Source: Thermobifida alba
Lineage (GTDB): Bacteria; Actinomycetota; Actinomycetes; Streptosporangiales; Streptosporangiaceae
Direction of reading: 5' to 3'
DNA length: 64,000 nucleotides
NCBI RefSeq assembly: GCF_023208015.1
Contig: NZ_CP051627.1
Location: forward strand, 2,923,501 to 2,987,500
Positions 1-64,000 of this stretch are shown piece by piece. The translations under genes were made by a program, and so were the position numbers. Below the pieces are notes generated by a model. That model worked only from the letters and a program-made list of their open reading frames with translations. It was not told the DNA's origin and searched no databases. Positions within the stretch are counted from its first letter, which is position 1. Each line of letters begins with the position of its first letter.

Positions 1-509
1 ACGAGGGACCACAGCAGGGTGCGCGGCTCCCCCGGCAGGGGCAGCGCGACGTGGGGGGCGCGGGCCTGTTCGGCGACCCCGGCCAGGGGTCCGCCGCGCG
101 GTCCCACGGCCGCGAACCGGCTTCCGCGGCGCACCGCCTCCATCGCCGTCCGCACCGTGGGGTCCGTCTCGTGGCCGGAACCGGCCGACACGGCGACGAC
201 GAGGTCGTGCGCCCCCACCCAGCCGGGCAGCCGGTGGCCGGTCACGGTGTGCACCGGGACCGGGCTGCCGGCCCCGCTCAGCGTCTCCAGCACGGCTCCG
301 GCGAACGCGGCGACCCCGGTGCCCACGACCACCACGGAACGCGGCCGCCCGTCGTCGGCGAGCGCCGCGAGACCGGACTCCGCCGCGGCGGTCCTGGCCT
401 GGCGCACCTGGGCCGCGGCCGTGGCGGTCTGGCGCAGCAGGCCGCCCCGGTCGAGGGCGGGATCGGTGCCCACGTCGTCGAGCCGGTACTCCTCGAACAC
501 GAATGCCAT
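1..509 (-). CDS. SIS-domain sugar isomerase-like protein (3' part outside window)
   Basis: The coding frame opens at an ATG at 509, preceded by an AGAGGGGAG ribosome site, and runs off the left edge, so only about 169 N-terminal residues are visible. Residues about 57-75 (RSVVVVGTGVAAFAGAV) and about 100-112 (LVVAVSAGSGHET) have the alternating strand/Gly-Ser pattern of an SIS phosphosugar-binding fold. The place downstream of manB and the Trm112-like gene matches M. tuberculosis Rv3256c, which lies between manA and manB. By that analogy it is a phosphoglucose/phosphomannose isomerase-related protein. The catalytic half is not in the window, so activity cannot be judged. It is the last visible gene of a minus-strand set running from 2776 to the left edge. 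Confidence 0.75.
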   Translation of the reverse strand, partial: MAFVFEEYRLDDVGTDPALDRGGLLRQTATAAAQVRQARTAAAESGLAALADDGRPRSVVVVGTGVAAFAGAVLETLSGAGSPVPVHTVTGHRLPGWVGAHDLVVAVSAGSGHETDPTVRTAMEAVRRGSRFAAVGPRGGPLAGVAEQARAPHVALPLPGEPRTLLWSL

Positions 510-585
510 GCCCCGCTCCCCTCTCGGTGCGCATGACCGGCCCGGGGCGAGCCGCCCCGGGCCGGTGGGCCGCACCGCGCCGGCG

Positions 586-762
586 TCATCTGATCTTGCG
601 CGCCTCGTCGACCAGCAGCACGGGAATCCCGTCCCGGATCGGGTAGGCCAGGCCGCTCTCGTCGCAGACCAGCTCACCGGCCTCCTCGTCCAGCCGCAGC
701 GGGGCCTTGCTCTGCGGGCAGGCCAGGATCTCCAGCAGCCACTCGTCGATCTTGGTGCTCAT
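586..762 (-). CDS. Trm112-family small protein
   Basis: A 58-residue protein read from an ATG at 762; the longer open frame upstream of it is a shadow of manB. It shows the Trm112/UPF0434 pattern: an N-terminal ILACPQSKAPL segment, a VCDESGLAYPIRDGIPVLL core and an acidic/basic tail. Bacterial members are small zinc-ribbon-like proteins of uncertain role; in eukaryotes and archaea Trm112 activates methyltransferases. Only two cysteines (residues 15 and 33) are present, so a full four-cysteine zinc site is lacking, as in many bacterial homologues. It sits between manB and the SIS-domain gene on the same strand and is probably cotranscribed with them. Confidence 0.85.
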   Translation of the reverse strand: MSTKIDEWLLEILACPQSKAPLRLDEEAGELVCDESGLAYPIRDGIPVLLVDEARKIR

Positions 763-806
763 GATTCGGGTCTTCCTTCTGTTGTCGGTTACGCCGTGCG
801 CGGCGG

Positions 807-2174
807 TCAGGCCCGGATGATCGCCAGGACCTCGTCGCGCAGCTTGGCCATGGACTCGACGTCGGGGGCCTCCACGTTGAGCCGCAGCAGCGGTTCGGTG
901 TTGGAGGCCCGCAGGTTGAACCAGCCTCCCGAGGCGAGTTCCACCGTCAGCCCGTCGAGGTGGTCCACGCTCACCACATCCTCGCGTCCGGCGAAGGCCG
1001 CCTCCACCGCGGCGGTGCGCTCGGCCTGGTCGGCGACCTCGGAGTTGATCTCTCCGGAGGCCGCGTACCGGGTGTACTCGGCGGTGATCTCCGACAGGGA
1101 CCGGTGGTCGGAGCCCAGCACCCGCAGCACGTGCATCGCGGCGAGCATGCCGGTGTCGGCCCTCCAGAAGTCCCGGAAGTAGTAGTGGGCCGAGTGCTCG
1201 CCGCCGAAGATCGCCCCCGTCTCGGCCATGGTGGTCTTGATGTAGGAGTGTCCGACCCGGGTGCGCACCGGGACACCGCCGTGCTCCGCCACGACCTCGG
1301 GGACCGCCCGGGAGGTGATCAGGTTGTGGATGATGGTCGCGCCCGGCTCCTTGGCGAGCTCCTGCACCGCGACCAGCGCGGTGATCGCCGACGGCGGGAC
1401 GGGCTCGCCGCGCTCGTCCACGACGAAGCAGCGGTCGGCGTCCCCGTCGAACGCCAGGCCGATGTCGGCCCCGGTCTCGCGGACCTTCGCCTGGAGGTCG
1501 ACGATGTTGGCGGGGTCCATCGGGTTGGCCGGGTGGTTGGGGAAGGTGCCGTCCAGTTCGAAGTAGAGCGGGACGATGTCCAGCGGAAGGGCGTCCAGCA
1601 GCTGGTCGCCCAGGACGGCGGGCACGGTGTGGCCGCCCATCCCGTTGCCCGCGTCCACCACGACCCTGAGCCGGCGGATGCCCGACAGGTCCACCAGGGA
1701 GCGCAGGTGCGCGGCGTAGTCGGCGAGCAGGTCGCGTTCGGTGATCGTCCCGGCGGGGCCGTCGTGGGCGGGAACGCCCTTCTCCGCGAGTTCGCGGATC
1801 TGCGCCAGCCCGGACTCCGCGCCGATCGGCGCGGCTCCGGCACGGCACATCTTGATCCCGTTGTACTGGGCGGGGTTGTGGCTGGCGGTGAACATGGCCC
1901 CGGGAACCCCCAGTTTGCCCGAGGCGAAGTAGAGCAGGTCGGTCGAGCCGAGGCCCGCCATGATCACGTTGCGCCCCTGCGCGCTGGCGCCCTCGGCGAA
2001 CGCCGCGGCCAGTTCTGGGGAGGAGGGACGCATGTCGTACGCGACGACGATCTCGTCGCCGTCGACGACGTGCGCGAACGCCGCCCCCACTGCCCGCGCG
2101 ACGTCCGCGTCGAGCGTTTCGGGGAAGACGCCCCGGATGTCGTATGCCTTGAAGATCTGACCGAGGTCACCCAC
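807..2174 (-). CDS. manB: Phosphomannomutase/phosphoglucomutase
   Basis: Interconverts the 6- and 1-phosphates of mannose (or glucose), feeding GDP-mannose or UDP-glucose synthesis for envelope glycans. The 455-residue length is normal for the alpha-D-phosphohexomutase family. Visible signatures are the YDIRG start (residues 11-15), the phosphoserine loop FTASHNPAQYNGIK with catalytic Ser98, the metal loop DGDADR (about 243-248), the sugar-binding loop GGEHSAH (about 324-330) and the C-terminal phosphate loop ASNTEPLLRL. Start is GTG at 2174 with GGAG about 7 bases upstream. Gene order (DUF3499, manB, Trm112-like, SIS protein) matches the mycobacterial manB (pmmA) neighbourhood. Whether mannose or glucose is preferred cannot be read from the sequence. 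Confidence 0.93.
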   Translation of the reverse strand: MGDLGQIFKAYDIRGVFPETLDADVARAVGAAFAHVVDGDEIVVAYDMRPSSPELAAAFAEGASAQGRNVIMAGLGSTDLLYFASGKLGVPGAMFTASHNPAQYNGIKMCRAGAAPIGAESGLAQIRELAEKGVPAHDGPAGTITERDLLADYAAHLRSLVDLSGIRRLRVVVDAGNGMGGHTVPAVLGDQLLDALPLDIVPLYFELDGTFPNHPANPMDPANIVDLQAKVRETGADIGLAFDGDADRCFVVDERGEPVPPSAITALVAVQELAKEPGATIIHNLITSRAVPEVVAEHGGVPVRTRVGHSYIKTTMAETGAIFGGEHSAHYYFRDFWRADTGMLAAMHVLRVLGSDHRSLSEITAEYTRYAASGEINSEVADQAERTAAVEAAFAGREDVVSVDHLDGLTVELASGGWFNLRASNTEPLLRLNVEAPDVESMAKLRDEVLAIIRA

Positions 2175-2356
2175 AGCAGCTCCGGAGGTGTCGATATGCG
2201 GCCGATGGTCAATGGCGCGGACCCCGGTGGGCCCGCAGGGTCAAACGTACAAGACGCCGGTTTCGCGCTGGGTGACCGAATCGGCACTGCGGCGGCGGTC
2301 CTGTCGCGGGCCCCCTGTCGGCCTCTGCTGTTCCGCCTCTCCAGTCGCGGGGGGAC

Positions 2357-2776
2357 TCAAACGTCCCGGGAGGGGCGGCGGGGCGTCCGGGGGTCGGGCC
2401 GCTCCTCGGGGTGGACCGGCTCGGAGCGGACCACGCGCAGGTGGCCGCGGCGGACCGTCTCGACTCCCTGGCCCGTGGGCGGGGGCTGCTGCGGCGCGGG
2501 GGGCCTGCGCCCCGCCTCGCGCACCGCGTTGGCGAGCGCTTCGAGGTCGTCGCTTCCGGGGCCGCCGGTGGAGGTGTCGGCGGGCAGCCGCACCACCTCC
2601 CAGCCGAGCGGCGCGGTCAGGCGGTCGGCGTGCATCGCGCACAGGTCGTAGCAGTGCGGTTCGACGTAGGCGGCGAGCGGGCCGAGCACCGCGGTGGAGT
2701 CCGCGTAGACATAGGTGAGCGTGAAGACTGCTGGCTGCCTGCACGCGGTGCGCGAACAGCGTCTGCTAACGCTCAC
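2357..2776 (-). CDS. DUF3499-family protein
   Basis: A 139-residue protein; I chose the GTG at 2776 because homologues begin with the SRRCSRTAC segment and an AGGAAAGGG site lies upstream. The N-terminal half carries CSRTAC and, about 35 residues later, CYDLCAMH, a pair of short cysteine motifs that looks like a metal-binding knuckle. The middle reads LTAPLGWEVVRL, typical of the DUF3499 family (M. tuberculosis Rv3258c). The C-terminal 60 residues are proline- and arginine-rich and probably disordered. Function is unknown. Conserved linkage to manB suggests a role connected with sugar-phosphate or envelope metabolism, but that is inference. It is probably the first gene of the manB set. Confidence 0.8.
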   Translation of the reverse strand: MSVSRRCSRTACRQPAVFTLTYVYADSTAVLGPLAAYVEPHCYDLCAMHADRLTAPLGWEVVRLPADTSTGGPGSDDLEALANAVREAGRRPPAPQQPPPTGQGVETVRRGHLRVVRSEPVHPEERPDPRTPRRPSRDV

Positions 2777-2900
2777 GAGGACAGACGGTATCCCTTTCCT
2801 GTCCGCTGCGCCACCTTCGCAGCACGGTGTCCACATCTGCCTGAGCGAAGCCGGACGCGTTGGGGTGTCCCCGGGGCTGCGCCGCGGGACGGTCATGGCT

Positions 2901-2914
2901 TAGGCTCGATGGTG
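2901..2914 (+). promoter_or_regulatory. Leaderless promoter -10 element
   Basis: TAGGCT at 2901-2906 lies 7 bases before a GTG that is in frame with the next gene. This fits the actinobacterial TANNNT -10 box of a leaderless transcript; no ribosome site precedes the GTG. No clear -35 element is visible. Confidence 0.6.
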
Positions 2915-3348
2915 TGCGACACTTGCACCTTAACCAATCGCAGGCCGGGCGGATACGACGCAGGGACCGCCGGGGTCGTGGAATCCGAGGCCCGCTGACG
3001 CCTCCGGAACTACCGGTCACACGCAGCAGAGCGCAGGTGTTCGACGATCTGGTCCTCGACGCGGTCGAACGCCTGGAACGGGTGTGGGCCCGAGAACTCG
3101 CCAACGTTGAATTCCTCGTCGAGGACGTGCCCCGGGTACCGCCCGGAGTGACCGCCGAGGACGGCATACCCTTCTCCAGGTTGGAGACGTCCAGGTCGGG
3201 GCGGGCACGCATCATCGTCTACCGGCGTCCCGTGGAGATCCGCACCAGGGACCCCGAGGAGATGGCCCTGCTCGTCTACGACACGGTGGTCGAGGAAGTC
3301 GCCAACCTGCTGGGGCTCGAACCGGAAACGGTCGACCCCGAAGCCTAG
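2914..3348 (+). CDS. Metallopeptidase-family protein lacking the zinc motif
   Basis: A 144-residue protein whose start I place at the leaderless GTG 2914; the open frame extends further upstream to a TTG at 2860. It contains the conserved RGRGIRGPLTPP segment, RARIIVYRRPVEIRTRD and a C-terminal VVEEVANLLGL helix. In active members of this zincin-like family that helix carries HExxH; here it reads EEVAN, so both histidines are missing and peptidase activity is unlikely. From memory, the M. tuberculosis counterpart Rv3259, in the same position between DUF3499 and whiB2, also lacks the motif. It diverges from the DUF3499 gene and converges on the DUF5719 gene, with a strong hairpin in between. 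Confidence 0.78.
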   Translation: MRHLHLNQSQAGRIRRRDRRGRGIRGPLTPPELPVTRSRAQVFDDLVLDAVERLERVWARELANVEFLVEDVPRVPPGVTAEDGIPFSRLETSRSGRARIIVYRRPVEIRTRDPEEMALLVYDTVVEEVANLLGLEPETVDPEA

Positions 3349-3363
3349 TCGGACCCGTTGACC

Positions 3364-3400
3364 GAGGGGAGCCGCCGCGGAGGACGCGGCCGCTCCCCTC
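3364..3400. terminator. GC hairpin terminator between convergent genes
   Basis: GAGGGGAGC (3364-3372) pairs perfectly with GCTCCCCTC (3392-3400), and an inner 6-bp GCCGCG/CGCGGC stem continues it after a single C/C mismatch. There is no U-tract. It lies between the stop codons of the genes ending at 3348 and 3426, so it could serve both strands. Confidence 0.75.
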
Positions 3401-3425
3401 TGTGCTGCGCGGGCGCGGCTCCCGG

Positions 3426-4844
3426 TCAGGGCACCACGGCGGTCAGGCTGTCGACCACCCGCGGCAGCGTCACCCGGGCGGGCGCGGGGGGCAGGGGCAG
3501 CACGCTGATCGTGTCGTCCACGGTCAGGACGCGGGCCGCGTACAGCGGGCCCCCGTCGGTGACCTCGACCACCCAGGCGGCCGTGCCGTCGGCGGGGTCG
3601 AGTTCGGGGACCGCGGTGGTGCCCGCCTCCACCGTGACGTTCAGCGGTTCGCCCCGGCCGCCGTCGGGGGCGACCGGGGTGAGGCTGACCGTCGCCGCCT
3701 CCTCGGGGGCGCCCAGCAGCAGGGTGTTCTCCGCGTCCTCGGGGCCCGGCGGGGCGACCGCGCGGGCGCCGTGGCCGACGGTGAGGGGTTCGGTGGCCGC
3801 GGTGTGGGCGGTGTCGTCGTCGGAGCGGCGGACGGACACCCCCACCACGACCGGATGGTCGGCGGTGACGACCAGCGTCGCGTCCCGGCTCTCCAGGGGG
3901 CCCTCCAGGCTCACCCGGGCCGACGCAGCCGGGGGCACCTCCACCTCGGCCAGCGTCTCGGCCGTCACCTCGCCGTCGGGGGTGAGCAGGCGGACCTGCG
4001 CGGTGGTGGGCTCGTCCGAGACGGCCGCGACGACGAGGCGCCGGTTGCCCCCGCCCCCGGGGACGCCGGGGACGACGTGGCTCGTGGCGGGGGCGGCCGT
4101 GGCGGGGACCCAGTCGGCGCCCTCCGCGGAGCGCTGCGCGTACAGCGCGGCCGCGACCCGGCCCGCGTTGGTGCGCACGTGGACCACGACCGCCTCGGCG
4201 TGCTCCACCAGGGGCAGCACCGACAGTTCCACCTCCGTGTGGCCCTCGACCGTGACGCCCCGGGTCTCCAGGGAGAAGGCGGGTCCGTCGGGGGCGTAGA
4301 GGTCCACGTTGACGGTGGCCGGCGTCTCGTCGATGTTGGCCAGGTGCAGCCGCAGATCCTCCAGTTCCGTGCCGCCGGGGGCCGCGAACCAGGTGCTGGA
4401 GGAGGGTTCGGCGCAGCGCACCTCGGTGACCGTGGCGTCGCCGGCGGTGGTCTGGGAGATCTCGGCTCCGGCGGCGAACGCGCCCTCGGCGCGCACCACG
4501 GTGCCGCTGTCGGTCTCCTCCGGCTCGTGCCGCCACGGCTGCCCGGCCTCCGGGGCCGGCCGGTCGCCGTCGGCGTCGGCGAGGTTGGGGGCGACGTCCA
4601 GGACGCCGTCGGCGGTCCCGTCCTCCGGGTCGGGGGCGTACCCGGCCACCAGGGTCCGGCGGTCCTCCCCCTGGGGGGTGGGGCACACCCGTGTGGTCGA
4701 CTCCACCGGGGCCAGCACCTCCTCGGCGTTCTCTCCGGGGGCGGGCAGCGCCGCCGCGGACAGGCGGGCCGCGCCGAACAGCGCGGCCAGCGCCACGACC
4801 ACCAAGAACAGCAGCGCGAAGCGGTTTTCGACGAGCAGCCTCAC
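3426..4844 (-). CDS. DUF5719-family secreted/anchored protein
   Basis: A 472-residue protein starting at GTG 4844, with GGAGGACC upstream; the start overlaps the stop of the glycosyltransferase gene as GTGA, which implies translational coupling. One hydrophobic segment (about residues 8-30, FALLFLVVVALAALFGAA) acts as a signal anchor. The rest is a long, soluble, beta-rich region with repeated ethylated-looking Val/Thr-rich strands (for example VNVDLYAPDG, RVAAALYAQRS, RVSLEGPLESRD) expected outside the membrane. This matches the actinobacterial DUF5719 family, which is regularly encoded next to a giant membrane glycosyltransferase upstream of whiB. Function is unknown; an accessory or extracellular partner of the glycosyltransferase is a reasonable inference. 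Confidence 0.8.
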   Translation of the reverse strand: MRLLVENRFALLFLVVVALAALFGAARLSAAALPAPGENAEEVLAPVESTTRVCPTPQGEDRRTLVAGYAPDPEDGTADGVLDVAPNLADADGDRPAPEAGQPWRHEPEETDSGTVVRAEGAFAAGAEISQTTAGDATVTEVRCAEPSSSTWFAAPGGTELEDLRLHLANIDETPATVNVDLYAPDGPAFSLETRGVTVEGHTEVELSVLPLVEHAEAVVVHVRTNAGRVAAALYAQRSAEGADWVPATAAPATSHVVPGVPGGGGNRRLVVAAVSDEPTTAQVRLLTPDGEVTAETLAEVEVPPAASARVSLEGPLESRDATLVVTADHPVVVGVSVRRSDDDTAHTAATEPLTVGHGARAVAPPGPEDAENTLLLGAPEEAATVSLTPVAPDGGRGEPLNVTVEAGTTAVPELDPADGTAAWVVEVTDGGPLYAARVLTVDDTISVLPLPPAPARVTLPRVVDSLTAVVP

Positions 4845-7800
4845 GTGGACGGTCCTCCTCGCTGTCGGCCGTGCCGCCGACCGCGGCGGCCGCGGCCCGC
4901 ACGACGGGTCCCCTCGGCGGCGCGGCGGGCTCCTCCGCCGGCGCGGCCGCGCGGCCGTCGGGGCCGCAGAGCCGGCTGGGCCGCCTGCTCCCGCAGGTCC
5001 TCCTCGGTCTTGGCGCCGGGCAGTGCCAGGGCCACCGCCACGGCGACCAGGACCACCTGGACGGCGAGCCAGATCCGGCGGGCCGGTCCGGCGTGGGTGA
5101 GGACCAGTTGTCCGCCCTGGGCGGGCAGGGTGAACTCCTGCATTCCCCACTCGGTGGCGGAGCCGGTGAGTTCGGTGCCGTCCAGGGTCGCCCGCCAACC
5201 GCTCCGGGCGGGTTCGGCCAGCAGCAGACGGCGCCCCTCGGGACCGGAGGGGATGTCGACCGCGGCCTCCACGGGACCGGATGCGAGCACGGTCGGTTCG
5301 GCGTCCTCTCCCGGCGGGACGATGCGCAGCCGCCCGGTCTCCTCCAGCAGCCGCCACAGCGCGAAGTCCTCGGTGAGCTGGAGGCGTTCCAGGCCGGGCA
5401 GGGCGTCGACGGTGTCCACCAGCGTGCGGTCCACGGAGTCGCCCACCGTGGGGGCCGGGACCACGAGGTAGCGGATGCCGAAGTCGGCGAGCGCCGCCGC
5501 CTCGTCGCCGCCGCGTCCGGCCACCAGCGCGGCCACGACCTCGCCGAGGCGGGCGTCGACGGCCGGATCGGGGGGGATCTGGGGTTCGCCGAGGCGGGGC
5601 GGGCGTCCGCGCAGCACGGTGTAGCTGACCGCCCCGTCCTCCCGGGGGGCGATGACCAGGGTGCGGGGCTGGGTGCCGTCGGCGCTCACCGACTCCAGGA
5701 AGGGCGGCAGGGAGGGCGGGGCGTTCCCGGTGAGCGGCCCCTCCACGCCGTGCCACATCCACAGCCCGGCCGCCGACACCGGCGTGGTCAGCGCCAGCAG
5801 CGCCACCGTCGCCGCGAACAGCCTGCGGTGCCAGCCCAGCCGCCACAGGTCGCTGAAGGACTGCGCGGCGGTGGCCGCCGACAGCAGCACGGCGGTGGAG
5901 GCGAAGGCGAGCGCCACCCCGGGCCAGGGCGTGGTGTCCTCGGTCGCCGACAGCGACAGCGGGAGCCGGCTGACCAGGATGGCGATGAGGATGCCGAAGA
6001 GGGCGACGCACCAGCCGACGGCCACCAGCATCCGGTTGCGGCGCAGCAGCAGGGCGCACAGCGCGGCGGCGACGAACCCGCCGGTGACCCACAGCGGCGG
6101 GGTCCCGGGGCCGCCCGGGGAGAGCAGCAGCAGGGCTTCGGCGGACAGCCGCGGGTTGACGATCTCGGAGCGGTTGATCCCCGCCTCCAGCAGCCACAGC
6201 GACGGGCGGCGGAACAGTTCCAGCGTCCACGGCAGCAGCAGCACCAGCGGGGTGGCCAGGCTGATGGCCAGGCTGACGCGCAGGCGGCGGCCGACGTGTC
6301 CGAAGGCGACCGCGATGAGCACCCCGGTGACCAGGGACAGCACCCACACCAACGGCACGAACGCCATGAGCAGGGCCAGGAGGAGGCCGAGCGCCCAGGC
6401 TGCGCGGCGGGACCGGCGGGGGTTGAGCGTGAGCACGCTGGTGACGAGCAGGCCCAGGACCGGGAAGAGCGCGTGGACCAGTGCGGTGCCGACGCGTCCC
6501 TGTGAGATCGCTCCGGTGGCCACGGGCAGCAGCGCGTAGGAGGCCGCCATCCACAGTTGGGCGGGGCGGTAGCGCAGCACCCGGCGGGCCAGCTGGTAGG
6601 CGGTGAACCCGGCCAGCGGCACGCAGCCGAGCAGGACCGCGAGGACCGCCAGCCACGGCTTGCCCAGGGCGAGGGTGGACAGCAGCGCGAGCACGGCGAG
6701 GTAGGGCGGGGCCACGGCGTCGGAGCCGACTCCGATGTCGTGCCAGCTGGCCAGGTACATCGCCCACAGGTCCGAGGCGCTGCCCCACACGGGCGGCAGG
6801 GCGCCTCCGGCGAGCCGGTCGCCCAGCAGCAGGGAGCGTCCGGCGACGAGGGAGACCACGGTCAGGCCCGTGATCAGCAGCACGGCGGGGTTGGTGATGG
6901 CCCGGCGCAGCAGTCCGGTGTCGTCGCGCAGCGGGTCGTCGTCGTCCTCGGCGCGGGGGGCCACGGTGACCGCCTGGTGCCGTCCCGCGCCGTCCAGGGG
7001 GGTGGGGTCGCCGCTGAGCAGGTTGGCCACGGCCTCGGTGAACTGGCGCAGTGCCACGCCGCGCGCCATGAACGGCCGGATCGCGCTGTAGGTGCGGCGG
7101 CGGCCTCTGCGCCGCCTGATCCTGGCCCGCAGCAGCCGGAACGGCATCACGAAGAACACCGAGGTGATGGCCGCCGCCTCGTCGAGGGCGTTGGCGGGCT
7201 GCTTGGCGACCAGGTAGGTGAGCACGCGCAGGGCCGAGGCGAAGGAGTTGCGCAGCAGCGCGGCCAGCATCGCCCCCGCGGGCAGGTTGGCGAGGAGGAC
7301 GTAGAGGGCGTTGCGCCGGTCGATGCGGCGCGGGTGGTCGCTGGTGGCGTGGATGCGGCGCCGACGGCGTGCGGCGGCCTCGGCGTGGTAGGCGACGGCG
7401 TCGGTGACGATGAGGACCCGGTGGCCCGCGCCGCCCACCCGCCAGCAGAAGTCGATGTCGTCGCGGAACAGTCGCAGGGAGCGGTCGAACCCGCCGAGTT
7501 CCTCCCACACGTCCCGGCGGATCAGCATGCCGGCGCTGGAGACCGCGAGGACCTGGCGGGTGCCGTCGTGCTGTCCGTGGTCGAACTCCGAGGTCTCCAG
7601 TCCGGTCTCCCGGCGCCCCGCACCGTCGATGGTGACGCCGACCTCCACCAGGAGTCTGCGGTCGAACCAGTCGCGGAGCTTGGGCCCCAGGACGGCGGCG
7701 CGGGGGTTGTCGTCGGCCGCGGCGAGGAGCTGGGCGAGGGCGTCCGGTTCGGGGGTGCAGTCGTCGTGGATCAGCCAGATCCACTCGACGCTCCCCTCGC

Positions 7801-8080
7801 CTCCGCCGAGCCGGGAACGGGAGCGCGGGTGGTCCAGGGCCGCCTGGACGGCCTCTCCGTAACCGGTGTTGCGGGGCAGGGTGAGGATCGACTCGGAGTT
7901 GATGTACTCGGCGAGGATGGCGCCGCTGCGGTCACGGCTTCCGGTATCCACTCCGATGACCCGCTGCACCGGTCGGGTCTGGGAGCGGACCGCTTCCAGC
8001 GTCTCGGGCAGCCAACGGGCGCCGTCGTGGGTGACGACGACGGCGGTGACGATGTGCCGGGCGGAATCGAGGGGTAACAC
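4841..8080 (-). CDS. Large membrane glycosyltransferase, family 2
   Basis: A 1079-residue fusion. Residues about 10-260 form a GT-A family 2 domain: VVVTHDGARWL start, nucleotide-binding DTGSRD, acidic IHDDCTP (Asp106/Asp107) and FRDDIDFCWR near the acceptor site. About a dozen hydrophobic segments follow from residue about 300 to 760, then a long outside-type region and a final hydrophobic helix near residue 1000 (VQVVLVAVAVALAL). This layout suggests a cytoplasmic transferase built into a polytopic membrane protein that makes or exports a lipid-linked glycan. Start is GTG 8080, with only a weak GAGG upstream. It overlaps the DUF5719 gene by 4 bases. The substrate is unknown. Confidence 0.85.
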   Translation of the reverse strand: MLPLDSARHIVTAVVVTHDGARWLPETLEAVRSQTRPVQRVIGVDTGSRDRSGAILAEYINSESILTLPRNTGYGEAVQAALDHPRSRSRLGGGEGSVEWIWLIHDDCTPEPDALAQLLAAADDNPRAAVLGPKLRDWFDRRLLVEVGVTIDGAGRRETGLETSEFDHGQHDGTRQVLAVSSAGMLIRRDVWEELGGFDRSLRLFRDDIDFCWRVGGAGHRVLIVTDAVAYHAEAAARRRRRIHATSDHPRRIDRRNALYVLLANLPAGAMLAALLRNSFASALRVLTYLVAKQPANALDEAAAITSVFFVMPFRLLRARIRRRRGRRRTYSAIRPFMARGVALRQFTEAVANLLSGDPTPLDGAGRHQAVTVAPRAEDDDDPLRDDTGLLRRAITNPAVLLITGLTVVSLVAGRSLLLGDRLAGGALPPVWGSASDLWAMYLASWHDIGVGSDAVAPPYLAVLALLSTLALGKPWLAVLAVLLGCVPLAGFTAYQLARRVLRYRPAQLWMAASYALLPVATGAISQGRVGTALVHALFPVLGLLVTSVLTLNPRRSRRAAWALGLLLALLMAFVPLVWVLSLVTGVLIAVAFGHVGRRLRVSLAISLATPLVLLLPWTLELFRRPSLWLLEAGINRSEIVNPRLSAEALLLLSPGGPGTPPLWVTGGFVAAALCALLLRRNRMLVAVGWCVALFGILIAILVSRLPLSLSATEDTTPWPGVALAFASTAVLLSAATAAQSFSDLWRLGWHRRLFAATVALLALTTPVSAAGLWMWHGVEGPLTGNAPPSLPPFLESVSADGTQPRTLVIAPREDGAVSYTVLRGRPPRLGEPQIPPDPAVDARLGEVVAALVAGRGGDEAAALADFGIRYLVVPAPTVGDSVDRTLVDTVDALPGLERLQLTEDFALWRLLEETGRLRIVPPGEDAEPTVLASGPVEAAVDIPSGPEGRRLLLAEPARSGWRATLDGTELTGSATEWGMQEFTLPAQGGQLVLTHAGPARRIWLAVQVVLVAVAVALALPGAKTEEDLREQAAQPALRPRRPRGRAGGGARRAAEGTRRAGRGRRGRRHGRQRGGPST

Positions 8081-8283
8081 TGCTGGTGGTCGCCTCAGGA
8101 GTTTGCAAAATGGACAAAAAGGCTATTGCGGTCAGGTCGCTATCGGAGGATCACGATACGCCACTCGCACCCCCCGTGCGGCTTCGCTGTCCACAGGTTC
8201 CCCCGGTCGCCGGGGCGGGGCCGCCCGCACCCCGCCGGGAGGGCCGGTGCTCCCCCGGAAAGCCCGGAAGGTAAACAATTGAC

Positions 8284-8326
8284 AAAAAAGGCGTGCGCCC
8301 CGGATAAAAAAACCGAGACGCACACC
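8284..8326 (-). terminator. whiB: Rho-independent terminator of whiB
   Basis: On the minus strand, GGTGTGCG (8326-8319) pairs with CGCACGCC (8297-8290) with one G-T wobble. The 21-base loop is T-rich and a run of six T follows the stem (8289-8284). It begins 16 bases past the whiB stop and is the only hairpin with a proper U-tract that I found in this window. Confidence 0.75.
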
Positions 8327-8341
8327 GTACTGCGCTGTGGC

Positions 8342-8629
8342 CTAGACCGTCTCTGAGGAGAAATCGAAATCCTGCCCGGCAGCCTTCTTGAGACGGCGCC
8401 GCTCCCGTTCGGAGAGGCCGCCCCAGATACCGAAGCGTTCGTCATGCTCCAGCGCGTATTCCAGACATTCCGCCCGCACCTCGCACGAGTGGCAGACCTT
8501 CTTGGCTTCCCTCGTCGAGCCGCCCTTCTCGGGGAAGAACGCCTCGGGGTCGGTCTGCGCGCACAGCGCGCGCTCCTGCCAGCCCAGATCCTCGCCTGGG
8601 CCGTGCGCCAGCGGGATAACCTCGCTCAC
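8342..8629 (-). CDS. whiB: WhiB-family iron-sulfur regulator (WhiB/WhiB2 type)
   Basis: A 95-residue transcription factor of the WhiB family, which binds a 4Fe-4S cluster and sigma-A. The four cluster cysteines are Cys23, Cys46, Cys49 and Cys55 (C-x22-C-x2-C-x5-C), followed by the beta-turn GIWGG (67-71) and a basic tail ERERRRLKK. The core ALCAQTDPEAFFPEKGG matches Streptomyces WhiB and mycobacterial WhiB2, which are needed for septation and sporulation or cell division. I start it at GTG 8629, five bases after AGGAGG; the in-frame GTG at 8635 lies inside that ribosome site. It stands alone, with its own promoter, upstream inverted repeat and terminator. Position beside fbiA matches the whiB2-fbiA-fbiB order of M. 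tuberculosis. Confidence 0.95.
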   Translation of the reverse strand: MSEVIPLAHGPGEDLGWQERALCAQTDPEAFFPEKGGSTREAKKVCHSCEVRAECLEYALEHDERFGIWGGLSERERRRLKKAAGQDFDFSSETV

Positions 8630-8702
8630 GCGCACCTCCTATTGCCCCCCTGGATGTACCCCCCCATTACAACCCCCGGGAGGGTGGAATCACACCTTAG
8701 AA

Positions 8703-8732
8703 ATTACACGCGCGGTCTGCGCTATACGTCAA
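8703..8732 (-). promoter_or_regulatory. whiB: Candidate whiB promoter
   Basis: Minus strand: TTGACG (8732-8727) and TGTAAT (8708-8703) with an 18-base spacer, close to the vegetative consensus. The predicted transcription start is near 8696, giving a leader of about 67 bases before the GTG at 8629. The region is clearly richer in A and T than its surroundings. Confidence 0.65.
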
Positions 8733-8743
8733 CCGCGTCAGCT

Positions 8744-8811
8744 GGTAATCCCCTGAATATCATGTAACAAACAAGATTCCGAGTCTGATCACACGGCTCC
8801 AGGGGATTACC
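8744..8811. repeat. Perfect 12-bp inverted repeat upstream of whiB promoter
   Basis: GGTAATCCCCTG at 8744-8755 is repeated as its exact reverse complement CAGGGGATTACC at 8800-8811, with a 44-base spacer (56 bp centre to centre). The arm nearer whiB ends 12 bases upstream of the candidate -35 box. The other arm lies 36 bases downstream of the stop of the 8847 gene. It may be a pair of operator sites or, less likely given the large loop, a terminator for the upstream gene. Confidence 0.7.
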
Positions 8812-8846
8812 TCGTCCTTTTCGTCGGTGTTCGGGGGGAAGGGGGG

Positions 8847-10325
8847 TCAGGACCGGTTGTCGTCCCGGTACTGCCCGGACCACGGGTCACCGGTCTCCGT
8901 TCCGGAGCGCTGCTGGTCAGCGGGGTAGCCCCCGGAGGGGGAGGAAGGCGCGGCGTAGCCGCCGGTCCCGTACTGCCCGGGGTCGGCGTAGGGCTGGTTC
9001 CCGCCGCTCTGGCTGTCCGCCACTCCGGTCGCGGGCTGCGACCAGCCGTGCTGGATCGCTTCCTGGGCGGCACGCTCCTCGGAGCGGGCGTCCTCACCCG
9101 CCGCGTAGGAACCGCCGGAGGAGTCGGAGACCGCGGGCTGCACCAGGGTCGCCTCGGAGTCGCCGGCGGTGTACCCGGCCTGCTGGTACTGCTGGCCGTA
9201 GGCCGACTGGTCGTAGCCCGACGCAGCCTGCTGCCCACCGCTCTGCGAGTAGGCCGCCTGCTGCTGGTCGTACCCCTGCTGGTACTGCTGGCCGTAGGCC
9301 GACTGGTCGTAGCCCGACGCAGCCTGCTGCCCACCGCTCTGCGAGTAGGCCGCCTGCTGCTGGTCGTACCCCTGCTGGTACTGCTGACCGTACGCCGACT
9401 GGTCATAGGCCGACGCAGCCTGCTGCCCACCGCTCTGCGAGTAGGCCGCCTGCTGCTGGTCGTACCCCTGCTGGTACTGCTGACCGTAGGCCGACTGGTC
9501 GTAGCCCGACGCAGCCTGCTGCCCACCGCTCTGCGAGTAGGCCGCCTGCTGCTGGTCGTACCCCTGCTGGTACTGCTGACCGTAGGCCGACTGGTCGTAG
9601 CCCGACGCAGCCTGCTGCCCACCGGTCTGGGAGTACCCCGCAGCCGCCTGCTGCTGGTCATAGCCCTGCTGGTACTGCTGGGCGTACGCCGACTGGTCGT
9701 AGCCCGACGCAGCCTGCTGGGCCTCGCCCTGCGCCGTTCCGGCCTGGGCGTAGGCGTCGGCGCCCTGCTGCCAGGTACCGGTCTGCGTCGCTCCGGGCTG
9801 GGCACCGGTGACGTATCCGGGCTGCTGCTGCCCGAAGGCCGGCTGCGCGCCAGTCGCGGGGTAGGCCGGTGCGGCGCTGCGGGGGACCAGGTTGGGGTCG
9901 CCGAAGACCCGGATCAGGAACAGCCCGGCGAAGACCACCACCGTCAGGTAGGCGCCGATGGTGAAGAAGTGCTGGAAGGCGTTGGCGAGGCTGTAGTCGC
10001 CGTAGGCGACGAAGCCCATGATGAGCGAGATGACGCCGAAGAGCGCACCGATACCCAGTTCGATCATCGCCATCATCACGATGCCGAAGGTGCGCGGCGA
10101 ACGGTTCGGCCCGGTCAGCACGAGCGCCACGGCGGCCAGGATCAGCGCGACCGTGCCGGGCCCCACGACGGTGGTGCCGATCCCCGCGAACCGTGTGGAC
10201 GTGTCGTCCCCGAACGAGCTGCCGCCGAAGACGTAGATCAGTGCGCCGAGCAGGATCGCGGCCACGGCGCCGAGGAGCGCCCAGGCGGCCGGCTCGCGCA
10301 ACCGTTGGATTGATTCGTTGTTCAA
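8847..10325 (-). CDS. Four-helix membrane protein with Tyr/Gln-rich prion-like repeat tail
   Basis: A 492-residue protein starting at TTG 10325 behind GGAGGGGAA. Residues 1-145 contain four hydrophobic helices (about 16-32, 55-71, 81-105, 121-140), an actinobacterial membrane domain I cannot name. The remainder is low-complexity: a 32-residue unit (YDQSAYGQQYQQGYDQQQ then AAYSQSGGQQAASG) repeats five times almost unchanged, with a degenerate sixth copy. It is very rich in Tyr, Gln, Ser, Gly and Ala and nearly free of charge, with only Asp recurring. The SYGQ-like composition resembles FUS-type prion-like domains. After the repeats comes a Ser/Gly/Pro-rich tail ending YRDDNRS. Function is unknown. 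A cytoplasmic self-associating scaffold is one possibility. Confidence 0.75.
   Translation of the reverse strand: MNNESIQRLREPAAWALLGAVAAILLGALIYVFGGSSFGDDTSTRFAGIGTTVVGPGTVALILAAVALVLTGPNRSPRTFGIVMMAMIELGIGALFGVISLIMGFVAYGDYSLANAFQHFFTIGAYLTVVVFAGLFLIRVFGDPNLVPRSAAPAYPATGAQPAFGQQQPGYVTGAQPGATQTGTWQQGADAYAQAGTAQGEAQQAASGYDQSAYAQQYQQGYDQQQAAAGYSQTGGQQAASGYDQSAYGQQYQQGYDQQQAAYSQSGGQQAASGYDQSAYGQQYQQGYDQQQAAYSQSGGQQAASAYDQSAYGQQYQQGYDQQQAAYSQSGGQQAASGYDQSAYGQQYQQGYDQQQAAYSQSGGQQAASGYDQSAYGQQYQQAGYTAGDSEATLVQPAVSDSSGGSYAAGEDARSEERAAQEAIQHGWSQPATGVADSQSGGNQPYADPGQYGTGGYAAPSSPSGGYPADQQRSGTETGDPWSGQYRDDNRS
9205..9720 (-). repeat. Tandem 96-bp coding repeat
   Basis: Copies begin (plus-strand coordinates) at 9205, 9301, 9397, 9493 and 9589, exactly 96 bp apart. 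A related, more diverged copy begins at 9691 after a 102-bp unit, so the insertion is a whole number of codons. Neighbouring copies differ by only a few bases, which suggests recent expansion or ongoing gene conversion. The unit encodes the 32-residue Tyr/Gln-rich repeat of the surrounding gene. Confidence 0.93.
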
Positions 10326-10445
10326 GAGAGGTTCCCCTCCGCAGGCTGCTTCTTGTCGCGTCGGTGGAAGCTTTGCATATCGCTGGTGTGCCTCGGGAAT
10401 TCAGACGGGAAGGTCTCGCGGGAGGCCACGATCCGACCGCCACCC

Positions 10446-10462
10446 GACATGCCACACATGTC
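10446..10462. promoter_or_regulatory. Short inverted repeat in the fbiA upstream region
   Basis: GACATG (10446-10451) and CATGTC (10457-10462) form a 6-bp inverted repeat with a 5-base spacer, inside the 216-base gap between the divergent repeat-protein gene and fbiA. It could be an operator for either gene; at this length chance is also possible. Confidence 0.3.
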
Positions 10463-10541
10463 CGTGTGTCCGCCAGTGACCGCGCGGGCACGCGGCACCG
10501 GGGGGCGCGGCGCACGTTCCCAGACTGCCAGACTTGACCTT

Positions 10542-11510
10542 ATGCGGATAGTCGTACTGGCTGGCGGCATCGGTGGCGCACGGTTCCTCCGAGGCCTCAA
10601 GGACGCCCTTCACAACCGTGCTGACCAGGCCGAACCCCAGCACTCCATCACAGTGATCGGAAACACCGGGGACGACATCACTCTTTTCGGTCTGCGGGTC
10701 TGCCCCGACCTGGACACGGTGATGTACACCCTGGGCGGCGGGATCAACGAGGAGCAGGGCTGGGGGCGCGCCGACGAGACCTTCTCGGTCCGTGAGGAAC
10801 TCAAAGCCTACGGCATGCAGCCGCAGTGGTTCGGCCTCGGGGACCGGGACGTGGCCACCCACATCGTGCGGTCCCAGATGCTGGCGGCCGGATACCCGCT
10901 CTCGGCGATCACCGAGGCGTTGTGCGACCGCTGGCAGCCGGGGGTGCGGCTACTGCCGATGACCGACGACCAGGTGGAGACGCACGTCCTCGTGGCGGAC
11001 GGCTCCGGCCGCCGCGCCATCCACTTCCAGGAGTGGTGGGTGCGCCACCGTGCGCAGATCCCCGCGGAGTCGTTCGTGAGCGTGGGCGCCGACTCGGCCA
11101 CGCCGGCGCCGGGGGTGCTGGAGGCCGTCGAAGAGGCCGACTTCGTCCTGCTGCCGCCCTCCAACCCCGTGGTCAGCATCGGTTCGATCCTCGGCATCCC
11201 GGGTATCCGGGATGCGGTGGCGGCCAAGACCGTGGTCGGGGTCTCCCCCATCATCGGTGGCGCCCCGGTGCGGGGCATGGCCGACGCCTGCCTGCGCGCG
11301 ATCGGCGTGGAGACCAGTGCCCGGGCCGTGGCCGAGCACTACGGGCCCGAGCTGCTCGACGGCTGGCTCGTGGACGAGGCCGACGCCGGTGTCGTGGTGG
11401 AGGGGGTGGAGGTGCGCGCCTTGCCGCTCTACATGAGCGATCCGGAACGCACCGCGGCCATCGCGCGCGCCGCCGTGGAACTCGCCGTCGAACTGGGGGA
11501 ACGATCATGA
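10542..11510 (+). CDS. fbiA: 2-phospho-L-lactate transferase-type enzyme (F420 synthesis)
   Basis: FbiA/CofD transfers the phospho-lactyl or phosphoenolpyruvyl group from its guanosine diphosphate carrier to Fo, giving F420-0 or its dehydro form. The 322-residue protein starts [16 protein letters not shown] (residues 4-19), the family's diagnostic nucleotide loop, then [21 protein letters not shown] and later [15 protein letters not shown] and [16 protein letters not shown], all characteristic of CofD. I place the start at ATG 10542. No ribosome site is visible and CAGACT lies 7 bases before it, so a leaderless transcript is plausible. Its stop overlaps the fbiB start (ATGA), implying coupling. 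Confidence 0.95.
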
Positions 11511-12778
11511 TCACGATCCGGGGGATCGAGGGGCTGCCCGAGGTGCGCCCCGGGGACGACCTCGCCGCGCTGATCGCGGAGCGGGCGGAGCTCGCCGACG
11601 GTGACGTGCTCGTCGTCACCTCCAAGGTCGTCAGCAAGGCCGAGGGGCGTCTCCGGCGGATGGACCGGGAGGCGGCCGTCGACGCCGAGACCGTCCGTGT
11701 GGTGGCCCGCCGGGGCGGCACGCGCATCGTGCAGACCCGCCACGGCCTGGTGATGGCGGCGGCCGGGGTGGACTCCTCCAACGTGGCCCCGGGGCACGTG
11801 CTGCTGCTGCCCGAGGACCCCGACGCGTCGGCGCGGCGCATCCGCGCGGGACTGCGCGAACGCCTGGGGGTGCGGGTCGCCGTCATCATCTCCGACACCT
11901 TCGGCCGCCCGTGGCGGGTGGGGCAGACCGACATCGCGATCGGTGCCGCCGGGATCGCCGCCCTGGAGGACCTGCGGGGACAGCGCGACACCCACGGCAA
12001 CGTGCTGGAGGTCACGCTGAACGCGGTCGCCGACGAGATCGCCTCCGCCGGAGAGCTAGTCAAGGGCAAGACGTCGGGGGTTCCGGTGGCGGTCGTCCGC
12101 GGACTCGGCCACCTGGTCACCGACGGCGACGGCGACGGAGCGCGCGTCCTGGTGCGCCCCGCCGACGAGGACCTGTTCCGCTACGGCTCCCGGGACGTGC
12201 TGCACGCGCGCCGCACCATCCGCGAGTTCACCGACGACCCGGTGGACCCGGAGGCGGTGCGCCGCGCGGTGGCCGCCGCGATCACCGCGCCCGCCCCGCA
12301 CCACACCACGCCGTGGCGGTTCGTGCTGGTGGAGTCCGCCGCCGAACGCAAGCGGCTGCTGGACGCGATGCTGGACGCCTGGGTGGCGGACCTGCGCTCG
12401 GACGGCTTCTCCGAGGAGCGCATCGCCCGGCGGACCCGGCGCGGCGACGTGCTGCGCCGCGCCCCCTACCTGGTGGTGCCGTGCCTGGTGGCGGACGGCG
12501 CGCACTCCTACCCGGACGAGCGCCGCTCCGCCGCGGAACGCGCCATGTTCCTGGTGGCGATGGGCGCGGGCGTCCAGAACCTGCTGGTCGGCCTGGCCGT
12601 GGAGGGGCTGGGCTCGGCGTGGGTGTCCTCCACGATGTTCTGCCCCGACGTGGTCCGCGGGGTGTTGGGGCTGCCCGAGGACTGGCAGCCGATGGGGGCG
12701 GTGGCGGTCGGGCACCCGGCGGCCCCGCCGAAGGACCGTCCGCCCCGCGACCCGGAGGCGTTCATCGAGGTGCGGTGA
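11507..12778 (+). CDS. fbiB: F420 gamma-glutamyl ligase with nitroreductase domain
   Basis: Adds gamma-linked glutamates to F420-0; in actinobacteria the C-terminal FMN domain also reduces dehydro-F420-0. The 423-residue protein has the CofE-like domain in residues about 1-240 ([16 protein letters not shown] near 32-47, [19 protein letters not shown] near 128-146, and [15 protein letters not shown]) and a nitroreductase-fold domain from about 225 ([11 protein letters not shown], then [11 protein letters not shown] and [18 protein letters not shown]). Both domains look complete. ATG 11507 overlaps the fbiA stop by 4 bases. The gene converges on fbiC across a strong hairpin, so all F420-tail enzymes are local. 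Confidence 0.95.
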
Positions 12779-12860
12779 CCCGCGGAAGGTCGCGTGACCG
12801 CGCCCGCGCCCCGCGCTCGGGGGCCGCGTCCGCCCCGGTCCGGGCAGTCGTGCGCACCGC

Positions 12861-12895
12861 GGGGCGGTCCCGCCGGGAGGGGTCGGGACCGCCCC
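12861..12895. terminator. GC hairpin between fbiB and fbiC
   Basis: GGGGCGGTCCC (12861-12871) pairs perfectly over 11 bp with GGGACCGCCCC (12885-12895), with a 13-base loop and no U-tract. It lies between the convergent stops of fbiB and fbiC and could act in both directions. Confidence 0.8.
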
Positions 12896-12905
12896 GAAGC
12901 CCCCG

Positions 12906-15554
12906 TCAGACCACGGGCAGGCGGGGGCGGCGCAGGCTCGCGGCCACGCCGTCGTTGGCCTCGGCCACGGCTCGGCGCTCGGCGGGCACCTCCCGGTAGA
13001 GGGTGTCGCGTTGGCGCAGCGGACGCCCGGTCGGCGCGACCATGGCGCGGATGTCGCTGATCGTCTTGAACGAGCCGTTGTCGGAGCCCGCCATGCGGCT
13101 GATGGTCTCCTCCATCAGGGTGCCGCCGACGTCGTTGACACCGCCGCTGAGCAGTCGGCGGCACTGCTCCTCCGACAGCTTCACCCACGAGCACTGGATG
13201 TTGTCGACCGCGCCGTGCAGCAGCAGCCGGGCCAGCGCGTGCACCGCCCGGTTCTCCCGCTCGGTGGGGCCGGTGCGCGACAGTCCCGCCAGGTAGATGG
13301 GTGCGTTGGTGTGCACGAACGGCAGCAGCACGAACTCGGTGAAGCCGGGGCGGCCGTTGCGTTCCAGCGAGCGCTCCTGCAGGGAGCGGATGAGCCGGAT
13401 GTGCGCCACCCAGTGCTCCGGGGTGTCCACGTGTCCGTACATCATCGTGGACGTGGTGGGGATGCCCAGGTCGTGCGCCGTGGTGATGACGTCGATCCAC
13501 TGCGCGGCGGGCAGTTTGCCCTTGGTGAGCACCCAGCGCACGTCGTCGTCGAGGATCTCCGCGGCGGTGCCGGGCAGCGAGTCGAGGCCGGCCTCGCGCG
13601 CCCGCAGCAGCCACTCGCGTACCGGGAGGTCGGTGCGGGCCGCGCCGTTCATCACCTCCATCGGACTGAACGCGTGGACGTGCATGTCGGGAGTCCGCTC
13701 CTTGACCGCCCGGGCGAGATCGAAGTAGGCGGTGCCGGGCAGGTCGGGGTGGATGCCGCCCTGCATGCACACCTCGGTGGCGCCCGCCTCCCACGCCTCC
13801 GCCGCCCGGTCGGCGACCTGCTCCAGGGAGAGGGTGTAGGCGTCGGCGTCGGTGCGCCGCTGCGCGAAGGCGCAGAACCGGCAGCCGGTGTAGCAGACGT
13901 TGGTGAAGTTGATGTTGCGGGTGACGACGAAGGTGATGTCGTCGCCGACGGTGTCGCGGCGGACCCGGTCGGCCAGGTCCGCGAGCGCCTCCAGTTCCGG
14001 GCCGTGCGCGTACAGCAGGGCCAGGGCCTCGTCGTCGGTGAGGGCGGCGGGGTCGTCCTCGGCGCGGCGCAGCGCGGCGCGGACCTCCGGGTCGAACCGG
14101 CGGGGCGCCCCGGCGCCGAGCGCGGGCCGGGCGATGCGTTCCCGCAGCTCGGACCAGTCCCCGTAGACGGCGTCGAAATCACCGCGCCGGTCGCTGCTGC
14201 GGCCCTCGGTGTCCACCTCCACGTGCAGTTCAGTACGGCCCGAGGCGGCCATGCCGGCCTCGGGCTCCTGCCAGGGGCGTCCGGTGACGACGGCGTCGGC
14301 GCGCGCCAGCCCGGTGTCGGGGTCGGCGAGCGCGGCCACGTGCCCCAGCAGGCGCGGGTCGATCCACGGTTCGCCCTGCCGCACGTACTCGGGGTAGACG
14401 GTGAGGCGTTCCCGCAGCGTGAAGCCCGCCTCGGCGGTGCGTTCGGCGAGCGTGTCGATCTGCGGCCAGGGGCGTTCCGGGTTGACGTGGTCGGGGGTGA
14501 GCGGGGAGACGCCGCCCCAGTCGTCGATGCCCGCGCGCAGCATCAGCGCGAACTCGCCGTTCCCGCCGTCCTGTGCCGTCCCCCCTTCGGTGATGAGGTT
14601 GGGCGGGGCCTGGATGCGGGCTCCGGGCCCCAGCACGACGCGGGTGACGGCGATGGTGGCGGCCAGGTCGGCGAGTTCGGCGTCGGGCCGGTCGCGCATC
14701 GCGGTGTCCGGCTTGGCACGGAAGTTCTGCACGATGACTTCCTGGATCGCCCCGTACTCGCGGGCGGTCCTGCGGATGGCGAAGATCGACTCGGCGCGTT
14801 CGGCGAGGGTCTCGCCGATCCCGATGAGGATGCCGGTGGTGAAGGGGACGGTGGAGCGTCCGGCGTCCTCCAGGACGCGCAGCCGCACCGCGGGGTCCTT
14901 GTCGGGGCTGCCGTAGTGGACCTGTCCGCGTTCGGTGAACAGCCGCGTGGACGTGGTCTCCAGCATCATGCCCATGGACGGGGCGACGGGCTTGAGGCGC
15001 TGGAAGTCGCTCCAGGTGAGCACCCCGGGGTTGAGGTGCGGGAGCAGTCCGGTCTCCTCCAGGACCAGGATGGCCATGGCGCGCACGTAGGAGAGGGTGT
15101 CGTCGTAGCCCTGCTCGTCCAGCCAGCGCCGGGCCTGCGGCCAGCGGTCCTCGGGCCGGTCTCCGAGAGTGAACAGCGCTTCCTTGCAGCCGAGGGCGGC
15201 GCCCTCGCGGGCGATGGCGAGGACCTCGTCGGGAGAGAGGTAGGGGGCGGGCAGTTTCGCGGGAGCGGTGGCGAAGGTGCAGTAGTGGCAGCGGTCCCGG
15301 CACAGCCGGGTCAGGGGGATGAAGACCTTGCGGCTGTAGGTGATGACGCCGGGGCGTCCGGCCGCGGCCAGGCCGGCGTCACGGACGCGGGAGGCGTGGT
15401 CGAGCAGGGCCTCCAGGTCGTCGCCGCGGGCGTGCAGCAGGACCTCGGCCTCGGTCAGGTTCAGCGGTTTGCCGTCCCTGACCCGGGCCAGCGCGCGCCG
15501 CATGGCGGCGGCCGAGGGGACCGCTTCCTTGTTCCCGTTTCCAGAACCACTCAT
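12906..15554 (-). CDS. fbiC: Fo synthase, fused CofG/CofH
   Basis: A double radical-SAM enzyme that joins tyrosine and a ribityl-diaminouracil precursor to make Fo, the F420 chromophore. The 882-residue length matches the fused actinobacterial form. The CofG half has its cluster motif at Cys85, Cys89 and Cys92 (CRDRCHYC); the CofH half has Cys554, Cys558 and Cys561 (CYTGCRFC). Both radical-SAM sites are intact. Start is ATG 15554. The gene faces fbiB, so here all three fbi genes are neighbours, whereas in M. tuberculosis fbiC lies apart from fbiAB. The C-terminal 25 residues are basic and unlike the core. Confidence 0.96.
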
Positions 15555-15679
15555 GGGCGCACAATACGCGTCGGCCTCCGCGTCCGGGGCCGCGGACCGC
15601 TGGTGTGTCCTGTTTCGGCTCGCGCGGCGTCGCCGGTCCTGCCCTATCCGTGATCATGGTTGGCGGTCCGGGGGCCGTC

Positions 15680-16381
15680 TCAGCGCCTGCGGGCCCGCAG
15701 CAGCACGATGCTGCCCCGGGTGTTGGGGTGGCGGCGGTCGCTCAACGCCACCAGGGGGATGAGCGGGGCCGCGGCGTTGAAGCCGATCCGGCCGCCGTGG
15801 GCCGACAGCGTCAGGTAGGTGCGCTCGGCGGCGCGGGACCGGAACTGGTAGCGGTGTTCCAGCACGTCGAGCCCGCACCCGTCGAGCAGTGCCCGCAGCG
15901 TCTCGTGGGTGTAGGTGCGCTGGACGTGGTAGCGGCGGCGGTGCGCGTCGAACAGGTGCGGCCACTCGCCGCGCCGGGACAGGCAGTCGGCGGACATGAC
16001 GAGGTCGCCGCCGGGTTTGAGCACCCGCGCCATCTCGCGCAGCGCGGCGGGGCCGTCGTCGAAGTGCTCGACCGCGCAGACGGACATGACCTTGTCGACG
16101 CTGGCGTCGGCGAACGGCAGCCGCAGCGCGTCGCCCTCGACGAGCGCCGGGGCGTTGGCGAGCCGCCGCCCGCGCAGCATCTTGTGCCGGGCCAGGTCGA
16201 GGGAGACGGCCCGCGCGCCGCGCCTGCGCGCCCGCGCCGCCCAGTAGCCGTCGCCGCCCGCGACGTCGAGCACCACCTGCCCGGTCAGGTCACGGCCGAG
16301 CCAGCGCAGCAGGGTGCCCGCCTCCCGGTAGCGGCACACGTGGATCTGGTGGCCCGCGAAGGCCACGGCGTCGGTGAGCAC
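15680..16381 (-). CDS. Class I SAM-dependent methyltransferase
   Basis: A 233-residue protein starting at GTG 16381. Motif I reads VVLDVAGGDGYWA (about residues 35-47), an acidic strand end SLDLARHKM follows, and LPFADASVDKVMSVCAVEHFDD is the motif II/III region of UbiE/COQ5-like methyltransferases. No substrate-specific domain is visible. It lies upstream of fbiC on the same strand but 125 bases away, so cotranscription is uncertain. It could modify a lipid or glycan intermediate, given the many envelope genes nearby, but this is speculation. Confidence 0.85.
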   Translation of the reverse strand: MLTDAVAFAGHQIHVCRYREAGTLLRWLGRDLTGQVVLDVAGGDGYWAARARRRGARAVSLDLARHKMLRGRRLANAPALVEGDALRLPFADASVDKVMSVCAVEHFDDGPAALREMARVLKPGGDLVMSADCLSRRGEWPHLFDAHRRRYHVQRTYTHETLRALLDGCGLDVLEHRYQFRSRAAERTYLTLSAHGGRIGFNAAAPLIPLVALSDRRHPNTRGSIVLLRARRR

Positions 16382-16535
16382 GGCCCCACCCTAGCGCCGG
16401 ACGGGGGTGCCCCCCGTCCGCGGGAGGCGCGGCCCGGTCGGAGTGGGAGCCGCTCTGCTCCGCGCGGAGCCCGCGGGCCCCCTTCGCACCGCGGTCCCGG
16501 CGTACGGCGCACCGCCGCGGCGGGACGGGACGCCT

Positions 16536-16548
16536 TAGGCTGGCCGGG
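16536..16548 (+). promoter_or_regulatory. Leaderless promoter -10 element
   Basis: TAGGCT at 16536-16541 is followed after six bases by the GTG start at 16548. There is no ribosome site. The same hexamer precedes the starts at 2914 and 60224. Confidence 0.65.
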
Positions 16549-17483
16549 TGGTGAGCCGTCTCCGTGTCCGCCGGTGGGTGCGCGTCGTCGTCGTGCTGCT
16601 CGTCCTGGGCTGCGCCGGTCTGGCGCTGCGCGCCCGGTGGCAGGAGGCCGGGGCCGCGCTGGCCGCCCTGTCTCCGTGGACGGTCGCGGGGGCGCTGGCC
16701 GCCGCGATGGCCGGACTCGGCGCGCAGCTGCTGGCGTGGCGGGCGCTCCTGGCCGACCTGGGCTCGCCGCTTCCGCTGCCGGTCGCCGCCCGCGTCATGT
16801 TCGTCGGCCAGCTCGGCAAGTACCTGCCCGGGTCGGTGTGGGCGTTCGTCGCCCAGGTGGAGCTGGCCCGTGACCGCGAGGTGCCGCGCCGCCGCGGAGC
16901 CGCCGCCACGGTGTTGGCGGTCGCGGTGACTCTGGTGGTGAACCTGCTGGTCGCGGCGGTACTGCTGCCGCTGGCCGCCGCGGAGGCGGCACAGCGCTGG
17001 TGGTGGGTGCTGGGCTGCGTGCCGTTCCTGCTGGCCGTCCTGCACCCGCGCGTGGTGACGTGGCTGCTGCACCGGGCGCTGCGCCTGGTCGGGCGGCTGC
17101 GCGCGGACGCCGACCCGGAACTGGACCGGCTGGGCGGCCGCGGCATGGCCGCCGCCGTCGGCTGGTCCCTGGCCTCCTGGGGGCCCCTCGGTGTCCACGT
17201 GTGGCTGCTGACGGCCGGGGTGGGCGGCGGCTGGGACTCGTGGGCGGCCGCCACCGGCGGCTACGCCCTGGCCTGGACGCTGGGCGTGGTGGCGGTGTTC
17301 GCGCCCGCCGGGCTGGGGGTGCGCGAGGCCGTGCTGGTGGCCGCGCTGGCGCCGGTGCTCGACCCCGGTTCGGCCCTGGTGGTCGCCGCCCTGTCCCGGC
17401 TGGTGATGACCGCCGCCGACGTCCTGTGGGCGCTGCTGTGCCTGGCCGTCGTGCGCTCCCCCGCCCTCCCGGGCCCGCGCTGA
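16548..17483 (+). CDS. LPG-synthase-type (YbhN/UPF0104) membrane protein
   Basis: A 311-residue integral membrane protein with about eight hydrophobic helices, belonging to the lysylphosphatidylglycerol synthase transmembrane-region family (flippase-like, no catalytic GNAT domain). Family landmarks are the FVGQLGKYLPGSVWAF segment (about residues 85-100) and the C-terminal VFAPAGLGVREAVLVAAL. Such proteins often accompany polysaccharide or lipid glycosyltransferases and are thought to move or modify lipid substrates. It starts at a leaderless GTG and its stop lies 3 bases from the convergent stop of the GT4 gene. Confidence 0.85.
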   Translation: MVSRLRVRRWVRVVVVLLVLGCAGLALRARWQEAGAALAALSPWTVAGALAAAMAGLGAQLLAWRALLADLGSPLPLPVAARVMFVGQLGKYLPGSVWAFVAQVELARDREVPRRRGAAATVLAVAVTLVVNLLVAAVLLPLAAAEAAQRWWWVLGCVPFLLAVLHPRVVTWLLHRALRLVGRLRADADPELDRLGGRGMAAAVGWSLASWGPLGVHVWLLTAGVGGGWDSWAAATGGYALAWTLGVVAVFAPAGLGVREAVLVAALAPVLDPGSALVVAALSRLVMTAADVLWALLCLAVVRSPALPGPR

Positions 17484-17486
17484 GCG

Positions 17487-18581
17487 CTACCGCGCGTCTC
17501 CGGTCAGGGCCGCCAGGTACCGGTCCCAGTAGGGTTCCGCGTCCACCGGCCGCACCCCCGCCCGCAGGGCGTCGAGGCGGCCGGGCGCGTAGCAGTCCGC
17601 AATGGCCCGCGCCAGGTCCGCCGGGTCGTCGGGGGCGCACAGCAGTCCGTCCACACCGTCGTGTACGTGGTCGGGCAGGGTGCCCACGCGGGTGGCGATG
17701 ACCGGCAGACCGTGGGAGTGGGCCAGCCACACGTTCTGGGTGGCGGTGGCCGACCGGTAGGGCAGCACCACCGCGTCGCACTCGGCGAACAGGCCGGGCA
17801 GTTCCTCGGCGGGCACGTACCCCTCCCGCCAGTCCACCCGATGGGCCACGCCCAGCCGCTCCGCCAGCGTCCGCAACGGTGCCGAGCCGCCCCAGAACTC
17901 GCCCGCCACGGTCAGCGCCACGTCCGGCGGTCCGGCTGCCAGGGCACGCAGCAGCACGTCCACCCCCTTGTAGGGGCGGACGATCCCGAAGAACAGCAGT
18001 CGACGCCGCGTCCCCGCGGGCCGCGGCCGGCGGGGCCCGGTGTCGGGCAGGTGCGGGGGCAGTTCGGCCGCGCGCACCGGCGGAGGGCCGCCGCGCAGCA
18101 GCCGCTCGGCGAGCGCGCGCTGCTGCGGCGAATGGGTCAGGACCCCGTCGGCCCGGCGCAGCAGCCGCCGCATCAGCGCGGCGTCGCAACGTCCCCGCTC
18201 GTGCGGCAGCACGTTGTGGCAGAGCGCGACCAGCCGCGCCGCGTTGCCGCATCCGGCACGCAGTCCCAGGTAGGCGGGCACCTGCACGGGAGAGAAGACG
18301 GCCAGCACCACCAGGTCGGCCTCCCGGCCCGCCCGACGGCCCACCCGGTGCCAGCTGTCGGGACGGTACCAGGCGAGGTCACGGCGGGTGTGCGGGTAGA
18401 GCGGCCCCTCCGGTTCGGCCACGGTCTGGCGGCCCGGGTACAGCGCCGCCGGATACTGGGCCCGCCACGACTCGATGACCACGCGGTGTCCGGCGGCGGC
18501 CAGCCGGTGGGCCAGTTCGGTGGTGTGCCGGGCGCCTCCGCCCTTGTACGGGTGGGCCGGGCCCACCAGGGTGATCCGCAT
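17487..18581 (-). CDS. Glycosyltransferase family 4
   Basis: A 364-residue GT-B enzyme. It opens with ITLVGPAHPYKGGGARHTTEL, the N-terminal glycine-rich loop, and shows the donor-binding FFGIVRPYKGVDVLLRAL (about 206-223) and a late FAECDAVVLPYRSATATQNV region of the GT4/GT1 type. Start at ATG 18581 behind GGGAGGGAC; the longer upstream frame is a shadow of the GT2 gene. It lies 11 bases from the upstream GT2 gene and forms an operon with it and the GT39-like gene. Substrate unknown; likely a surface or lipid-linked glycan. Confidence 0.9.
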   Translation of the reverse strand: MRITLVGPAHPYKGGGARHTTELAHRLAAAGHRVVIESWRAQYPAALYPGRQTVAEPEGPLYPHTRRDLAWYRPDSWHRVGRRAGREADLVVLAVFSPVQVPAYLGLRAGCGNAARLVALCHNVLPHERGRCDAALMRRLLRRADGVLTHSPQQRALAERLLRGGPPPVRAAELPPHLPDTGPRRPRPAGTRRRLLFFGIVRPYKGVDVLLRALAAGPPDVALTVAGEFWGGSAPLRTLAERLGVAHRVDWREGYVPAEELPGLFAECDAVVLPYRSATATQNVWLAHSHGLPVIATRVGTLPDHVHDGVDGLLCAPDDPADLARAIADCYAPGRLDALRAGVRPVDAEPYWDRYLAALTGDAR

Positions 18582-18592
18582 GTCCCTCCCGG

Positions 18593-19510
18593 TCAGGAGT
18601 CGCGCGAGCGTACGATCAGGTCGGCCAGCAGCGCCATCGACGCGATCATCAGCCCCGTCATGAGCAGCATGATCGTGTTGTTGCGGATGTAGACCGGGTT
18701 GGTGGCGAGATCGTAGACGACCTTGAGCGCGCCGATGCCGAGCAGCCACAGCGCGGGCGGCATGAGCACCTTCAGCGGGTTGAAGTACACCACCATCCGC
18801 AGCACCTGGAGGATGTAGCGGTAGGCATCGCGCACCGGGTGGAACTTGGAGCGTCCGGCCCGCCTGGCGTAGCTGATCGGCTCGTAGTGGATGGCGTGCT
18901 GGTTGGACAGGAACGCCAGGGTGATGGTGGTGACGCAGGAGAACCCGGGCGGCAGCAGCCTCAGGTAGGGCAGCGACACCTCGCGGCGGAACGCGCGCAG
19001 GCCCGAGTTCAGGTCGGGGATGCGCGTGTTGGTGAGCGTCTCGGCGAGTTTGCGGATCAGCCACTTGGCGGGCACCCGCAGCACCCTGTGGCGGCCCATC
19101 TCCTGGTCGCGTGCGCCCACCACCTGGTCGACGGTGTCGTCGGTGAGGAGGATCTCCACCAGGTCGGGGATGCGCTCGTTGGGGTAGGACATGTCCGCGT
19201 CGGTCCACACCACGATCTCGCCGCGCGCCCGTTGGGTGCCGATCCGGCGCACCGTTCCCGACCCGCCGTTGGTGGCGAACGCGATGACCCTCAGGTGCGG
19301 GAAGCGGGCTTCGGCGGCACGCAGCCGGGCGAGGGTGTCGTCGGTGGAGGCGTCGTCGAAGGCCAGCAGTTCGTAGGAGTACCCGCTGGCGTCCATCGCC
19401 GCACAGATCCGTTCGACCTCGGCGACCACGTGGTCCTGCTCGTTGTAGCAGGGCAACACGATCGTGACGCGGGGGGCGGCGGTCCGGGGACCCGGGGTGG
19501 TCTCACTCAC
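18593..19510 (-). CDS. Glycosyltransferase family 2 (polyprenyl-phosphate sugar transferase type)
   Basis: A 305-residue protein, start GTG 19510. The GT-A domain shows VTIVLPCYNEQDHV (about 14-27), FDDASTDDT, and DADMSYPNERIPDLV with the metal-binding DAD. Two hydrophobic helices close the protein (about 235-260 and 275-297). This is the architecture of DPM1/GtrB-like enzymes that load a sugar onto polyprenyl phosphate at the membrane. It sits between a GT39-like membrane protein, which would use such a lipid-linked donor, and a GT4 enzyme, which supports that reading. The donor sugar is not determinable here. Confidence 0.88.
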   Translation of the reverse strand: MSETTPGPRTAAPRVTIVLPCYNEQDHVVAEVERICAAMDASGYSYELLAFDDASTDDTLARLRAAEARFPHLRVIAFATNGGSGTVRRIGTQRARGEIVVWTDADMSYPNERIPDLVEILLTDDTVDQVVGARDQEMGRHRVLRVPAKWLIRKLAETLTNTRIPDLNSGLRAFRREVSLPYLRLLPPGFSCVTTITLAFLSNQHAIHYEPISYARRAGRSKFHPVRDAYRYILQVLRMVVYFNPLKVLMPPALWLLGIGALKVVYDLATNPVYIRNNTIMLLMTGLMIASMALLADLIVRSRDS

Positions 19511-19536
19511 GGTGCGTTCAGAATACCGGGGCCTCC

Positions 19537-21552
19537 TCACGGTCGGGGGATGACGGCGATCCACATGTCCCCGTTGAACCGCCACGCCCCCGCCGGCGGC
19601 TTCATCAGGGTGCTGGGGTCCTGGTCGGTGTGCACGTCGAACGGGTGTGTCGGTTCGACTCCGGGCGGCAGGTACGGCAGCAGCACCTCGGCCCGGTCGG
19701 CAGCCAGCACCGCGTCGCGGCCGCGGGCGTGGACCTCCCCGATGATGCGGTGCACGGTTTCGGGGGCGGGCGGGTTCACGTACGCCGTGGGCACCCCGCA
19801 CATGCCCCGGACGAGCTGCATGAACTTGCTTGCGGTGTTGGGTTCGACGATGAGCACGCTGGCGGGGGCGGGGATCTCGGCGCAGGTCTGCCGGGTGGCC
19901 GCGATCGACCCGACGTCCATCCGGTAGGTCATGATCCCGGTCGCCGTGACGGCGGTGGGCAGCAGCAGCGCCGCGGCGCCGAAGACGGCCACGGTGGTCC
20001 GCAGCCACCCCGGCCACGGCTGCGGGCCGTCCCGGGTGCGACGCCGGGTCCAGGCCAGGAAGTAGACCGCGAACAGGACGAACGCCGGGAGTACCAGGGT
20101 GACCAGGCGGCGGCTGGCCCACGGGTGGTCGGGGGTGATGGCGGGGCGCAGCAGGGTGGTGGTGACCGTCCAGGCCAGCACCATCAGCACCAGCGTCCAC
20201 TTCGGGTCGCGGCGCAGTGCCGTGCGGCGCACCAGCAGGGCGACGCCGGCTGTGGCCAGCAGCACGGCGGCCCAGCCGACGTACCAGCCGACCCAGTGCA
20301 GGCTCATCTCCTCGTAGGTGCGGTCGGCGTCCACGGCCAGCCCCTCGATCTGCTGGACCTGTCCGATGTAGACGCCGGTGGCCTCGTCCCCGTGGCCGCG
20401 CTGGGTGAGCACCAGCGGGCGCAGGGCGATCACCGCCACGGCCGCGACCACGAGGACCGCGAGGGCCGTGGGCAGCCAGGCGGGACGGTCCAGTCGGGGA
20501 AGGCCGCGCCGCCACAGCAGGAGCACCCCCGCCGCGGTGAGCCCCGCCACGGCTGCGCCGATGAGCAGCAGCGGGTTGAGCGAGTCGGCGAGGTAGTCCA
20601 GGTAGGGACGGGAGTAGCCGAAACCGGCCACGGCCCCGTAGGCGGCGCCGACGGCCAGCCCCGCGCCCAGCGGCACGGCCTCGCGGCGCCGGGCGAGCAG
20701 CAGCAGTCCCACGAAGGCCACGACCGGCAGCAGGTCGCGCAGCGCGTCGATGCGCACCAGCAGCCCCAGTCCCAGGCTCAGTCCGGCGGCCAGGGCGAGC
20801 GTGTGCCCCGCCGACCAGCGGCCCCGGGCCCCGCGGGTGAGGGCGTCGCAGGCGAGCACGAGTCCGCCGAGCAGCAGCACCTGGGCCACCGGTTCGCTGT
20901 AGGTGGAGCGGCTCACCCACTGCTGGGGCAGGCACACCGCGAGCACGAGCGCGGCCAGCGGCGCCCAGCGCGCGCCGACGAGCCGGGCGGCCAGCCCCGC
21001 GAAGGTCAGCACGGCGAGGGCGCCCGCGAGCGGCGGGGCCAGGACCATGCCGTGCAGGCCCGCGGCCCAGAAGCCGAGCGTGTACACCAGGGGCGCACCG
21101 GCCAGGAACTGCGGCCAGACCACGTCGTCCACCTGGTAGTAGGCGAGGCTGTCGTAGGTCAGCACGGGGTCGTCGCCGGCGATGAGCTCCCGCTGCTGGG
21201 GGATCGGCAGGAACCCGTTGTCGGCGATCCACGCGGTGTACTGGGCGTAGGAGGCCGCGTCGCGTCTGATGACGAGCTGTTCGGAGTGGTAGGCGAGCTG
21301 GACCGCGGCGAAGGCCGCGGTGACCAGCAGCACCAGCAGCAGCGGCCACCAGGGCGTGTCGTCGGTCTCCGGGGCGAGCCGGGGGAGCAGGGCCAGCGCC
21401 GCCGCGACGGCGGGCACGCCCAGCAGCAGCCCGGTCAGCGGGCTGAGCTGGCCGAGGCAGAGCAGCGGGAAGGCGACCAGCATCCAGGCCGCGACGGCCA
21501 CGACCGGGGCGAGGGTGACCCGAGCGAGGAGGGAGCCGGGAGACAGACGCAT
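19537..21552 (-). CDS. Polytopic membrane protein, GT39/ArnT-like
   Basis: A 671-residue protein from ATG 21552, chosen because the upstream extension looks non-coding. At least 12 hydrophobic helices are followed by a hydrophilic region from about residue 540 to the end, expected outside the cell. The first extracytoplasmic loop contains RRDAASYAQYTAWIADNG, in the position where GT-C enzymes carry acidic catalytic residues. That layout fits glycosyltransferases that use polyprenyl-phosphate sugars, such as mannosyl- or arabinosyl-transferases. The adjacent GT2 gene could supply the donor. Family assignment is by architecture, not by a decisive motif. Confidence 0.7.
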   Translation of the reverse strand: MRLSPGSLLARVTLAPVVAVAAWMLVAFPLLCLGQLSPLTGLLLGVPAVAAALALLPRLAPETDDTPWWPLLLVLLVTAAFAAVQLAYHSEQLVIRRDAASYAQYTAWIADNGFLPIPQQRELIAGDDPVLTYDSLAYYQVDDVVWPQFLAGAPLVYTLGFWAAGLHGMVLAPPLAGALAVLTFAGLAARLVGARWAPLAALVLAVCLPQQWVSRSTYSEPVAQVLLLGGLVLACDALTRGARGRWSAGHTLALAAGLSLGLGLLVRIDALRDLLPVVAFVGLLLLARRREAVPLGAGLAVGAAYGAVAGFGYSRPYLDYLADSLNPLLLIGAAVAGLTAAGVLLLWRRGLPRLDRPAWLPTALAVLVVAAVAVIALRPLVLTQRGHGDEATGVYIGQVQQIEGLAVDADRTYEEMSLHWVGWYVGWAAVLLATAGVALLVRRTALRRDPKWTLVLMVLAWTVTTTLLRPAITPDHPWASRRLVTLVLPAFVLFAVYFLAWTRRRTRDGPQPWPGWLRTTVAVFGAAALLLPTAVTATGIMTYRMDVGSIAATRQTCAEIPAPASVLIVEPNTASKFMQLVRGMCGVPTAYVNPPAPETVHRIIGEVHARGRDAVLAADRAEVLLPYLPPGVEPTHPFDVHTDQDPSTLMKPPAGAWRFNGDMWIAVIPRP

Positions 21553-21726
21553 GAGGGCAACGATGCCAGGTCCCCACCCCCGCGGCACAGGGTCCGGAGT
21601 CTTTCTGTGGACAACCCGGCAGCGGCCGCCCCGCGTGTCCACGGCACCGGCGCTCCGCCCGCCGGGGGATCCGCCGCGTGGGTAGCATGTGCCCCGATTC
21701 GCAGTCGAGCACGAGAGAGGTCCGCC

Positions 21727-22524
21727 GTGTCAGCGCGCACACCGGGAGAGCTGTGGCTGGCGGCCAGGAGCGTGGACGCCGCCCGTCCCTTCCTCACCTC
21801 CTACGATCCGGACTCCGACGTCCGGGTGGAGATGTCCTTCGCCACCTTCGACAACTGGGTGGCCAAGACCGCCAACATGCTCGTGGACGGGCTGGGCGTG
21901 CTGCCCGGGGAGCGGGTGGCGCTGGCGCTGCCGCTGCACTGGCAGAGTCTCGCCTGGGCGGTGGCGTGCTGGTCGACGGGGACGACCGTGGTCCTGGCCG
22001 GGGAGGAGGTCCCGGAGGCGGACGTCGTGGTCGCCGACGCGGCCCGGCTGGAGGAGGCACTCGACTCGGGGGCGCGCGAGGTCGTCGGGGCCTCGCTGCA
22101 CCCGCTGGGCCTGCCGATGGGCGACTGCCCGCCCGCCGCCACGGACTACACGGCGGAGGTCCGCGGGTACGGCGACCGGTTCTCCCCCGTGCGCGTCGAC
22201 CCGCACGCCGCGGCCCTGGTGAACGGCGAGACCGTCCGCACGGGGGCCGAACTGCTGGAGCGGGGCCGACAGGCCGCGCACCGCGGCGGGCTGACAGCCG
22301 AGGACCGAGTGGCTATCATCACTTCCGGATTCGCCCCTCTTGCGGCACTCGGGGATGACCTGTCCCAGTTCTTGGGTGTGCTGTCGGCTGTCTCCGCAAT
22401 CGTGCTCATCCCGAGCCGGGACTCCACTACGCTGCAATCGCGACTCGGCATGGAGCACGTGACAGCAGTCATCGGTGATCCTCCCACTCTGTTGTCGCAG
22501 ACCGACCTCAGGTCGCTTTCCTGA
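21727..22524 (+). CDS. TIGR03089-family protein (AMP-binding-enzyme-like)
   Basis: A 265-residue protein of the actinobacterial TIGR03089 family, related to the N-terminal part of acyl/amino-acid adenylating enzymes but about half their length. The SFATFDNWVAKTANML and LGVLPGERVALALPLHW segments resemble the start of an AMP-binding domain, while the usual phosphate-binding Ser/Thr/Gly loop (TSGTTGxPK) and C-terminal domain are absent, so a full ligase reaction is unlikely. Start GTG 21727 follows AGAGAGG. It stands immediately upstream of, and on the same strand as, the LCP ligase gene. Role unknown. Confidence 0.85.
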   Translation: MSARTPGELWLAARSVDAARPFLTSYDPDSDVRVEMSFATFDNWVAKTANMLVDGLGVLPGERVALALPLHWQSLAWAVACWSTGTTVVLAGEEVPEADVVVADAARLEEALDSGAREVVGASLHPLGLPMGDCPPAATDYTAEVRGYGDRFSPVRVDPHAAALVNGETVRTGAELLERGRQAAHRGGLTAEDRVAIITSGFAPLAALGDDLSQFLGVLSAVSAIVLIPSRDSTTLQSRLGMEHVTAVIGDPPTLLSQTDLRSLS

Positions 22525-22546
22525 CGCCTATTCCCCCTGGTGTTCG

Positions 22547-23980
22547 ATGCCGAAGAGATTCCCCTCCCACAGATCCGCGGGATCGCGCGCCGTCCGGCGC
22601 GGTCTCGGTCTCGGCGGCTGGGTCGCCGTCGGGACGACGGCCCTCGTCATCGGCAGCAGCCTCACCGCCTACGGCGCCTACTACGACATCTACGGCAACA
22701 TCAGCCAGGAGACCGTCGACACCGACGCCTGGGACCGGCCGACCAAGGTCGAGGGCGCGATCAACATCATGATCATCGGCTCCGACGTGCGCAGCGGCGA
22801 CAACGCCGAGTACGGCGGCGAGATCGAGGGCGAGCGCCCCGACACCCTGCTCATCGCGCACATCTCCCCCAACCACGACGGCGCGGTCCTGATCAACCTG
22901 CCCCGCGACTCCGTCGTGGACATGCCCTCCTGCGAGCCCAACGGCGACCGCCCGGGCATGGATGCGCACCGCGGCATGATCAACTCCGCGATGAACTACG
23001 GCGGGGTGCAGTGCCAGTGGAAGGTCGTGGAGCAGCTCACCGGCATCCACATCGACCACTTCGTCAGCGTGGACTTCACCGGGTTCAAGGAGATGGTCGA
23101 CGCCATCGGGGGCGTGGAGATGTGCATCCCCGAACCGGTCGACGACCCCAAGGCCCACCTGACCCTGGAGGCGGGCGAGCAGACCCTCAACGGCGAGCAG
23201 GCCCTGGGGTACATGCGTTCCCGCTACGGCCAGGGCGACGGCAGCGACCTGAGCCGCATCGACCGCCAGCAGGTCTTCCTCGGCGCCATGCTGCGCAAGG
23301 TCATGAGCGGCGAGATCATGTCCAGTCCCAGCAGCATCTACTCCTTCCTCGGCTCGGTCACCGACTCCATCACCGTCGACGACCAGTTCACCGTCGACAA
23401 GATGACCGACATCGCCATCCAGATGCGCGAGGTCGACCTGGGCAACATCAAGTTCCTGACCGTGCCCAACGGGGCCCATCCCGACGACGAGAACCGGGTG
23501 GCCTGGACCCAGCCCGACGCCGACCAGCTGTTCCAGGCCATCGCCAACGACACCCAGATCGTCGAGGACGAGCCCGAGGAGGACGAGGCGGAGGAGAGCG
23601 CGGAGGAGGCCCCCACGGTCGACCCCTCCCAGGTCTCCGTCGAGGTCATCAACGGCACCGACACGCCCGGACTGGCCGGGACCGTCGGCACCGAGCTCCA
23701 GGGGAAGGGGTTCGTGCTGGCCGGCACCGGCAACCCGCAGGGCTCGGTCCCCGGGCGGACCACCGTCTACCACGGCCCCGGCATGGAGGCGCACGCCAAC
23801 ACCGTGGCCGCGCAGCTGAAGAAGGCGGTGGTCGAGGAGAGCCCGCTGCTGGGGTCGACGGTGCAGCTGGTGATCTCCGCCGACTGGGACGGTCTCAAGG
23901 GGGACTCCTCCTCGTCGTCCACCGAGGTCCTGGACAGCATCGACGCCAAGACCGCCGAGGAGACCGAGAGCGCCTGCTAG
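22547..23980 (+). CDS. LytR-CpsA-Psr (LCP) family glycopolymer ligase
   Basis: LCP proteins transfer lipid-linked wall polymers to peptidoglycan outside the cell. The 477-residue protein has a cytoplasmic basic start, one membrane anchor (about residues 22-46), the LCP domain (about 75-330) with MIIGSDVRSG, LINLPRDSVVDMP, MINSAMNYGG and YMRSRYGQGDGSDLSRIDRQ, and a C-terminal LytR_C domain starting near VSVEVINGTDTPGLAG. An acidic linker (DEPEEDEAEESAEEAP) separates the two. The conserved Arg/Asp residues of the pyrophosphate site are present. I place the start at ATG 22547; the ribosome site is weak. It lies 22 bases after the TIGR03089 gene and ends at a strong hairpin. Confidence 0.92.
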   Translation: MPKRFPSHRSAGSRAVRRGLGLGGWVAVGTTALVIGSSLTAYGAYYDIYGNISQETVDTDAWDRPTKVEGAINIMIIGSDVRSGDNAEYGGEIEGERPDTLLIAHISPNHDGAVLINLPRDSVVDMPSCEPNGDRPGMDAHRGMINSAMNYGGVQCQWKVVEQLTGIHIDHFVSVDFTGFKEMVDAIGGVEMCIPEPVDDPKAHLTLEAGEQTLNGEQALGYMRSRYGQGDGSDLSRIDRQQVFLGAMLRKVMSGEIMSSPSSIYSFLGSVTDSITVDDQFTVDKMTDIAIQMREVDLGNIKFLTVPNGAHPDDENRVAWTQPDADQLFQAIANDTQIVEDEPEEDEAEESAEEAPTVDPSQVSVEVINGTDTPGLAGTVGTELQGKGFVLAGTGNPQGSVPGRTTVYHGPGMEAHANTVAAQLKKAVVEESPLLGSTVQLVISADWDGLKGDSSSSSTEVLDSIDAKTAEETESAC

Positions 23981-24008
23981 GGGTGCCGTACCGCCCGGTG
24001 CGGCACCC
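23981..24008. terminator. GC hairpin after LCP gene
   Basis: GGGTGCCG (23981-23988) pairs exactly with CGGCACCC (24001-24008) around a 12-base loop. It begins at the first base after the LCP stop codon, in the gap between convergent genes ending at 23980 and 24066. No U-tract. Confidence 0.75.
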
Positions 24009-24065
24009 GGCGGTCGGCGCGCCCCCCGTCCCGCACGCCGTCGGCCGCGTCCCGCGCCGGCCGTC

Positions 24066-26243
24066 TCACGGGCCGTCCGGCGCGGGGCGCTCGTCCGCCA
24101 CGATCAGCCGGACCCACTGCTCCAGCACCTGCGGCAGCGCGTACCGCTCGGCGATCTCGGCACGGGCCGCGGCGCGCTCCGCGTCGAAGCGGTCCCCGGT
24201 GACGACGGCGTGCACGGCGTCGGCCATCGCCGTGACGTCGCGGTGGATCCAGCGGGGCGAGTAGACGGTGTCCGCGCCGGGCCAGTGCCACACCACGGGC
24301 ACGCTGCCCGACGCGGCTCCCTCGGCCGCGGCCCGGTGGAAACTCTCGTCGTCACCGGTGGACAGGATGAAGCCGACCCGGCGCAGCCACGCCGCGACGT
24401 CGGGGCCGTAGGGGTCGAACACCACCGCCTCGGCGAGCCGTCCGGACCGCTGGATGCGCCGGTAGGCGTGCTCGTAGTGGGCGCGCTCCTCCGGACGGTT
24501 CCACACCCACCAGTAGTCCCACGGCTGCCGGGTCTTGACCGCCAGCGTGTAGCGGGGGTCGCGGCCGCGCAGCTCGGTGAGCACGTCCAGGGCCCGGTCC
24601 AGTCGCTTGCGGGACGGGACGGCGCCGAGCACGCCCAGCGTGTACCGGGCGCCTTCCAGTTTGGGGCGGGACAACTGCGCCACGTCGATCCCCTCGGGCA
24701 GCACCACCATCTGGTCGGCGGGCCAGCTGGCGTGTTCGCGGGCGCGTTCCGCGTAGTGCCGGCTGACGCAGACGACGGCGTCCACCTTCTCGATGTCGAG
24801 GCGGCGCGGCCACTCGGTGGCCAGTTCGAACCGGTGCAGCCGCACCAGCAGCCGCTGCCCGGACCGCTTGTGCCGGGCGTAGAACAGCGCGTGCGGGCCG
24901 CACCACTCGCAGACCACCACGTCGGCCCAGGCGGCCAGCTCCCGGCTGAGGTACTGGTCGTGGGTGTGCGGCCCCTCCCACTCGTCCAGGCGCAGCTCCA
25001 CGCCGGGCAGACCGTCCAGGTGCCGGATGAGGGGGTCGAGTCCGGTGAGGTCGGGGCCGGCGACCGCCACCTTCAGCGGCAGGCGCGGGTTGGTCCCCCG
25101 CGGCGCGGGCGGCAGGGCCGTACGCAGCAGCGAACGCAGTGTCTCCACGCCCCGGTCGGGGGTGAACCGGGCGGCCGCGGCCGCGCAGCGGGCCGCCGCC
25201 TCCCGGTGGACCTCCGGCCGTCCCGCCCGTTCCAGTGCGGCGGCCGCCCCCTGGGGGGCGGGGTCGGCGTACAGGGGGTAGTCGGCCCCGAGCAGCTCCT
25301 CGTACAGCGGGGTGCGGTTGACCACCACGGGAATCCCCAGTGCGCCCGGTTCCAGCGCGGTCAGCGCCGGGGCCAGCGCGGCGTCGGAGTCGTGGCGGTG
25401 CCAGGACAGGGCGACGTGGCAGTCGGCGAGCAGCCCCAGGGCCTCCTCCCGGGAGCGGCCGCCGTGCCAGACCACGTTGGGGGTGTGCTCCAGCGCCTTG
25501 GCCGCACGCCGCGTCCACTCCGGGGACCCGCGGCCGAGGGCGCCGACCACGTGCAGTTCGGCGGGGACGCCGCGGGCGGCGAGGAGCGCGGGCAGCTCGG
25601 TCATCTCCGGGACGTTGCGGGACTCCGTGAGCGAACCGGCGTAGCCGACGCGCAGCGGCACGCCCGGCCCGTCCGCGGCGGGTCGGCGCGGCGCGGTGAG
25701 CGCCGGGGGCAGCAGCACGGCGCGACCGCAGGCGGCGGGGACGTTGGACTCCAGGAAGCAGCGCAGCTCCTCCCCCGCGCACAGCAGGAACCGGGAGGCC
25801 AGCGCGATGTCGGTGAGTTCCGAGACCACCCCCGGGGTCATCCCCGCCAGGGTGGGCGGGATGTCGTCCACGCAGGTCCACAGCCGTCCGGCGAGGGCCT
25901 CGGAGTGGGCGGCGACCACGGCGGTGCGCCGTCCGCGGAGCACCACGAGGTGGAAGCGCCGCTCGGCATCGATCCGGGTGATCAGTTCCACGGCCTGCTC
26001 CGGCGTGAGCCCCTGGGGACCGGGGTCGACGCGGTGCCCGCCCTCCTGCGGGTGGCGCACCGTGACGTCCGACGTTCCCGCCAGGGCCGCGGTCAGGCGG
26101 TCCGTGGCCGGCCTGCTCCTCAGCAGGAGCATGGTGGAACATCCGGCCGCCGCCAGCGCCCGCGCCATGGACTGTGCCCACACCGCGGCCGCGTCCAGGG
26201 AGTCGGGGTCGGCGTCGCCGTAGACGAGTGCGCGGATGCTCAC
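24066..26243 (-). CDS. Two-domain GT-B glycosyltransferase
   Basis: A 725-residue protein that appears to hold two successive GT-B (GT4-like) units. The first (about 1-370) includes RVGYAGSLTESRNVPEM and a late HVALSWHRHDSDAALAP segment; the second (about 385-725) includes WADVVVCEWCGPHALFYARH, VDAVVCVSRHYAERA, VLPEGIDVAQLSRPK, LGVLGAVPSRKRLDRAL and a FILSTGDDESFHRAAAEG donor site. Start is GTG 26243 behind AGAAAGGAAG. The partner gene upstream on the same strand encodes a coiled-coil protein of similar size. Together they look like a capsule or teichuronic-type polymer pair, but the product is unknown. Confidence 0.8.
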   Translation of the reverse strand: MSIRALVYGDADPDSLDAAAVWAQSMARALAAAGCSTMLLLRSRPATDRLTAALAGTSDVTVRHPQEGGHRVDPGPQGLTPEQAVELITRIDAERRFHLVVLRGRRTAVVAAHSEALAGRLWTCVDDIPPTLAGMTPGVVSELTDIALASRFLLCAGEELRCFLESNVPAACGRAVLLPPALTAPRRPAADGPGVPLRVGYAGSLTESRNVPEMTELPALLAARGVPAELHVVGALGRGSPEWTRRAAKALEHTPNVVWHGGRSREEALGLLADCHVALSWHRHDSDAALAPALTALEPGALGIPVVVNRTPLYEELLGADYPLYADPAPQGAAAALERAGRPEVHREAAARCAAAAARFTPDRGVETLRSLLRTALPPAPRGTNPRLPLKVAVAGPDLTGLDPLIRHLDGLPGVELRLDEWEGPHTHDQYLSRELAAWADVVVCEWCGPHALFYARHKRSGQRLLVRLHRFELATEWPRRLDIEKVDAVVCVSRHYAERAREHASWPADQMVVLPEGIDVAQLSRPKLEGARYTLGVLGAVPSRKRLDRALDVLTELRGRDPRYTLAVKTRQPWDYWWVWNRPEERAHYEHAYRRIQRSGRLAEAVVFDPYGPDVAAWLRRVGFILSTGDDESFHRAAAEGAASGSVPVVWHWPGADTVYSPRWIHRDVTAMADAVHAVVTGDRFDAERAAARAEIAERYALPQVLEQWVRLIVADERPAPDGP

Positions 26244-26334
26244 GTGCTTCCTTTCTGCGCCTCGCGGGGATGCGCCCTGTGGTGGCCGTCGCTGTCGGCC
26301 CCGTCGGCGCCCGTCGCTGCCTCCCAGTGTGCCG

Positions 26335-28029
26335 TCAGCCGGCGTGTGCGTGGTCCGGCGCGGCGCCCCGTTCGGTGGGGCGGGGCTCGCCGAGGGCGAG
26401 GAGGCGGGCGCCGTGGCGGCTCCAGACCCCGGGGTGCAGGCCCCTGCGGACGAGGTCGCGGCGGGCGAGGAACGGACGCACCTCGGTGACGAACACGTAC
26501 TCCTGTCCGGCGGCGAGCCACCCGAGGCCGGTGCCGTCGGCGCGTGCTTCCCCGGTTCCGCCCGCGACCACGGCGGGTCCGACGGCGTCGGCGCCGGAGC
26601 ACTCCGCGGCGCACAGGGCGTCGACCAGGAAGGACTCTCCCGAGGGACGGTCCCACAGCGCCGTCCACGGTGCGGTGGCGGCTTCGGCGAGCCGGGCCCA
26701 CTCCGCGGACGACCGGGGCTCCCCGGGGGCGGCGTCCGCCGTGCGCACCGTGAGGCCGCGGTCCCGGAGCCGTCGGATTCCGGCGAAGTCGGCGTGGGAG
26801 GCGGGCACGACGATCTCGGCGGGCAGATGCTGCTGGCGGAACATGTCGTCGGCCAGGGCCAGCGACTCGGTGTCGTCGAAGGGGCTGGCCAGCACGGCGA
26901 CGGCGCGGTGGGCCAGCGGCTGGGTCCGGGTTCCGCCCCCGGGCAGCAGCCGCACCCGGCCCAGCAGGTCCGCCAGGAGCACGGGGGTGGCCCGGGTCAG
27001 GAAGAGGGAGCGCAGGACCAGGCGCAGTTCGCCGGGGGTGAGGGGGCCCTCCGCGACGGCCTGGGCGAGGTCGGCGTCCGCGGTGGCGGTGCGGGCCGCG
27101 GTGGCCGGCAGTCCGGGGCCGGGGGAGCCGTCGGCGATGAGGACCCGGGTACCGCAGGCCAGGGCCCGGTCGGCCAGGGCCGGGGTGTCCACGACCGCGA
27201 CCGCGGCGGCGCGCAGGGTCTGGGGCAGGTCCTCCCAGTGGACGTCGGCGTGCAGTGCCCCGCCGTCGGCCGCGACGAGGGGGTGCGGGGGACGGCCGGT
27301 TCCGCAGACGCGCACCGGGGCGGCCGCGCGTTCCGGTTCCGCGGCGATCGGGTTGTAGCGGTGCAGGGGAACCCCGAGGTCGCCGTCGTGGACGTGGTCG
27401 AAGCCGAGTCCGGCCAGGGCGGGGGCGGCGGGGGCGTCGCGGACGAGGACCGACGCCACGCCGCGGGCGGCGGCCGCCTCCAGCACCCAGCGCAGCGCCC
27501 TGGTGCGGTCCACCGCGGCGGGGTCGCCCAGGTGCGCCCACGGGCTGCCGGGACGGGCCGCCGAGGCGGTGACCAGCACCAGGTCGACATCGGCGGAGTC
27601 GAAGACGACCTGGACGTCGTGGGGGCGCAGCGGAATGGTCCGCGCGTACGGTTCCAGGGCGGCGCGGGCCTCGGCCGAGAGCACCCCGGCGACGACGATC
27701 CGCTCGTCCCCGAAGGCCGGTTGCCCGGCCAGCAGCCGGGCCTCCTGGCGTTCGGTCTCGTAGGAGCGGACCGGTTCGGGGGTGCGCGCCTTCCGTTCCG
27801 TCCGCTCGCCGGGCCGACCGCTGCCCCGCCACAGCCGGTACAGTTCCCGCGGCAGGCTGACCAGTCCCCGGGCGGGCCGCCGGGCGGCTCCGGCGAGTGC
27901 CCGGCCCACCTGGAGGGAGGTCGAGCCCTCCAGGGCGGCCAGGCGGGCCTGGACCTCCTGGAGTTGCGCCTCCCGCGCGGCCAGCGCCCTGCGGAGTTGC
28001 TCGGTCTGGCTCTGCTCACGCCGCTTCAT
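26335..28029 (-). CDS. Coiled-coil, glycosyltransferase-associated protein of unknown function
   Basis: A 564-residue protein, start ATG 28029 with GGAGG upstream. Residues about 5-38 (SQTEQLRRALAAREAQLQEV onward) form a clear heptad coiled coil, ending in LEGSTSLQVGRAL, a short segment often seen near the N-terminus of polymer glycosyltransferases. The rest alternates strands and helices with repeated Rossmann-like halves (VVAGVLS, VLVTASAA, RVLIADGSPGPGLP) and may be one or two degenerate GT-B or GT-A units; no clear catalytic motif is seen. It precedes the two-domain glycosyltransferase by 91 bases on the same strand. A scaffold or polymer-length partner is possible; I do not assign an activity. 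Confidence 0.6.
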   Translation of the reverse strand: MKRREQSQTEQLRRALAAREAQLQEVQARLAALEGSTSLQVGRALAGAARRPARGLVSLPRELYRLWRGSGRPGERTERKARTPEPVRSYETERQEARLLAGQPAFGDERIVVAGVLSAEARAALEPYARTIPLRPHDVQVVFDSADVDLVLVTASAARPGSPWAHLGDPAAVDRTRALRWVLEAAAARGVASVLVRDAPAAPALAGLGFDHVHDGDLGVPLHRYNPIAAEPERAAAPVRVCGTGRPPHPLVAADGGALHADVHWEDLPQTLRAAAVAVVDTPALADRALACGTRVLIADGSPGPGLPATAARTATADADLAQAVAEGPLTPGELRLVLRSLFLTRATPVLLADLLGRVRLLPGGGTRTQPLAHRAVAVLASPFDDTESLALADDMFRQQHLPAEIVVPASHADFAGIRRLRDRGLTVRTADAAPGEPRSSAEWARLAEAATAPWTALWDRPSGESFLVDALCAAECSGADAVGPAVVAGGTGEARADGTGLGWLAAGQEYVFVTEVRPFLARRDLVRRGLHPGVWSRHGARLLALGEPRPTERGAAPDHAHAG

Positions 28030-28599
28030 AGTCCGTCCTCCCGGCGCGTTCGCACCTGCGGGGCCCGTGCGGACGCCACCTCTTCCCCTCCCCCACGTTG
28101 GCGAACGCGGATGAACGGGTGATGAACTGGGCTCCACGCCCGACGGTCGCTTCGGCGTTCCGTGCCCGGACAGCCGAGGCGTCGGGCACCGCCATCGTAG
28201 TGCCCGCTCCGGTCCCGCCCGGGACGGCTCCTCCTCCGGCGCTCCGCGTGAATCGACGAGTGCAAACAGCAGCCCACCCTCCCCGGCGGAATCATTAAAT
28301 TTGTCGATGACACCAAGACCGTTTCTTTGCCGATCCGGCAATTCGCCAATCTTCGTGGAATCGTTTTCCCATCACGGCTTCTCTCCCTCTCGCGCCGGAA
28401 CGGGCGATATCATCATGCGCGCGCCGAGAGCAGCCCGCAGCCGCATACCCAGATATCGGCCACCCATGTCTCCAGGAACAAGAATGTCCTGATCAGGCCA
28501 GAGAGATATCGGAAGGCAACGCGGTACCAATCTCAGGCGTCTAGCTACCGGGAAAACGAACATCCCGCGAGCATGTTTTCCATATGAGGGAGATCAACT
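28030..28599. other. 570-base gap, relatively AT-rich, no gene seen
   Basis: This gap separates the divergent coiled-coil gene (minus) and nucleotide-sugar dehydrogenase (plus). From about 28280 to 28590 the DNA is visibly richer in A and T than the rest of the window (for example ATTAAATTTGTCGATGAC near 28294). No open frame in it has actinobacterial codon bias. It must hold both promoters, but I cannot pick convincing -35/-10 pairs. No insertion-sequence remnants or long repeats are visible. Confidence 0.6.
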
Positions 28600-29919
28600 G
28601 TGGGCGTCTCGACCTACACCTCTGACCTGGTGGTCGTCGGCCTGGGATACGTCGGCCTTCCGTTGGCGCAGGAGGCTTCCCGGTCCGGGTTGAAAGTCAC
28701 CGGACTCGACGTGAGCCAGCGCGTGGTCGACGGACTGAACGCGGGGAAGTCGCACATCGACGACCTCTCCGAGTCGGATATCGCGGACATGCGGATGGCC
28801 GGGTTCACCGCGACCTCGGACCCGAGCGTCCTGCGGCATGCCCAGACCATCGTGATCTGCGTTCCCACTCCCCTGTCGGAGGAGGGCTCCCCCGATCTCG
28901 GCGCGGTCACCTCCGCGGCGGAGGCGATCTCGGCCCACCTGTCCCCGGGAACCCTGGTCATCCTGGAGTCGACCACCTTTCCCGGCACCACCGACGAGGT
29001 GCTCCGCCCGATCCTGGAACGGTCCGGGCTGGTCGCGGGCCAGGATTTCCACCTGGCGTTCTCCCCCGAGCGGATCGACCCGGGCAATCCCCTCTTCGGG
29101 GTGTCCAACACCCCGAAGGTCGTGGGCGGCTACACCGACCTCTGCGGTGAACTCGCGGCGGCCTTCTACGGCAAGTTCGTGCGCACGGTGGTGCGGGCGC
29201 GCGGCACCCGGGAGGCCGAGATGGCCAAACTCCTGGAAAACACCTACCGGCACGTGAACATCGCCCTGGTCAACGAGATGGCGGTGTTCTGCCGTGAACT
29301 GGGCGTGGACCTGTGGGACGCCATTGCCTGCGCCGCCACCAAGCCGTTCGGTTTCCAGGCGTTCTACCCCGGTCCGGGGGTGGGCGGACACTGCATCCCC
29401 ATCGACCCCAACTACCTTTCGTACAAGGTCAAGACCCTGGGGTACCCGTTCCGCTTCGTCGAACTGGCCCAGGAGATCAACACGCGGATGCCCGACCACG
29501 TGCTGCGGCGCGTCCAGGACATGCTCAACGACGCCGGGCTGGCGCTGTCGCGGGCCACGGTCCTGCTGCTGGGGGTCACCTACAAGGCGGACATCGCCGA
29601 CCAGCGTGAGTCCCCCGCCCGCCCCGTGGCGGCCAAGCTCGCGGAGAAGGGCGCCACGCTGCTCTTCCACGACCCGCACGTCACCGAGTGGCAGGTGGAC
29701 GGCTCCCCGGTGCAGCGGGTGCCCGACCTGGAGGAGGCGCTGGGCGAGGCCGACCTGACGGTCCTGCTCACCGACCACCGGGAGTACACGCCGGAGCTGC
29801 TGCTGAAGCGGAGCCGACGGCTGCTGGACACCAGGGGGGTGCTGCGCCGCGCCGACCACGACCTTCCGGAGGGCCGGCTCACCGCCCCGGTCTCCCGCGA
29901 CGGGGTCCAGGTGCTTTGA
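28600..29919 (+). CDS. Nucleotide-sugar dehydrogenase (UDP-HexNAc/WecC-WbpA type)
   Basis: Oxidises C6 of a UDP-sugar to the uronic acid with two NAD. The 439-residue protein has the Rossmann start VVVGLGYVGLPLAQ (about 11-24), the central helix EMAKLLENTYRHVNIALVNE and the catalytic cysteine in GVGGHCIPIDPNYLSYK. GGHCIPIDP is the form found in UDP-ManNAc/UDP-GlcNAc dehydrogenases, whereas UDP-glucose dehydrogenase has GGxCLPKD, as seen in the second dehydrogenase at 43547. Start GTG 28600 lies behind GGGAGATC. A long hairpin follows at 29957-30015. Substrate choice is inferred from the active-site form only. Confidence 0.85.
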   Translation: MGVSTYTSDLVVVGLGYVGLPLAQEASRSGLKVTGLDVSQRVVDGLNAGKSHIDDLSESDIADMRMAGFTATSDPSVLRHAQTIVICVPTPLSEEGSPDLGAVTSAAEAISAHLSPGTLVILESTTFPGTTDEVLRPILERSGLVAGQDFHLAFSPERIDPGNPLFGVSNTPKVVGGYTDLCGELAAAFYGKFVRTVVRARGTREAEMAKLLENTYRHVNIALVNEMAVFCRELGVDLWDAIACAATKPFGFQAFYPGPGVGGHCIPIDPNYLSYKVKTLGYPFRFVELAQEINTRMPDHVLRRVQDMLNDAGLALSRATVLLLGVTYKADIADQRESPARPVAAKLAEKGATLLFHDPHVTEWQVDGSPVQRVPDLEEALGEADLTVLLTDHREYTPELLLKRSRRLLDTRGVLRRADHDLPEGRLTAPVSRDGVQVL

Positions 29920-29956
29920 CCGTCGTCGACGGGTCGTGTCCTGTCCCCTGTTCGCT

Positions 29957-30015
29957 CCGGTCCCGTTCCCGGACCGCCCGTCGGCAGCGGCGCGGCGCTC
30001 CGGGAACGGGACCGG
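29957..30015 (+). terminator. 17-bp GC hairpin after nucleotide-sugar dehydrogenase
   Basis: A perfect 17-bp inverted repeat, arms 29957-29973 (CCGGTCCCGTTCCCGGA) and 29999-30015, with a 25-base GC-rich loop. It starts 38 bases after the stop codon at 29919. No U-tract. The remaining bases up to the next start (30175) show no other feature beyond a GGAGAG ribosome site. Confidence 0.75.
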
Positions 30016-30174
30016 CCTGTGTGCACGGCCGCCCACCGGGCTGTGACCTCGGGGTCTGTGTGAGAGGAACCACCCGGAAGAACGGAATCCTTTCCGAGGA
30101 AGACAAGTTGCCCCTTACGGACCCGGCTTCCGAAGGCCGGGCGGATTCCTGTCACCGAACTTCCAGGAGAGACC

Positions 30175-30789
30175 GTGTCCCCGATCTCCGAGCCGCTGGA
30201 GCTTGCCAAGGACGCCCAGGACCTGCTGTTCCGTGAGGCGCGGACCGCGAACACCTTCGCCGCCGAGCCCGTGACCGAGGAACAGGTCCGCGCCATCCAC
30301 GACCTGGTCAAGTACGCTCCCACCGCGATGAACGTCCAGCCGCTGCGCGTCGTCCTGCTGCGTTCGCGGGAAAGCCGGGAGCGCCTCGTGCGGCACATGG
30401 CCGAGGGCAACCGGGCCAAGACCCTCTCGGCTCCGCTCACGGCGCTCCTCGCCTACGACAGCGAGTTCCAGGAGAAGGCGGACCGGTTCTTCCCCGACCG
30501 CGCCCAGGGCATCCGGGAGATGTTCTCCGCTGACGCCGAGGCACGCGTGAACACCGCGAAGCTCAACGCCTCGCTGCAGATCGGCTACTTCCTCCTGGGG
30601 GTGCGCGCCGCCGGTCTGGCTGCGGGCCCGATGACCGGCTTCGACGCCGCCGCGGTCGACGCCGAGTTCTTCCCCGAGGGCCGCCACCACGTCCTCGTGG
30701 CGATGAACATCGGCAAGCCCGGCGCGGACCACCCGCAGTTCCCGCGGCTGCCCCGCCTCGACTACACGGACGTGGTGACCGAGCTCTAG
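30175..30789 (+). CDS. Nitroreductase-family FMN protein (RutE-like)
   Basis: A 204-residue protein of the RutE/HadB-like nitroreductase branch (malonic semialdehyde reductase family). It shows the FMN phosphate-binding start REARTANTFAAEPVTEEQV, the YAPTAMNVQPLRVVLL motif (about 47-62) and NTAKLNASLQIGYFLLGVRAAGL, all diagnostic of this branch. Start GTG 30175 follows GGAGAGACC. No other pyrimidine-degradation gene is nearby, so the in vivo substrate is probably something else; general NAD(P)H-dependent reductase is the safe call. It converges on the GT2 gene across a 12-bp hairpin. Confidence 0.87.
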   Translation: MSPISEPLELAKDAQDLLFREARTANTFAAEPVTEEQVRAIHDLVKYAPTAMNVQPLRVVLLRSRESRERLVRHMAEGNRAKTLSAPLTALLAYDSEFQEKADRFFPDRAQGIREMFSADAEARVNTAKLNASLQIGYFLLGVRAAGLAAGPMTGFDAAAVDAEFFPEGRHHVLVAMNIGKPGADHPQFPRLPRLDYTDVVTEL

Positions 30790-30818
30790 GACCGCACCGC
30801 CACCGGCCCGGACGACAC

Positions 30819-30848
30819 GCGGCCCACCCCGGGGATGGGGTGGGCCGC
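30819..30848. terminator. 12-bp GC hairpin between convergent genes
   Basis: GCGGCCCACCCC (30819-30830) pairs perfectly with GGGGTGGGCCGC (30837-30848) around a 6-base loop. It lies between the stops at 30789 and 30880. No U-tract. Confidence 0.8.
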
Positions 30849-30879
30849 GGACGTGTACGCGGGCGTCCGCGCAGCGGAC

Positions 30880-31944
30880 TCAGATGATCGGCGGCCGCCC
30901 GTCCAGGGTCATCCGCCAGGCGGTGGACCACCGGATCGGCCTGCGCCGCCCCGCGTCGGTGCGCCACCCCTCGCGGAACCCCGCGAACCAGGCGCGCAGC
31001 GCGTCGGCGGAGCGTTCCCGCAGCACCGTCAGCGCCACCCAGACCGCCAGGTAGACCACGGCCAGCGGCCACGGCAGGTTGCGCCGGGCCAGCCAGACCC
31101 GGTTGCGCGCGTTGAGCCGGTAGAAGTCGGCGTGCCGGGTCGGGGCGGTCGCCGGGTGGTACATGACCGCCTCGGCGTCGTACTCGATGTGGAAGCCCTC
31201 GTCCAGGATGCGCCAGGCCAGGTCGGTCTCCTCGTGCGCGTAGAAGAACTCGTCCGGCAGGCCGCCGCCCCGCTCGAATGCGGTGCGCCGGACCGCCGAG
31301 GCCCCGCCCAGGAAGGTGGTCACCCGGCTGGAGCGCCCCGGGTCGCCCACCCGCAGCCGGGGCACGTGCCGCCGCTGGTCGGGGCCGCCGTCGGGATCGG
31401 CGATCCGGAAGGAGAGCACCCCCAGGGAGGGGTCCGCCGCGAACCGGTCGTGCACGTGCCGCCCCAGGTCCCGGGACCGGTACCAGCCGTCGTCGTCGAG
31501 GAACAGGATGACGTCGCCGGTGCTGGCCCGGACGCCCTCGTTGCGTCCGGCCGGGATCCCGACGTTCTCGGGCAGTCGCACCGTGACCACCCGGTCGTCC
31601 AGTTCCGGCAGGTCCGCCCCGTTGCCGACGACGACCACCTCGATGTCGACGCCCTCCTGCTCGAACACGCTGGCGATGGCCCGGCGCAGTTCTGCCGGGC
31701 GGTTGCCCATCGTCAGCAGCACACAGGAGAGCCTCAACCGCTGTGTCCCTCCGCGTTCCGGAACGTCCTCGTCCCGCCCCTGTTCGGTCCGCGCGAACCC
31801 GTCGTAGGGGTGCTTGTCCTGGGGGGACGCGGCGGCCTCGCCGGACGCCGCGTCCTGCCGCGCCGTGTGCGGAGAGGAGACGGAACTGCTCATCGACAAC
31901 CGTTCATCGAGATGTATGACAGGCCAACGGAATTCAACGGTCAC
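30880..31944 (-). CDS. Glycosyltransferase family 2
   Basis: Up to 354 residues; the start is uncertain between GTG 31944 and ATG 31893, neither with a good ribosome site, and the first 65 residues look disordered. The GT-A domain begins at LRLSCVLLTMGNRPAEL, then VVVGNGADLP, ENVGIPAGRNEG, the metal motif FLDDDGW and the acceptor loop EFFYAHEETDLAWRILD. A hydrophobic segment near LAVVYLAVWVALTVL suggests membrane association. It is the last gene of the minus-strand polyol-phosphate set (37787 to 30880) and probably extends or decorates that polymer. A 58-base gap separates it from the CDP-alcohol transferase. Confidence 0.85.
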   Translation of the reverse strand: MTVEFRWPVIHLDERLSMSSSVSSPHTARQDAASGEAAASPQDKHPYDGFARTEQGRDEDVPERGGTQRLRLSCVLLTMGNRPAELRRAIASVFEQEGVDIEVVVVGNGADLPELDDRVVTVRLPENVGIPAGRNEGVRASTGDVILFLDDDGWYRSRDLGRHVHDRFAADPSLGVLSFRIADPDGGPDQRRHVPRLRVGDPGRSSRVTTFLGGASAVRRTAFERGGGLPDEFFYAHEETDLAWRILDEGFHIEYDAEAVMYHPATAPTRHADFYRLNARNRVWLARRNLPWPLAVVYLAVWVALTVLRERSADALRAWFAGFREGWRTDAGRRRPIRWSTAWRMTLDGRPPII

Positions 31945-32002
31945 ATGAACCGGATAACGACCGTATCAATATCCGGAACCGGGAGGGGGGCGGTCGGGCG
32001 GT

Positions 32003-32773
32003 TCACCGCAGCCGGTTGGACGCCAGGATGCTCACCAGGTGCAGCACCGTCTGCACCGCCGCCACCGCGACGCACGCGGCCGTGAGCACCTGGGTGGCCA
32101 GCAGGTCGCCGCGGACCGCGTCCACCACCGCCGCCACCACGACCAGCAGCGACAGCTCCACCGCCTGGATGATGCGGTGGAACCGCAGCGCGGAGGCGAC
32201 CGTCCGGGCCAGGCTCAGCCCGGCGGAGCGGGGCCGCAGCGCCTCCTCCGACACCTGCTCGCCCAGCCCCGCCTTGGCCCGGGCCACCACCACGTTGTCG
32301 GTCTCCGCCTTGATCAGCGCCGCTCCCAGCGCCGCGGCCAGCCCGGCGACCACCCAGCCCCCGGCGGCGAACTCCCCCTGGGCGCGTATCCCCAGCCCGA
32401 TCAGCAGTGCCACCTCGGACAGGTAGTGGCCGATGCGGTCCAGGTAGACGCCGGTCACGCTGGTCCGGCCGGTGAACCGGGCGACCTCGCCGTCGGAGCA
32501 GTCCAGCAGCAGGTAGACCTGGATGAGCGCGGCGGCCAGCAGCGCCGACCACAGCCCGCCGAAGGCCAGCACGACTCCGGCGAGCACGCCGCAGACCATC
32601 ATCAGGTAGGTGATCGGGTTCGGCGGCACGCCCAGGCGGACGAAGAACGTGCTCACGTAGGGCGAGAGGTCCCGCATGTAGAGGCGCCCCGCCCAGTGCT
32701 CCTCGTTGACCCGTTCCTTGATTCCTTCGGGCTGGCCACCGGCCCGAACCTCAGCGACCGAGGGCTTGGACAT
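32003..32773 (-). CDS. CDP-alcohol phosphatidyltransferase family protein
   Basis: A 256-residue membrane enzyme with about six helices that would move a phospho-alcohol from a CDP-activated donor onto an acceptor alcohol. The family signature D-x2-D-G-x2-A-R-x8-G-x3-D-x3-D is recognisable: Asp91, Asp94, Gly95, Ala98, Arg99, Gly108 and Asp112. The last position, normally the catalytic-base aspartate, is His116 here (YLDRIGHYLSE). Start ATG 32773 lies inside the end of the upstream dehydrogenase gene (23-base overlap), so the two are tightly coupled. With the adjacent nucleotidyltransferase and G1P-dehydrogenase homologue it probably makes a phospho-polyol lipid or polymer unit rather than ordinary phosphatidylglycerol. 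Confidence 0.85.
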   Translation of the reverse strand: MSKPSVAEVRAGGQPEGIKERVNEEHWAGRLYMRDLSPYVSTFFVRLGVPPNPITYLMMVCGVLAGVVLAFGGLWSALLAAALIQVYLLLDCSDGEVARFTGRTSVTGVYLDRIGHYLSEVALLIGLGIRAQGEFAAGGWVVAGLAAALGAALIKAETDNVVVARAKAGLGEQVSEEALRPRSAGLSLARTVASALRFHRIIQAVELSLLVVVAAVVDAVRGDLLATQVLTAACVAVAAVQTVLHLVSILASNRLR

Positions 32774-33818
32774 AGTCGCGAACGCTCCGCCTGATCTCGT
32801 CTTCGGAAAGGTTGAGGTGCTCCAGGATCGTATAGCGCCCCGGCCGTGTGGACGGCGCGAAGACCACGGCGCGCACGAACTGCTCCTCGTCCAGCCCCAC
32901 GTCGGCGGGGACGGTCGGCAGTCCGTGGCGCTTCAGGCAGGCGTGGATGTCCCGGAGCTGCTGCTCGCCCTCGCCCAGGTACCGGGAGCGCAGGAAGAAG
33001 GCGTACAGCGTGCCCAGGCCGGCCAGCTCCCCGTGGTTGCTGGTGCCCGGGTAGAGCTGGTCGATGGCGTGCAGGACCTCGTGGTCGGCGCCGCTGGCGG
33101 GGCGGCTGGACCCGGCCACCGACATCGCCATGCCCGACAGCACGAGCGCCTCGGCCAGCGCGGTCAGGAAGTCCTGGGAGTCGACGGAGTCTCCGCGGTG
33201 CAGCACCGCCTCGGCCGCGACCCTGGCGAAGGTGACGGCCATGCCGTCCACCGGTTCGCCCTGCTCGGCGCCTGCCAGCTCCCAGTCGGCAATCGCGGAC
33301 AGGTTGCTCAGCACGTCCCCGATGCCCGAGCGGACCAGCCGGTCCGGGGCAGCACGCACGTAGTCCACGTCCACCACCACCGCGATCGGCAGGGTCACCC
33401 CGTAGGAGCTCTTGCCGCTCTCGTGCTCCAGCGAGCTGACCGGGGAGGCGATGCCGTCGTGGGAGAGGTTGGTGGCGACCGCGATCATCGGGATCCCCGC
33501 CATGGTGGCGGCGAACTTGGTGACGTCGATGGTCTTCCCGCCGCCGATCCCGGCGACCGCCTCGTAGGCTCCGGCCCGCAGCTTCTTGCCGAGTTCGTTG
33601 GCGGTGTCCACGGTGCCGTCCTCGACCCGGAACACCTCGCAGTTGGGCAGGTCGAGTTCGGCGGCGATCTGGGCGCCCTGCCCGGGGCCGACCGCCACCG
33701 CGATCCGCCCCTCGTGGGCGATGCGCCGGTCGGCGAGCAGCAGCCCGAGGTCCGCGATCGCTCCGCGCCGCACGTCGATCGAGAGCGGCGAGGCGATCAT
33801 CCGGGCTAGTAGCGGCAT
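32751..33818 (-). CDS. sn-Glycerol-1-phosphate dehydrogenase family protein (EgsA/AraM-like)
   Basis: A 355-residue member of the iron/zinc alcohol-dehydrogenase superfamily closest to glycerol-1-phosphate dehydrogenases, which reduce dihydroxyacetone phosphate to sn-glycerol-1-phosphate, the archaeal enantiomer. Features are GIGGGKTIDVTKFAA (about 90-104) for NAD(P), NLSHDGIASPVSS (117-129), and all three expected metal ligands: Asp168 (GIGDVLS), His246 (SGADHEV) and His262 (TSNHGE). Start ATG 33818 overlaps the upstream nucleotidyltransferase gene by 13 bases. Activity on another polyol ketone-phosphate is also possible. The tight coupling with a nucleotidyltransferase and a CDP-alcohol transferase implies a made-to-order CDP-polyol pathway. 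Confidence 0.85.
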   Translation of the reverse strand: MPLLARMIASPLSIDVRRGAIADLGLLLADRRIAHEGRIAVAVGPGQGAQIAAELDLPNCEVFRVEDGTVDTANELGKKLRAGAYEAVAGIGGGKTIDVTKFAATMAGIPMIAVATNLSHDGIASPVSSLEHESGKSSYGVTLPIAVVVDVDYVRAAPDRLVRSGIGDVLSNLSAIADWELAGAEQGEPVDGMAVTFARVAAEAVLHRGDSVDSQDFLTALAEALVLSGMAMSVAGSSRPASGADHEVLHAIDQLYPGTSNHGELAGLGTLYAFFLRSRYLGEGEQQLRDIHACLKRHGLPTVPADVGLDEEQFVRAVVFAPSTRPGRYTILEHLNLSEDEIRRSVRDYVQALGR

Positions 33819-34537
33819 GCGATCTCCCGGGCGCGGGCCAGGTCGTCGTGGTTGTCCACCTCGACCCAGTCGACCTCGCCGATCGGCGCCACGGCGATCC
33901 TGCCGCCCCGGTCGACCAGTTCCTGGTAGCCGTCCTCGTAGTACAGCTGGGGGTCGCGTTCCCAGGTGGTGCGCAGCGCGTCGGCCAGGCGGCCGGCGAT
34001 GCCGCCCTCGATGAGGGTGACCCCGATGTACTCGCCCGCGGCCGTCGCGGGGTCCATCAGCTTGGTGATCCGGCTGAGGTGCCCCGTCTCGTCCAGGGTC
34101 ACCTTCATCTCCTCGTCGGCGAGTGTTTTCACGTTGTCCACCGCGAGGACGATCTCCGGTCCCCTGTTGGCGAGTAGTGTCTTCTCCACACCGACCGGGT
34201 GCACGGTGTCGCCGTTGACCAGCAGCACCCCTTCAGCGAAGTAGTCACGCGCGGTCCACAGCGAGTAGGCGTTGTTCCACTCCTCGGCCTTGTCGTTGAA
34301 GACCGTGGTGATCTTCACGCCGTGCCGGCGTTCCAGCGCCTCCCGGCGCTCCTCGACCGCCTCGGAGCGGTATCCGACGACGACCACCACGTCGGTGAGG
34401 CCCACTGCGGCCAGGTTGCGCAGTGAGATGTCCATGATGGTGGTGTCGCCGTCCACCGGCACCAGCGCCTTGGGCAGTGTGTCGGTGTACGGGCGCAGCC
34501 GGCGCCCCGCCCCCGCGGCGAGAATCATGCCGAGCAT
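33806..34537 (-). CDS. NTP-transferase, probable polyol-phosphate cytidylyltransferase
   Basis: A 243-residue sugar-nucleotidyltransferase-fold protein: MILAAGAGRRLRPYTDTLPK (residues 4-23) is the canonical nucleotide loop, LVNGDTVHP (about 107-115) carries the metal-binding Asp, and VDWVEVDNHDDLARAREI closes the fold. The sequence type resembles inositol-1-phosphate/CTP transferases that partner CDP-alcohol phosphotransferases, so I infer activation of a polyol phosphate with CTP; hexose-1-phosphate activation cannot be excluded. I chose ATG 34537 behind GGAGGGAGG over an upstream TTG. It lies 17 bases after the DUF5941-like gene and overlaps the dehydrogenase gene. Confidence 0.8.
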   Translation of the reverse strand: MLGMILAAGAGRRLRPYTDTLPKALVPVDGDTTIMDISLRNLAAVGLTDVVVVVGYRSEAVEERREALERRHGVKITTVFNDKAEEWNNAYSLWTARDYFAEGVLLVNGDTVHPVGVEKTLLANRGPEIVLAVDNVKTLADEEMKVTLDETGHLSRITKLMDPATAAGEYIGVTLIEGGIAGRLADALRTTWERDPQLYYEDGYQELVDRGGRIAVAPIGEVDWVEVDNHDDLARAREIACRY

Positions 34538-34554
34538 GTCGGCGCCTCCCTCCC

Positions 34555-35196
34555 TCAACTGTCGGAGGCTGCGACGCCTCCTCGTGTGTCACGCGGTCCG
34601 TGGTTCGCCACCGTGGTCACCGGCGCCGCGAGCCAGCTCGTGGCGGTCTCCCACACGAGCAGGACCGTCAGATAGCCCAGCAGCAGACCGTAGGTGAAGG
34701 GGAACCATCCCATCGCCCCTCCGGCCGCGATCAGGAGCATCCGACCGTCCCAGCCCAGCATGGCCCGCCTGGCCCACCCGGACGGGGGGACACCGTGGCG
34801 TGCCCGGCGTACGGCGGAACCGTGGTGGAGGACGACCAGCGCGACGAGCGCGAACACCAGAGGACCCGGTACGCCTGAACCGTAGCCGAGGGCGAACAGG
34901 TACAGGTATTCGGCTCCGTGCAGCAGCGGTGGAACGATCCAGTCGAACCGTCCGTCGTGCGGATGCGCGGAGGCCACCCCTGACAGCAGGAGCGCCGCCG
35001 CCGGTGCGAACAGGGTAACCCCGGTCAGATCCCCGAAACCGGTGAGCAGCAGGACGCCCATCACCAGGATTCCGGCGAAGGCGGGCAGGACCGGCGGGAG
35101 CGCCCCCTGGACGAGGGTGCCGATCCCCGTGCTCAGGTGACCGTCATCGCGAAGAAAACGCAGGTCAACGTGGTGGGACTGCGAAGCGGAGTTCAT
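34555..35196 (-). CDS. DUF5941-like membrane protein
   Basis: A 213-residue protein with about five hydrophobic segments. The segment SAHPHDGRFDWIVPPLLHGAE (about 76-96) and the later GWDGRMLLIAAGGAMGWF resemble the C-terminal part of the DUF5941 proteins of Streptomyces, as I recall them; those are large fusions that also contain nucleotidyltransferase and CDP-alcohol-transferase-like parts. Here the parts are separate genes. Start ATG 35196 follows GAGGG and lies 9 bases from the end of the upstream membrane-protein gene. Function is unknown; membrane partner of the polyol-phosphate pathway is the natural inference. Confidence 0.65.
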   Translation of the reverse strand: MNSASQSHHVDLRFLRDDGHLSTGIGTLVQGALPPVLPAFAGILVMGVLLLTGFGDLTGVTLFAPAAALLLSGVASAHPHDGRFDWIVPPLLHGAEYLYLFALGYGSGVPGPLVFALVALVVLHHGSAVRRARHGVPPSGWARRAMLGWDGRMLLIAAGGAMGWFPFTYGLLLGYLTVLLVWETATSWLAAPVTTVANHGPRDTRGGVAASDS

Positions 35197-35205
35197 CTGC
35201 GGCCC

Positions 35206-36069
35206 TCACTGGGGATCACGGTGGGGGGTCATCGTCGCGGTGGCCACCGCGACGGCGGAGCCGAGGATCAGCGCCGGGAAGGCCGCTGATGCACCCCAAA
35301 TCGTTACCGAGACGGCGATCACGAGGAAGCGTTCGGAGGGCCCGAAGGCCGCCAGGGCGCCGAGGAGCTCCCCCACGCCTCCGGAAGGTGCGGGGGCGGT
35401 CGGCTTCCCGACGGCTTCGGGGGGTACGGCGCCGTCGTGGGCGAGGGGGCGTGCCCCGCCCTCCCGCCGCGGCAGGGCGGTCCGTCCGCGGACCGGGTCG
35501 TTCCGCTCGGCACCGTCGTCGCGGCGGCGGGCAGCACCCAGCAGTTCGGCGGTGAACTCCGGGTCGGCCGGCTCCCGGCTGTCGCGGCTGGGGTCCACCG
35601 CCTCGATCGGGGAGGTCCTCGGCCCGCCGCGCCGCGGGGGGACCGGGCTGCGGGACGCGCGGGCCGCCGTCACCGACTCGCGTACCGCGTACGCGACGAG
35701 CGCCCCGGCTGCCCACATCCAGGCGTCGGTGCGGCCCGCCAGGCCCGCGCCGACCGCCAGGGCCGCGTAGAGCACGAACTCGCGCAGGTGGACCAGGACC
35801 GCGACCGTCCAGGCGGTGAGCGTGTCGCTGCTCTGCTCCCCCAGGCGGTCGCCGACCGCGTCGCAGCAGAGCACCAGCGCCAGCGCGAGCGCCCCGGCCA
35901 GGCCGCCCACCGGGGACGGGTCGGTGAACCACACGGCTGCCACGACGGTGAGGACGACCCCCGCCCGGGCCAGGGCCGCCGGGGTGGTCCCCCGGCGCGC
36001 GGCCCAGCGCACGACGGGTCCGGCCAGCGGCCGCAGCCCGCGGGCGGTGAGTACTCCGGTCTCCGTCAC
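35206..36069 (-). CDS. Membrane protein, degenerate CDP-alcohol-transferase-like
   Basis: A 287-residue protein. I chose GTG 36069 because GGAAGGG lies upstream; the open frame extends to 36141 without a ribosome site. Four to five hydrophobic segments lie in residues 35-125, a charged, disordered region (about 140-235) follows, and two more helices end the protein. The stretch ALALVLCCDAVGDRLGEQSS (about 61-80) sits where a CDP-alcohol transferase would have its D-x2-D-G-x2-A-R motif, but the motif is not conserved. It may be the inactive N-terminal half of a split DUF5941-like protein. Function unknown; same operon as the genes on either side. Confidence 0.6.
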   Translation of the reverse strand: MTETGVLTARGLRPLAGPVVRWAARRGTTPAALARAGVVLTVVAAVWFTDPSPVGGLAGALALALVLCCDAVGDRLGEQSSDTLTAWTVAVLVHLREFVLYAALAVGAGLAGRTDAWMWAAGALVAYAVRESVTAARASRSPVPPRRGGPRTSPIEAVDPSRDSREPADPEFTAELLGAARRRDDGAERNDPVRGRTALPRREGGARPLAHDGAVPPEAVGKPTAPAPSGGVGELLGALAAFGPSERFLVIAVSVTIWGASAAFPALILGSAVAVATATMTPHRDPQ

Positions 36070-36165
36070 TCGCCGCGCCCTTCCCACACGTGTTCGTGGT
36101 GTAACCGTTACCCATGCGGGGACCGCTTGGCAAGCGGCCACACGGACCGTGTGCCCCGGGGCGGC

Positions 36166-36957
36166 TCAGGCGGCCTTGTCGCCGCCCTTCTTCTTGCGCT
36201 TGGCGATCTCGGCCTTGGTGTCGGCGTTGTAGGCGTCCAACGCGGCCTTGATGTCGGTGTCCAGCGCCAGCTCGCCGTTCCTGATGTAGAGGCCGCGGTC
36301 GCAGAAGCGCTTCAGGTCGCCCTCGTTGTGCGAGACCAGGACCATGGTGCGCTGGTTCTGCAGCATCCGCTCGATGGCGTCGTAGCACTTGTTGCGGAAG
36401 GACTTGTCGCCCACCGCGAGCACCTCGTCCACGAGCATGATGGGGTGCTCCAGCTGGGAGATCAGCGCGAAGCCGAGCCGCACCTTCATACCGCTGGAGT
36501 AGTGGCGCACCGGGGTGTCGATGAACCGCGACTCGATCTCGGCGAAGTCGATGATCTCGTCGAACCGCTCCTGCAGCATCTGCGGGCTCATGCCGTGCAG
36601 GGAGCCCACGAGGTGCACGTTCTCCCGGCCGGTGAGCTGGTCGTTGAAACCCGCGCGCAGCTCCAGCAGCGGGGCGACCCGGCCGCGGACGGTGACGGTG
36701 CCCTCGTCGGGGATGAGCACTCCGGCGATCAGCTTGAGCAGGGTCGACTTCCCGGTGCCGTTCTTGCCGACGATGCCGACGCACTCGCCCCTGGTCACCT
36801 CGAAGGAGACGTTGCGCAGCGCCCAGAAGTCGGCGGCGCCGCGGTTGGGGTCGCGCTTGGTCCCGTGGATGAACATCTCCCGCAGGCTGCGCTTGCGTCG
36901 GCGGTTCGTCGCGAACTTGATGCCGAGCCCCTTGGCCTCGATGACCGGCTCCGCCAT
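36166..36957 (-). CDS. ABC transporter ATPase for polysaccharide/teichoic acid export
   Basis: A 263-residue ATPase of the TagH/Wzt type. It has Walker A GKNGTGKST (64-72), signature YSSGMKVRLGF, Walker B PIMLVDEVLAVGD and the switch His in LVSHNEGDLKRF. The short N-terminal insert REMFIHGTKRDPNRGAADFW is typical of exporters of surface polymers, which enter the ABC subfamily with TagH and RfbB. There is no long C-terminal carbohydrate-binding domain. Start ATG 36957 shares one base with the permease stop (TAATG) and follows AAGGAG, so the pair is coupled. It would power export of the polymer made by the flanking genes. Confidence 0.93.
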   Translation of the reverse strand: MAEPVIEAKGLGIKFATNRRRKRSLREMFIHGTKRDPNRGAADFWALRNVSFEVTRGECVGIVGKNGTGKSTLLKLIAGVLIPDEGTVTVRGRVAPLLELRAGFNDQLTGRENVHLVGSLHGMSPQMLQERFDEIIDFAEIESRFIDTPVRHYSSGMKVRLGFALISQLEHPIMLVDEVLAVGDKSFRNKCYDAIERMLQNQRTMVLVSHNEGDLKRFCDRGLYIRNGELALDTDIKAALDAYNADTKAEIAKRKKKGGDKAA

Positions 36958-37787
36958 TACAACTCCTTAAGAACGGCGCTTTCGAGTCGTCGGAACGTGA
37001 CATACCCGACCAGCAGCACCAGGAGGGCCCCCCCGACCGCAGCGCACAGGACGGACGCGGGAGGCGCCTCGGTGCTGTACCACACCGCGTGGTGCATCTG
37101 GAAGATACCGGCCAGCGGGTTGTGCGCGTAGAGCGTCTTGAACCAGTCGGGAAGCGCCTCGACCTCCATGACACGGAACATCGGGTAGATGATGGGCGTC
37201 CCGTAGAACAGCACCCGGTTCAGAATACGGACGATCCGCTCCACGTCGCGCAGCAGCACGTTGATGGAGGACAGCAGCAGCGTCACCCCCAGCGACAGGA
37301 CGAACTGCACCAGGATCGCCGGGATGATCCAGAAGAAGTTCCAGCCGGTCTCCCCCTGCAGGGTGATCACGAACAGCAGCAGGACCGGCCAGGTGAGCAG
37401 GTACTCCACGAACTTGGTCTGCACGATGGCGATCGGGAAGATCTCCCGGGGCACCTTCATCGTGGTGATCAGTTTGGAGTGGGTGATGAGCGCCTTGGGG
37501 GCGTCGCTCAGCGCCGCGCTGAACCACATCCACGGCAGCAGACCCGAGAGCAGGAACAGGGCGTAGCCCCCGGGCGCGTCGGGACCGCCCGGGGCCTCCC
37601 GCGCCCCGCCGGTCGCCGCGAACACCACGCCGAAGACGAAGTAGTAGACGCAGGCCATCGCCAGCGGCTCCAACATCGACCAGGCGTAGCCGAGGATCGA
37701 GTTCTGGTATTTGACCTTGAGATCACGGCGGACCAGGTGTCCGACGACTTTCCGGTTCCGCCAGACGGCCAGCGTCCTCGACGCCAC
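36957..37787 (-). CDS. ABC-2 type permease for polysaccharide/teichoic acid export
   Basis: A 276-residue permease of the TagG/Wzm class. I use GTG 37787, with GAGGAGG five bases upstream; the longer open frame has no protein-like content. It opens with the amphipathic VVGHLVRRDLKVKYQNSILGYAWSMLEP element diagnostic of this family (shown here only as family type, residues about 14-41), followed by six membrane helices. LLSSINVLLRDVERIVRIL and the C-terminal basic/hydrophobic end fit the same family. It is the first gene of the minus-strand set and is divergent from the IspD/TarI gene, so its promoter must lie in 37788-38220. Confidence 0.92.
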   Translation of the reverse strand: MASRTLAVWRNRKVVGHLVRRDLKVKYQNSILGYAWSMLEPLAMACVYYFVFGVVFAATGGAREAPGGPDAPGGYALFLLSGLLPWMWFSAALSDAPKALITHSKLITTMKVPREIFPIAIVQTKFVEYLLTWPVLLLFVITLQGETGWNFFWIIPAILVQFVLSLGVTLLLSSINVLLRDVERIVRILNRVLFYGTPIIYPMFRVMEVEALPDWFKTLYAHNPLAGIFQMHHAVWYSTEAPPASVLCAAVGGALLVLLVGYVTFRRLESAVLKEL

Positions 37788-38220
37788 CGCCACCTCCTCG
37801 GGATGCAGTCGTATGGGAACGATCGCGCGACGCGTATCGCCGTGGGACCAGGGGTTTGCCTGTGGCGCCCGGAGCGGCCGGCGAAGCCGTCGGTACACCG
37901 CGGCGGCGTCCGGGCCGCCGTCACAGGACGTCTCGCGTGTGACAGCGGCAGGGATGCTCGGGGGGTTGGCGACGCCGCTCGGGAGCCGGCCGGGACACGT
38001 CCGCCGCGCCTCCGGGAGAACACCGGGACCAGACCCATATTCGCACGATCGGCGGCCCCGCGATTCCAGGCGTCCTAAGGTTACCGGTCGGACAGACCGA
38101 TTGTCCCGTTCGAGAGGGATTGTTCCTTCGTCTCCGGACAGTCCCGGGGACTCCCGACGCCGTTGGGCTAGCCTCTCCTCTGTTCCACCGCTGTGTCCCG
38201 TCGCACCCGGGAGAGGGGTC
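37788..38220. other. 433-base divergent promoter region
   Basis: It separates the minus-strand exporter operon from the plus-strand IspD/TarI gene. TAGCCT at 38169-38174 fits an actinobacterial -10 box and would give the plus-strand gene a leader of about 40 bases with a GGGAGAGGGG ribosome site. A small hairpin CGGTC/GACCG lies at 38085-38099. For the minus strand I see no convincing promoter. No gene-like open frame is present. Confidence 0.5.
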
Positions 38221-38970
38221 ATGTCGATCGATCAGCCCGTCCGCGGCCGACCGCACGTGACGGCCGCCGTGCTCGCCGGCGGCGTGGGGTCCCGCATGGG
38301 CGGCCCGCGTCCCAAGCAGCTCCTGCGGCTGGCCGGACGAACGGTCCTGGAACGCTCGATCGCGGCGTTCTGCGCCGCACCCGAGGTGGACGAGGTCGTC
38401 GTGGTCATGGTCGCCGACCACGTCGCCGAGGCCGAGAAGATCGTCGCCGAGGGCGGACACGGCAAGGTGTCCCGGATCGTCCCCGGCGGGGCGAGCCGCT
38501 CCGAGAGCTCCCGCGCGGCCCTGCGGGCGGTCCGGGACCGCGCGGACGACGACCTGCTGCTGCTGCACGACGCCGCGCGCCCCCTGGTGAGCGGCCGCAC
38601 CATCGCCGCCTGCGTGGCCGAGCTCGCCGAGGCCGGAGCGGTCGGCGTGGCCGTGCCGTCCAGCGACACGGTGGTGCGGGTCGCCACCGACGCGCACGGG
38701 CACGAGGTGATCGACTCGGTCCCCGACCGCTCCGGGCTGCGCCGGATGCAGACACCGCAGGGCTTCCGGCTCGGGGTGGTCCGCCGCGCCTACGAGCGGG
38801 CGTTCGCCGACCCCGCCTTCGTGGCCACCGACGACTGCGGCGTGGTGCTGCGCTACCTGCCGGAGGAACCGGTCCGCATCGTCCCCGGCGAGGAGAGCAA
38901 CATCAAGGTGACCCATCCCGGTGACCTCGCGGTGGCCGAGACCCTGCTGCGCGCCGCGGAGGAGCGGTGA
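38221..38970 (+). CDS. IspD/TarI-family cytidylyltransferase
   Basis: A 249-residue CTP:phospho-polyol cytidylyltransferase with the loop VLAGGVGSRMGGPRPKQLL (about 18-36), LLLHDAARPLVS (about 116-127), VPSSDTVVRV, and the C-terminal DDCGVVLRYLPEEPVRIVPGE with NIKVT. IspD makes CDP-methylerythritol for isoprenoids; TarI makes CDP-ribitol for teichoic acid. The usual IspD partner IspF is absent and the gene sits opposite a teichoic-acid-type exporter and next to a glycerophosphodiesterase, so a TarI-like role is quite possible. Sequence alone does not separate the two. Start ATG 38221 follows GGGAGAGGGG. Confidence 0.85.
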   Translation: MSIDQPVRGRPHVTAAVLAGGVGSRMGGPRPKQLLRLAGRTVLERSIAAFCAAPEVDEVVVVMVADHVAEAEKIVAEGGHGKVSRIVPGGASRSESSRAALRAVRDRADDDLLLLHDAARPLVSGRTIAACVAELAEAGAVGVAVPSSDTVVRVATDAHGHEVIDSVPDRSGLRRMQTPQGFRLGVVRRAYERAFADPAFVATDDCGVVLRYLPEEPVRIVPGEESNIKVTHPGDLAVAETLLRAAEER

Positions 38971-39746
38971 TGTTCGTCCCGACCGAGGTGATCGGACACC
39001 GGGGGCTCGGCCGCGGCACGGTCGACGGCCTGCTGGAGAACACCCCCGAGTCGTTCGCCGCGGCCGCGGCGGCCGGAGCCTCCTGGGTGGAGGTCGACGT
39101 CCGGCGCAGCGCCGACGACGTGCTGCTGGCGTACCACAACGCGGCTCTGCCCGACGGGCGCCTCGTCGTGGACCTGCCCGCCGCGGAGTGCCGGGCCGCC
39201 GGGGTGGCCACCCTGGACGAGGTGCTCGACGCCGTTCCCGCGCACGTCGGTCTGGACGTGGACGTCAAGACGGTGCTGGAGGACGCCGTGGACGCGCCCG
39301 CGCGGCGCACCGTGGCGCTGCTGGCGCCGTACCTGCGGCGGCAGGTGCGGTTCCGGCGGCTCTTCGTGTGCTCCTTCGACCCCTCGGTGGTGCTGGCCGT
39401 GCGCGAGCAGGCGCCCGGCGTGGCCACCGCGTGGATGCCGTTCGTCCGCAATCCGGTGGACCAGGCGGTGGCGGGCGCGGCCGGCCTGGGCTGTGAACTG
39501 GTCGCGATCGACGCCCGCTCCTTCGGCCTGGCCGGTGAGCCGGAGCGTCCCGGCCGCCGTTCGCCGGAGGAGACGGTCGAGGCGGCGCACCGGGCCGGCC
39601 TGCGGGTGGTGTCGTGGTGCCCCGGCCCGGCGGACTCGGTCCGCCTCGCCGCGGCCGGGATGGACGCCGTCGTCGTCGACGACGTCCCGGGCACCGTGCG
39701 GGCCCTCGCCGCCGCGGCGCCGGCCTCCGCCCGGCCCGCGGGGTGA
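38970..39746 (+). CDS. Glycerophosphodiester phosphodiesterase family protein
   Basis: Hydrolyses glycerophosphodiesters to glycerol-3-phosphate and an alcohol. The 258-residue protein shows the family start EVIGHRGLGRG with HRG and ENTPESF (residues 5-28), the metal-binding WVEVDVRRSADDVLLAYHN, and the late VVSWCPG strand. It has no signal peptide, so it is cytoplasmic unless exported otherwise. ATG 38970 overlaps the stop of the upstream gene (TGATG) with AGGAG five bases before, so the two are coupled. In this context it may recycle or trim glycerol-phosphate units. It converges on the GT2 gene. Confidence 0.9.
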   Translation: MFVPTEVIGHRGLGRGTVDGLLENTPESFAAAAAAGASWVEVDVRRSADDVLLAYHNAALPDGRLVVDLPAAECRAAGVATLDEVLDAVPAHVGLDVDVKTVLEDAVDAPARRTVALLAPYLRRQVRFRRLFVCSFDPSVVLAVREQAPGVATAWMPFVRNPVDQAVAGAAGLGCELVAIDARSFGLAGEPERPGRRSPEETVEAAHRAGLRVVSWCPGPADSVRLAAAGMDAVVVDDVPGTVRALAAAAPASARPAG

Positions 39747-39770
39747 CCGGGGCCGGCGGGCGCCTCCGCG

Positions 39771-40787
39771 TCAGCCCGTCTGGGCGTCCTGTCGCTGTGC
39801 CCGGGCGGTGCGGGAGTCGGCGCCCAGACTCGGCGGGCTGGTGATGAAGCCCGCTCCCCACGCCATGTGCATGGTGGCCAGCGCCACGGGGATGGCGAAG
39901 CGGGACGCCGCGGGCAGTCCGGAGCCGAGCGGGACCGAGGCGACCAGGATCGCGGCCAGGTAGCCGCCCGGCACCAGCCAGGCGGGCCAGAAGAAGAACC
40001 CGCCGACCAGTCCCAGGACGATCCCGGTCAACGCGACCGGGGGCGCCAGGTAGCGCAGGTTGAGGGTGCCCCGGTGCTGCCGGGCCACCACCCGGCGCCA
40101 CCGCCCGTAGTGGAAGTACTGCTTGGCCAGCGCCCGGACGTTGGGCCGGGGCCGGTAGGAGACCCGCATGCGGGGCTGGAACCACACGGTGCCGCCGGTC
40201 ATGCGGATGCGGTGGTTCATCTCCCAGTCCTGGGCGCGCAGGAACGCCTCGTCGTAGCCCTGGACCCGGTCCAGCGCGGAGCGCCGGAACACGCCCAGGT
40301 AGACGGTGTCGGCCGGGCCGCTCTGGCCGCCGGTGTGGAACCGCGCGTTGCCCACGCCGATCTTCGACGTCATCGCGGCGGCCACCGCCTTCTCCCACGG
40401 GGTCTCCCCCTCGGCGGCCATGATGCCGCCCACGTTGTCGGCGCCGGTCTCCTCCAGCGTCTCCACGGCGATGCGCAGGTAGTCGGCGGGCATCATGGCG
40501 TGGCCGTCGATGCGCGCGACGATGTCGTGCGAGGACGCGGCGATCGCCGCGTTGAGCCCCGAGGGGGTGCGGCCCGACGGGTTGGGCACCACCTTGACCC
40601 GCGGGTCGGACGCGGCGAGTTCGTCCGCGACCTCCTGGGTCCGGTCGTGGGACGGCCCCACGGCGAGCACGACCTCCAGCTCGCCTGGATAGTCCTGGCT
40701 CAGGACGTGGCGCACGGCGGAGGCGAGGTGGCGTTCCTCGTTCAGGACGGGCATGACAACCGAAACGGCAGGCCAGCTCACGGGCAT
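39771..40787 (-). CDS. Glycosyltransferase family 2 (ExoA-like)
   Basis: A 338-residue protein from ATG 40787; GTG 40793 is an alternative. No ribosome site is seen. The GT-A domain reads VSVVMPVLNEERHLASAV (about 8-25), then GRTPSGLNAAIAASSHDIVARIDGH with the metal motif RIDGH, and FLRAQDWEMNHRI. Three C-terminal hydrophobic helices (about 240-310) anchor it in the membrane. This matches succinoglycan-type ExoA transferases. It lies between the glycerophosphodiesterase and the second LCP gene, divergent from the latter, and probably works on a wall or exopolymer. Confidence 0.87.
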   Translation of the reverse strand: MPVSWPAVSVVMPVLNEERHLASAVRHVLSQDYPGELEVVLAVGPSHDRTQEVADELAASDPRVKVVPNPSGRTPSGLNAAIAASSHDIVARIDGHAMMPADYLRIAVETLEETGADNVGGIMAAEGETPWEKAVAAAMTSKIGVGNARFHTGGQSGPADTVYLGVFRRSALDRVQGYDEAFLRAQDWEMNHRIRMTGGTVWFQPRMRVSYRPRPNVRALAKQYFHYGRWRRVVARQHRGTLNLRYLAPPVALTGIVLGLVGGFFFWPAWLVPGGYLAAILVASVPLGSGLPAASRFAIPVALATMHMAWGAGFITSPPSLGADSRTARAQRQDAQTG

Positions 40788-41045
40788 ATCCACAAGAATT
40801 TCACGCGATCCGGGAAGAAATCTGGGTATCTGGGTGCGGGAATCCGCTGTCGCAACGGTACTGCACCGCGGGAGTGGCCGGGAGGAACCGACCGGTCACC
40901 CGCTCGCGGACGCGGTGGACGGCCCGGCAACACGCCGTGACCGGATTTTCCCGATCCGGCCCGGTGTTCCTGCCAGTCTTGAGGGGTCGGCGGCACGGGC
41001 CGCTTCCACGGGAGCGGTGGGCCGGATGGTTCGGGAGGACGACCG

Positions 41046-42581
41046 GTGAACGAGGACGGCAGCGACACGCCCCGCCCCTCGGGCGAGGTTCCGGAGTTCC
41101 GGCGCATCCGCTCGGAACCGCTTCCGCCGCAGCGGGAGTCCCCGCCGCGACGGCGCACTCCCGACGGCCGGGAGCCCGCGTGGCTGCCCAGCGCGGCGGC
41201 CCGGCGGCGCCGCGCCGCGCTGCTGCTGTCGGGCTTCCTCTCCATGCTGGTCCTGCTGGCCTCGGGGACCGCGTGGTCGGTGACCGGGTGGCTGTCCGGC
41301 CAGTTGCAGCGCTACGACGTGTTCGCGGGCCTGCTGGAGGGCGACCGGCCCGCCGCCGGCCCGCACGGCGCGCTGAACTTCCTGGTCATCGGCTCCGACG
41401 ACCGCAGCGGTGTGGCCCCCGAACAGCGTTCCGAGCTCGGCGTGGGCCACGTGGAGGGGCGGCGCTCGGACACCATCATGCTGGTCCACCTGGACCACGA
41501 CCGGGACCACATCACCGTGGTGGGCATCCCCCGGGACTCCTGGGTGCACATCCCCGGCCACGGACCGCACAAGATCAACGCCGCCTACTCCCTGGGCGGT
41601 CCGGGCCTGGTCGTGCAGACGGTGGAGTCGGCCACGGGCGTGCGCGTCGACCACTACGTGGAGGTCGACTTCACCGGCTTCGTCGAGGTGGTGGACGCGC
41701 TCGGCGGGATCACCGTGTGCCTTCCCGAGGCCATCCACGACGACAAGGCCCACCTGTTCCTGGAGGCGGGCACCCACCGGGTCGACGGCGTCCAGGCACT
41801 GGCCTTCGCCCGCACCCGCAAGAGCGCCCACGGCGACCTGGACCGCATCGACCGGCAGCAGCAGGTGCTGGCCGCGCTGCTGGAGCGGGCGCTCGACTCG
41901 CGGACCCTGAGCGATCCGGCCCGGTTCACCCGGTTCCTGGAGACCATGCTCGGTTCGGTCACGGTCGACGAGTCGCTGGACACCGCCGCCCTCAACCAGC
42001 TCGGCGCGCAACTGCGCTCCATCGGTCTGGACGACGTGACGTTCACCCAGGTTCCGGTGGACCGGATCGACTTCTGGACGCCGACCGGCGAGGTCGCGGT
42101 CACCTGGCACGATCAGCACGCCGTGGAGCTGTTCGAGGCGATCGCGGGGGACCGGCCGATCCCCTCCGGGGCTCCCCCGGCCGAGGCGGACTTCCCCGCC
42201 CCCGAGGAGGTGACGGTGGAGGTCTACAACGGCACCGGGATCCCCGGGCTGGGGGCGCGGCTGCGCTCGGAACTGCTGGAGTCGGGTTTCCGGGTTCCCG
42301 CGACGGCCGGGAACTGGACGCGTCAGGACCTCGCCGAGACACTGGTCCGCTACTCGCCCGACCGCCAGGACGCGGCGCACCTGCTGCTGGAGAGCATCCC
42401 GAACTCGCGGCCGGAGGAGGACGCGACGCTGGGCGGCCGCGTCCAGGTCGTCGCGGGGGCGGGCCACACGGGTGTGGCCGTCCCCGCGTCCGCGGCCTCC
42501 CCGGCCCACCAGCAGCCCGTGGACGTGGGCGGCCGGGACACGGTGCACACCCGCACCGCGGCGGACAACGTCTGCCGGTGA
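41046..42581 (+). CDS. LytR-CpsA-Psr (LCP) family glycopolymer ligase
   Basis: The second LCP ligase in the window, 511 residues. A disordered Pro/Arg-rich cytoplasmic start (1-58) leads into one anchor helix (about 58-80), the LCP domain (about 108-345) with FLVIGSDDRSG, VVGIPRDSWVHIPGHG, KINAAYSLGG and FARTRKSAHGDLDRIDRQQ, and a LytR_C domain from about VTVEVYNGTGIPGLGARL. The key Arg/Asp residues are conserved. Compared with the first copy it has a longer N-terminus and a different C-terminal tail, so the two may serve different polymers. Start GTG 41046 follows GGGAGGAC; a 9-bp hairpin follows the gene. Confidence 0.92.
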   Translation: MNEDGSDTPRPSGEVPEFRRIRSEPLPPQRESPPRRRTPDGREPAWLPSAAARRRRAALLLSGFLSMLVLLASGTAWSVTGWLSGQLQRYDVFAGLLEGDRPAAGPHGALNFLVIGSDDRSGVAPEQRSELGVGHVEGRRSDTIMLVHLDHDRDHITVVGIPRDSWVHIPGHGPHKINAAYSLGGPGLVVQTVESATGVRVDHYVEVDFTGFVEVVDALGGITVCLPEAIHDDKAHLFLEAGTHRVDGVQALAFARTRKSAHGDLDRIDRQQQVLAALLERALDSRTLSDPARFTRFLETMLGSVTVDESLDTAALNQLGAQLRSIGLDDVTFTQVPVDRIDFWTPTGEVAVTWHDQHAVELFEAIAGDRPIPSGAPPAEADFPAPEEVTVEVYNGTGIPGLGARLRSELLESGFRVPATAGNWTRQDLAETLVRYSPDRQDAAHLLLESIPNSRPEEDATLGGRVQVVAGAGHTGVAVPASAASPAHQQPVDVGGRDTVHTRTAADNVCR

Positions 42582-42592
42582 CGGCCGTCGCG

Positions 42593-42625
42593 GGACGGTG
42601 CGGAAACGGAAAGCGGGCACCGTCC
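42593..42625 (+). terminator. 9-bp hairpin after LCP gene
   Basis: GGACGGTGC (42593-42601) pairs perfectly with GCACCGTCC (42617-42625), loop of 15 bases. It starts 12 bases past the LCP stop and precedes the next same-strand gene. Confidence 0.55.
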
Positions 42626-42707
42626 GTTGTCCCGGTGGACCGGAAGGTGTTAGCTCCCCCGCTTCCGGTGGTATTGGGAGGGGACACCGGTACAGAGGAG
42701 GGCCTTC

Positions 42708-43331
42708 GTGTTGCGCCACTCACTCGGTCTGCTGGCCGGGCTCGTCTTGACCCCGCTGCTGTGGGTCGGCGCGGCGTGGTCGGCCGGCCGGATCGCCGAG
42801 CACGTCCACTCCCAGGCGTCCGGCGTCCCGCTGCCGGCCGCCTGTGCGGCCCTGATCGGGGTCGGCCTGGTCGGCGGCGTCCTGGCCGCGACCCGCGTCT
42901 CCCCGCTGGCCGCGTTCGTCTCCGGCGGGGCGCTGCTGGGCGTTCCCCTGTGGGCGCTGCTGGACCCCGCCTCGATGGCCGCGGTCGTTCCGGCCTGGCT
43001 GGCCGGAGCCGACTCGTTCTGGCGTCCGCTGGGTCCGGGGCTGCCGCTCTTCCTCGCCGTGGGCACGCTGCTGTTCATCTCCGCGCTCGTCCCGTCCCGG
43101 TGGCGCTCGCCCCGCCGTGACCGGGCCGGGGAGGCGTACCCGCCGGTCGAGGCCGTCCCCTCCCCCGCCCGGGAGCGCGTCCCCGAACCGGCCGCTCCGC
43201 CCGTCGCAACCGGCCCGGTCGACGATTCCGCCACCAGGACGACCATGCCGTTCCGCCGCGGGGAGGACGGCGTCCACCCGCTCGGCGGGGAGGACGACGG
43301 CCGCACCCGGGTCTTCGGCGACGGCCGTTGA
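42708..43331 (+). CDS. Hypothetical four-helix membrane protein
   Basis: A 207-residue protein starting at GTG 42708, five bases after GAGGAGGG. Four hydrophobic segments occupy residues about 5-25, 42-62, 68-88 and 108-126. The remaining 75 residues are charged, Pro-rich and probably cytoplasmic, ending RVFGDGR. I do not recognise the family. It follows the LCP gene by 126 bases, past a hairpin, and precedes ugd by 215 bases. Codon use looks native, so it is likely a real but uncharacterised gene. Confidence 0.75.
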   Translation: MLRHSLGLLAGLVLTPLLWVGAAWSAGRIAEHVHSQASGVPLPAACAALIGVGLVGGVLAATRVSPLAAFVSGGALLGVPLWALLDPASMAAVVPAWLAGADSFWRPLGPGLPLFLAVGTLLFISALVPSRWRSPRRDRAGEAYPPVEAVPSPARERVPEPAAPPVATGPVDDSATRTTMPFRRGEDGVHPLGGEDDGRTRVFGDGR

Positions 43332-43546
43332 CCCACGGCCCGCCCCGGGACCGCTGTCCGACATCTGACGATCCGGTGTGTTGTACGGGGGTTCGACGGG
43401 ATCTCAGCCGACTACGGTGATGTGGTCAACCGCTGCTGCCACAGGATGGGAAGGAACGCCGCGGCGTCCACGGCCGGACGGCCCTGTGGCTGTGGCTCGG
43501 CCCGCGGATAGCATTCCTAGGCCGGTCGTGAGGAAGGACTGATCCA

Positions 43547-44878
43547 TTGGCGGAGAAACAGCGCCTCAGAATCGCGGTGCTCGGTACCGGGTACCTCGGA
43601 GCGACCCACGCCGCCTGCATGGCGGAACTGGGGTTCGAGGTCCTCGGGCTCGACACCGACAAGAGCAAGATCGACTCTCTCTCCTCCGGACGGGTCCCCT
43701 TCTACGAGCCGGGCCTGGAGGAGGTCCTCACCCGCAACCTCGCCGCCGGCCGGCTGCGCTTCACCACCGACTACGCCGAGGCCGCCGCCTTCGCCGACGT
43801 GCACTTCATCTGCGTGGGCACCCCGCAGCAGGCCACGTCCAACGCCGCCGACCTGCGGTACGTGGACGCCGCGGTGGAGTCGTTGGCGCCGCTGCTGACC
43901 CGGCCCGCGGTCGTCATCGGCAAGTCCACCGTGCCGGTGGGCACCGCCGCCCGCATCGCCGCCCAGTTCCACGCCCTCTCCCCGGCGGGCGAGGCCGTGG
44001 AGGTCGGCTGGAGCCCGGAGTTCCTGCGGGAGAGCCACGGCGTGGAGGACACGCTCAACCCGAACCGGATCGTGGTGGGCACCGACTCGCCCCGGGTGGA
44101 GCAGGTGATGCGGGAGATCTCCGCCAGCCAGATCGAGCGGGGCATCCCCTTCCTCGTCACCGACCTGCAGACCGCCGAACTGGTCAAGGTCTCCGCCAAC
44201 GCCTTCCTCGCCACCAAGATCTCCTTCATCAACGCGATGGCCGAGGTGTGCGAGGCCGTGGGCGCGGACGTGATCCAGCTGGCCGAGGCGCTCTCCCACG
44301 ACGACCGGATCGGCGGCAAGTTCCTCGGCCCCGGCCTGGGTTTCGGGGGCGGCTGCCTGCCCAAGGACATCCGCGCGTTCATGGCGCGGGCCGACGAGCT
44401 GGGCGTGGAGCCCGCACTGTCGTTCCTGCGCGAGGTGGACGCCATCAACCAGCGCCGCCGGGCGCGCACCATAGACATCGCGCGCGGCCTCATCGGCGGC
44501 AGTTTCGCCGGACGCACCGTCGGCGTGCTGGGGGCGGCCTTCAAGCCCAACTCCGACGACATCCGCGACTCCCCGGCCCTGGACGTGGCGGCCACCATCG
44601 GCTCGCTGGGGGCGCGGGTCACCGTCTACGACCCCGAGGCGCTGGAGAACGCCAAACGCGCCTACCCGCAGCTGAACTTCGCGCACACCATGGTGGAGGC
44701 GGTGCGCGACGCCGAGGTGGTGCTGCTGCTCACCGAGTGGGCGGAGTTCCGCGACGCCGACCCCGACGAACTGGGCAAGGTGGTGGCCGAGAAGCGGATC
44801 GTGGACGGCCGCAACGCGCTGGACCCCGACCACTGGCGCTCCCGCGGCTGGACCTACCGGGCGCTGGGAAGGCCCTGA
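43547..44878 (+). CDS. ugd: UDP-glucose 6-dehydrogenase
   Basis: Makes UDP-glucuronate from UDP-glucose using two NAD. The 443-residue protein has the Rossmann loop VLGTGYLGATHAACM (about 11-25), VGTPQQATSNAADL, the core helix TAELVKVSANAFLATKISFINA and the catalytic cysteine in GFGGGCLPKDI (about 265-275), the UDP-glucose type. FKPNSDDIRDSPAL is the C-terminal domain signature. Start is TTG 43547 with AGGAAGG upstream. It differs clearly from the WecC/WbpA-type enzyme at 28600, so the cell probably makes two different sugar acids. The CoA-binding gene follows after 37 bases. Confidence 0.92.
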   Translation: MAEKQRLRIAVLGTGYLGATHAACMAELGFEVLGLDTDKSKIDSLSSGRVPFYEPGLEEVLTRNLAAGRLRFTTDYAEAAAFADVHFICVGTPQQATSNAADLRYVDAAVESLAPLLTRPAVVIGKSTVPVGTAARIAAQFHALSPAGEAVEVGWSPEFLRESHGVEDTLNPNRIVVGTDSPRVEQVMREISASQIERGIPFLVTDLQTAELVKVSANAFLATKISFINAMAEVCEAVGADVIQLAEALSHDDRIGGKFLGPGLGFGGGCLPKDIRAFMARADELGVEPALSFLREVDAINQRRRARTIDIARGLIGGSFAGRTVGVLGAAFKPNSDDIRDSPALDVAATIGSLGARVTVYDPEALENAKRAYPQLNFAHTMVEAVRDAEVVLLLTEWAEFRDADPDELGKVVAEKRIVDGRNALDPDHWRSRGWTYRALGRP

Positions 44879-44915
44879 GACGGACCGGTTCTCACGCACG
44901 AGGGGGCGAAACGGC

Positions 44916-45332
44916 ATGGCACGGCTCAACGATCCCGAGGCGATCCGCCGGCTGCTGGCGGAGTCCGAGGTGTGGGCGGTGGTCGGGTTGGGCGACAACC
45001 CGCAGCGGCCCGCCCACGGGGTGGCGCGCTTCCTCCAGGAGCGCGGCAAGCGGATCGTGCCGGTGCACCCCCGTGCGGCGACGGTGCACGGCGAACGGGG
45101 CTACGCGTCGCTCGCCGACATCCCCTTCGACGTGGACGTGGTGGACGTGTTCCGCCGCGCCGACGCGGCGGGCGCGGTGGCCGACGAGGCACTGCGGCGC
45201 CCCGAGGTCAAGGGGGTGTGGTTCCAGTTGGGCGTGGTGGACGCCGCCGCGGCCGAACGGGTGCTGGCGGCGGGCCGCGTCATGGTGATGGACCGCTGCC
45301 CGGCGATCGAGTGGCCGCGGCTGCTGGGATGA
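44916..45332 (+). CDS. CoA-binding domain protein (YccU-like)
   Basis: A 138-residue single-domain protein of the CoA_binding_2 family. It shows VWAVVGLGDNPQRPAHGVARFL (residues 19-40), a Rossmann nucleotide loop, VPVHPRAATVHGERGYASLADI and the conserved late segment MVMDRCPAIEWPRL with Cys130. Such proteins bind CoA and are thought to be stress-linked thiol carriers, but no firm role is known. Start ATG 44916 follows GAGGGGGCGAAACGGC. It is probably cotranscribed with ugd. A small hairpin follows at 45336-45363. Confidence 0.88.
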   Translation: MARLNDPEAIRRLLAESEVWAVVGLGDNPQRPAHGVARFLQERGKRIVPVHPRAATVHGERGYASLADIPFDVDVVDVFRRADAAGAVADEALRRPEVKGVWFQLGVVDAAAAERVLAAGRVMVMDRCPAIEWPRLLG

Positions 45333-45335
45333 TCC

Positions 45336-45363
45336 CGGGCATCCGGGGGAACCCGAATGCCCG
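45336..45363 (+). terminator. Weak hairpin after CoA-binding gene
   Basis: CGGGCAT (45336-45342) pairs with ATGCCCG (45357-45363) around a 14-base loop. It begins 3 bases after the stop. Short stem and no U-tract. Confidence 0.4.
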
Positions 45364-45495
45364 CCGTTTCCCTCGAAACACCACGTTCCGCCTGGCCTCG
45401 GGGGCGGAACCGCTTTTGGGGCCGAGTGCGGCCGCATGGCCTGTATCCCGAGACCGCGCGGCCGTCACCTCCGGACCGCAGGAGGCGGCGTCGCG

Positions 45496-46102
45496 ATGGG
45501 AGCCGCCGCCTTGGAGCATCCGATGGCCGAAACTCACGTCGACGCTCGGTGGGCGTACCTGCTGCGCGCCCGGCAGGAGGTCGACATGCCCGAGGGATGG
45601 CGGGCGGAAATACGTGGGGAAGGCATCGTCGCGACCCCCGCCGTCTGCTGCGCACGGAACGACCGCGTTCGTGATCCAGCGGCCGATCGACCGGAGAATC
45701 CCCGACGGCTGGGAGATCCGCCAGGGGACGGGAGTGGCCATCGTCTCGCCGGCCCGGCGACGGGCGCCCGACCTGTTGGTCGTGCCCTCGGAGGCGGTTC
45801 CCGAAGAGCGGGAGGTCCCGATTCCCTCCGAGGAGGTGCTGCTGGCTGTGGAGGTCGTCTCCCGGGACAGCGCCACCGACGACCGCGTCACCAGGCGCGA
45901 GGAGTGCGCCGGGGGCCGGATCCCGCTGTACCTCCTGGTCGACGGGTACGACCCGCGCGGGGCCGGCGTCACCCTGTTCGCCACTCCCAAGGGCGGGGAC
46001 CACGCCGACAGCCACCGGGTGGACTGGGGCGAACCCGTCGCGCTGCCCGAACCGTTCGGCTTCGATCTGGAGACCGCCGGTTTCCGGGTGCCGCGCGACT
46101 GA
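45496..46102 (+). pseudogene. Uma2-family (DUF820) endonuclease-like gene, frameshifted
   Basis: Reading from ATG 45496 (AGGAGG upstream) gives a normal Uma2 start: DARWAYLLRARQEVDMPEG and AEIRGEGIVATP. The frame is then lost and the rest continues in the next frame from about 45640: AAHGTTAFVIQRPIDRRIP, RAPDLLVVPSE, LLAVEVVSRDSATDDRV and IPLYLLVDGYD, ending at 46102. Removing one C from the CCCCC run near 45633-45637 restores a single 201-residue frame. Besides the shift, the catalytic-lysine region reads RVTRREE with Arg where most members have Lys. It is therefore either a decaying gene or a sequencing error in a C run. Uma2 proteins are abundant in actinobacteria and of unclear role. Confidence 0.8.
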
Positions 46103-46153
46103 CCCCGGCGCCGGGGCGCCCGTCCGCACGACGCCCCCGTCCCGGTCCGCGGG

Positions 46154-46687
46154 TCAGCGGGCTCCGAAACCGAACGACGAGCCCTCCGCGAGCTTGCGGC
46201 GCAGCCGCTCCCCCTTGGCCTGGGCCTGCTGCTTCAGGTCGGCCTGGAAGTCGGCCATCTTCGCGCGCAGTCCGTCGTCGTGGACGGCGAGCATGCGCAC
46301 CGCCAGCAGCCCCGCGTTGCGGGCCGCGCCCACCGCGACCGTGGCCACCGGGACTCCCGCCGGCATCTGCACGATGGACAGCAGCGAGTCGAGCCCGTCG
46401 AGGTACTTCAACGGCACCGGGACCCCGATGACCGGCAGCGGGGTGACCGAGGCGAGCATGCCCGGCAGGTGTGCCGCGCCGCCCGCGCCGGCGATGACGA
46501 CCTTCAGGCCCCGTTCGGCCGCCTGCGCGCCGTAGGCGATCATCTCGTGCGGCATCCGGTGCGCCGAGACCACGTCGGCCTCGTAGGAGACGCCGAACTC
46601 GTCCAGCGCCTCCGCCGCCTCCTGCATGAACGGCCAGTCGGAGTCGCTTCCCATCACGATGCCGACGGTGGGCGGGGTCTGGCTCAC
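46154..46687 (-). CDS. purE: N5-carboxyaminoimidazole ribonucleotide mutase
   Basis: Converts N5-CAIR to CAIR in purine synthesis. The 177-residue protein shows [18 protein letters not shown] (residues 9-26), the [14 protein letters not shown] loop and [24 protein letters not shown], the hallmarks of class I PurE. GTG 46687 overlaps the purK stop (GTGA), so the two enzymes are translationally coupled and consecutive in the pathway. The C-terminal basic extension ([15 protein letters not shown]) is typical for actinobacteria. Confidence 0.96.
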
Positions 46688-47841
46688 TGCGGGTCTCCCT
46701 TGAGGTAAGCTGCGGCGCTTCTGGCTCGTTCCAACAGGTCAGCGGGGTCGTCTCCGACCACGGTGACGTGTCCGATCTTGCGGCCGGGACGGACTTCCTT
46801 GCCGTAGAAGTGCACCTTCAGCTCGGGGTCCCTGGCCATGACATGAATGTAGCGGCTGAACACGTCGGGATCGTGCCCGCCGAGCAGGTTGGCCATCACC
46901 GTGTGGGGGGCCACGGTCCGCGGCGACCCCAGCGGCAGGTCCAGCACCGCGCGCAGGTGCTGCTCGAACTGCGAGGTGCACGCGCCGTCGATGGTCCAGT
47001 GGCCGGAGTTGTGCGGCCGCATCGCCAACTCGTTGACCACGACACCGGTGTCGGTCTCGAACAGCTCCACGGCGAGCAGGCCCACCACGTCCAGGGCGGT
47101 GGCCAGGTCGATCGCGAGCTCCTGGGCGGCCACGGCCCGCTCCTCGGACAGGCCGGGCGCGGGGGCGATGACCTCGTGGCAGATCCCGTCGCGCTGCACC
47201 GTCTCCACCACCGGGTAGGCCGCGACCTGCCCGTAGGGGGAGCGGGCGACCTGCACCGCCAGTTCCCGGTGGAACGCGACCTTCTCCTCGACCAGCAGCG
47301 GCACCCCCTCCCGCGCGGCGCGCTCCACCACGGCCTCGGCCTCGGCCGCGTCGCCGACCACCCACACGCCCTTGCCGTCGTAGCCGCCGCGGGCCGCCTT
47401 GAGCACGACCGGCCAGCCGGTCCGGGCGGCGAAGTCGGTGACGTGCCCGAGTTCGGCGACCTCGCGCCAGCGCGGGCAGGGGGCGCCCAGTTCGGTCAGC
47501 CGCCTGCGCATCACCAGCTTGTCCTGGGCGTGGCGCAGCGCGTCCGGGCCGGGCCGCAGCACCGCCCCGGCCTCCTCAAGTTCGCGCAGGACCGGCTGGG
47601 GCACGTGTTCGTGGTCGAAGGTCAGCACGTCGCTGCCCTTGGCGAAGGCGAGCAGGTCGGCGCGGCCCCGGTCGTCGCCGAGGTGCACGTCGCCGACGAC
47701 GCGCGCCGCGCTGTCGGCGGGGGTGGCCGCCAGCACCCGGAAGTCCACGCCCAGCGCGATCCCCGCCTGGTGGGTCATCCGGGCGAGCTGGCCGCCGCCG
47801 ACCATTCCGACCACGGGGACGGTCCGGTTAGTCTCGCTCAC
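46684..47841 (-). CDS. purK: N5-carboxyaminoimidazole ribonucleotide synthase
   Basis: An ATP-grasp enzyme that carboxylates AIR with bicarbonate and ATP; its product feeds PurE. The 385-residue protein opens with [20 protein letters not shown] (about 9-28), then [54 protein letters not shown] and [17 protein letters not shown], which line the nucleotide and metal sites. Start GTG 47841 follows GAGGTGAGG. It is divergent from the GtrA gene with a 103-base gap. Confidence 0.95.
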
Positions 47842-47944
47842 GGTTGCCTCACCTCTCGGCTCACGACGTTGGGGTGTGGCCCCGCGGACGGCGCGGGAAC
47901 CCGAAGAAGTCTATTGGCCCTCCTGGTCCGGATCGGAACGGCTC

Positions 47945-48409
47945 GTGCAGTTGATCTCGACGTTGTACCGGCGCTTCGCCCACCTCATCCACGAGCTGGC
48001 CAAGTTCGGGACGGTGGGCGCGGTGGCCTACGTGACGCAGGTGGCGGCGACCAACCTGTTCTGGTACGGCCTGGGCCTGCCGGAGCTGGCCGGGCAGGCG
48101 CTGGGCACGGTCTGCGCCACCGTGGTGGCCTTCCTCGGCAACCGGTTCTGGACGTTCCGGCACCGCTCCCACGGCCGGCTGCTGCTGTCGTACGCGCTGT
48201 TCTTCGGGTTGAACGGGGTGGGCCTGCTGATCCAGCTCGCCTGCCTGTGGTTCACCGTCACGGTGCTGGGCCTGGACGGTCCGCTGGCGCGCAACCTCGC
48301 GGGCAACGTGGTCGGGGTGGGCCTGGGCACGCTGTTCCGGTTCTGGAGCTACCGCAGGTGGGTGTTCCGCGCGCCCCGGCAGGCCGCCTCCGAGGCGGAG
48401 CGGGGCTGA
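47945..48409 (+). CDS. GtrA-family membrane protein
   Basis: A 154-residue protein with four hydrophobic helices. It begins LAKFGTVGAVAYVTQVAATN (about 19-38), has FLGNRFWTFRHRSHGRLLL and ends with a second copy of the basic aromatic turn LFRFWSYRRWVFR, the GtrA pattern. GtrA proteins are thought to flip polyprenyl-phosphate-linked sugars, often for wall arabinogalactan or O-antigen glucosylation. I use GTG 47945; TTG 47951 is an alternative. No ribosome site is seen. The 249 bases after it, up to the response regulator, hold an AT-rich stretch (48430-48500) but no gene. Confidence 0.85.
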   Translation: MQLISTLYRRFAHLIHELAKFGTVGAVAYVTQVAATNLFWYGLGLPELAGQALGTVCATVVAFLGNRFWTFRHRSHGRLLLSYALFFGLNGVGLLIQLACLWFTVTVLGLDGPLARNLAGNVVGVGLGTLFRFWSYRRWVFRAPRQAASEAERG

Positions 48410-48645
48410 CCCGGCGCCCCCGCTCTCTCCGTAAAAAGGTCTTTACTTACTTTCAGCAACACCAGTCACAAAAAGAACTATTTGCTCAGCAGGACTTCCA
48501 CCCGCCTCCACCGCCCCCCGGAGACCCTCCCCGCAGACAGGGCGTTATGCGAGGTAGGAGAGGTATGTCAGGAAAAGGGCTTGCGTATTTTTGGGCAACC
48601 ACTGGTCCATCGGCGCGCGTAATCCGAAAATCTCGGCGAGAGTCT

Positions 48646-48659
48646 TACGATCAGTGCTA
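48646..48659 (+). promoter_or_regulatory. Leaderless promoter -10 element
   Basis: TACGAT (48646-48651) is followed after seven bases by the ATG at 48659. No ribosome site precedes the start. Confidence 0.6.
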
Positions 48660-49327
48660 TGACCTGCGTTTTGCTGGCCGAAGACGATGCTTCGATCTCT
48701 GAACCGCTGGCCCGCGCGCTCCGCCGGGAAGGGTACTCGGTCGACGTCACCGTCGACGGCATGGAGACACTCGACCGCGCCCGCACCGGCGACATCGACC
48801 TGCTGGTCCTGGACCTGGGACTGCCCGAGATGGACGGCCTCGAAGTGGCCAGGCGGCTGCGTTCGGAGGGTCACGGAACTCCCATCCTGATCCTCACCGC
48901 CCGCGCCGACGAGGTCGACACCGTCGTGGGACTGGACGCGGGGGCCGACGACTACGTCACCAAGCCCTTCCGGCTGGCCGAACTCCTGGCCCGGGTCCGG
49001 GCGCTGCTGCGCCGCGGCGGCGGCGAGGTCCCCGTCGTCCACGGAGTCCGTATCGACAACGACTCGCGCCGCGCCTGGCTGGGCGACCGGGAGCTGCAAC
49101 TCACCACCAAGGAGTTCGACCTGCTGCGGGTCCTCGTCCGCGACGCGGGCAAGGTGGTCACCCGGGAGCAGATCATGCGGGAGGTGTGGGACACCAACTG
49201 GTGGGGGTCGACCAAGACACTGGACATGCACATCTCCTGGCTGCGCCGCAAACTCGGAGACGACGCCAACCAGCCCTCCTACATCACCACCGTGCGGGGG
49301 GTCGGCTTCCGGTTCGAGAAGGACTGA
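48659..49327 (+). CDS. OmpR/PhoB-family response regulator
   Basis: A 222-residue DNA-binding regulator. The receiver domain (1-118) has the acidic pair in LLAEDDASI, the phospho-accepting aspartate in LLVLDLGLPEMDG (Asp52), the switch Thr in ILTARAD and Lys in VTKPFR. The winged-helix domain (about 125-222) shows LTTKEFDLLRVLVRDAGKVVTREQ and TLDMHISWLRRKLGDD, ending RGVGFRF. It starts at a leaderless ATG and lies 26 bases before the sensor kinase gene, its obvious partner. The regulated genes are not identifiable from the sequence. Confidence 0.95.
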   Translation: MTCVLLAEDDASISEPLARALRREGYSVDVTVDGMETLDRARTGDIDLLVLDLGLPEMDGLEVARRLRSEGHGTPILILTARADEVDTVVGLDAGADDYVTKPFRLAELLARVRALLRRGGGEVPVVHGVRIDNDSRRAWLGDRELQLTTKEFDLLRVLVRDAGKVVTREQIMREVWDTNWWGSTKTLDMHISWLRRKLGDDANQPSYITTVRGVGFRFEKD

Positions 49328-49353
49328 TGCACCTGCGGCGTTGACGAGGCACT

Positions 49354-50637
49354 ATGCGCAGGAGAATGCTGTTCTCCACCCTCGTGGTGGCCATCATCGC
49401 GGTCCTGCTGCTGGGACTGCCCCTGGGGGCCCTCACCTACCAGCAGGTGAACAACGCGAACGTCGCCCAACTGCAGCGCGAGGCCGAGATCATCGGCACC
49501 GAGGTGGACACGCAGCTGCTGCGCGAGGGCCGGGTCGACACCGCCTACTTCGCCAAGGTCTATCCCCAGCGGTACATCGAGATCACTCCCGGCGGCTCGT
49601 CCACCGTGGTCACCGGCGGCTGGGAGTACGACCCGCGCGACCCGGACGCGCCCGCGGCGCTCAGCGCGACGGCGGTCTCCGCCAGCGGCGCCTCGATCGT
49701 CGTGTGGCGCGACACCCGGGCCGTGCGGGAGGAGATCATCAGCGCCTGGCTGGGCATCGCCTCACTGTCCCTGCTGGCCATCGGCGTGGCGGTCGGGCTG
49801 GCCATCCTGCAGGCCAGACGGCTCACTCTGCCCCTGGTCGACCTCGCCGCGACGGCCGAGCGGCTCGGGTCGGGGGTGATCAGCCCGTGGGGGCACCGCT
49901 ACGGCATTCCCGAGGCCGACGCCGTGGCCGAGGTGCTGGACCGCAGCGCCGAGCGCATCGCCAGCCTGATCTCCACCGAGCGGCACTTCGCCACCGACGC
50001 GTCCCACCAGTTGCGCACCCCGCTGACCGCGCTGTCGATGCGCCTGGAGGAGATCATCGCCGAGGCGGACAAGCCCGACGTGGTGCGGGAGGAGGGCGAG
50101 GCCGCGCTCGCCCAGACCGAACGGCTCGTGGACATCGTGGAGAGCCTGCTGGGGCGGGCGCGCCGCACCCAGAACCCCAAGCTGGAACCGGTCGCCATCG
50201 ACGACGTGATCGAACAGTTCATGGAGGAGTGGCGGCCGGTCTTCACCCAGGCCGGGCGGAAGATCCAACTGGTCGGCCAGCCGGGCCTGACCGCCATGAC
50301 GGTGCCCACCGACCTGGCCCAGATCCTGGCGACCCTGGTGGAGAACGCCTTCAAGCACGGCGCCGGCACGGTGACCGTCCGCCGCGTGGAGACCGGCCAG
50401 TCGGTGCGCGTGGAGGTCAGCGACGAGGGCGAGGGCATCCCCGAGGAACTCGCCCCGCGCATCTTCGAACGCGAGGTGACCAGCGGCAACGGCACCGGAC
50501 TGGGGTTGGCCCTGGCGCGGCACATCGCCGAGTCCGAGGGGGCCCGGGTGGAGTTCGTCCACTCCAGACCGACCACCTTCGCCCTCTTCCTGCCGCCGGG
50601 CCGGGCCGGCTCGCCGCGGACCACCGGACCGGCCTGA
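49354..50637 (+). CDS. Sensor histidine kinase
   Basis: A 427-residue kinase partnered with the response regulator upstream. Two membrane helices (about 6-28 and 130-151) flank a 100-residue extracytoplasmic sensor region with no recognised fold; a short HAMP-like linker follows. The H-box ATDASHQLRTPLTALSMRL holds the phosphorylated His (about 217), and the ATPase domain has LVENAFKHGAG (N box), VSDEGEGIPEE (G1) and GNGTGLGLALARHIAE (G2). The signal is unknown. It converges on the MBL-fold gene with 16 bases between the stops. Confidence 0.94.
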   Translation: MRRRMLFSTLVVAIIAVLLLGLPLGALTYQQVNNANVAQLQREAEIIGTEVDTQLLREGRVDTAYFAKVYPQRYIEITPGGSSTVVTGGWEYDPRDPDAPAALSATAVSASGASIVVWRDTRAVREEIISAWLGIASLSLLAIGVAVGLAILQARRLTLPLVDLAATAERLGSGVISPWGHRYGIPEADAVAEVLDRSAERIASLISTERHFATDASHQLRTPLTALSMRLEEIIAEADKPDVVREEGEAALAQTERLVDIVESLLGRARRTQNPKLEPVAIDDVIEQFMEEWRPVFTQAGRKIQLVGQPGLTAMTVPTDLAQILATLVENAFKHGAGTVTVRRVETGQSVRVEVSDEGEGIPEELAPRIFEREVTSGNGTGLGLALARHIAESEGARVEFVHSRPTTFALFLPPGRAGSPRTTGPA

Positions 50638-50653
50638 GCGGCTGCCGCCGGGG

Positions 50654-51283
50654 TCAGCCCGGAGGCGCCGCCCGGGCGGCGATCGTGGTGGTCCCGCCGT
50701 GGCCGGGCCGGACCGTGGTCTCGGGCGGCAGGGTGAACAGGTGCTCGCCGATCGACGCGCGCAGCGCCGCCGGGTCGGCGTGCGCGTCCCCGTTGCCGTG
50801 GACGCCGCGCGCGAGCAGGGTGTCGCCGGTGAACACCGTCGCCAGGGCGGGCGCGTACAGGCAGACCGAGCCCGGTGTGTGTCCGGGCGTGTGCCGCACC
50901 TGGAGTTCGACCCCTCCGACCTGGAGGACTTCACCGTGCAGCAGGGGCGCGTCGGGTTCCCGGTGGGGATGGTGCAGGTTCCACAGCCGCCCGTCGGCCG
51001 GGTGCAGCAGGATCGGCGCGTCGGCGAGGTCGGCCAGGGTCTCCGCCGCGTTGACGTGGCTCTCGTGCGCGTGGGTGCACACGATCGCCATCAGCTCGCG
51101 GTCGCCCAGACCGCGGGAGATGGCGGTGGCGTCGTGGGCCGGGTCGACCACGATCGCGCCGCGGTCGTCCCCGACGATCCACACGTTGGCGCCGACCTCC
51201 TGCTCCTGCCCGTCGAGGAGGAGCAGGCCCGAGGTGACAACCCTGCTGACCGTGACGGGGGCCGTACCGGTGCTGTCGGTCAT
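50654..51283 (-). CDS. MBL-fold metallo-hydrolase, altered metal motif
   Basis: A 209-residue glyoxalase-II-like hydrolase from ATG 51283; a GTG 12 bases upstream is the alternative. The metal motif HxHxDH reads HAHESH (residues 71-76): the Asp that binds the second metal is Ser75. His135 (HTPGHTPGSVC), Asp154 (FTGDTLL) and the late RPGHGGTT histidine are present, so the rest of the site is intact. Homologues in actinobacteria are annotated as MBL-fold or hydroxyacylglutathione-hydrolase-like enzymes of unknown substrate. Loss of the second metal ligand suggests one-metal chemistry or reduced activity. Confidence 0.88.
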   Translation of the reverse strand: MTDSTGTAPVTVSRVVTSGLLLLDGQEQEVGANVWIVGDDRGAIVVDPAHDATAISRGLGDRELMAIVCTHAHESHVNAAETLADLADAPILLHPADGRLWNLHHPHREPDAPLLHGEVLQVGGVELQVRHTPGHTPGSVCLYAPALATVFTGDTLLARGVHGNGDAHADPAALRASIGEHLFTLPPETTVRPGHGGTTTIAARAAPPG

Positions 51284-51380
51284 GGGGCGGACCACCGCTT
51301 TCCGTCTTTTCGCGGCACCGCGCGCACGCGGTTTCTCCCCAGGGGTCTTCCCGTCCCGCGGGGGAGTTAACGCGGCGCGT

Positions 51381-52391
51381 TCACCCGCGCGGCGCCACGC
51401 CCGCGCCGAAGCTGCGGCGCAGCGCGTAGGGCTGGAGCTGGCCGAGGCCGTGGGCGTGGCGGGCCCGCACCGCCACCACCTGGAAGTCCTCCTCGTCCTT
51501 GAGCTGGGCCGCCAGGGCGTCGTCGATGAGGACGGTGCCCGGACGGGCGAAGGAGGTCAGGCGGCTGGCCCGGTTGACGGTGGTGCCGAACACGTCGCCG
51601 AGCAGTGCCAGCACCGGCCCGTAGGCCACGCCGACCCGCACGTCGGGCACCTCGACGTGGGTCTTGACCCCGGCCGCGAGCTGCAGGGCGATGTCGGCGG
51701 CCTGCCGCGCGTCGTCGGCGACGTAGAGGATCTCGTCGCCCAGTGTCTTGACGATCCGGCCGCCGCCGGAGGCCACGATGTCGGCCGAGGTCGCCTCGAA
51801 CCCCTCCACCACGTCGGCCAGGCCCACCTCGTCCAGTTCTCGGCTGAGCGTGGTGAAGGAGACCAGGTCCGCGAAGCCGACGACGAGCGGGAAGTAGTGG
51901 GGGGAGGCGTCCTCGCTCTGCTGCTCCTGGACCGCCAGGCTGCGTGAGACCGCCGCCGCCAACTGGCGCCGCCACACGTGCAGCAGCAGCGTCTCCATGT
52001 CGGGCAGCAGCTCCTTGGCCAGTCCCACCAGCGGCCCCAGGTGCTCGTCGGTGTCGACCTCGGGCTTGTAGGACAGGGTGGTGAAGATGCTGGTCTGCCA
52101 CTCGGCGAGGCGGATCATGGTCTGGCCCATGGCCCGGGCGAGCCGGACCGCGGCCTCCTCGGTGAGGGTGCCCTCGCGGATCAGCCGGGCGGTGACCCGC
52201 ATGGCCTCGACGTCGCTGTCGGTGTAGGCGGGGGCGTCGTCGCCGCGGGTGGCGAACCCCAGGGCCCGCCAGACCCTGGCGACGATCTCGGGCGAGGTCC
52301 CCGTGAGACGCACCACCTCATCACGGGTATACCGCGCCTCGCCTCCCATCAGGACGGCTTCGGTCTCCTTGGGATCAGGACGAGACGACAT
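51381..52391 (-). CDS. Class III adenylate cyclase with N-terminal regulatory domain
   Basis: Makes cAMP from ATP. The 336-residue protein has an all-helical N-terminal domain (about 15-150) like the pH-sensing regulatory domain of M. tuberculosis Rv1264. The catalytic domain is about 165-330: metal-binding Asp175 (GFADLVSFT) and Asp219 (KTLGDEI), substrate-specifying Lys215, and the transition-state Asn273/Arg277 in TVNRASRL. All essential residues seem present. No membrane segment, so it is a soluble cytoplasmic enzyme. Start ATG 52391. In Streptomyces coelicolor a soluble cyclase also sits next to birA and an acyl-CoA carboxylase gene, as far as I recall. Confidence 0.9.
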   Translation of the reverse strand: MSSRPDPKETEAVLMGGEARYTRDEVVRLTGTSPEIVARVWRALGFATRGDDAPAYTDSDVEAMRVTARLIREGTLTEEAAVRLARAMGQTMIRLAEWQTSIFTTLSYKPEVDTDEHLGPLVGLAKELLPDMETLLLHVWRRQLAAAVSRSLAVQEQQSEDASPHYFPLVVGFADLVSFTTLSRELDEVGLADVVEGFEATSADIVASGGGRIVKTLGDEILYVADDARQAADIALQLAAGVKTHVEVPDVRVGVAYGPVLALLGDVFGTTVNRASRLTSFARPGTVLIDDALAAQLKDEEDFQVVAVRARHAHGLGQLQPYALRRSFGAGVAPRG

Positions 52392-52570
52392 GGGTTCTCT
52401 CGTATTCGAGGTCGGGGCGGTGGGGGTGGCGCCCGCCGGGCACGGGTCGGTCGGCACCCCTCCGCAGTGGTGAGGCGCGCGTGACTGTCGGTTTAGCCCC
52501 TCGGGGGCGCCCCCGTCAAGAAACATCCGTCCGGAGCGCTGGGGGCCGGTCCGGTCGGAGCAGGGGGAAC

Positions 52571-53410
52571 TCACGGGGCGGCGGGCCGGACGTGGACGAC
52601 GTCGCCCGCGCTGAGGGCGTGCTCCCGGCCGTCCTCGGCGCGCACCCGCAACTGCCCGCCCGCGTCGATCCCGGTGGCCGTGCCCTCCAGCAGGCCGTCC
52701 TCGGGCAGGTGCACCCGCACCCGCTGGCCGAGGGTGGCGCAGCAGGACCGGTACTCCTCGGCCAGTCCACTGCGTTCGGCGTCGCCGTCGTGCTCGACCC
52801 AGCGGGTGTAGTGCTCGGCGAAGGCGCGCAGGACCGCGCGCAGCAGGGGGTCGCGGTCGGTGCACGCGGCGCCGGACAGGGCGAGCGAGGTGGCGGTGTC
52901 CACCGGGAGCTCCTCCCGGGACTGCGAGACATTGAGTCCGATGCCGATGACCACCGCGGGCCCCGCGGGGCCGAAGGCGGCCTCGGAGAGGATCCCGGCG
53001 AGTTTGCGGCCGCCCACGAGGACGTCGTTGGGCCACTTGAGCTCCGCTCGGACCGCGGCGATCCGCCGCACACCGTGCACCGCCGCCACCCCCATGAGCA
53101 GCGGCAGCCACCCGTAGCCGTGGGGCGGCACGGTGGGGCGCAGCAGCACCGAGAAGGTCAGCGCCGCCCGCGCCGGCGTCGAGAAGGACCGGCCCAGCCG
53201 TCCGCGTCCGGCGGTCTGGTGCTCGGTGACCAGCACCGTTCCCCCGGGGGCGCCGTCGTTCGCCCGCGCGACCAGCTCGGTGTTGGTGGACCCCAGCGAC
53301 GGCACGACGTCGACGCCGGTCCACAGCGCCCCGGGGCGCACCAGCGCCCGTTGCAGCGCCCGCTGGTCCAGGGGCGGCCTGCTCAGGTCCGAGTAGAGCG
53401 AGGAAGGCAT
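52571..53410 (-). CDS. birA: Biotin-[acetyl-CoA-carboxylase] ligase
   Basis: Attaches biotin to the carrier lysine of biotin-dependent carboxylases. The 279-residue protein lacks the N-terminal DNA-binding domain of E. coli BirA, so it is the class I, non-regulatory form. It shows SLGSTNTELVARA (about 38-50), the biotinyl-AMP loop EHQTAGRGRLGRSF (about 63-76), the LKWPNDVLVGGRKLAGIL core (about 124-141) and VVIGIGLNVSQSREEL. A C-terminal SH3-like domain follows from about 225. Start ATG 53410; no clear ribosome site. Its substrate is very likely the AccA subunit encoded at 58312. Confidence 0.94.
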   Translation of the reverse strand: MPSSLYSDLSRPPLDQRALQRALVRPGALWTGVDVVPSLGSTNTELVARANDGAPGGTVLVTEHQTAGRGRLGRSFSTPARAALTFSVLLRPTVPPHGYGWLPLLMGVAAVHGVRRIAAVRAELKWPNDVLVGGRKLAGILSEAAFGPAGPAVVIGIGLNVSQSREELPVDTATSLALSGAACTDRDPLLRAVLRAFAEHYTRWVEHDGDAERSGLAEEYRSCCATLGQRVRVHLPEDGLLEGTATGIDAGGQLRVRAEDGREHALSAGDVVHVRPAAP

Positions 53411-53458
53411 GGCACCATTCAACAACGCTCCGGCCCTCCCCGCGCCCCGGGGAGGGCC

Positions 53459-53482
53459 CCACCCCCGCCGGAGCGGGGGTGG
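53459..53482 (-). terminator. 9-bp hairpin downstream of ppc
   Basis: CCACCCCCG (53459-53467) pairs perfectly with CGGGGGTGG (53474-53482), 6-base loop. On the minus strand it begins 18 bases after the ppc stop at 53500 and lies before birA. Confidence 0.65.
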
Positions 53483-53499
53483 TCGCACGGCCGCGGGGG

Positions 53500-56127
<2,628 letters not shown>

Positions 56128-56134
56128 GGCACAG

Positions 56135-56140
56135 ACGATA
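56135..56140 (-). promoter_or_regulatory. ppc: Leaderless ppc promoter -10 element
   Basis: Minus strand TATCGT, seven bases before the ppc ATG at 56127, and no ribosome site between them. The -35 region is weak (around 56158-56163). Confidence 0.55.
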
Positions 56141-56350
56141 CCCAGATTGGTCTACTCCACTTGAAAGAAGGGGTATCCCTTCGGTTGCCCAGCGTGGGCG
56201 ACTCGAACGCCAAACATGAGAACTGTTATCATCAAAATCGTCCACTGTGGACAGAACGTGCCTGGTCAGTGACCCGACCGCGGTTTTTACCGTCGGGTAA
56301 CCCATCTCCGCCCGTCTGAACGAGAACCCGTACTAATACTCTGAGGCCTT

Positions 56351-57955
56351 ATGGCGACCCAAGCCCCTGAACCGCTGCCCGCGGAACAGATCGACATCCG
56401 CACCACCGCGGGCAAACTCGCGGACCTGCAGCGCCGCCGCTACGAGGCGGTCCACGCGGGATCCGAACGAGCCGTAGAGAAACAGCACGCCAAGGGCAAG
56501 ATGACCGCTCGCGAGCGCATCGACGCCCTCCTCGACCCGGGCTCCTTCGTGGAGTTCGACGCCTTCGCGCGCCACCGGTCCACCAACTTCGGCTTGGAGA
56601 AGAACCGCCCCTACAGCGACGGCGTCGTGACCGGCTACGGCACCATCGACGGCCGCCCCGTCGCGGTGTTCAGCCAGGACGTCACCGTCTTCGGCGGCTC
56701 TCTCGGCGAGGTCTACGGCGAGAAGATCGTCAAGGTCCTCGACCACGCCCTCAAGACCGGCTGCCCGGTGATCGGCATCAACGAGGGCGGCGGCGCCCGC
56801 ATCCAGGAGGGCGTGGTGGCGCTGGGCCTCTACGCCGAGATCTTCAAGCGCAACACCCACGCCTCCGGCGTCATCCCGCAGATCTCGCTGGTCATGGGAG
56901 CGGCGGCGGGCGGCCACGTCTACTCGCCCGCGCTCACCGACTTCATCGTGATGGTCGACCAGACCTCCCAGATGTTCATCACCGGCCCCGACGTCATCAA
57001 GACGGTCACCGGCGAGGACGTCACCATGGAGGAACTGGGCGGCGCGCGCACCCACAACACCAAGTCGGGTGTGGCCCACTACATGGCCGCGGACGAGAAC
57101 GACGCCCTGGAGTACGTCCGGACACTGCTGTCCTACCTGCCCTCCAACAACCTGGAGGACCCCCCGGTCGAGCCGACCCCGGTGGACCTGGAGGTCACCG
57201 AGAGCGACCTGGAGCTGGACACCTTCATCCCGGACTCGGCGAACCAGCCCTACGACATGCACCAGGTCATCGAGCACATCGTCGACGACGGCGAGTTCCT
57301 GGAGGTCCACGAGCTGTTCGCGCCGAACATCATCGTGGGCTACGGGCGGGTGGAGGGCCACCCGGTGGGCATCGTCGCCAACCAGCCGATGAACTTCGCG
57401 GGCTGCCTGGACATCGACGCCTCCGAGAAGGCCGCGCGGTTCGTCCGCACCTGCGACGCCTTCAACGTCCCCGTGCTCACCCTGGTGGACGTCCCCGGCT
57501 TCCTGCCCGGAACCGACCAGGAGTTCAACGGCATCATCCGGCGCGGCGCTAAACTGCTCTACGCCTACGCCGAGGCGACCGTCCCGCTGGTGACCGTTAT
57601 CACCCGCAAGGCGTTCGGCGGCGCCTACGACGTCATGGGCTCCAAGCACCTGGGCGCCGACATCAACCTGGCCTGGCCGACCGCGCAGATCGCGGTGATG
57701 GGAGCCCAGGGCGCGGTCAACATCCTGCACCGGCGCACCCTGGCCGCCGCCGAGGACGTCGAGGCCACCCGCGCACAGCTCATCACCGAGTACGAGGACA
57801 CGCTGCTCAACCCGTACAGCGCCGCCGAGCGCGGCTACGTCGACGGCGTCATCATGCCCTCGGAGACCCGCACCTCCGTCATCAAGGCGCTGCGCGCGCT
57901 GCGCGGCAAGCGCAAGCAGCTCCCGCCCAAGAAGCACGGGAATATCCCACTCTGA
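56351..57955 (+). CDS. accD: Acyl-CoA carboxylase beta (carboxyltransferase) subunit
   Basis: Transfers carboxyl from biotin to acetyl- or propionyl-CoA. The 534-residue protein has the carboxyltransferase fold in two crotonase-like halves: [20 protein letters not shown] and [12 protein letters not shown] with [19 protein letters not shown] in the first, and [25 protein letters not shown] with [21 protein letters not shown] in the second. It matches actinobacterial AccD5/PccB-type subunits of multifunctional acyl-CoA carboxylases; propionyl-CoA is the likely main substrate, but acetyl-CoA is not excluded. Start ATG 56351, GAGG upstream. The stop overlaps accE (TGATG). Confidence 0.95.
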
Positions 57956-58200
57956 TGGCCAGCGACCGAACCCACCCCGGCCCCGCCCCCTTCCTGCAGG
58001 TCGTGCGGGGCGAACTCAGCCACGAGGAGATCGCGGCGCTCGTCGCGGTCCTGACGGCCCGCGCGCGGGCCGTCCAGGCCGCGCGCGCCCGGGCCGCGGC
58101 CCCCGCCGCCCCTTCGGGCTGGCGCGACCGCGCCCGGCTGCTGGGAGTCCCGCCGCGCCCGGGACCGCACTCCTGGCGCCGCAGTTTCCACCCGGGATGA
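57955..58200 (+). CDS. accE: Acyl-CoA carboxylase epsilon subunit
   Basis: An 81-residue protein of the actinobacterial epsilon-subunit family, which stabilises the alpha-beta carboxylase complex. It has the family core FLQVVRGELSHEEIAALVAV (residues 13-32), then an Ala/Arg-rich helix and the conserved end with GW and a hydrophobic-basic tail (SWRRSFHPG). Start ATG 57955 overlaps accD by one base and the biotin-carboxylase gene follows, so the three form one operon. Confidence 0.88.
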   Translation: MASDRTHPGPAPFLQVVRGELSHEEIAALVAVLTARARAVQAARARAAAPAAPSGWRDRARLLGVPPRPGPHSWRRSFHPG

Positions 58201-58311
58201 TCCGCCCGGCCCCGGGTCCGCCTCCCGAGCCGCAGCGGGCCCGCCGCCCTCAGACCCGCCCACGGCATCGGCGCCGAACGGCCGATGCCCCTCCAGGAGG
58301 AATGTTCGACC

Positions 58312-60072
58312 GTGCGTAAAGTTCTCATCGCCAACCGGGGCGAGATCGCCGTCCGGGTGGCACGCGCCTGCCGCGACGCGGGCCTCGGCAGCGTCGCGAT
58401 CTACGCCGAACCCGACGTCGACGCGCTGCACGTCAAGGTCGCCGACGAGGCCTACGCCCTGGGCGGGCAGACCCCCGCCGACAGCTACCTCAACGTCGAC
58501 AAGATCCTGGCCATCGCGGCCGAGTCCGGCGCGGACGCGGTCCACCCCGGCTACGGCTTCCTCGCTGAGAACGCCGACTTCGCCCAGGCCGTCATCGACG
58601 CCGGGCTGACCTGGATCGGCCCGCCGCCCGCCGCGATCACCGCCCTGGGCGACAAGGTCCAGGCCCGCCACATCGCGCAGAAGGTCGGCGCGCCCCTGGT
58701 GGCGGGCACCCCCGACCCCGTGTCGGGCGTCGACGAGGTGCTGGCCTTCGCCTCCGAGCACGGCCTGCCCATCGCGATCAAGGCCGCCTTCGGCGGCGGC
58801 GGACGCGGCCTGAAGGTCGCCCGCACCATGGAGGAGATCCCCGACCTCTACGAGTCGGCGGTGCGCGAGGCCGTCACCGCGTTCGGCCGCGGCGAGTGCT
58901 TCGTGGAACGCTACCTGGACCGGCCCCGGCACGTGGAGACCCAGTGCCTGGCCGACACGCACGGCAATGTCGTGGTGGTCTCCACCCGCGACTGCTCGCT
59001 GCAGCGCCGCCACCAGAAGCTGGTGGAGGAGGCCCCCGCGCCGTTCCTCACCGACGAGCAGGTGGAACTGCTGTACTCCTCCTCCAAGGCGATCCTGCGC
59101 GAGGCCGGCTACGTGGGCGCGGGCACCTGCGAGTTCCTGGTCGGCGCCGACGGCACCATCTCCTTCCTGGAGGTCAACACCCGCCTGCAGGTGGAGCACC
59201 CGGTCACCGAGGAGGTCGCCGGGATCGACCTGGTGCGGGAGATGTTCCGCATCGCCGACGGCGAGGAGCTGGGCTACGACGACCCGGTGCTGCGCGGCCA
59301 CTCCTTCGAGTTCCGCATCAACGCCGAGGACGCCGGGCGCAACTTCATGCCCGCCCCCGGCACCATCACCTCGATGCGGCTGCCCGGAGGCCCCGGCGTG
59401 CGCGTCGACACCGGCTGCGAGCCCGGCTTCACCGTGCCGCAGGCGTTCGACTCGATGGTGGCCAAGCTCATCGTGACCGGCCGCACCCGCACCGAGGCCC
59501 TGGAGCGGTCCCGCCGCGCCCTCGCCGAGTTCGAGGTCGGCGGCATGCCCACCGTCATCCCGTTCCACCAGGCGGTGGTCTCCCACCCGGCGTTCGCCCC
59601 GGCCGACGACACCCAGCCGTTCAGCGTGCACACCCGCTGGATCGAGACCGAGTTCGACGGAGTCATCGAACCGTTCCAGGGCGAGGTGGAGCAGGCCGAG
59701 GCCGCGGAGCGGGAGCGGGTCACCGTCGAGGTCGGCGGCAAGCGGGTCGAGGTCGTGCTGCCCGCCGGCCTGGGCGCCGACCTGGCCGCGGCCCCGAGCA
59801 CGAAGAAGTCCGGCAAGCGCGGCTCCCGGAAGAAGTCCGCGGCGGCGGTCAGCGGCGACGCCCTGGTCAGCCCGATGCAGGGCACCGTCGTCAAGGTCGT
59901 GGCCTCCGACGGCCAGGAGGTCGCCGAGGGCGACACCGTCGTCGTCATCGAGGCCATGAAGATGGAGCAGCCGCTCACCGCGCACAAGGCGGGCACCGTC
60001 ACCGGCCTGGCGGTGAGCGCGGGCGAGACCGTCGGCAACGGCGCGGTGATCTGCGAGATCAAGGACGCCTAG
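58312..60072 (+). CDS. accA: Acyl-CoA carboxylase alpha subunit (biotin carboxylase + carrier)
   Basis: Carboxylates its own biotin with ATP and bicarbonate. The 586-residue protein starts [18 protein letters not shown] (GTG 58312, AGGAGG 11 bases upstream; the ATG 58285 frame extends further but homologues start here). The ATP-grasp domain shows [28 protein letters not shown] and [16 protein letters not shown]. After a charged linker ([12 protein letters not shown]) the biotin-carrier domain has the biotin lysine Lys550 in EAMKMEQP. It is the AccA3/PccA type used with several beta subunits. A 15-bp hairpin terminates the operon. Confidence 0.95.
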
Positions 60073-60101
60073 GGCGCGGCGCCGACAACGGCGCGACGCA
60101 C

Positions 60102-60142
60102 CGGCGGGGCGGACCGTCCACTCGGGGCGGTCCGCCCCGCCG
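60102..60142 (+). terminator. 15-bp hairpin ending the acc operon
   Basis: CGGCGGGGCGGACCG (60102-60116) pairs perfectly with CGGTCCGCCCCGCCG (60128-60142), 11-base loop, no U-tract. It begins 30 bases after the accA stop and precedes the leaderless promoter of the next operon. Confidence 0.82.
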
Positions 60143-60211
60143 CGTTCCCGGACGACCGTCCCCCGGGACGAGCAGCCGCGCCCCGGGAGAATTCTCCCCG
60201 ACCAGCACCTC

Positions 60212-60224
60212 TAGGCTGTCCCCA
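60212..60224 (+). promoter_or_regulatory. Leaderless promoter -10 element
   Basis: TAGGCT (60212-60217) followed after six bases by the ATG at 60224; no ribosome site. Same hexamer and spacing as at 16536. It would drive the three-paralogue operon. Confidence 0.65.
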
Positions 60225-60943
60225 TGCTCTTCTGGCGCTGCCTGGCCGTGGGGGCGACCCTCCTCGCGGCCCTCTCCCCTCCCTCCGCCTCCGCGGCGGA
60301 GTGGCCCGCCAGCTATCCGTCCCACGTGGCCGCGCAGCTCGCCGAGGACCCGGTCTACGTCAGCGACCACTACGCGGGAGCCCTGGACCTGGCGCAGACC
60401 CGCGCCCACCTGCACGACGCGGTCTCCCGCCTCGACCACCCCGTCTACGTGGTGGTGCTGCCCACCGTGGTGGGCGGCGACGTCCTCGACGAGGGCTTCC
60501 TCGCCGCCGTCCACGACCGCCTCGGCGAGGACGGGGTGTACCTGCTCGCGGAGTACCGGGGCTCCGACATCAGCGCGGTCGCCTACGGGGTCGACGTCCC
60601 CGCCTCCGAGGCCGCCCTGGAGGTGCTCCTCTCCCTGGAGCACGACACCCCCCTCACGGTCGTGGTCGACCGGTTCGTGGACAACCTCGCCTCGGGGGAG
60701 GCCGCCCAGCGCCTGGCGGAGAGCCGGGACCGGTGGGACGCCGGGCAGTGGTCCCCGTTCGGCGGCCCCAGCCCGATCGAGCGGCTCCGCGAAGCCCTGT
60801 CCCCGGACACCTCCTACGGAGTCCGCAACCAGGCGTTCGCCCTCGGCACGACCCTGGGCGCGACGGCCACCCTGGTCGTCCTGACCGTCTGGCACCGCCT
60901 GCGGCGACGGCCCGCCCGCCCGAGGGGAGGGCGGCGGCGGTGA
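60224..60943 (+). CDS. Exported paralogue A of a three-gene family, TPM-like fold possible
   Basis: A 239-residue protein with a signal peptide (about 1-24, cleavage after SASA), an extracytoplasmic domain (about 25-200) and a membrane helix near residue 207-226, then a basic tail RRRPARPRGGRRR. The outer domain has EDPVYVSDHY, a PVYVVVLPTVVGGDVLDEGF strand-loop and DRLGEDGVYLLAEY, a pattern shared with the two following genes and reminiscent of TPM domains (short parallel strands with a nucleotide-like loop). I cannot name the family. It lacks the cysteine-containing C-terminal part of its neighbours. Its stop overlaps the next start (GTGA). Confidence 0.7.
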   Translation: MLFWRCLAVGATLLAALSPPSASAAEWPASYPSHVAAQLAEDPVYVSDHYAGALDLAQTRAHLHDAVSRLDHPVYVVVLPTVVGGDVLDEGFLAAVHDRLGEDGVYLLAEYRGSDISAVAYGVDVPASEAALEVLLSLEHDTPLTVVVDRFVDNLASGEAAQRLAESRDRWDAGQWSPFGGPSPIERLREALSPDTSYGVRNQAFALGTTLGATATLVVLTVWHRLRRRPARPRGGRRR

Positions 60944-62202
60944 GGGTCCTGCGCACACTCCGCCGCGCCCTGCTCGCAGCCGTCCTCCTGCTGGGCGCGC
61001 CCCCCGCGGCCGCGGCCGAACTCCTCCCGGAACCGCCGTACGTGGCCGACACCACCCGCGTGGAGCGGATCGTCGCCGGGCTGCGCGAGGACCCGCTCTT
61101 CGTCGACCCCAGCGCCGTCTCCCTGCTGCCGCGGGAGGAGGCCGAGGCGGTCCGCGAGGCGCTGGCCGACCAGCCCGTGCCCGTCTACGTCGTCGTCGTG
61201 CCCTCGCTCCCCACGGACGAGTCCGCGGGCGACGAGGAGGTCCTGCTGCACGCGGTCCACCACGTCCTCGGCGAAGGCGGGGTGTACGTGCACCTGAACT
61301 CGTCGTGGCTGCACAGCGGCTCCTACCGCTTCTCCCACATCGTCGTCGACGTGCCCGTCGACGACGGGGACCTGCCCCGCTCCCCCGTCTTCGCCGAGGG
61401 GGCGGACGAACTCCTGGACCTCCTGGCGGCGGTGCGCACCGCCCCTCCCGGCGCCCCGGCCAGCCCCACCCCCTCCGCGGTGGAGTTCCGGGACCACCGG
61501 ACGGAGTACCAACCGACCGTCGCCGACCGCTTCTCCGGGGACTTCTGGCCCGGCCTGCTCGTCGTCGGCCCCCTCCTCGGCCTGCTGCTGTTCCCCCTGG
61601 CCCTGGGGCTGGGGCGGGCCGGGCGCGCCGCGGCCTCCGGACGGCGCACCCGCCGCGCCCACCGCGACACCGAGCGGCGTTCCCTGCCGGCGCCGCTGCG
61701 GGCGCGGCGCGCCCCCTCCCGGCCCAGCCGTGCCCGACTGCACCGGATCCTCCGCCGCGAACTGGACCGCCTCACCGCGGAGCTGGAGGCGGCGGCCGCC
61801 GCGCAGCCCGGCCGGGACCGCGCCGCGCGGGCCTTCGACGCCGCCGGACTGCTCGCCGCGGATCCGGCCGCCACCGACCACGACCTGGTGGGCGCGATCG
61901 TGCTGGCCCGGGAGGGCCGCGCGGCCCTCGCCGCCGACGGCCTGTCCCGCTCCCCCGGCGCCTGCTCCGTCAACCCGCTGCACGGAGCCCCCCTGCCCGG
62001 CAGCGCCCCGCTCCGCGGATCCGCCGGCCGGAGCGCCGACGGCCGCTGCGCCCGCTGCGCGGGCCGGACCGTGCCGCCTCCCCCGCTGCGTCTGGCGGGC
62101 GAACCCCACACCGCCCACGCCAACCTGTGGACCCGGACCGGCTACGGACGCACCGTCCCCGAACTGGCCCGGACCGTGCTCAAGGAGATCGATGTCGACT
62201 GA
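60940..62202 (+). CDS. Exported paralogue B with cytoplasmic cysteine domain
   Basis: A 420-residue protein from GTG 60940. Signal peptide (about 1-27), outer domain with EDPLFVDPSAVSLLPREEAE and VYVVVVPSLPTDESAGDEEV then VLGEGGVYVHLN, a strong membrane helix near residue 205-227 and a cytoplasmic part of about 190 residues. The latter ends with CSVNPLHGAPLPGS and, 30 residues on, CARCAGRT, which together look like a C...CxxC metal-binding site, followed by a conserved end (LWTRTGYGRTVPEL). The last element recurs in paralogue C. The end overlaps the start of the next gene by 11 bases. Confidence 0.7.
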   Translation: MRVLRTLRRALLAAVLLLGAPPAAAAELLPEPPYVADTTRVERIVAGLREDPLFVDPSAVSLLPREEAEAVREALADQPVPVYVVVVPSLPTDESAGDEEVLLHAVHHVLGEGGVYVHLNSSWLHSGSYRFSHIVVDVPVDDGDLPRSPVFAEGADELLDLLAAVRTAPPGAPASPTPSAVEFRDHRTEYQPTVADRFSGDFWPGLLVVGPLLGLLLFPLALGLGRAGRAAASGRRTRRAHRDTERRSLPAPLRARRAPSRPSRARLHRILRRELDRLTAELEAAAAAQPGRDRAARAFDAAGLLAADPAATDHDLVGAIVLAREGRAALAADGLSRSPGACSVNPLHGAPLPGSAPLRGSAGRSADGRCARCAGRTVPPPPLRLAGEPHTAHANLWTRTGYGRTVPELARTVLKEIDVD

Positions 62203-63436
62203 ACGCCGCGCGGCCGCGCTGGTCACCGCCCTCCTGCTCTGGCTGCTGTGGCCGGGGGGCGCCGCACACGCCCAGACCGACCCCGCCGGGCCGAGCCCCG
62301 CCGAGACGATCGCCGCCGCGCTGCGGGAGCAGCCGGTCTACGTGGACCCGTCACTGCGCTCGCTGCTGGACGAGGACGCGCAGGCCGCACTGGCGGAACG
62401 CATCGCCGCGACCGGCGAGGAGATCTACGTCGTCGTCGTTCCCCTGGTCCGGGGCGACGCGTGGGACGGCGACCCCGCCCAGCTCGTGGGCGCGGTCAGC
62501 GACCGCCTGGGCGGTTCGGCCTCCTACCTGGTCCTGGAGGACAACGACCTGTGGCTGCACGGCGAGGGACCGTCGGCGGGCGACGACGCCTTCTACGCGG
62601 CGCTGACGGTCAACATCGCACCGGAGTCGCAGGGGGCCTCCCTGGCCCGGCGGCTCGACCACGCCGTCGACCTGATCGCCGGCGGCCGCGCCGTGGAGGA
62701 GTACGAGCGGATCAGCGCCGAGCGCGAGCCCCCGCCGCCCTCCGCCTGGGGCGCCGCGCCGTCGGCGTGGCCCTGGATCGCCGGAACCGCTGTGCTCGCC
62801 GCCGTGGTCGTGCTCTCCCTCGTGGCCGCGCGGTCCCGCCGCGCCCACCCGCGGCCGCTCGCGCACACCGTCTTCGACTCCATCGACGCCGCGGGGCAGG
62901 AGCGGATGCGCCGGGATCTCGGTGCGCGGCTCACCGCGACCGGAAAGCGGCTGGCCGCGCTCACCGTGCCCGACTCCGACGCGGCGCGGGCCGCCCTCCA
63001 GCAGGCCCTGGACGCGCACCTGGCCGCGGGCAAGGTCCTGGACGCCGCCGCCGACCTGCCCGACCTGGCCGGGGCCCTGGTCCTGCTCGACCTGTGCGAC
63101 GCCCACGTCGACCAGGCGGTCGCCGCGCGGTCGACGCCCCGCCCGGTACGGCACTGCTTCTTCGACCCGCTGCACGGCACCCGCACCTCCACCACGCCGT
63201 GGCGCGGGCTCGGCACCCGCCGCAGGGTCACCGTGTGGGCCTGCGGCGACTGCGCCACCGCGCTCCGCAAGCACCGGCAGCCGGAGGCGCTGCCCGCCGT
63301 CCTCGACGACGGGCGTCGGGTTCCCTACTACGACCTTCCGCCGGAACGCAGTGTGTGGGCCGCCACCGGGTACGGCACCCTCCACGACGACTTGGTGGCC
63401 CGGGTGCTGCGCGGGGACTCCGGCGCGGCGCGGTGA
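62192..63436 (+). CDS. Exported paralogue C with cytoplasmic cysteine domain
   Basis: A 414-residue protein from ATG 62192 behind AAGGAG. Layout repeats paralogue B: signal peptide (about 1-27), outer domain with EQPVYVDPSLRSLLDEDAQ, IYVVVVPLVRGDAWDGDPAQ and GGSASYLVLEDNDLWLH, a membrane helix near residue 190-213, and a cytoplasmic region with a helical stretch, then HCFFDPLHGTRTS, WACGDCATAL and the end VWAATGYGTLHDDLVARVL. So the outer domain and the C...CxxC-type element are shared with B while the middle differs. Function unknown. The set ends 20 bases before the convergent stop of the 63456 gene. Confidence 0.7.
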   Translation: MSTERRAAALVTALLLWLLWPGGAAHAQTDPAGPSPAETIAAALREQPVYVDPSLRSLLDEDAQAALAERIAATGEEIYVVVVPLVRGDAWDGDPAQLVGAVSDRLGGSASYLVLEDNDLWLHGEGPSAGDDAFYAALTVNIAPESQGASLARRLDHAVDLIAGGRAVEEYERISAEREPPPPSAWGAAPSAWPWIAGTAVLAAVVVLSLVAARSRRAHPRPLAHTVFDSIDAAGQERMRRDLGARLTATGKRLAALTVPDSDAARAALQQALDAHLAAGKVLDAAADLPDLAGALVLLDLCDAHVDQAVAARSTPRPVRHCFFDPLHGTRTSTTPWRGLGTRRRVTVWACGDCATALRKHRQPEALPAVLDDGRRVPYYDLPPERSVWAATGYGTLHDDLVARVLRGDSGAAR

Positions 63437-63455
63437 CCGGCGGGGGCGGGGAGCA

Positions 63456-63878
63456 TCAGGAAGCCTGGGCGACGACGAACCACAGGGCGTAGCCGACCCC
63501 GGCCAGGCTGAGGGCCCCGAAGCCCAGTTCGACCACGTGCAGCAGCAGCATCAACCTCTCCTCCCTGGCCTCCTCCGTGGCCAGGAGCGCCGGCTGCTCC
63601 GACTCCAGTCGGTCGATCTCCCGGTTCACCCCGTCCATTTCCGCCAGGACCCGGGCACGCGCGGCCTCGTCTCCGCGCTCCACGGCGGCGGCCCCTTCCG
63701 CGAGCAGCGCCTCCTTCCTCTCCAGGAGGTCGAGGAGCGCGCGCGATCCGCGCAGTTCGACGCGGTTGCGCGCGACCCATTTGGTGCTGACCGTGGTCAC
63801 CTGCAGCAACCCGCCGTAGACACGGACGGCGGTCCACGCCGCTCCGGTCAGGACCACGGCGAAGACGATCAACCACAT
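63456..63878 (-). CDS. Small two-helix coiled-coil membrane protein
   Basis: A 140-residue protein from ATG 63878 with AGGGGAG upstream. One hydrophobic helix at residues 1-20 and another at about 110-137 flank a charged, heptad-like middle (LLDLLERKEALLAEGAAAVE and ATEEAREERLMLL). I do not recognise the family. It faces the three-paralogue operon and may or may not belong to the same function. Codon bias is that of the rest of the window. Confidence 0.75.
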   Translation of the reverse strand: MWLIVFAVVLTGAAWTAVRVYGGLLQVTTVSTKWVARNRVELRGSRALLDLLERKEALLAEGAAAVERGDEAARARVLAEMDGVNREIDRLESEQPALLATEEAREERLMLLLHVVELGFGALSLAGVGYALWFVVAQAS

Positions 63879-63927
63879 GCCGGTTTCTCCCCTGTCGTCG
63901 AGGACGATGGTGGTGTCCAGTCGCCCG

Positions 63928-64000
63928 TCATGTCCTGCCGCGTCTCCTCCGCTGCGGCTGCTGCGACCGCGTCTGCTGCGCCGGTCTCACGGGTTGCTGA
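63928..64000 (-). CDS. Possible 3' end of a gene entering from the right edge
   Basis: Reading the minus strand from the right edge, one frame is open for about 23 codons (QQPVRPAQQTRSQQPQRRRR at its core) and stops with TGA at 63928-63930, 49 bases before the start of the 63456 gene on the same strand. A Gln/Pro/Arg-rich tail is typical of actinobacterial membrane proteins, but the piece is too short to be sure. Confidence 0.3.
   Translation of the reverse strand, partial: QQPVRPAQQTRSQQPQRRRRGRT

Follow-up and report, generated by a model that had tools for sequence, protein, structure and literature searches.

A conserved actinobacterial gene block predicted to make and activate sn-glycerol-1-phosphate for an envelope polymer or lipid

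PcrB is the known user of sn-glycerol-1-phosphate (G1P) in Bacillus. The original prediction made from the DNA studied here held that bacterial G1P dehydrogenases (G1PDHs) are known mainly from AraM of Bacillus, a view that proved too narrow, as homologues have been reported in 14 of 44 bacterial phyla, with a Streptomyces sequence among those used (Yokobori 2016, PMC5059525). Related activation and transfer enzymes have also been described: structure 4jd0 is the inositol-1-phosphate cytidylyltransferase of T. maritima, the COG1213-type nucleotidyltransferase (NTase) CpgD of Caulobacter produces CDP-glycerate (both PMC12275187), and the solved structure of the CDP-alcohol phosphotransferase (CDP-AP) AF2299 contains bound CDP-glycerol (PMC4634129, PMC8633023). 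The synteny of araM with tagG, tagH, a CDP-AP, a GT2 and an NTase in Streptomyces is already in print (PMC13118837); we found no functional study of this gene block in the literature. The route to polyglycerolphosphate lipoteichoic acid (LTA) in actinomycetes without LtaS has been stated as an open question (PMC3196553).

Layout and conservation of the gene block

We analyzed a stretch of 64,000 nucleotides from Thermobifida alba (the window), in which genes for an NTase, a G1PDH homologue, a CDP-AP and a GT2 glycosyltransferase were read, all on the minus strand, beside a TagGH-type ABC exporter. The block and its neighbors are as follows:

30880-31944, minus strand: GT2 glycosyltransferase (PF00535, 64.1 bits), directly behind the CDP-AP gene and kept there
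32003-32773, minus strand: CDP-AP gene, overlapping the G1PDH gene by 23 bases
32751-33818, minus strand: G1PDH homologue gene, overlapping the NTase gene by 13 bases
33806-34537, minus strand: NTase gene, ATG start after GGAGGGAGG; a longer ORF runs from TTG 34558
34555-35196, minus strand: DUF5941 membrane protein (PF19365, 78.6 bits)
35206-36069, minus strand: apparently eroded CDP-AP (GTG 36069 chosen by eye; a longer ORF runs from 36141)
36166-36957, minus strand: ABC ATPase, TagH/Wzt type (PF00005, ABC_tran, 76.2 bits)
about 36957-37787, minus strand: ABC-2 permease, TagG/Wzm type (PF01061, ABC2_membrane, 41.4 bits)
38233-38970, plus strand: IspD-type cytidylyltransferase, divergent neighbor (PF01128, 178 bits; in 72 of 80 loci)
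38967-39746, plus strand: glycerophosphodiester phosphodiesterase (GDPD), neighbor (PF03009, 75.5 bits; in 34 of 80 loci)
41046-42581, plus strand: LCP-LytR_C cell-wall glycopolymer ligase, neighbor (PF03816, 174 bits; PF13399, 52.5 bits)

The exporter genes are counted as part of the block; they share its strand and lie 96 bases upstream if the eroded CDP-AP begins at GTG 36069. The permease start was placed by eye at GTG 37787, after GAGGAGG, in a frame open to 38222, and the Pfam and NCBIfam scans of this protein were run on 36957-37877. More specific models matched both subunits under their cut-offs: a galactan ABC permease model gave 49.4 bits (cut-off 380) and the teichoic acid export ATPase PRK13545 gave 199.8 bits (cut-off 538). 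Gene reading and Pfam bore out the genes, strand, overlaps, GT2 and adjoining exporter of the original prediction.

The original prediction had also proposed a search for the same gene order across Actinobacteria, and this succeeded: among 80 named actinobacterial loci, the NTase and G1PDH were matched in all 80 and the CDP-AP and GT2 in 79 each, which is far above chance expectation. No NTase match was obtained at locus L044, and no CDP-AP or GT2 match at locus L123. LCP matches were found in 69 of the 80 loci, ABC ATPase matches in 24 (three of them, L093, L096 and L116, distant or weak) and permease matches in 20. The IspD-type neighbor is probably the housekeeping IspD rather than a pathway member, because its orthologue is the sole strong IspD in two of the four genomes of the genus; on the same grounds we rejected it as a TarI partner. 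A phosphonate route was also considered; Pfam scans of genes from the window and from relatives gave no PEP mutase match. From synteny with the published group (PMC13118837), we infer that the f3 and g3 relatives are Streptomyces.

Beyond these loci, the NTase adjoined the G1PDH in 14 of 16 distant genomes, and the third enzyme varied. Companions of the pair in distant lineages were Bac_transf, DUF4012 or TagF-like genes; in one genome, G121, a TagF-like PF04464 protein (313.8 bits) is encoded divergently from the pair, with a GDPD adjoining (locus L050). Since the third enzyme changes between a CDP-AP and a TagF type, the shared substrate would be CDP-glycerol. Together, the conserved order and the changing third enzyme support the logic first proposed for this operon, in which a keto-phosphate is reduced, activated with CTP, transferred and exported.

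Sequence and fold of the predicted enzymes

The dehydrogenase matched Pfam Fe-ADH_2 (96.6 bits) and scored 254.3 bits against the NCBIfam G1PDH equivalog NF002022; as this is short of the cut-off of 413, we filed it as a G1PDH homologue of the EgsA/AraM type and not as an equivalog. In a sequence search of the PDB, chains named G1PDH scored 80.5-165.5 bits (4rgq the highest of these) and 3ce9, deposited as a glycerol dehydrogenase, 150.4 bits, with other glycerol dehydrogenases at no more than 58.8 and dehydroquinate synthases at no more than 31.1 bits. Profile comparison placed 3ce9 first at 221 bits, with 4rgq at 211. All three metal ligands named beforehand, Asp168, His246 and His262, are present; the histidines are invariant, and the aspartate is Asp in nine of ten aligned orthologues and Glu in L014. 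Because G1PDH-named chains outscore most other Fe-ADH families, G1P is our best guess at the substrate.

The NTase matched Pfam NTP_transferase at 51.5 bits, and its profile matched LicC at 64.8 bits over positions 4-103 alone and 4jd0 at 52.3 bits over 4-235. The GxGRR, PK and NGD residues were invariant in 28 of 28 aligned sequences, and no NCBIfam cut-off was reached among the best 25 of 36 families. By similarity and conserved catalytic motifs it classes with the LicC/inositol-phosphate cytidylyltransferases (COG1213), and we propose that it acts as a CTP:glycerol-1-phosphate cytidylyltransferase. Substrates of this family also include phosphocholine, inositol phosphate and others. The breadth of both the Fe-ADH and LicC-type families, the missed NF002022 cut-off and the confined LicC alignment would all suit a reading in which the dehydrogenase has another keto-phosphate as its substrate and the NTase acts on the polyol or alcohol phosphate so formed. 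We consider this unlikely, as the dehydrogenase ranking and the ligand conservation with solved G1PDHs argue against it, and partners of TagF and AF2299 type suggest glycerol.

The CDP-AP matched PF01066 (CDP-OH_P_transf) at 30 bits (cut-off 22), and the solved CDP-AP closest to it, in the profile search (58.1 bits) as in fold, was AF2299: in a model with pLDDT 87.3, Foldseek ranks 1-28 were all CDP-APs with AF2299 at the top. The modeled protein probably has six membrane helices. Seven of the eight residues of the signature D1xxD2GxxAR...GxxxD3xxxD4 are present, with D4 replaced by His. This position was His in 68, Ala in 23 and Asp in 2 of 93 relatives, so that the aspartate is missing in 91 of 93. 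As the full signature is incomplete, we filed the protein by sequence as a divergent subfamily. In published work D4 is the proposed catalytic base, and a D-to-N change there nearly abolished PIPS activity, although CEPT1 D158A retained about 15%.

The nature of the acceptor bears on two further readings. Six-helix CDP-APs are said to take soluble acceptors (PMC4634129), so a small phosphodiester would fit the model as well as a polymer, and the bifunctional IPCT/DIPPS model matches both the NTase (53.7 bits) and the CDP-AP (42.4 bits). The product could then be a compatible solute such as diglycerol-phosphate or a DIPP-like compound, made from CDP-glycerol and a soluble polyol or polyol phosphate and glycosylated by the GT2. 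We find this improbable given the conserved GT2, a TagGH-type exporter linked in several lineages, LCP ligases close by and the Bac_transf, DUF4012 or TagF-like companions of the distant pair. Alternatively, a Kennedy-type reaction might pass CDP-(sn-1)-glycerol to a lipid, yielding a minor glycerophospholipid or phosphoglycolipid that is glycosylated by the GT2 and flipped by the ABC proteins. Cholinephosphotransferase (30.4 bits) and CEPT1 (24.1 bits) were among the next PDB profile matches of the CDP-AP, and two squalene/phytoene-synthase genes lie downstream in L035, the sole f3 locus scanned; however, the CDP-AP model lacks the extra C-terminal helices described for lipid-acceptor CDP-APs (PMC4634129), and the partner in G121 is TagF-like, so we give a lipid head group little credence.

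The original prediction counted two DUF5941-like proteins, which held for the protein at 34555-35196 and failed for that at 35206-36141, which gave no match in the Pfam or NCBIfam scans. The latter carries CDAVGDRLGEQS where DxxDGxxAR would be expected, the catalytic motif having been lost, and an intact CDP-AP domain takes its place in relatives; by neighborhood and sequence we class it as an eroded CDP-AP. The DUF5941 model (pLDDT 85.1) retrieved only CDP-APs at Foldseek ranks 1-8 (probability 0.80-1.00, E 0.065-1.7), led by AF2299 (probability 1.00, TM 0.57, E 0.065), with nothing at E of 0.001 or below. The model thus suggests a fold for this family: that of the CDP-APs, predicted at weak E-values and with the CDP-binding motif missing. 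Profile comparison with CDP-APs by hhalign gave no support, at probabilities of 0.2 and 0.8 percent. We also asked by profile comparison whether the relatives' partner protein has an NTase at its N-terminal end, and found no support.

Co-occurring genes and the proposed pathway

PcrB (PF01884) was found in none of the four genomes of the genus, and 7 of 14 control genomes were positive, B. subtilis included; its absence led us to reject heptaprenylglyceryl phosphate as the G1P sink in this genus. The best TagD match (TIGR01518) in the four genomes covered about half the model at 36.4 bits, against a cut-off of 165.4. PF04464 (TagF-type) exceeded its cut-off in three of the four, including the window's own genome, where it is distant from the operon; G298 had no match. 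More broadly, PF04464 occurred in 12 of 14 sampled genomes with a strong G1PDH orthologue versus 16 of 282 others. The co-occurrence figures here and below are phylogenetically dependent, as 8 of the 14 belong to one genus. None of the 14 had a clear TagD, and in G045 and G086 the operon is present and the PF04464 match absent. Among the 28 genomes with PF04464, G1PDH was found in 13 and TagD of at least 100 bits in 6, never together (P 0.013), with 9 having neither. Weaker TagD-like matches (52-66 bits) accompanied G1PDH in 4 of the 28, so we rejected a strict exclusion, which is true only for TagD matches of at least 100 bits. A domain search of G000 for an LtaS-type LTA synthase, a sulfatase-fold membrane enzyme, gave two PF00884 matches, at 190.8 and 35 bits.

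From the observed gene content, motifs, predicted folds, conserved order and co-occurrence, we would draw the following pathway. The dehydrogenase would reduce DHAP to G1P, the NTase would use CTP to turn it into CDP-(sn-1)-glycerol, and on the cytoplasmic face the AF2299-like CDP-AP, perhaps in a complex with up to two same-fold paralogues (DUF5941 and the eroded CDP-AP), would hand the glycerophosphate group to an acceptor. The GT2 would then glycosylate the product and the TagGH-type ABC proteins export it. The result would be an envelope polymer or lipid of the teichoic-acid type with glycerophosphate in it. A TagF-like polymerase encoded elsewhere in the genome, which gave no clear TagD, may draw on this CDP-glycerol pool as well. 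The fixed NTase-G1PDH pair, the changing third enzyme, the AF2299-like CDP-AP, the CpgD analogy, the dehydrogenase scores, the absence of PcrB, the PF04464 co-occurrence, the separation of G1PDH from strong TagD matches and the nearby TagGH-type ABC, GT2 and LCP ligases support this pathway; it is weakened by the breadth of the NTase family, the missing D4, the weaker TagD-like matches beside G1PDH, the genomes with the operon and no PF04464, the few loci with ABC matches, the missed NF002022 cut-off and the single genome behind the TagF-type pairing. On balance we give this chain, from DHAP to a glycerophosphate polymer or lipid of the envelope, an even chance, and the original interpretation is partly supported.

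These data suggest that Streptomyces-like bacteria share a gene set whose products probably form the glycerol phosphate of archaeal handedness, activate it and incorporate it at the cell surface. The operon offers candidate enzymes that could account for the source of a teichoic-acid building block in bacteria such as the window's genus, whose genomes gave no clear TagD. If the glycerol proves to be sn-1, a large group of soil bacteria and antibiotic producers would have the archaeal enantiomer in the envelope, and bacterial G1P metabolism would gain an outlet besides PcrB. A broader version is tentative and on the doubtful side: that streptomycetes, Nocardiopsaceae and Streptosporangiales build their envelope partly of archaeal-handed glycerol, with a cytosolic CDP-sn-1-glycerol pool (from G1PDH and a LicC-type NTase) that would replace TagD, feed polyglycerolphosphate of LTA or wall teichoic acid in bacteria said to lack LtaS, and be used by a complex in the membrane with at most three CDP-AP-fold proteins, no more than two of them catalytic and one with His for the usual Asp base.

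Comparison with known systems

The Streptomyces synteny group araM-tagG-tagH-crtB is very probably the same operon and was tied to teichoic acid biosynthesis; mechanism, substrate, chirality and spread beyond Streptomyces are not given in the accessible part of that report (PMC13118837). Bacillus AraM and archaeal EgsA share the sequence family and metal ligands of the window's dehydrogenase; unlike them, the genus has a fixed NTase neighbor in place of PcrB. CpgD is, like the window's NTase, of the COG1213/4JD0 type and acts on a three-carbon phosphate, but its CDP-glycerate serves a sphingolipid, and the available text mentions neither a G1PDH nor a CDP-AP alongside it (PMC12275187). Archaeoglobus AF2299, nearest by sequence and fold, and IPCT-DIPPS share the pairing of NTase and CDP-AP; there the two domains are joined, whereas the window has separate genes, a G1PDH and a GT2, a His or Ala at D4, and two additional CDP-AP-type proteins, one by fold only and one eroded. 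Finally, the TagD-TagB-TagF-TagGH pathway of wall teichoic acid follows a common plan of CDP-glycerol, phosphotransferase, ABC exporter and LCP ligase, in which the operon would replace TagD with a LicC-type NTase, TagB/TagF with a CDP-AP and, as predicted here, glycerol-3-phosphate with G1P.

Layout and conservation of the operon

The operon lies on the minus strand, and the genes below are listed in transcription order. The original prediction claimed this gene set together with overlaps of 13 bases (nucleotidyltransferase/dehydrogenase) and 23 bases (dehydrogenase/phosphotransferase), and both overlaps proved exact.

Genes of the operon and its adjoining exporter
37787 (start by eye) to 36957, minus: ABC permease, Pfam support
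36957-36166, minus: ABC ATPase, Pfam support
36069 (start by eye) to 35206, minus: membrane protein (the partner), the sole protein of the block without a Pfam match
35196-34555, minus: DUF5941 protein, Pfam support
34537-33806, minus: nucleotidyltransferase (NTase), Pfam support
33818-32751, minus: glycerol-1-phosphate dehydrogenase (G1PDH) homologue, Pfam support
32773-32003, minus: CDP-alcohol phosphotransferase (CDP-AP), Pfam support
31944-30880, minus: GT2 glycosyltransferase, Pfam support

The genome is a single contig of 4.9 Mb, and the gene recurs at 88-93% identity in three further Thermobifida genomes (3.6, 4.4 and 5.5 Mb). The best named relatives belong to the Nocardiopsaceae, with Nocardiopsis and Streptomonospora as examples. 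The suggested search for the same gene order across Actinobacteria found it widely: in 80 named loci, the best 80 of at least 591 relatives and some of them ending at contig boundaries, we observed the NTase in 80, G1PDH in 80, CDP-AP in 79, GT2 in 79, DUF5941 in 74, IspD in 72, another GT2 in 71, LCP in 69, the partner in 65, GDPD in 34, the ABC ATPase in 24 (3 of these, in L093, L096 and L116, being weak or distant matches) and the ABC permease in 20. The 13-base overlap was present again in 30/80 and the 23-base overlap in 63/79. The exporter was upstream of the block in Nocardiopsaceae and L043 and downstream in the eight loci of family f3 and L123; exporter and block are thus linked in at least two different ways.

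In a sample of 296 genomes of the phylum, 14 carried a strong G1PDH orthologue (first tier, E <1e-100), including all eight f3/g3 genomes, which we take for Streptomyces (the S. coelicolor operon presumably being SCO6752-6756). Eighteen more, 15 of them of family f10, carried a weaker one (second tier, E 1e-47 to 4e-59). Outside the window, 11 of the 13 first-tier loci (L033-L043) held NTase, G1PDH and a CDP-AP, the last at 47% identity or more; in L032 the CDP-AP match was weak, and in L044 no NTase match was found. GT2 was present in 12 of the 13, and DUF5941 and the partner together in 10.

Two genes of the LCP-LytR_C type (22475-23980 and 41046-42581) bracket the block; a published study describes CglA, which has the same type of domain, as a cell wall glycopolymer ligase (PMC11481543). 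Two genes of the UDP-glucose/GDP-mannose dehydrogenase family (28600-29919 and 43547-44878) also flank it. The interval from the first of these to the LCP gene contains a gene of GT4 type (24066-26243) and codes for a large protein (26335-28341) that has no Pfam match at 1e-5. Elsewhere in the window are two coenzyme F420 genes: 10353-11510 encodes CofD, and 12906-15554 a radical SAM protein whose C-terminal part matches CofH.

The dehydrogenase and the varying third enzyme

The dehydrogenase scored 254.3 bits with the G1PDH model NF002022 (short of its 413-bit cut-off) vs 72.4 for glycerol dehydrogenase. Among PDB chains it scored 165.5 bits with 4rgq, deposited as a G1PDH, 80.5-165.4 with the remaining chains of that name, 150.4 with 3ce9, deposited as a glycerol dehydrogenase, at most 58.8 with every other glycerol dehydrogenase, and at most 31.1 with dehydroquinate synthases. 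A ten-orthologue profile placed 3ce9 first (221 bits; 211 for 4rgq). These scores place the enzyme closer to G1PDHs than to the rest of the iron alcohol dehydrogenases. The predicted metal ligands D168, H246 and H262 are all present, D168 being Glu in 1 of 10 orthologues. The known user of sn-glycerol-1-phosphate in Bacillus is PcrB; it was found in none of the four Thermobifida genomes by a search positive in 7 of 14 controls. An actinobacterial G1PDH appears in a published tree (PMC5059525).

Loci were obtained from 16 of the 18 second-tier genomes (L016-L031), and in 14 the NTase directly adjoins G1PDH, the exceptions being L017, which runs to a contig edge, and L021, with about 3 kb between the two. 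What follows the pair varies: it is a CDP-AP in L048, a weak CDP-AP match facing G1PDH in L047, and in f10 a protein of the PF01663 phosphodiesterase family (Pfam run on L046 only), accompanied in L046 by Bac_transf and DUF4012 genes and with homologues in 9 of the 16 loci. The order DUF4012-NTase-G1PDH-PF01663-Bac_transf is repeated in f10 loci (L046, L049, L051 and others). In genome G121, the gene divergent from NTase-G1PDH encodes a PF04464 protein (313.8 bits), a CDP-glycerol glycerophosphotransferase of the TagF type, and a GDPD is adjacent. CDP-glycerol would be the substrate common to the TagF-type enzyme, a CDP-AP of the AF2299 type, the NTase and G1PDH. We take this as the main argument about the product, with the TagF case coming from one genome. 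The observation behind the original prediction was confirmed, and its pathway interpretation was supported in part; the reading that the operon both supplies and uses CDP-(sn-1)-glycerol for the envelope is one that we judge to be evenly poised.

Three CDP-AP-type proteins

By profile (58.1 bits) and by fold, the nearest solved relative of the CDP-AP is AF2299, whose structure has CDP-glycerol bound (PMC4634129, PMC8633023). Seven helices of at least 18 residues are seen in its model (pLDDT 87.3). Helix 1 has low hydrophobicity (0.49 for its best 17-residue mean vs 1.19-2.36 in the other six), so we read it as juxtamembrane, followed by six membrane helices. CDP-APs with six membrane helices have been linked to soluble acceptors, and the fourth Asp of the signature (D4) is described as the likely catalytic base (PMC4634129). 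Of 93 sequences, 68 have His at D4, 23 have Ala, and 2 (L032 and L045, both weak matches) have Asp. In published mutants, D-to-N at D4 of PIPS nearly abolished activity, and CEPT1 D158A kept about 15%, its authors suggesting a nearby His as base. All 23 loci with Ala carry an intact CDP-AP motif elsewhere; of those with His, 34 do and 34 do not. This fits the idea that His may act as base where no intact partner exists, in counts that come from few lineages and include some cut loci.

In L035 (f3), both domains sit in a single protein of 604 residues, the CDP-AP domain (40.5 bits) first and DUF5941 (308.7 bits) after it, and the motif is intact in 8/8 f3 loci. Streptosporangiales loci with the motif have two separate genes, the first with the motif intact; in Nocardiopsaceae, the window included, and some Actinomadura the motif is eroded and the protein retained. 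A separate fusion of an eroded CDP-AP with DUF5941 was seen in Actinomadura chibensis (L099, 7393-8628). For the DUF5941 model (pLDDT 85.1), the top eight hits when PDB was searched by fold were all CDP-APs, led by AF2299 (probability 1.00, TM 0.57), at E-values of 0.065-1.7 with none at or below 0.001; profile comparison of DUF5941 with CDP-APs found nothing. DUF5941 (PF19365; window 34555-35196, L035 residues 397-604) appears, from the model, to have the fold of a CDP-AP but to lack the CDP-binding motif. We thus count three CDP-AP-type proteins in the operon: Pfam and fold identify the first, fold by itself the second, and position together with sequence the third.

Teichoic acid context

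PF04464 was found in 12 of the 14 first-tier genomes (absent from G045 and G086) vs 16 of the 282 others (Fisher 3e-12, with 8 of the 14 being one genus). TagD-like matches of at least 100 bits occurred in 13 genomes, none in either G1PDH tier. Among the 28 genomes with PF04464, 13 had G1PDH, 6 had such a TagD-like match, 9 had neither and none had both (hypergeometric P 0.013); four genomes combined G1PDH with weaker TagD-like matches (52-66 bits), so the exclusion is not strict. Within Thermobifida, PF04464 was present in three of four genomes (not G298), and TagD matches in the four were partial only, at 36.4 bits or less.

In the genome of the window, the sole PF04464 match lies in a 950-residue ORF with a GT2-like start, as judged by eye (L162, 9318-12170), near an ORF resembling Obg. 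The same genome has a second strong IspD-type cytidylyltransferase gene, possibly TarI-like (L163, 7885-9294), to which nothing in two of the four Thermobifida genomes corresponds strongly.

In the literature searched, mostly without subscription papers, we found no functional study of the operon (DUF5941; G1PDH with CDP-AP and cytidylyltransferase; araM with sn-glycerol-1-phosphate in Streptomyces). The lipoteichoic acid of Streptomyces hygroscopicus is reported as polyglycerolphosphate, and sequenced actinobacterial genomes as being without clear LtaS orthologues; the authors favour a route common to lipoteichoic and wall teichoic acid and name tagB/tagF orthologues (PMC3196553). That shared route does not require the operon. 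Streptomyces clusters of CDP-AP, GT2 and NTase genes are described as syntenic with crtB, tagH, tagG and araM, and the same source ties them to teichoic acid biosynthesis (PMC13118837).
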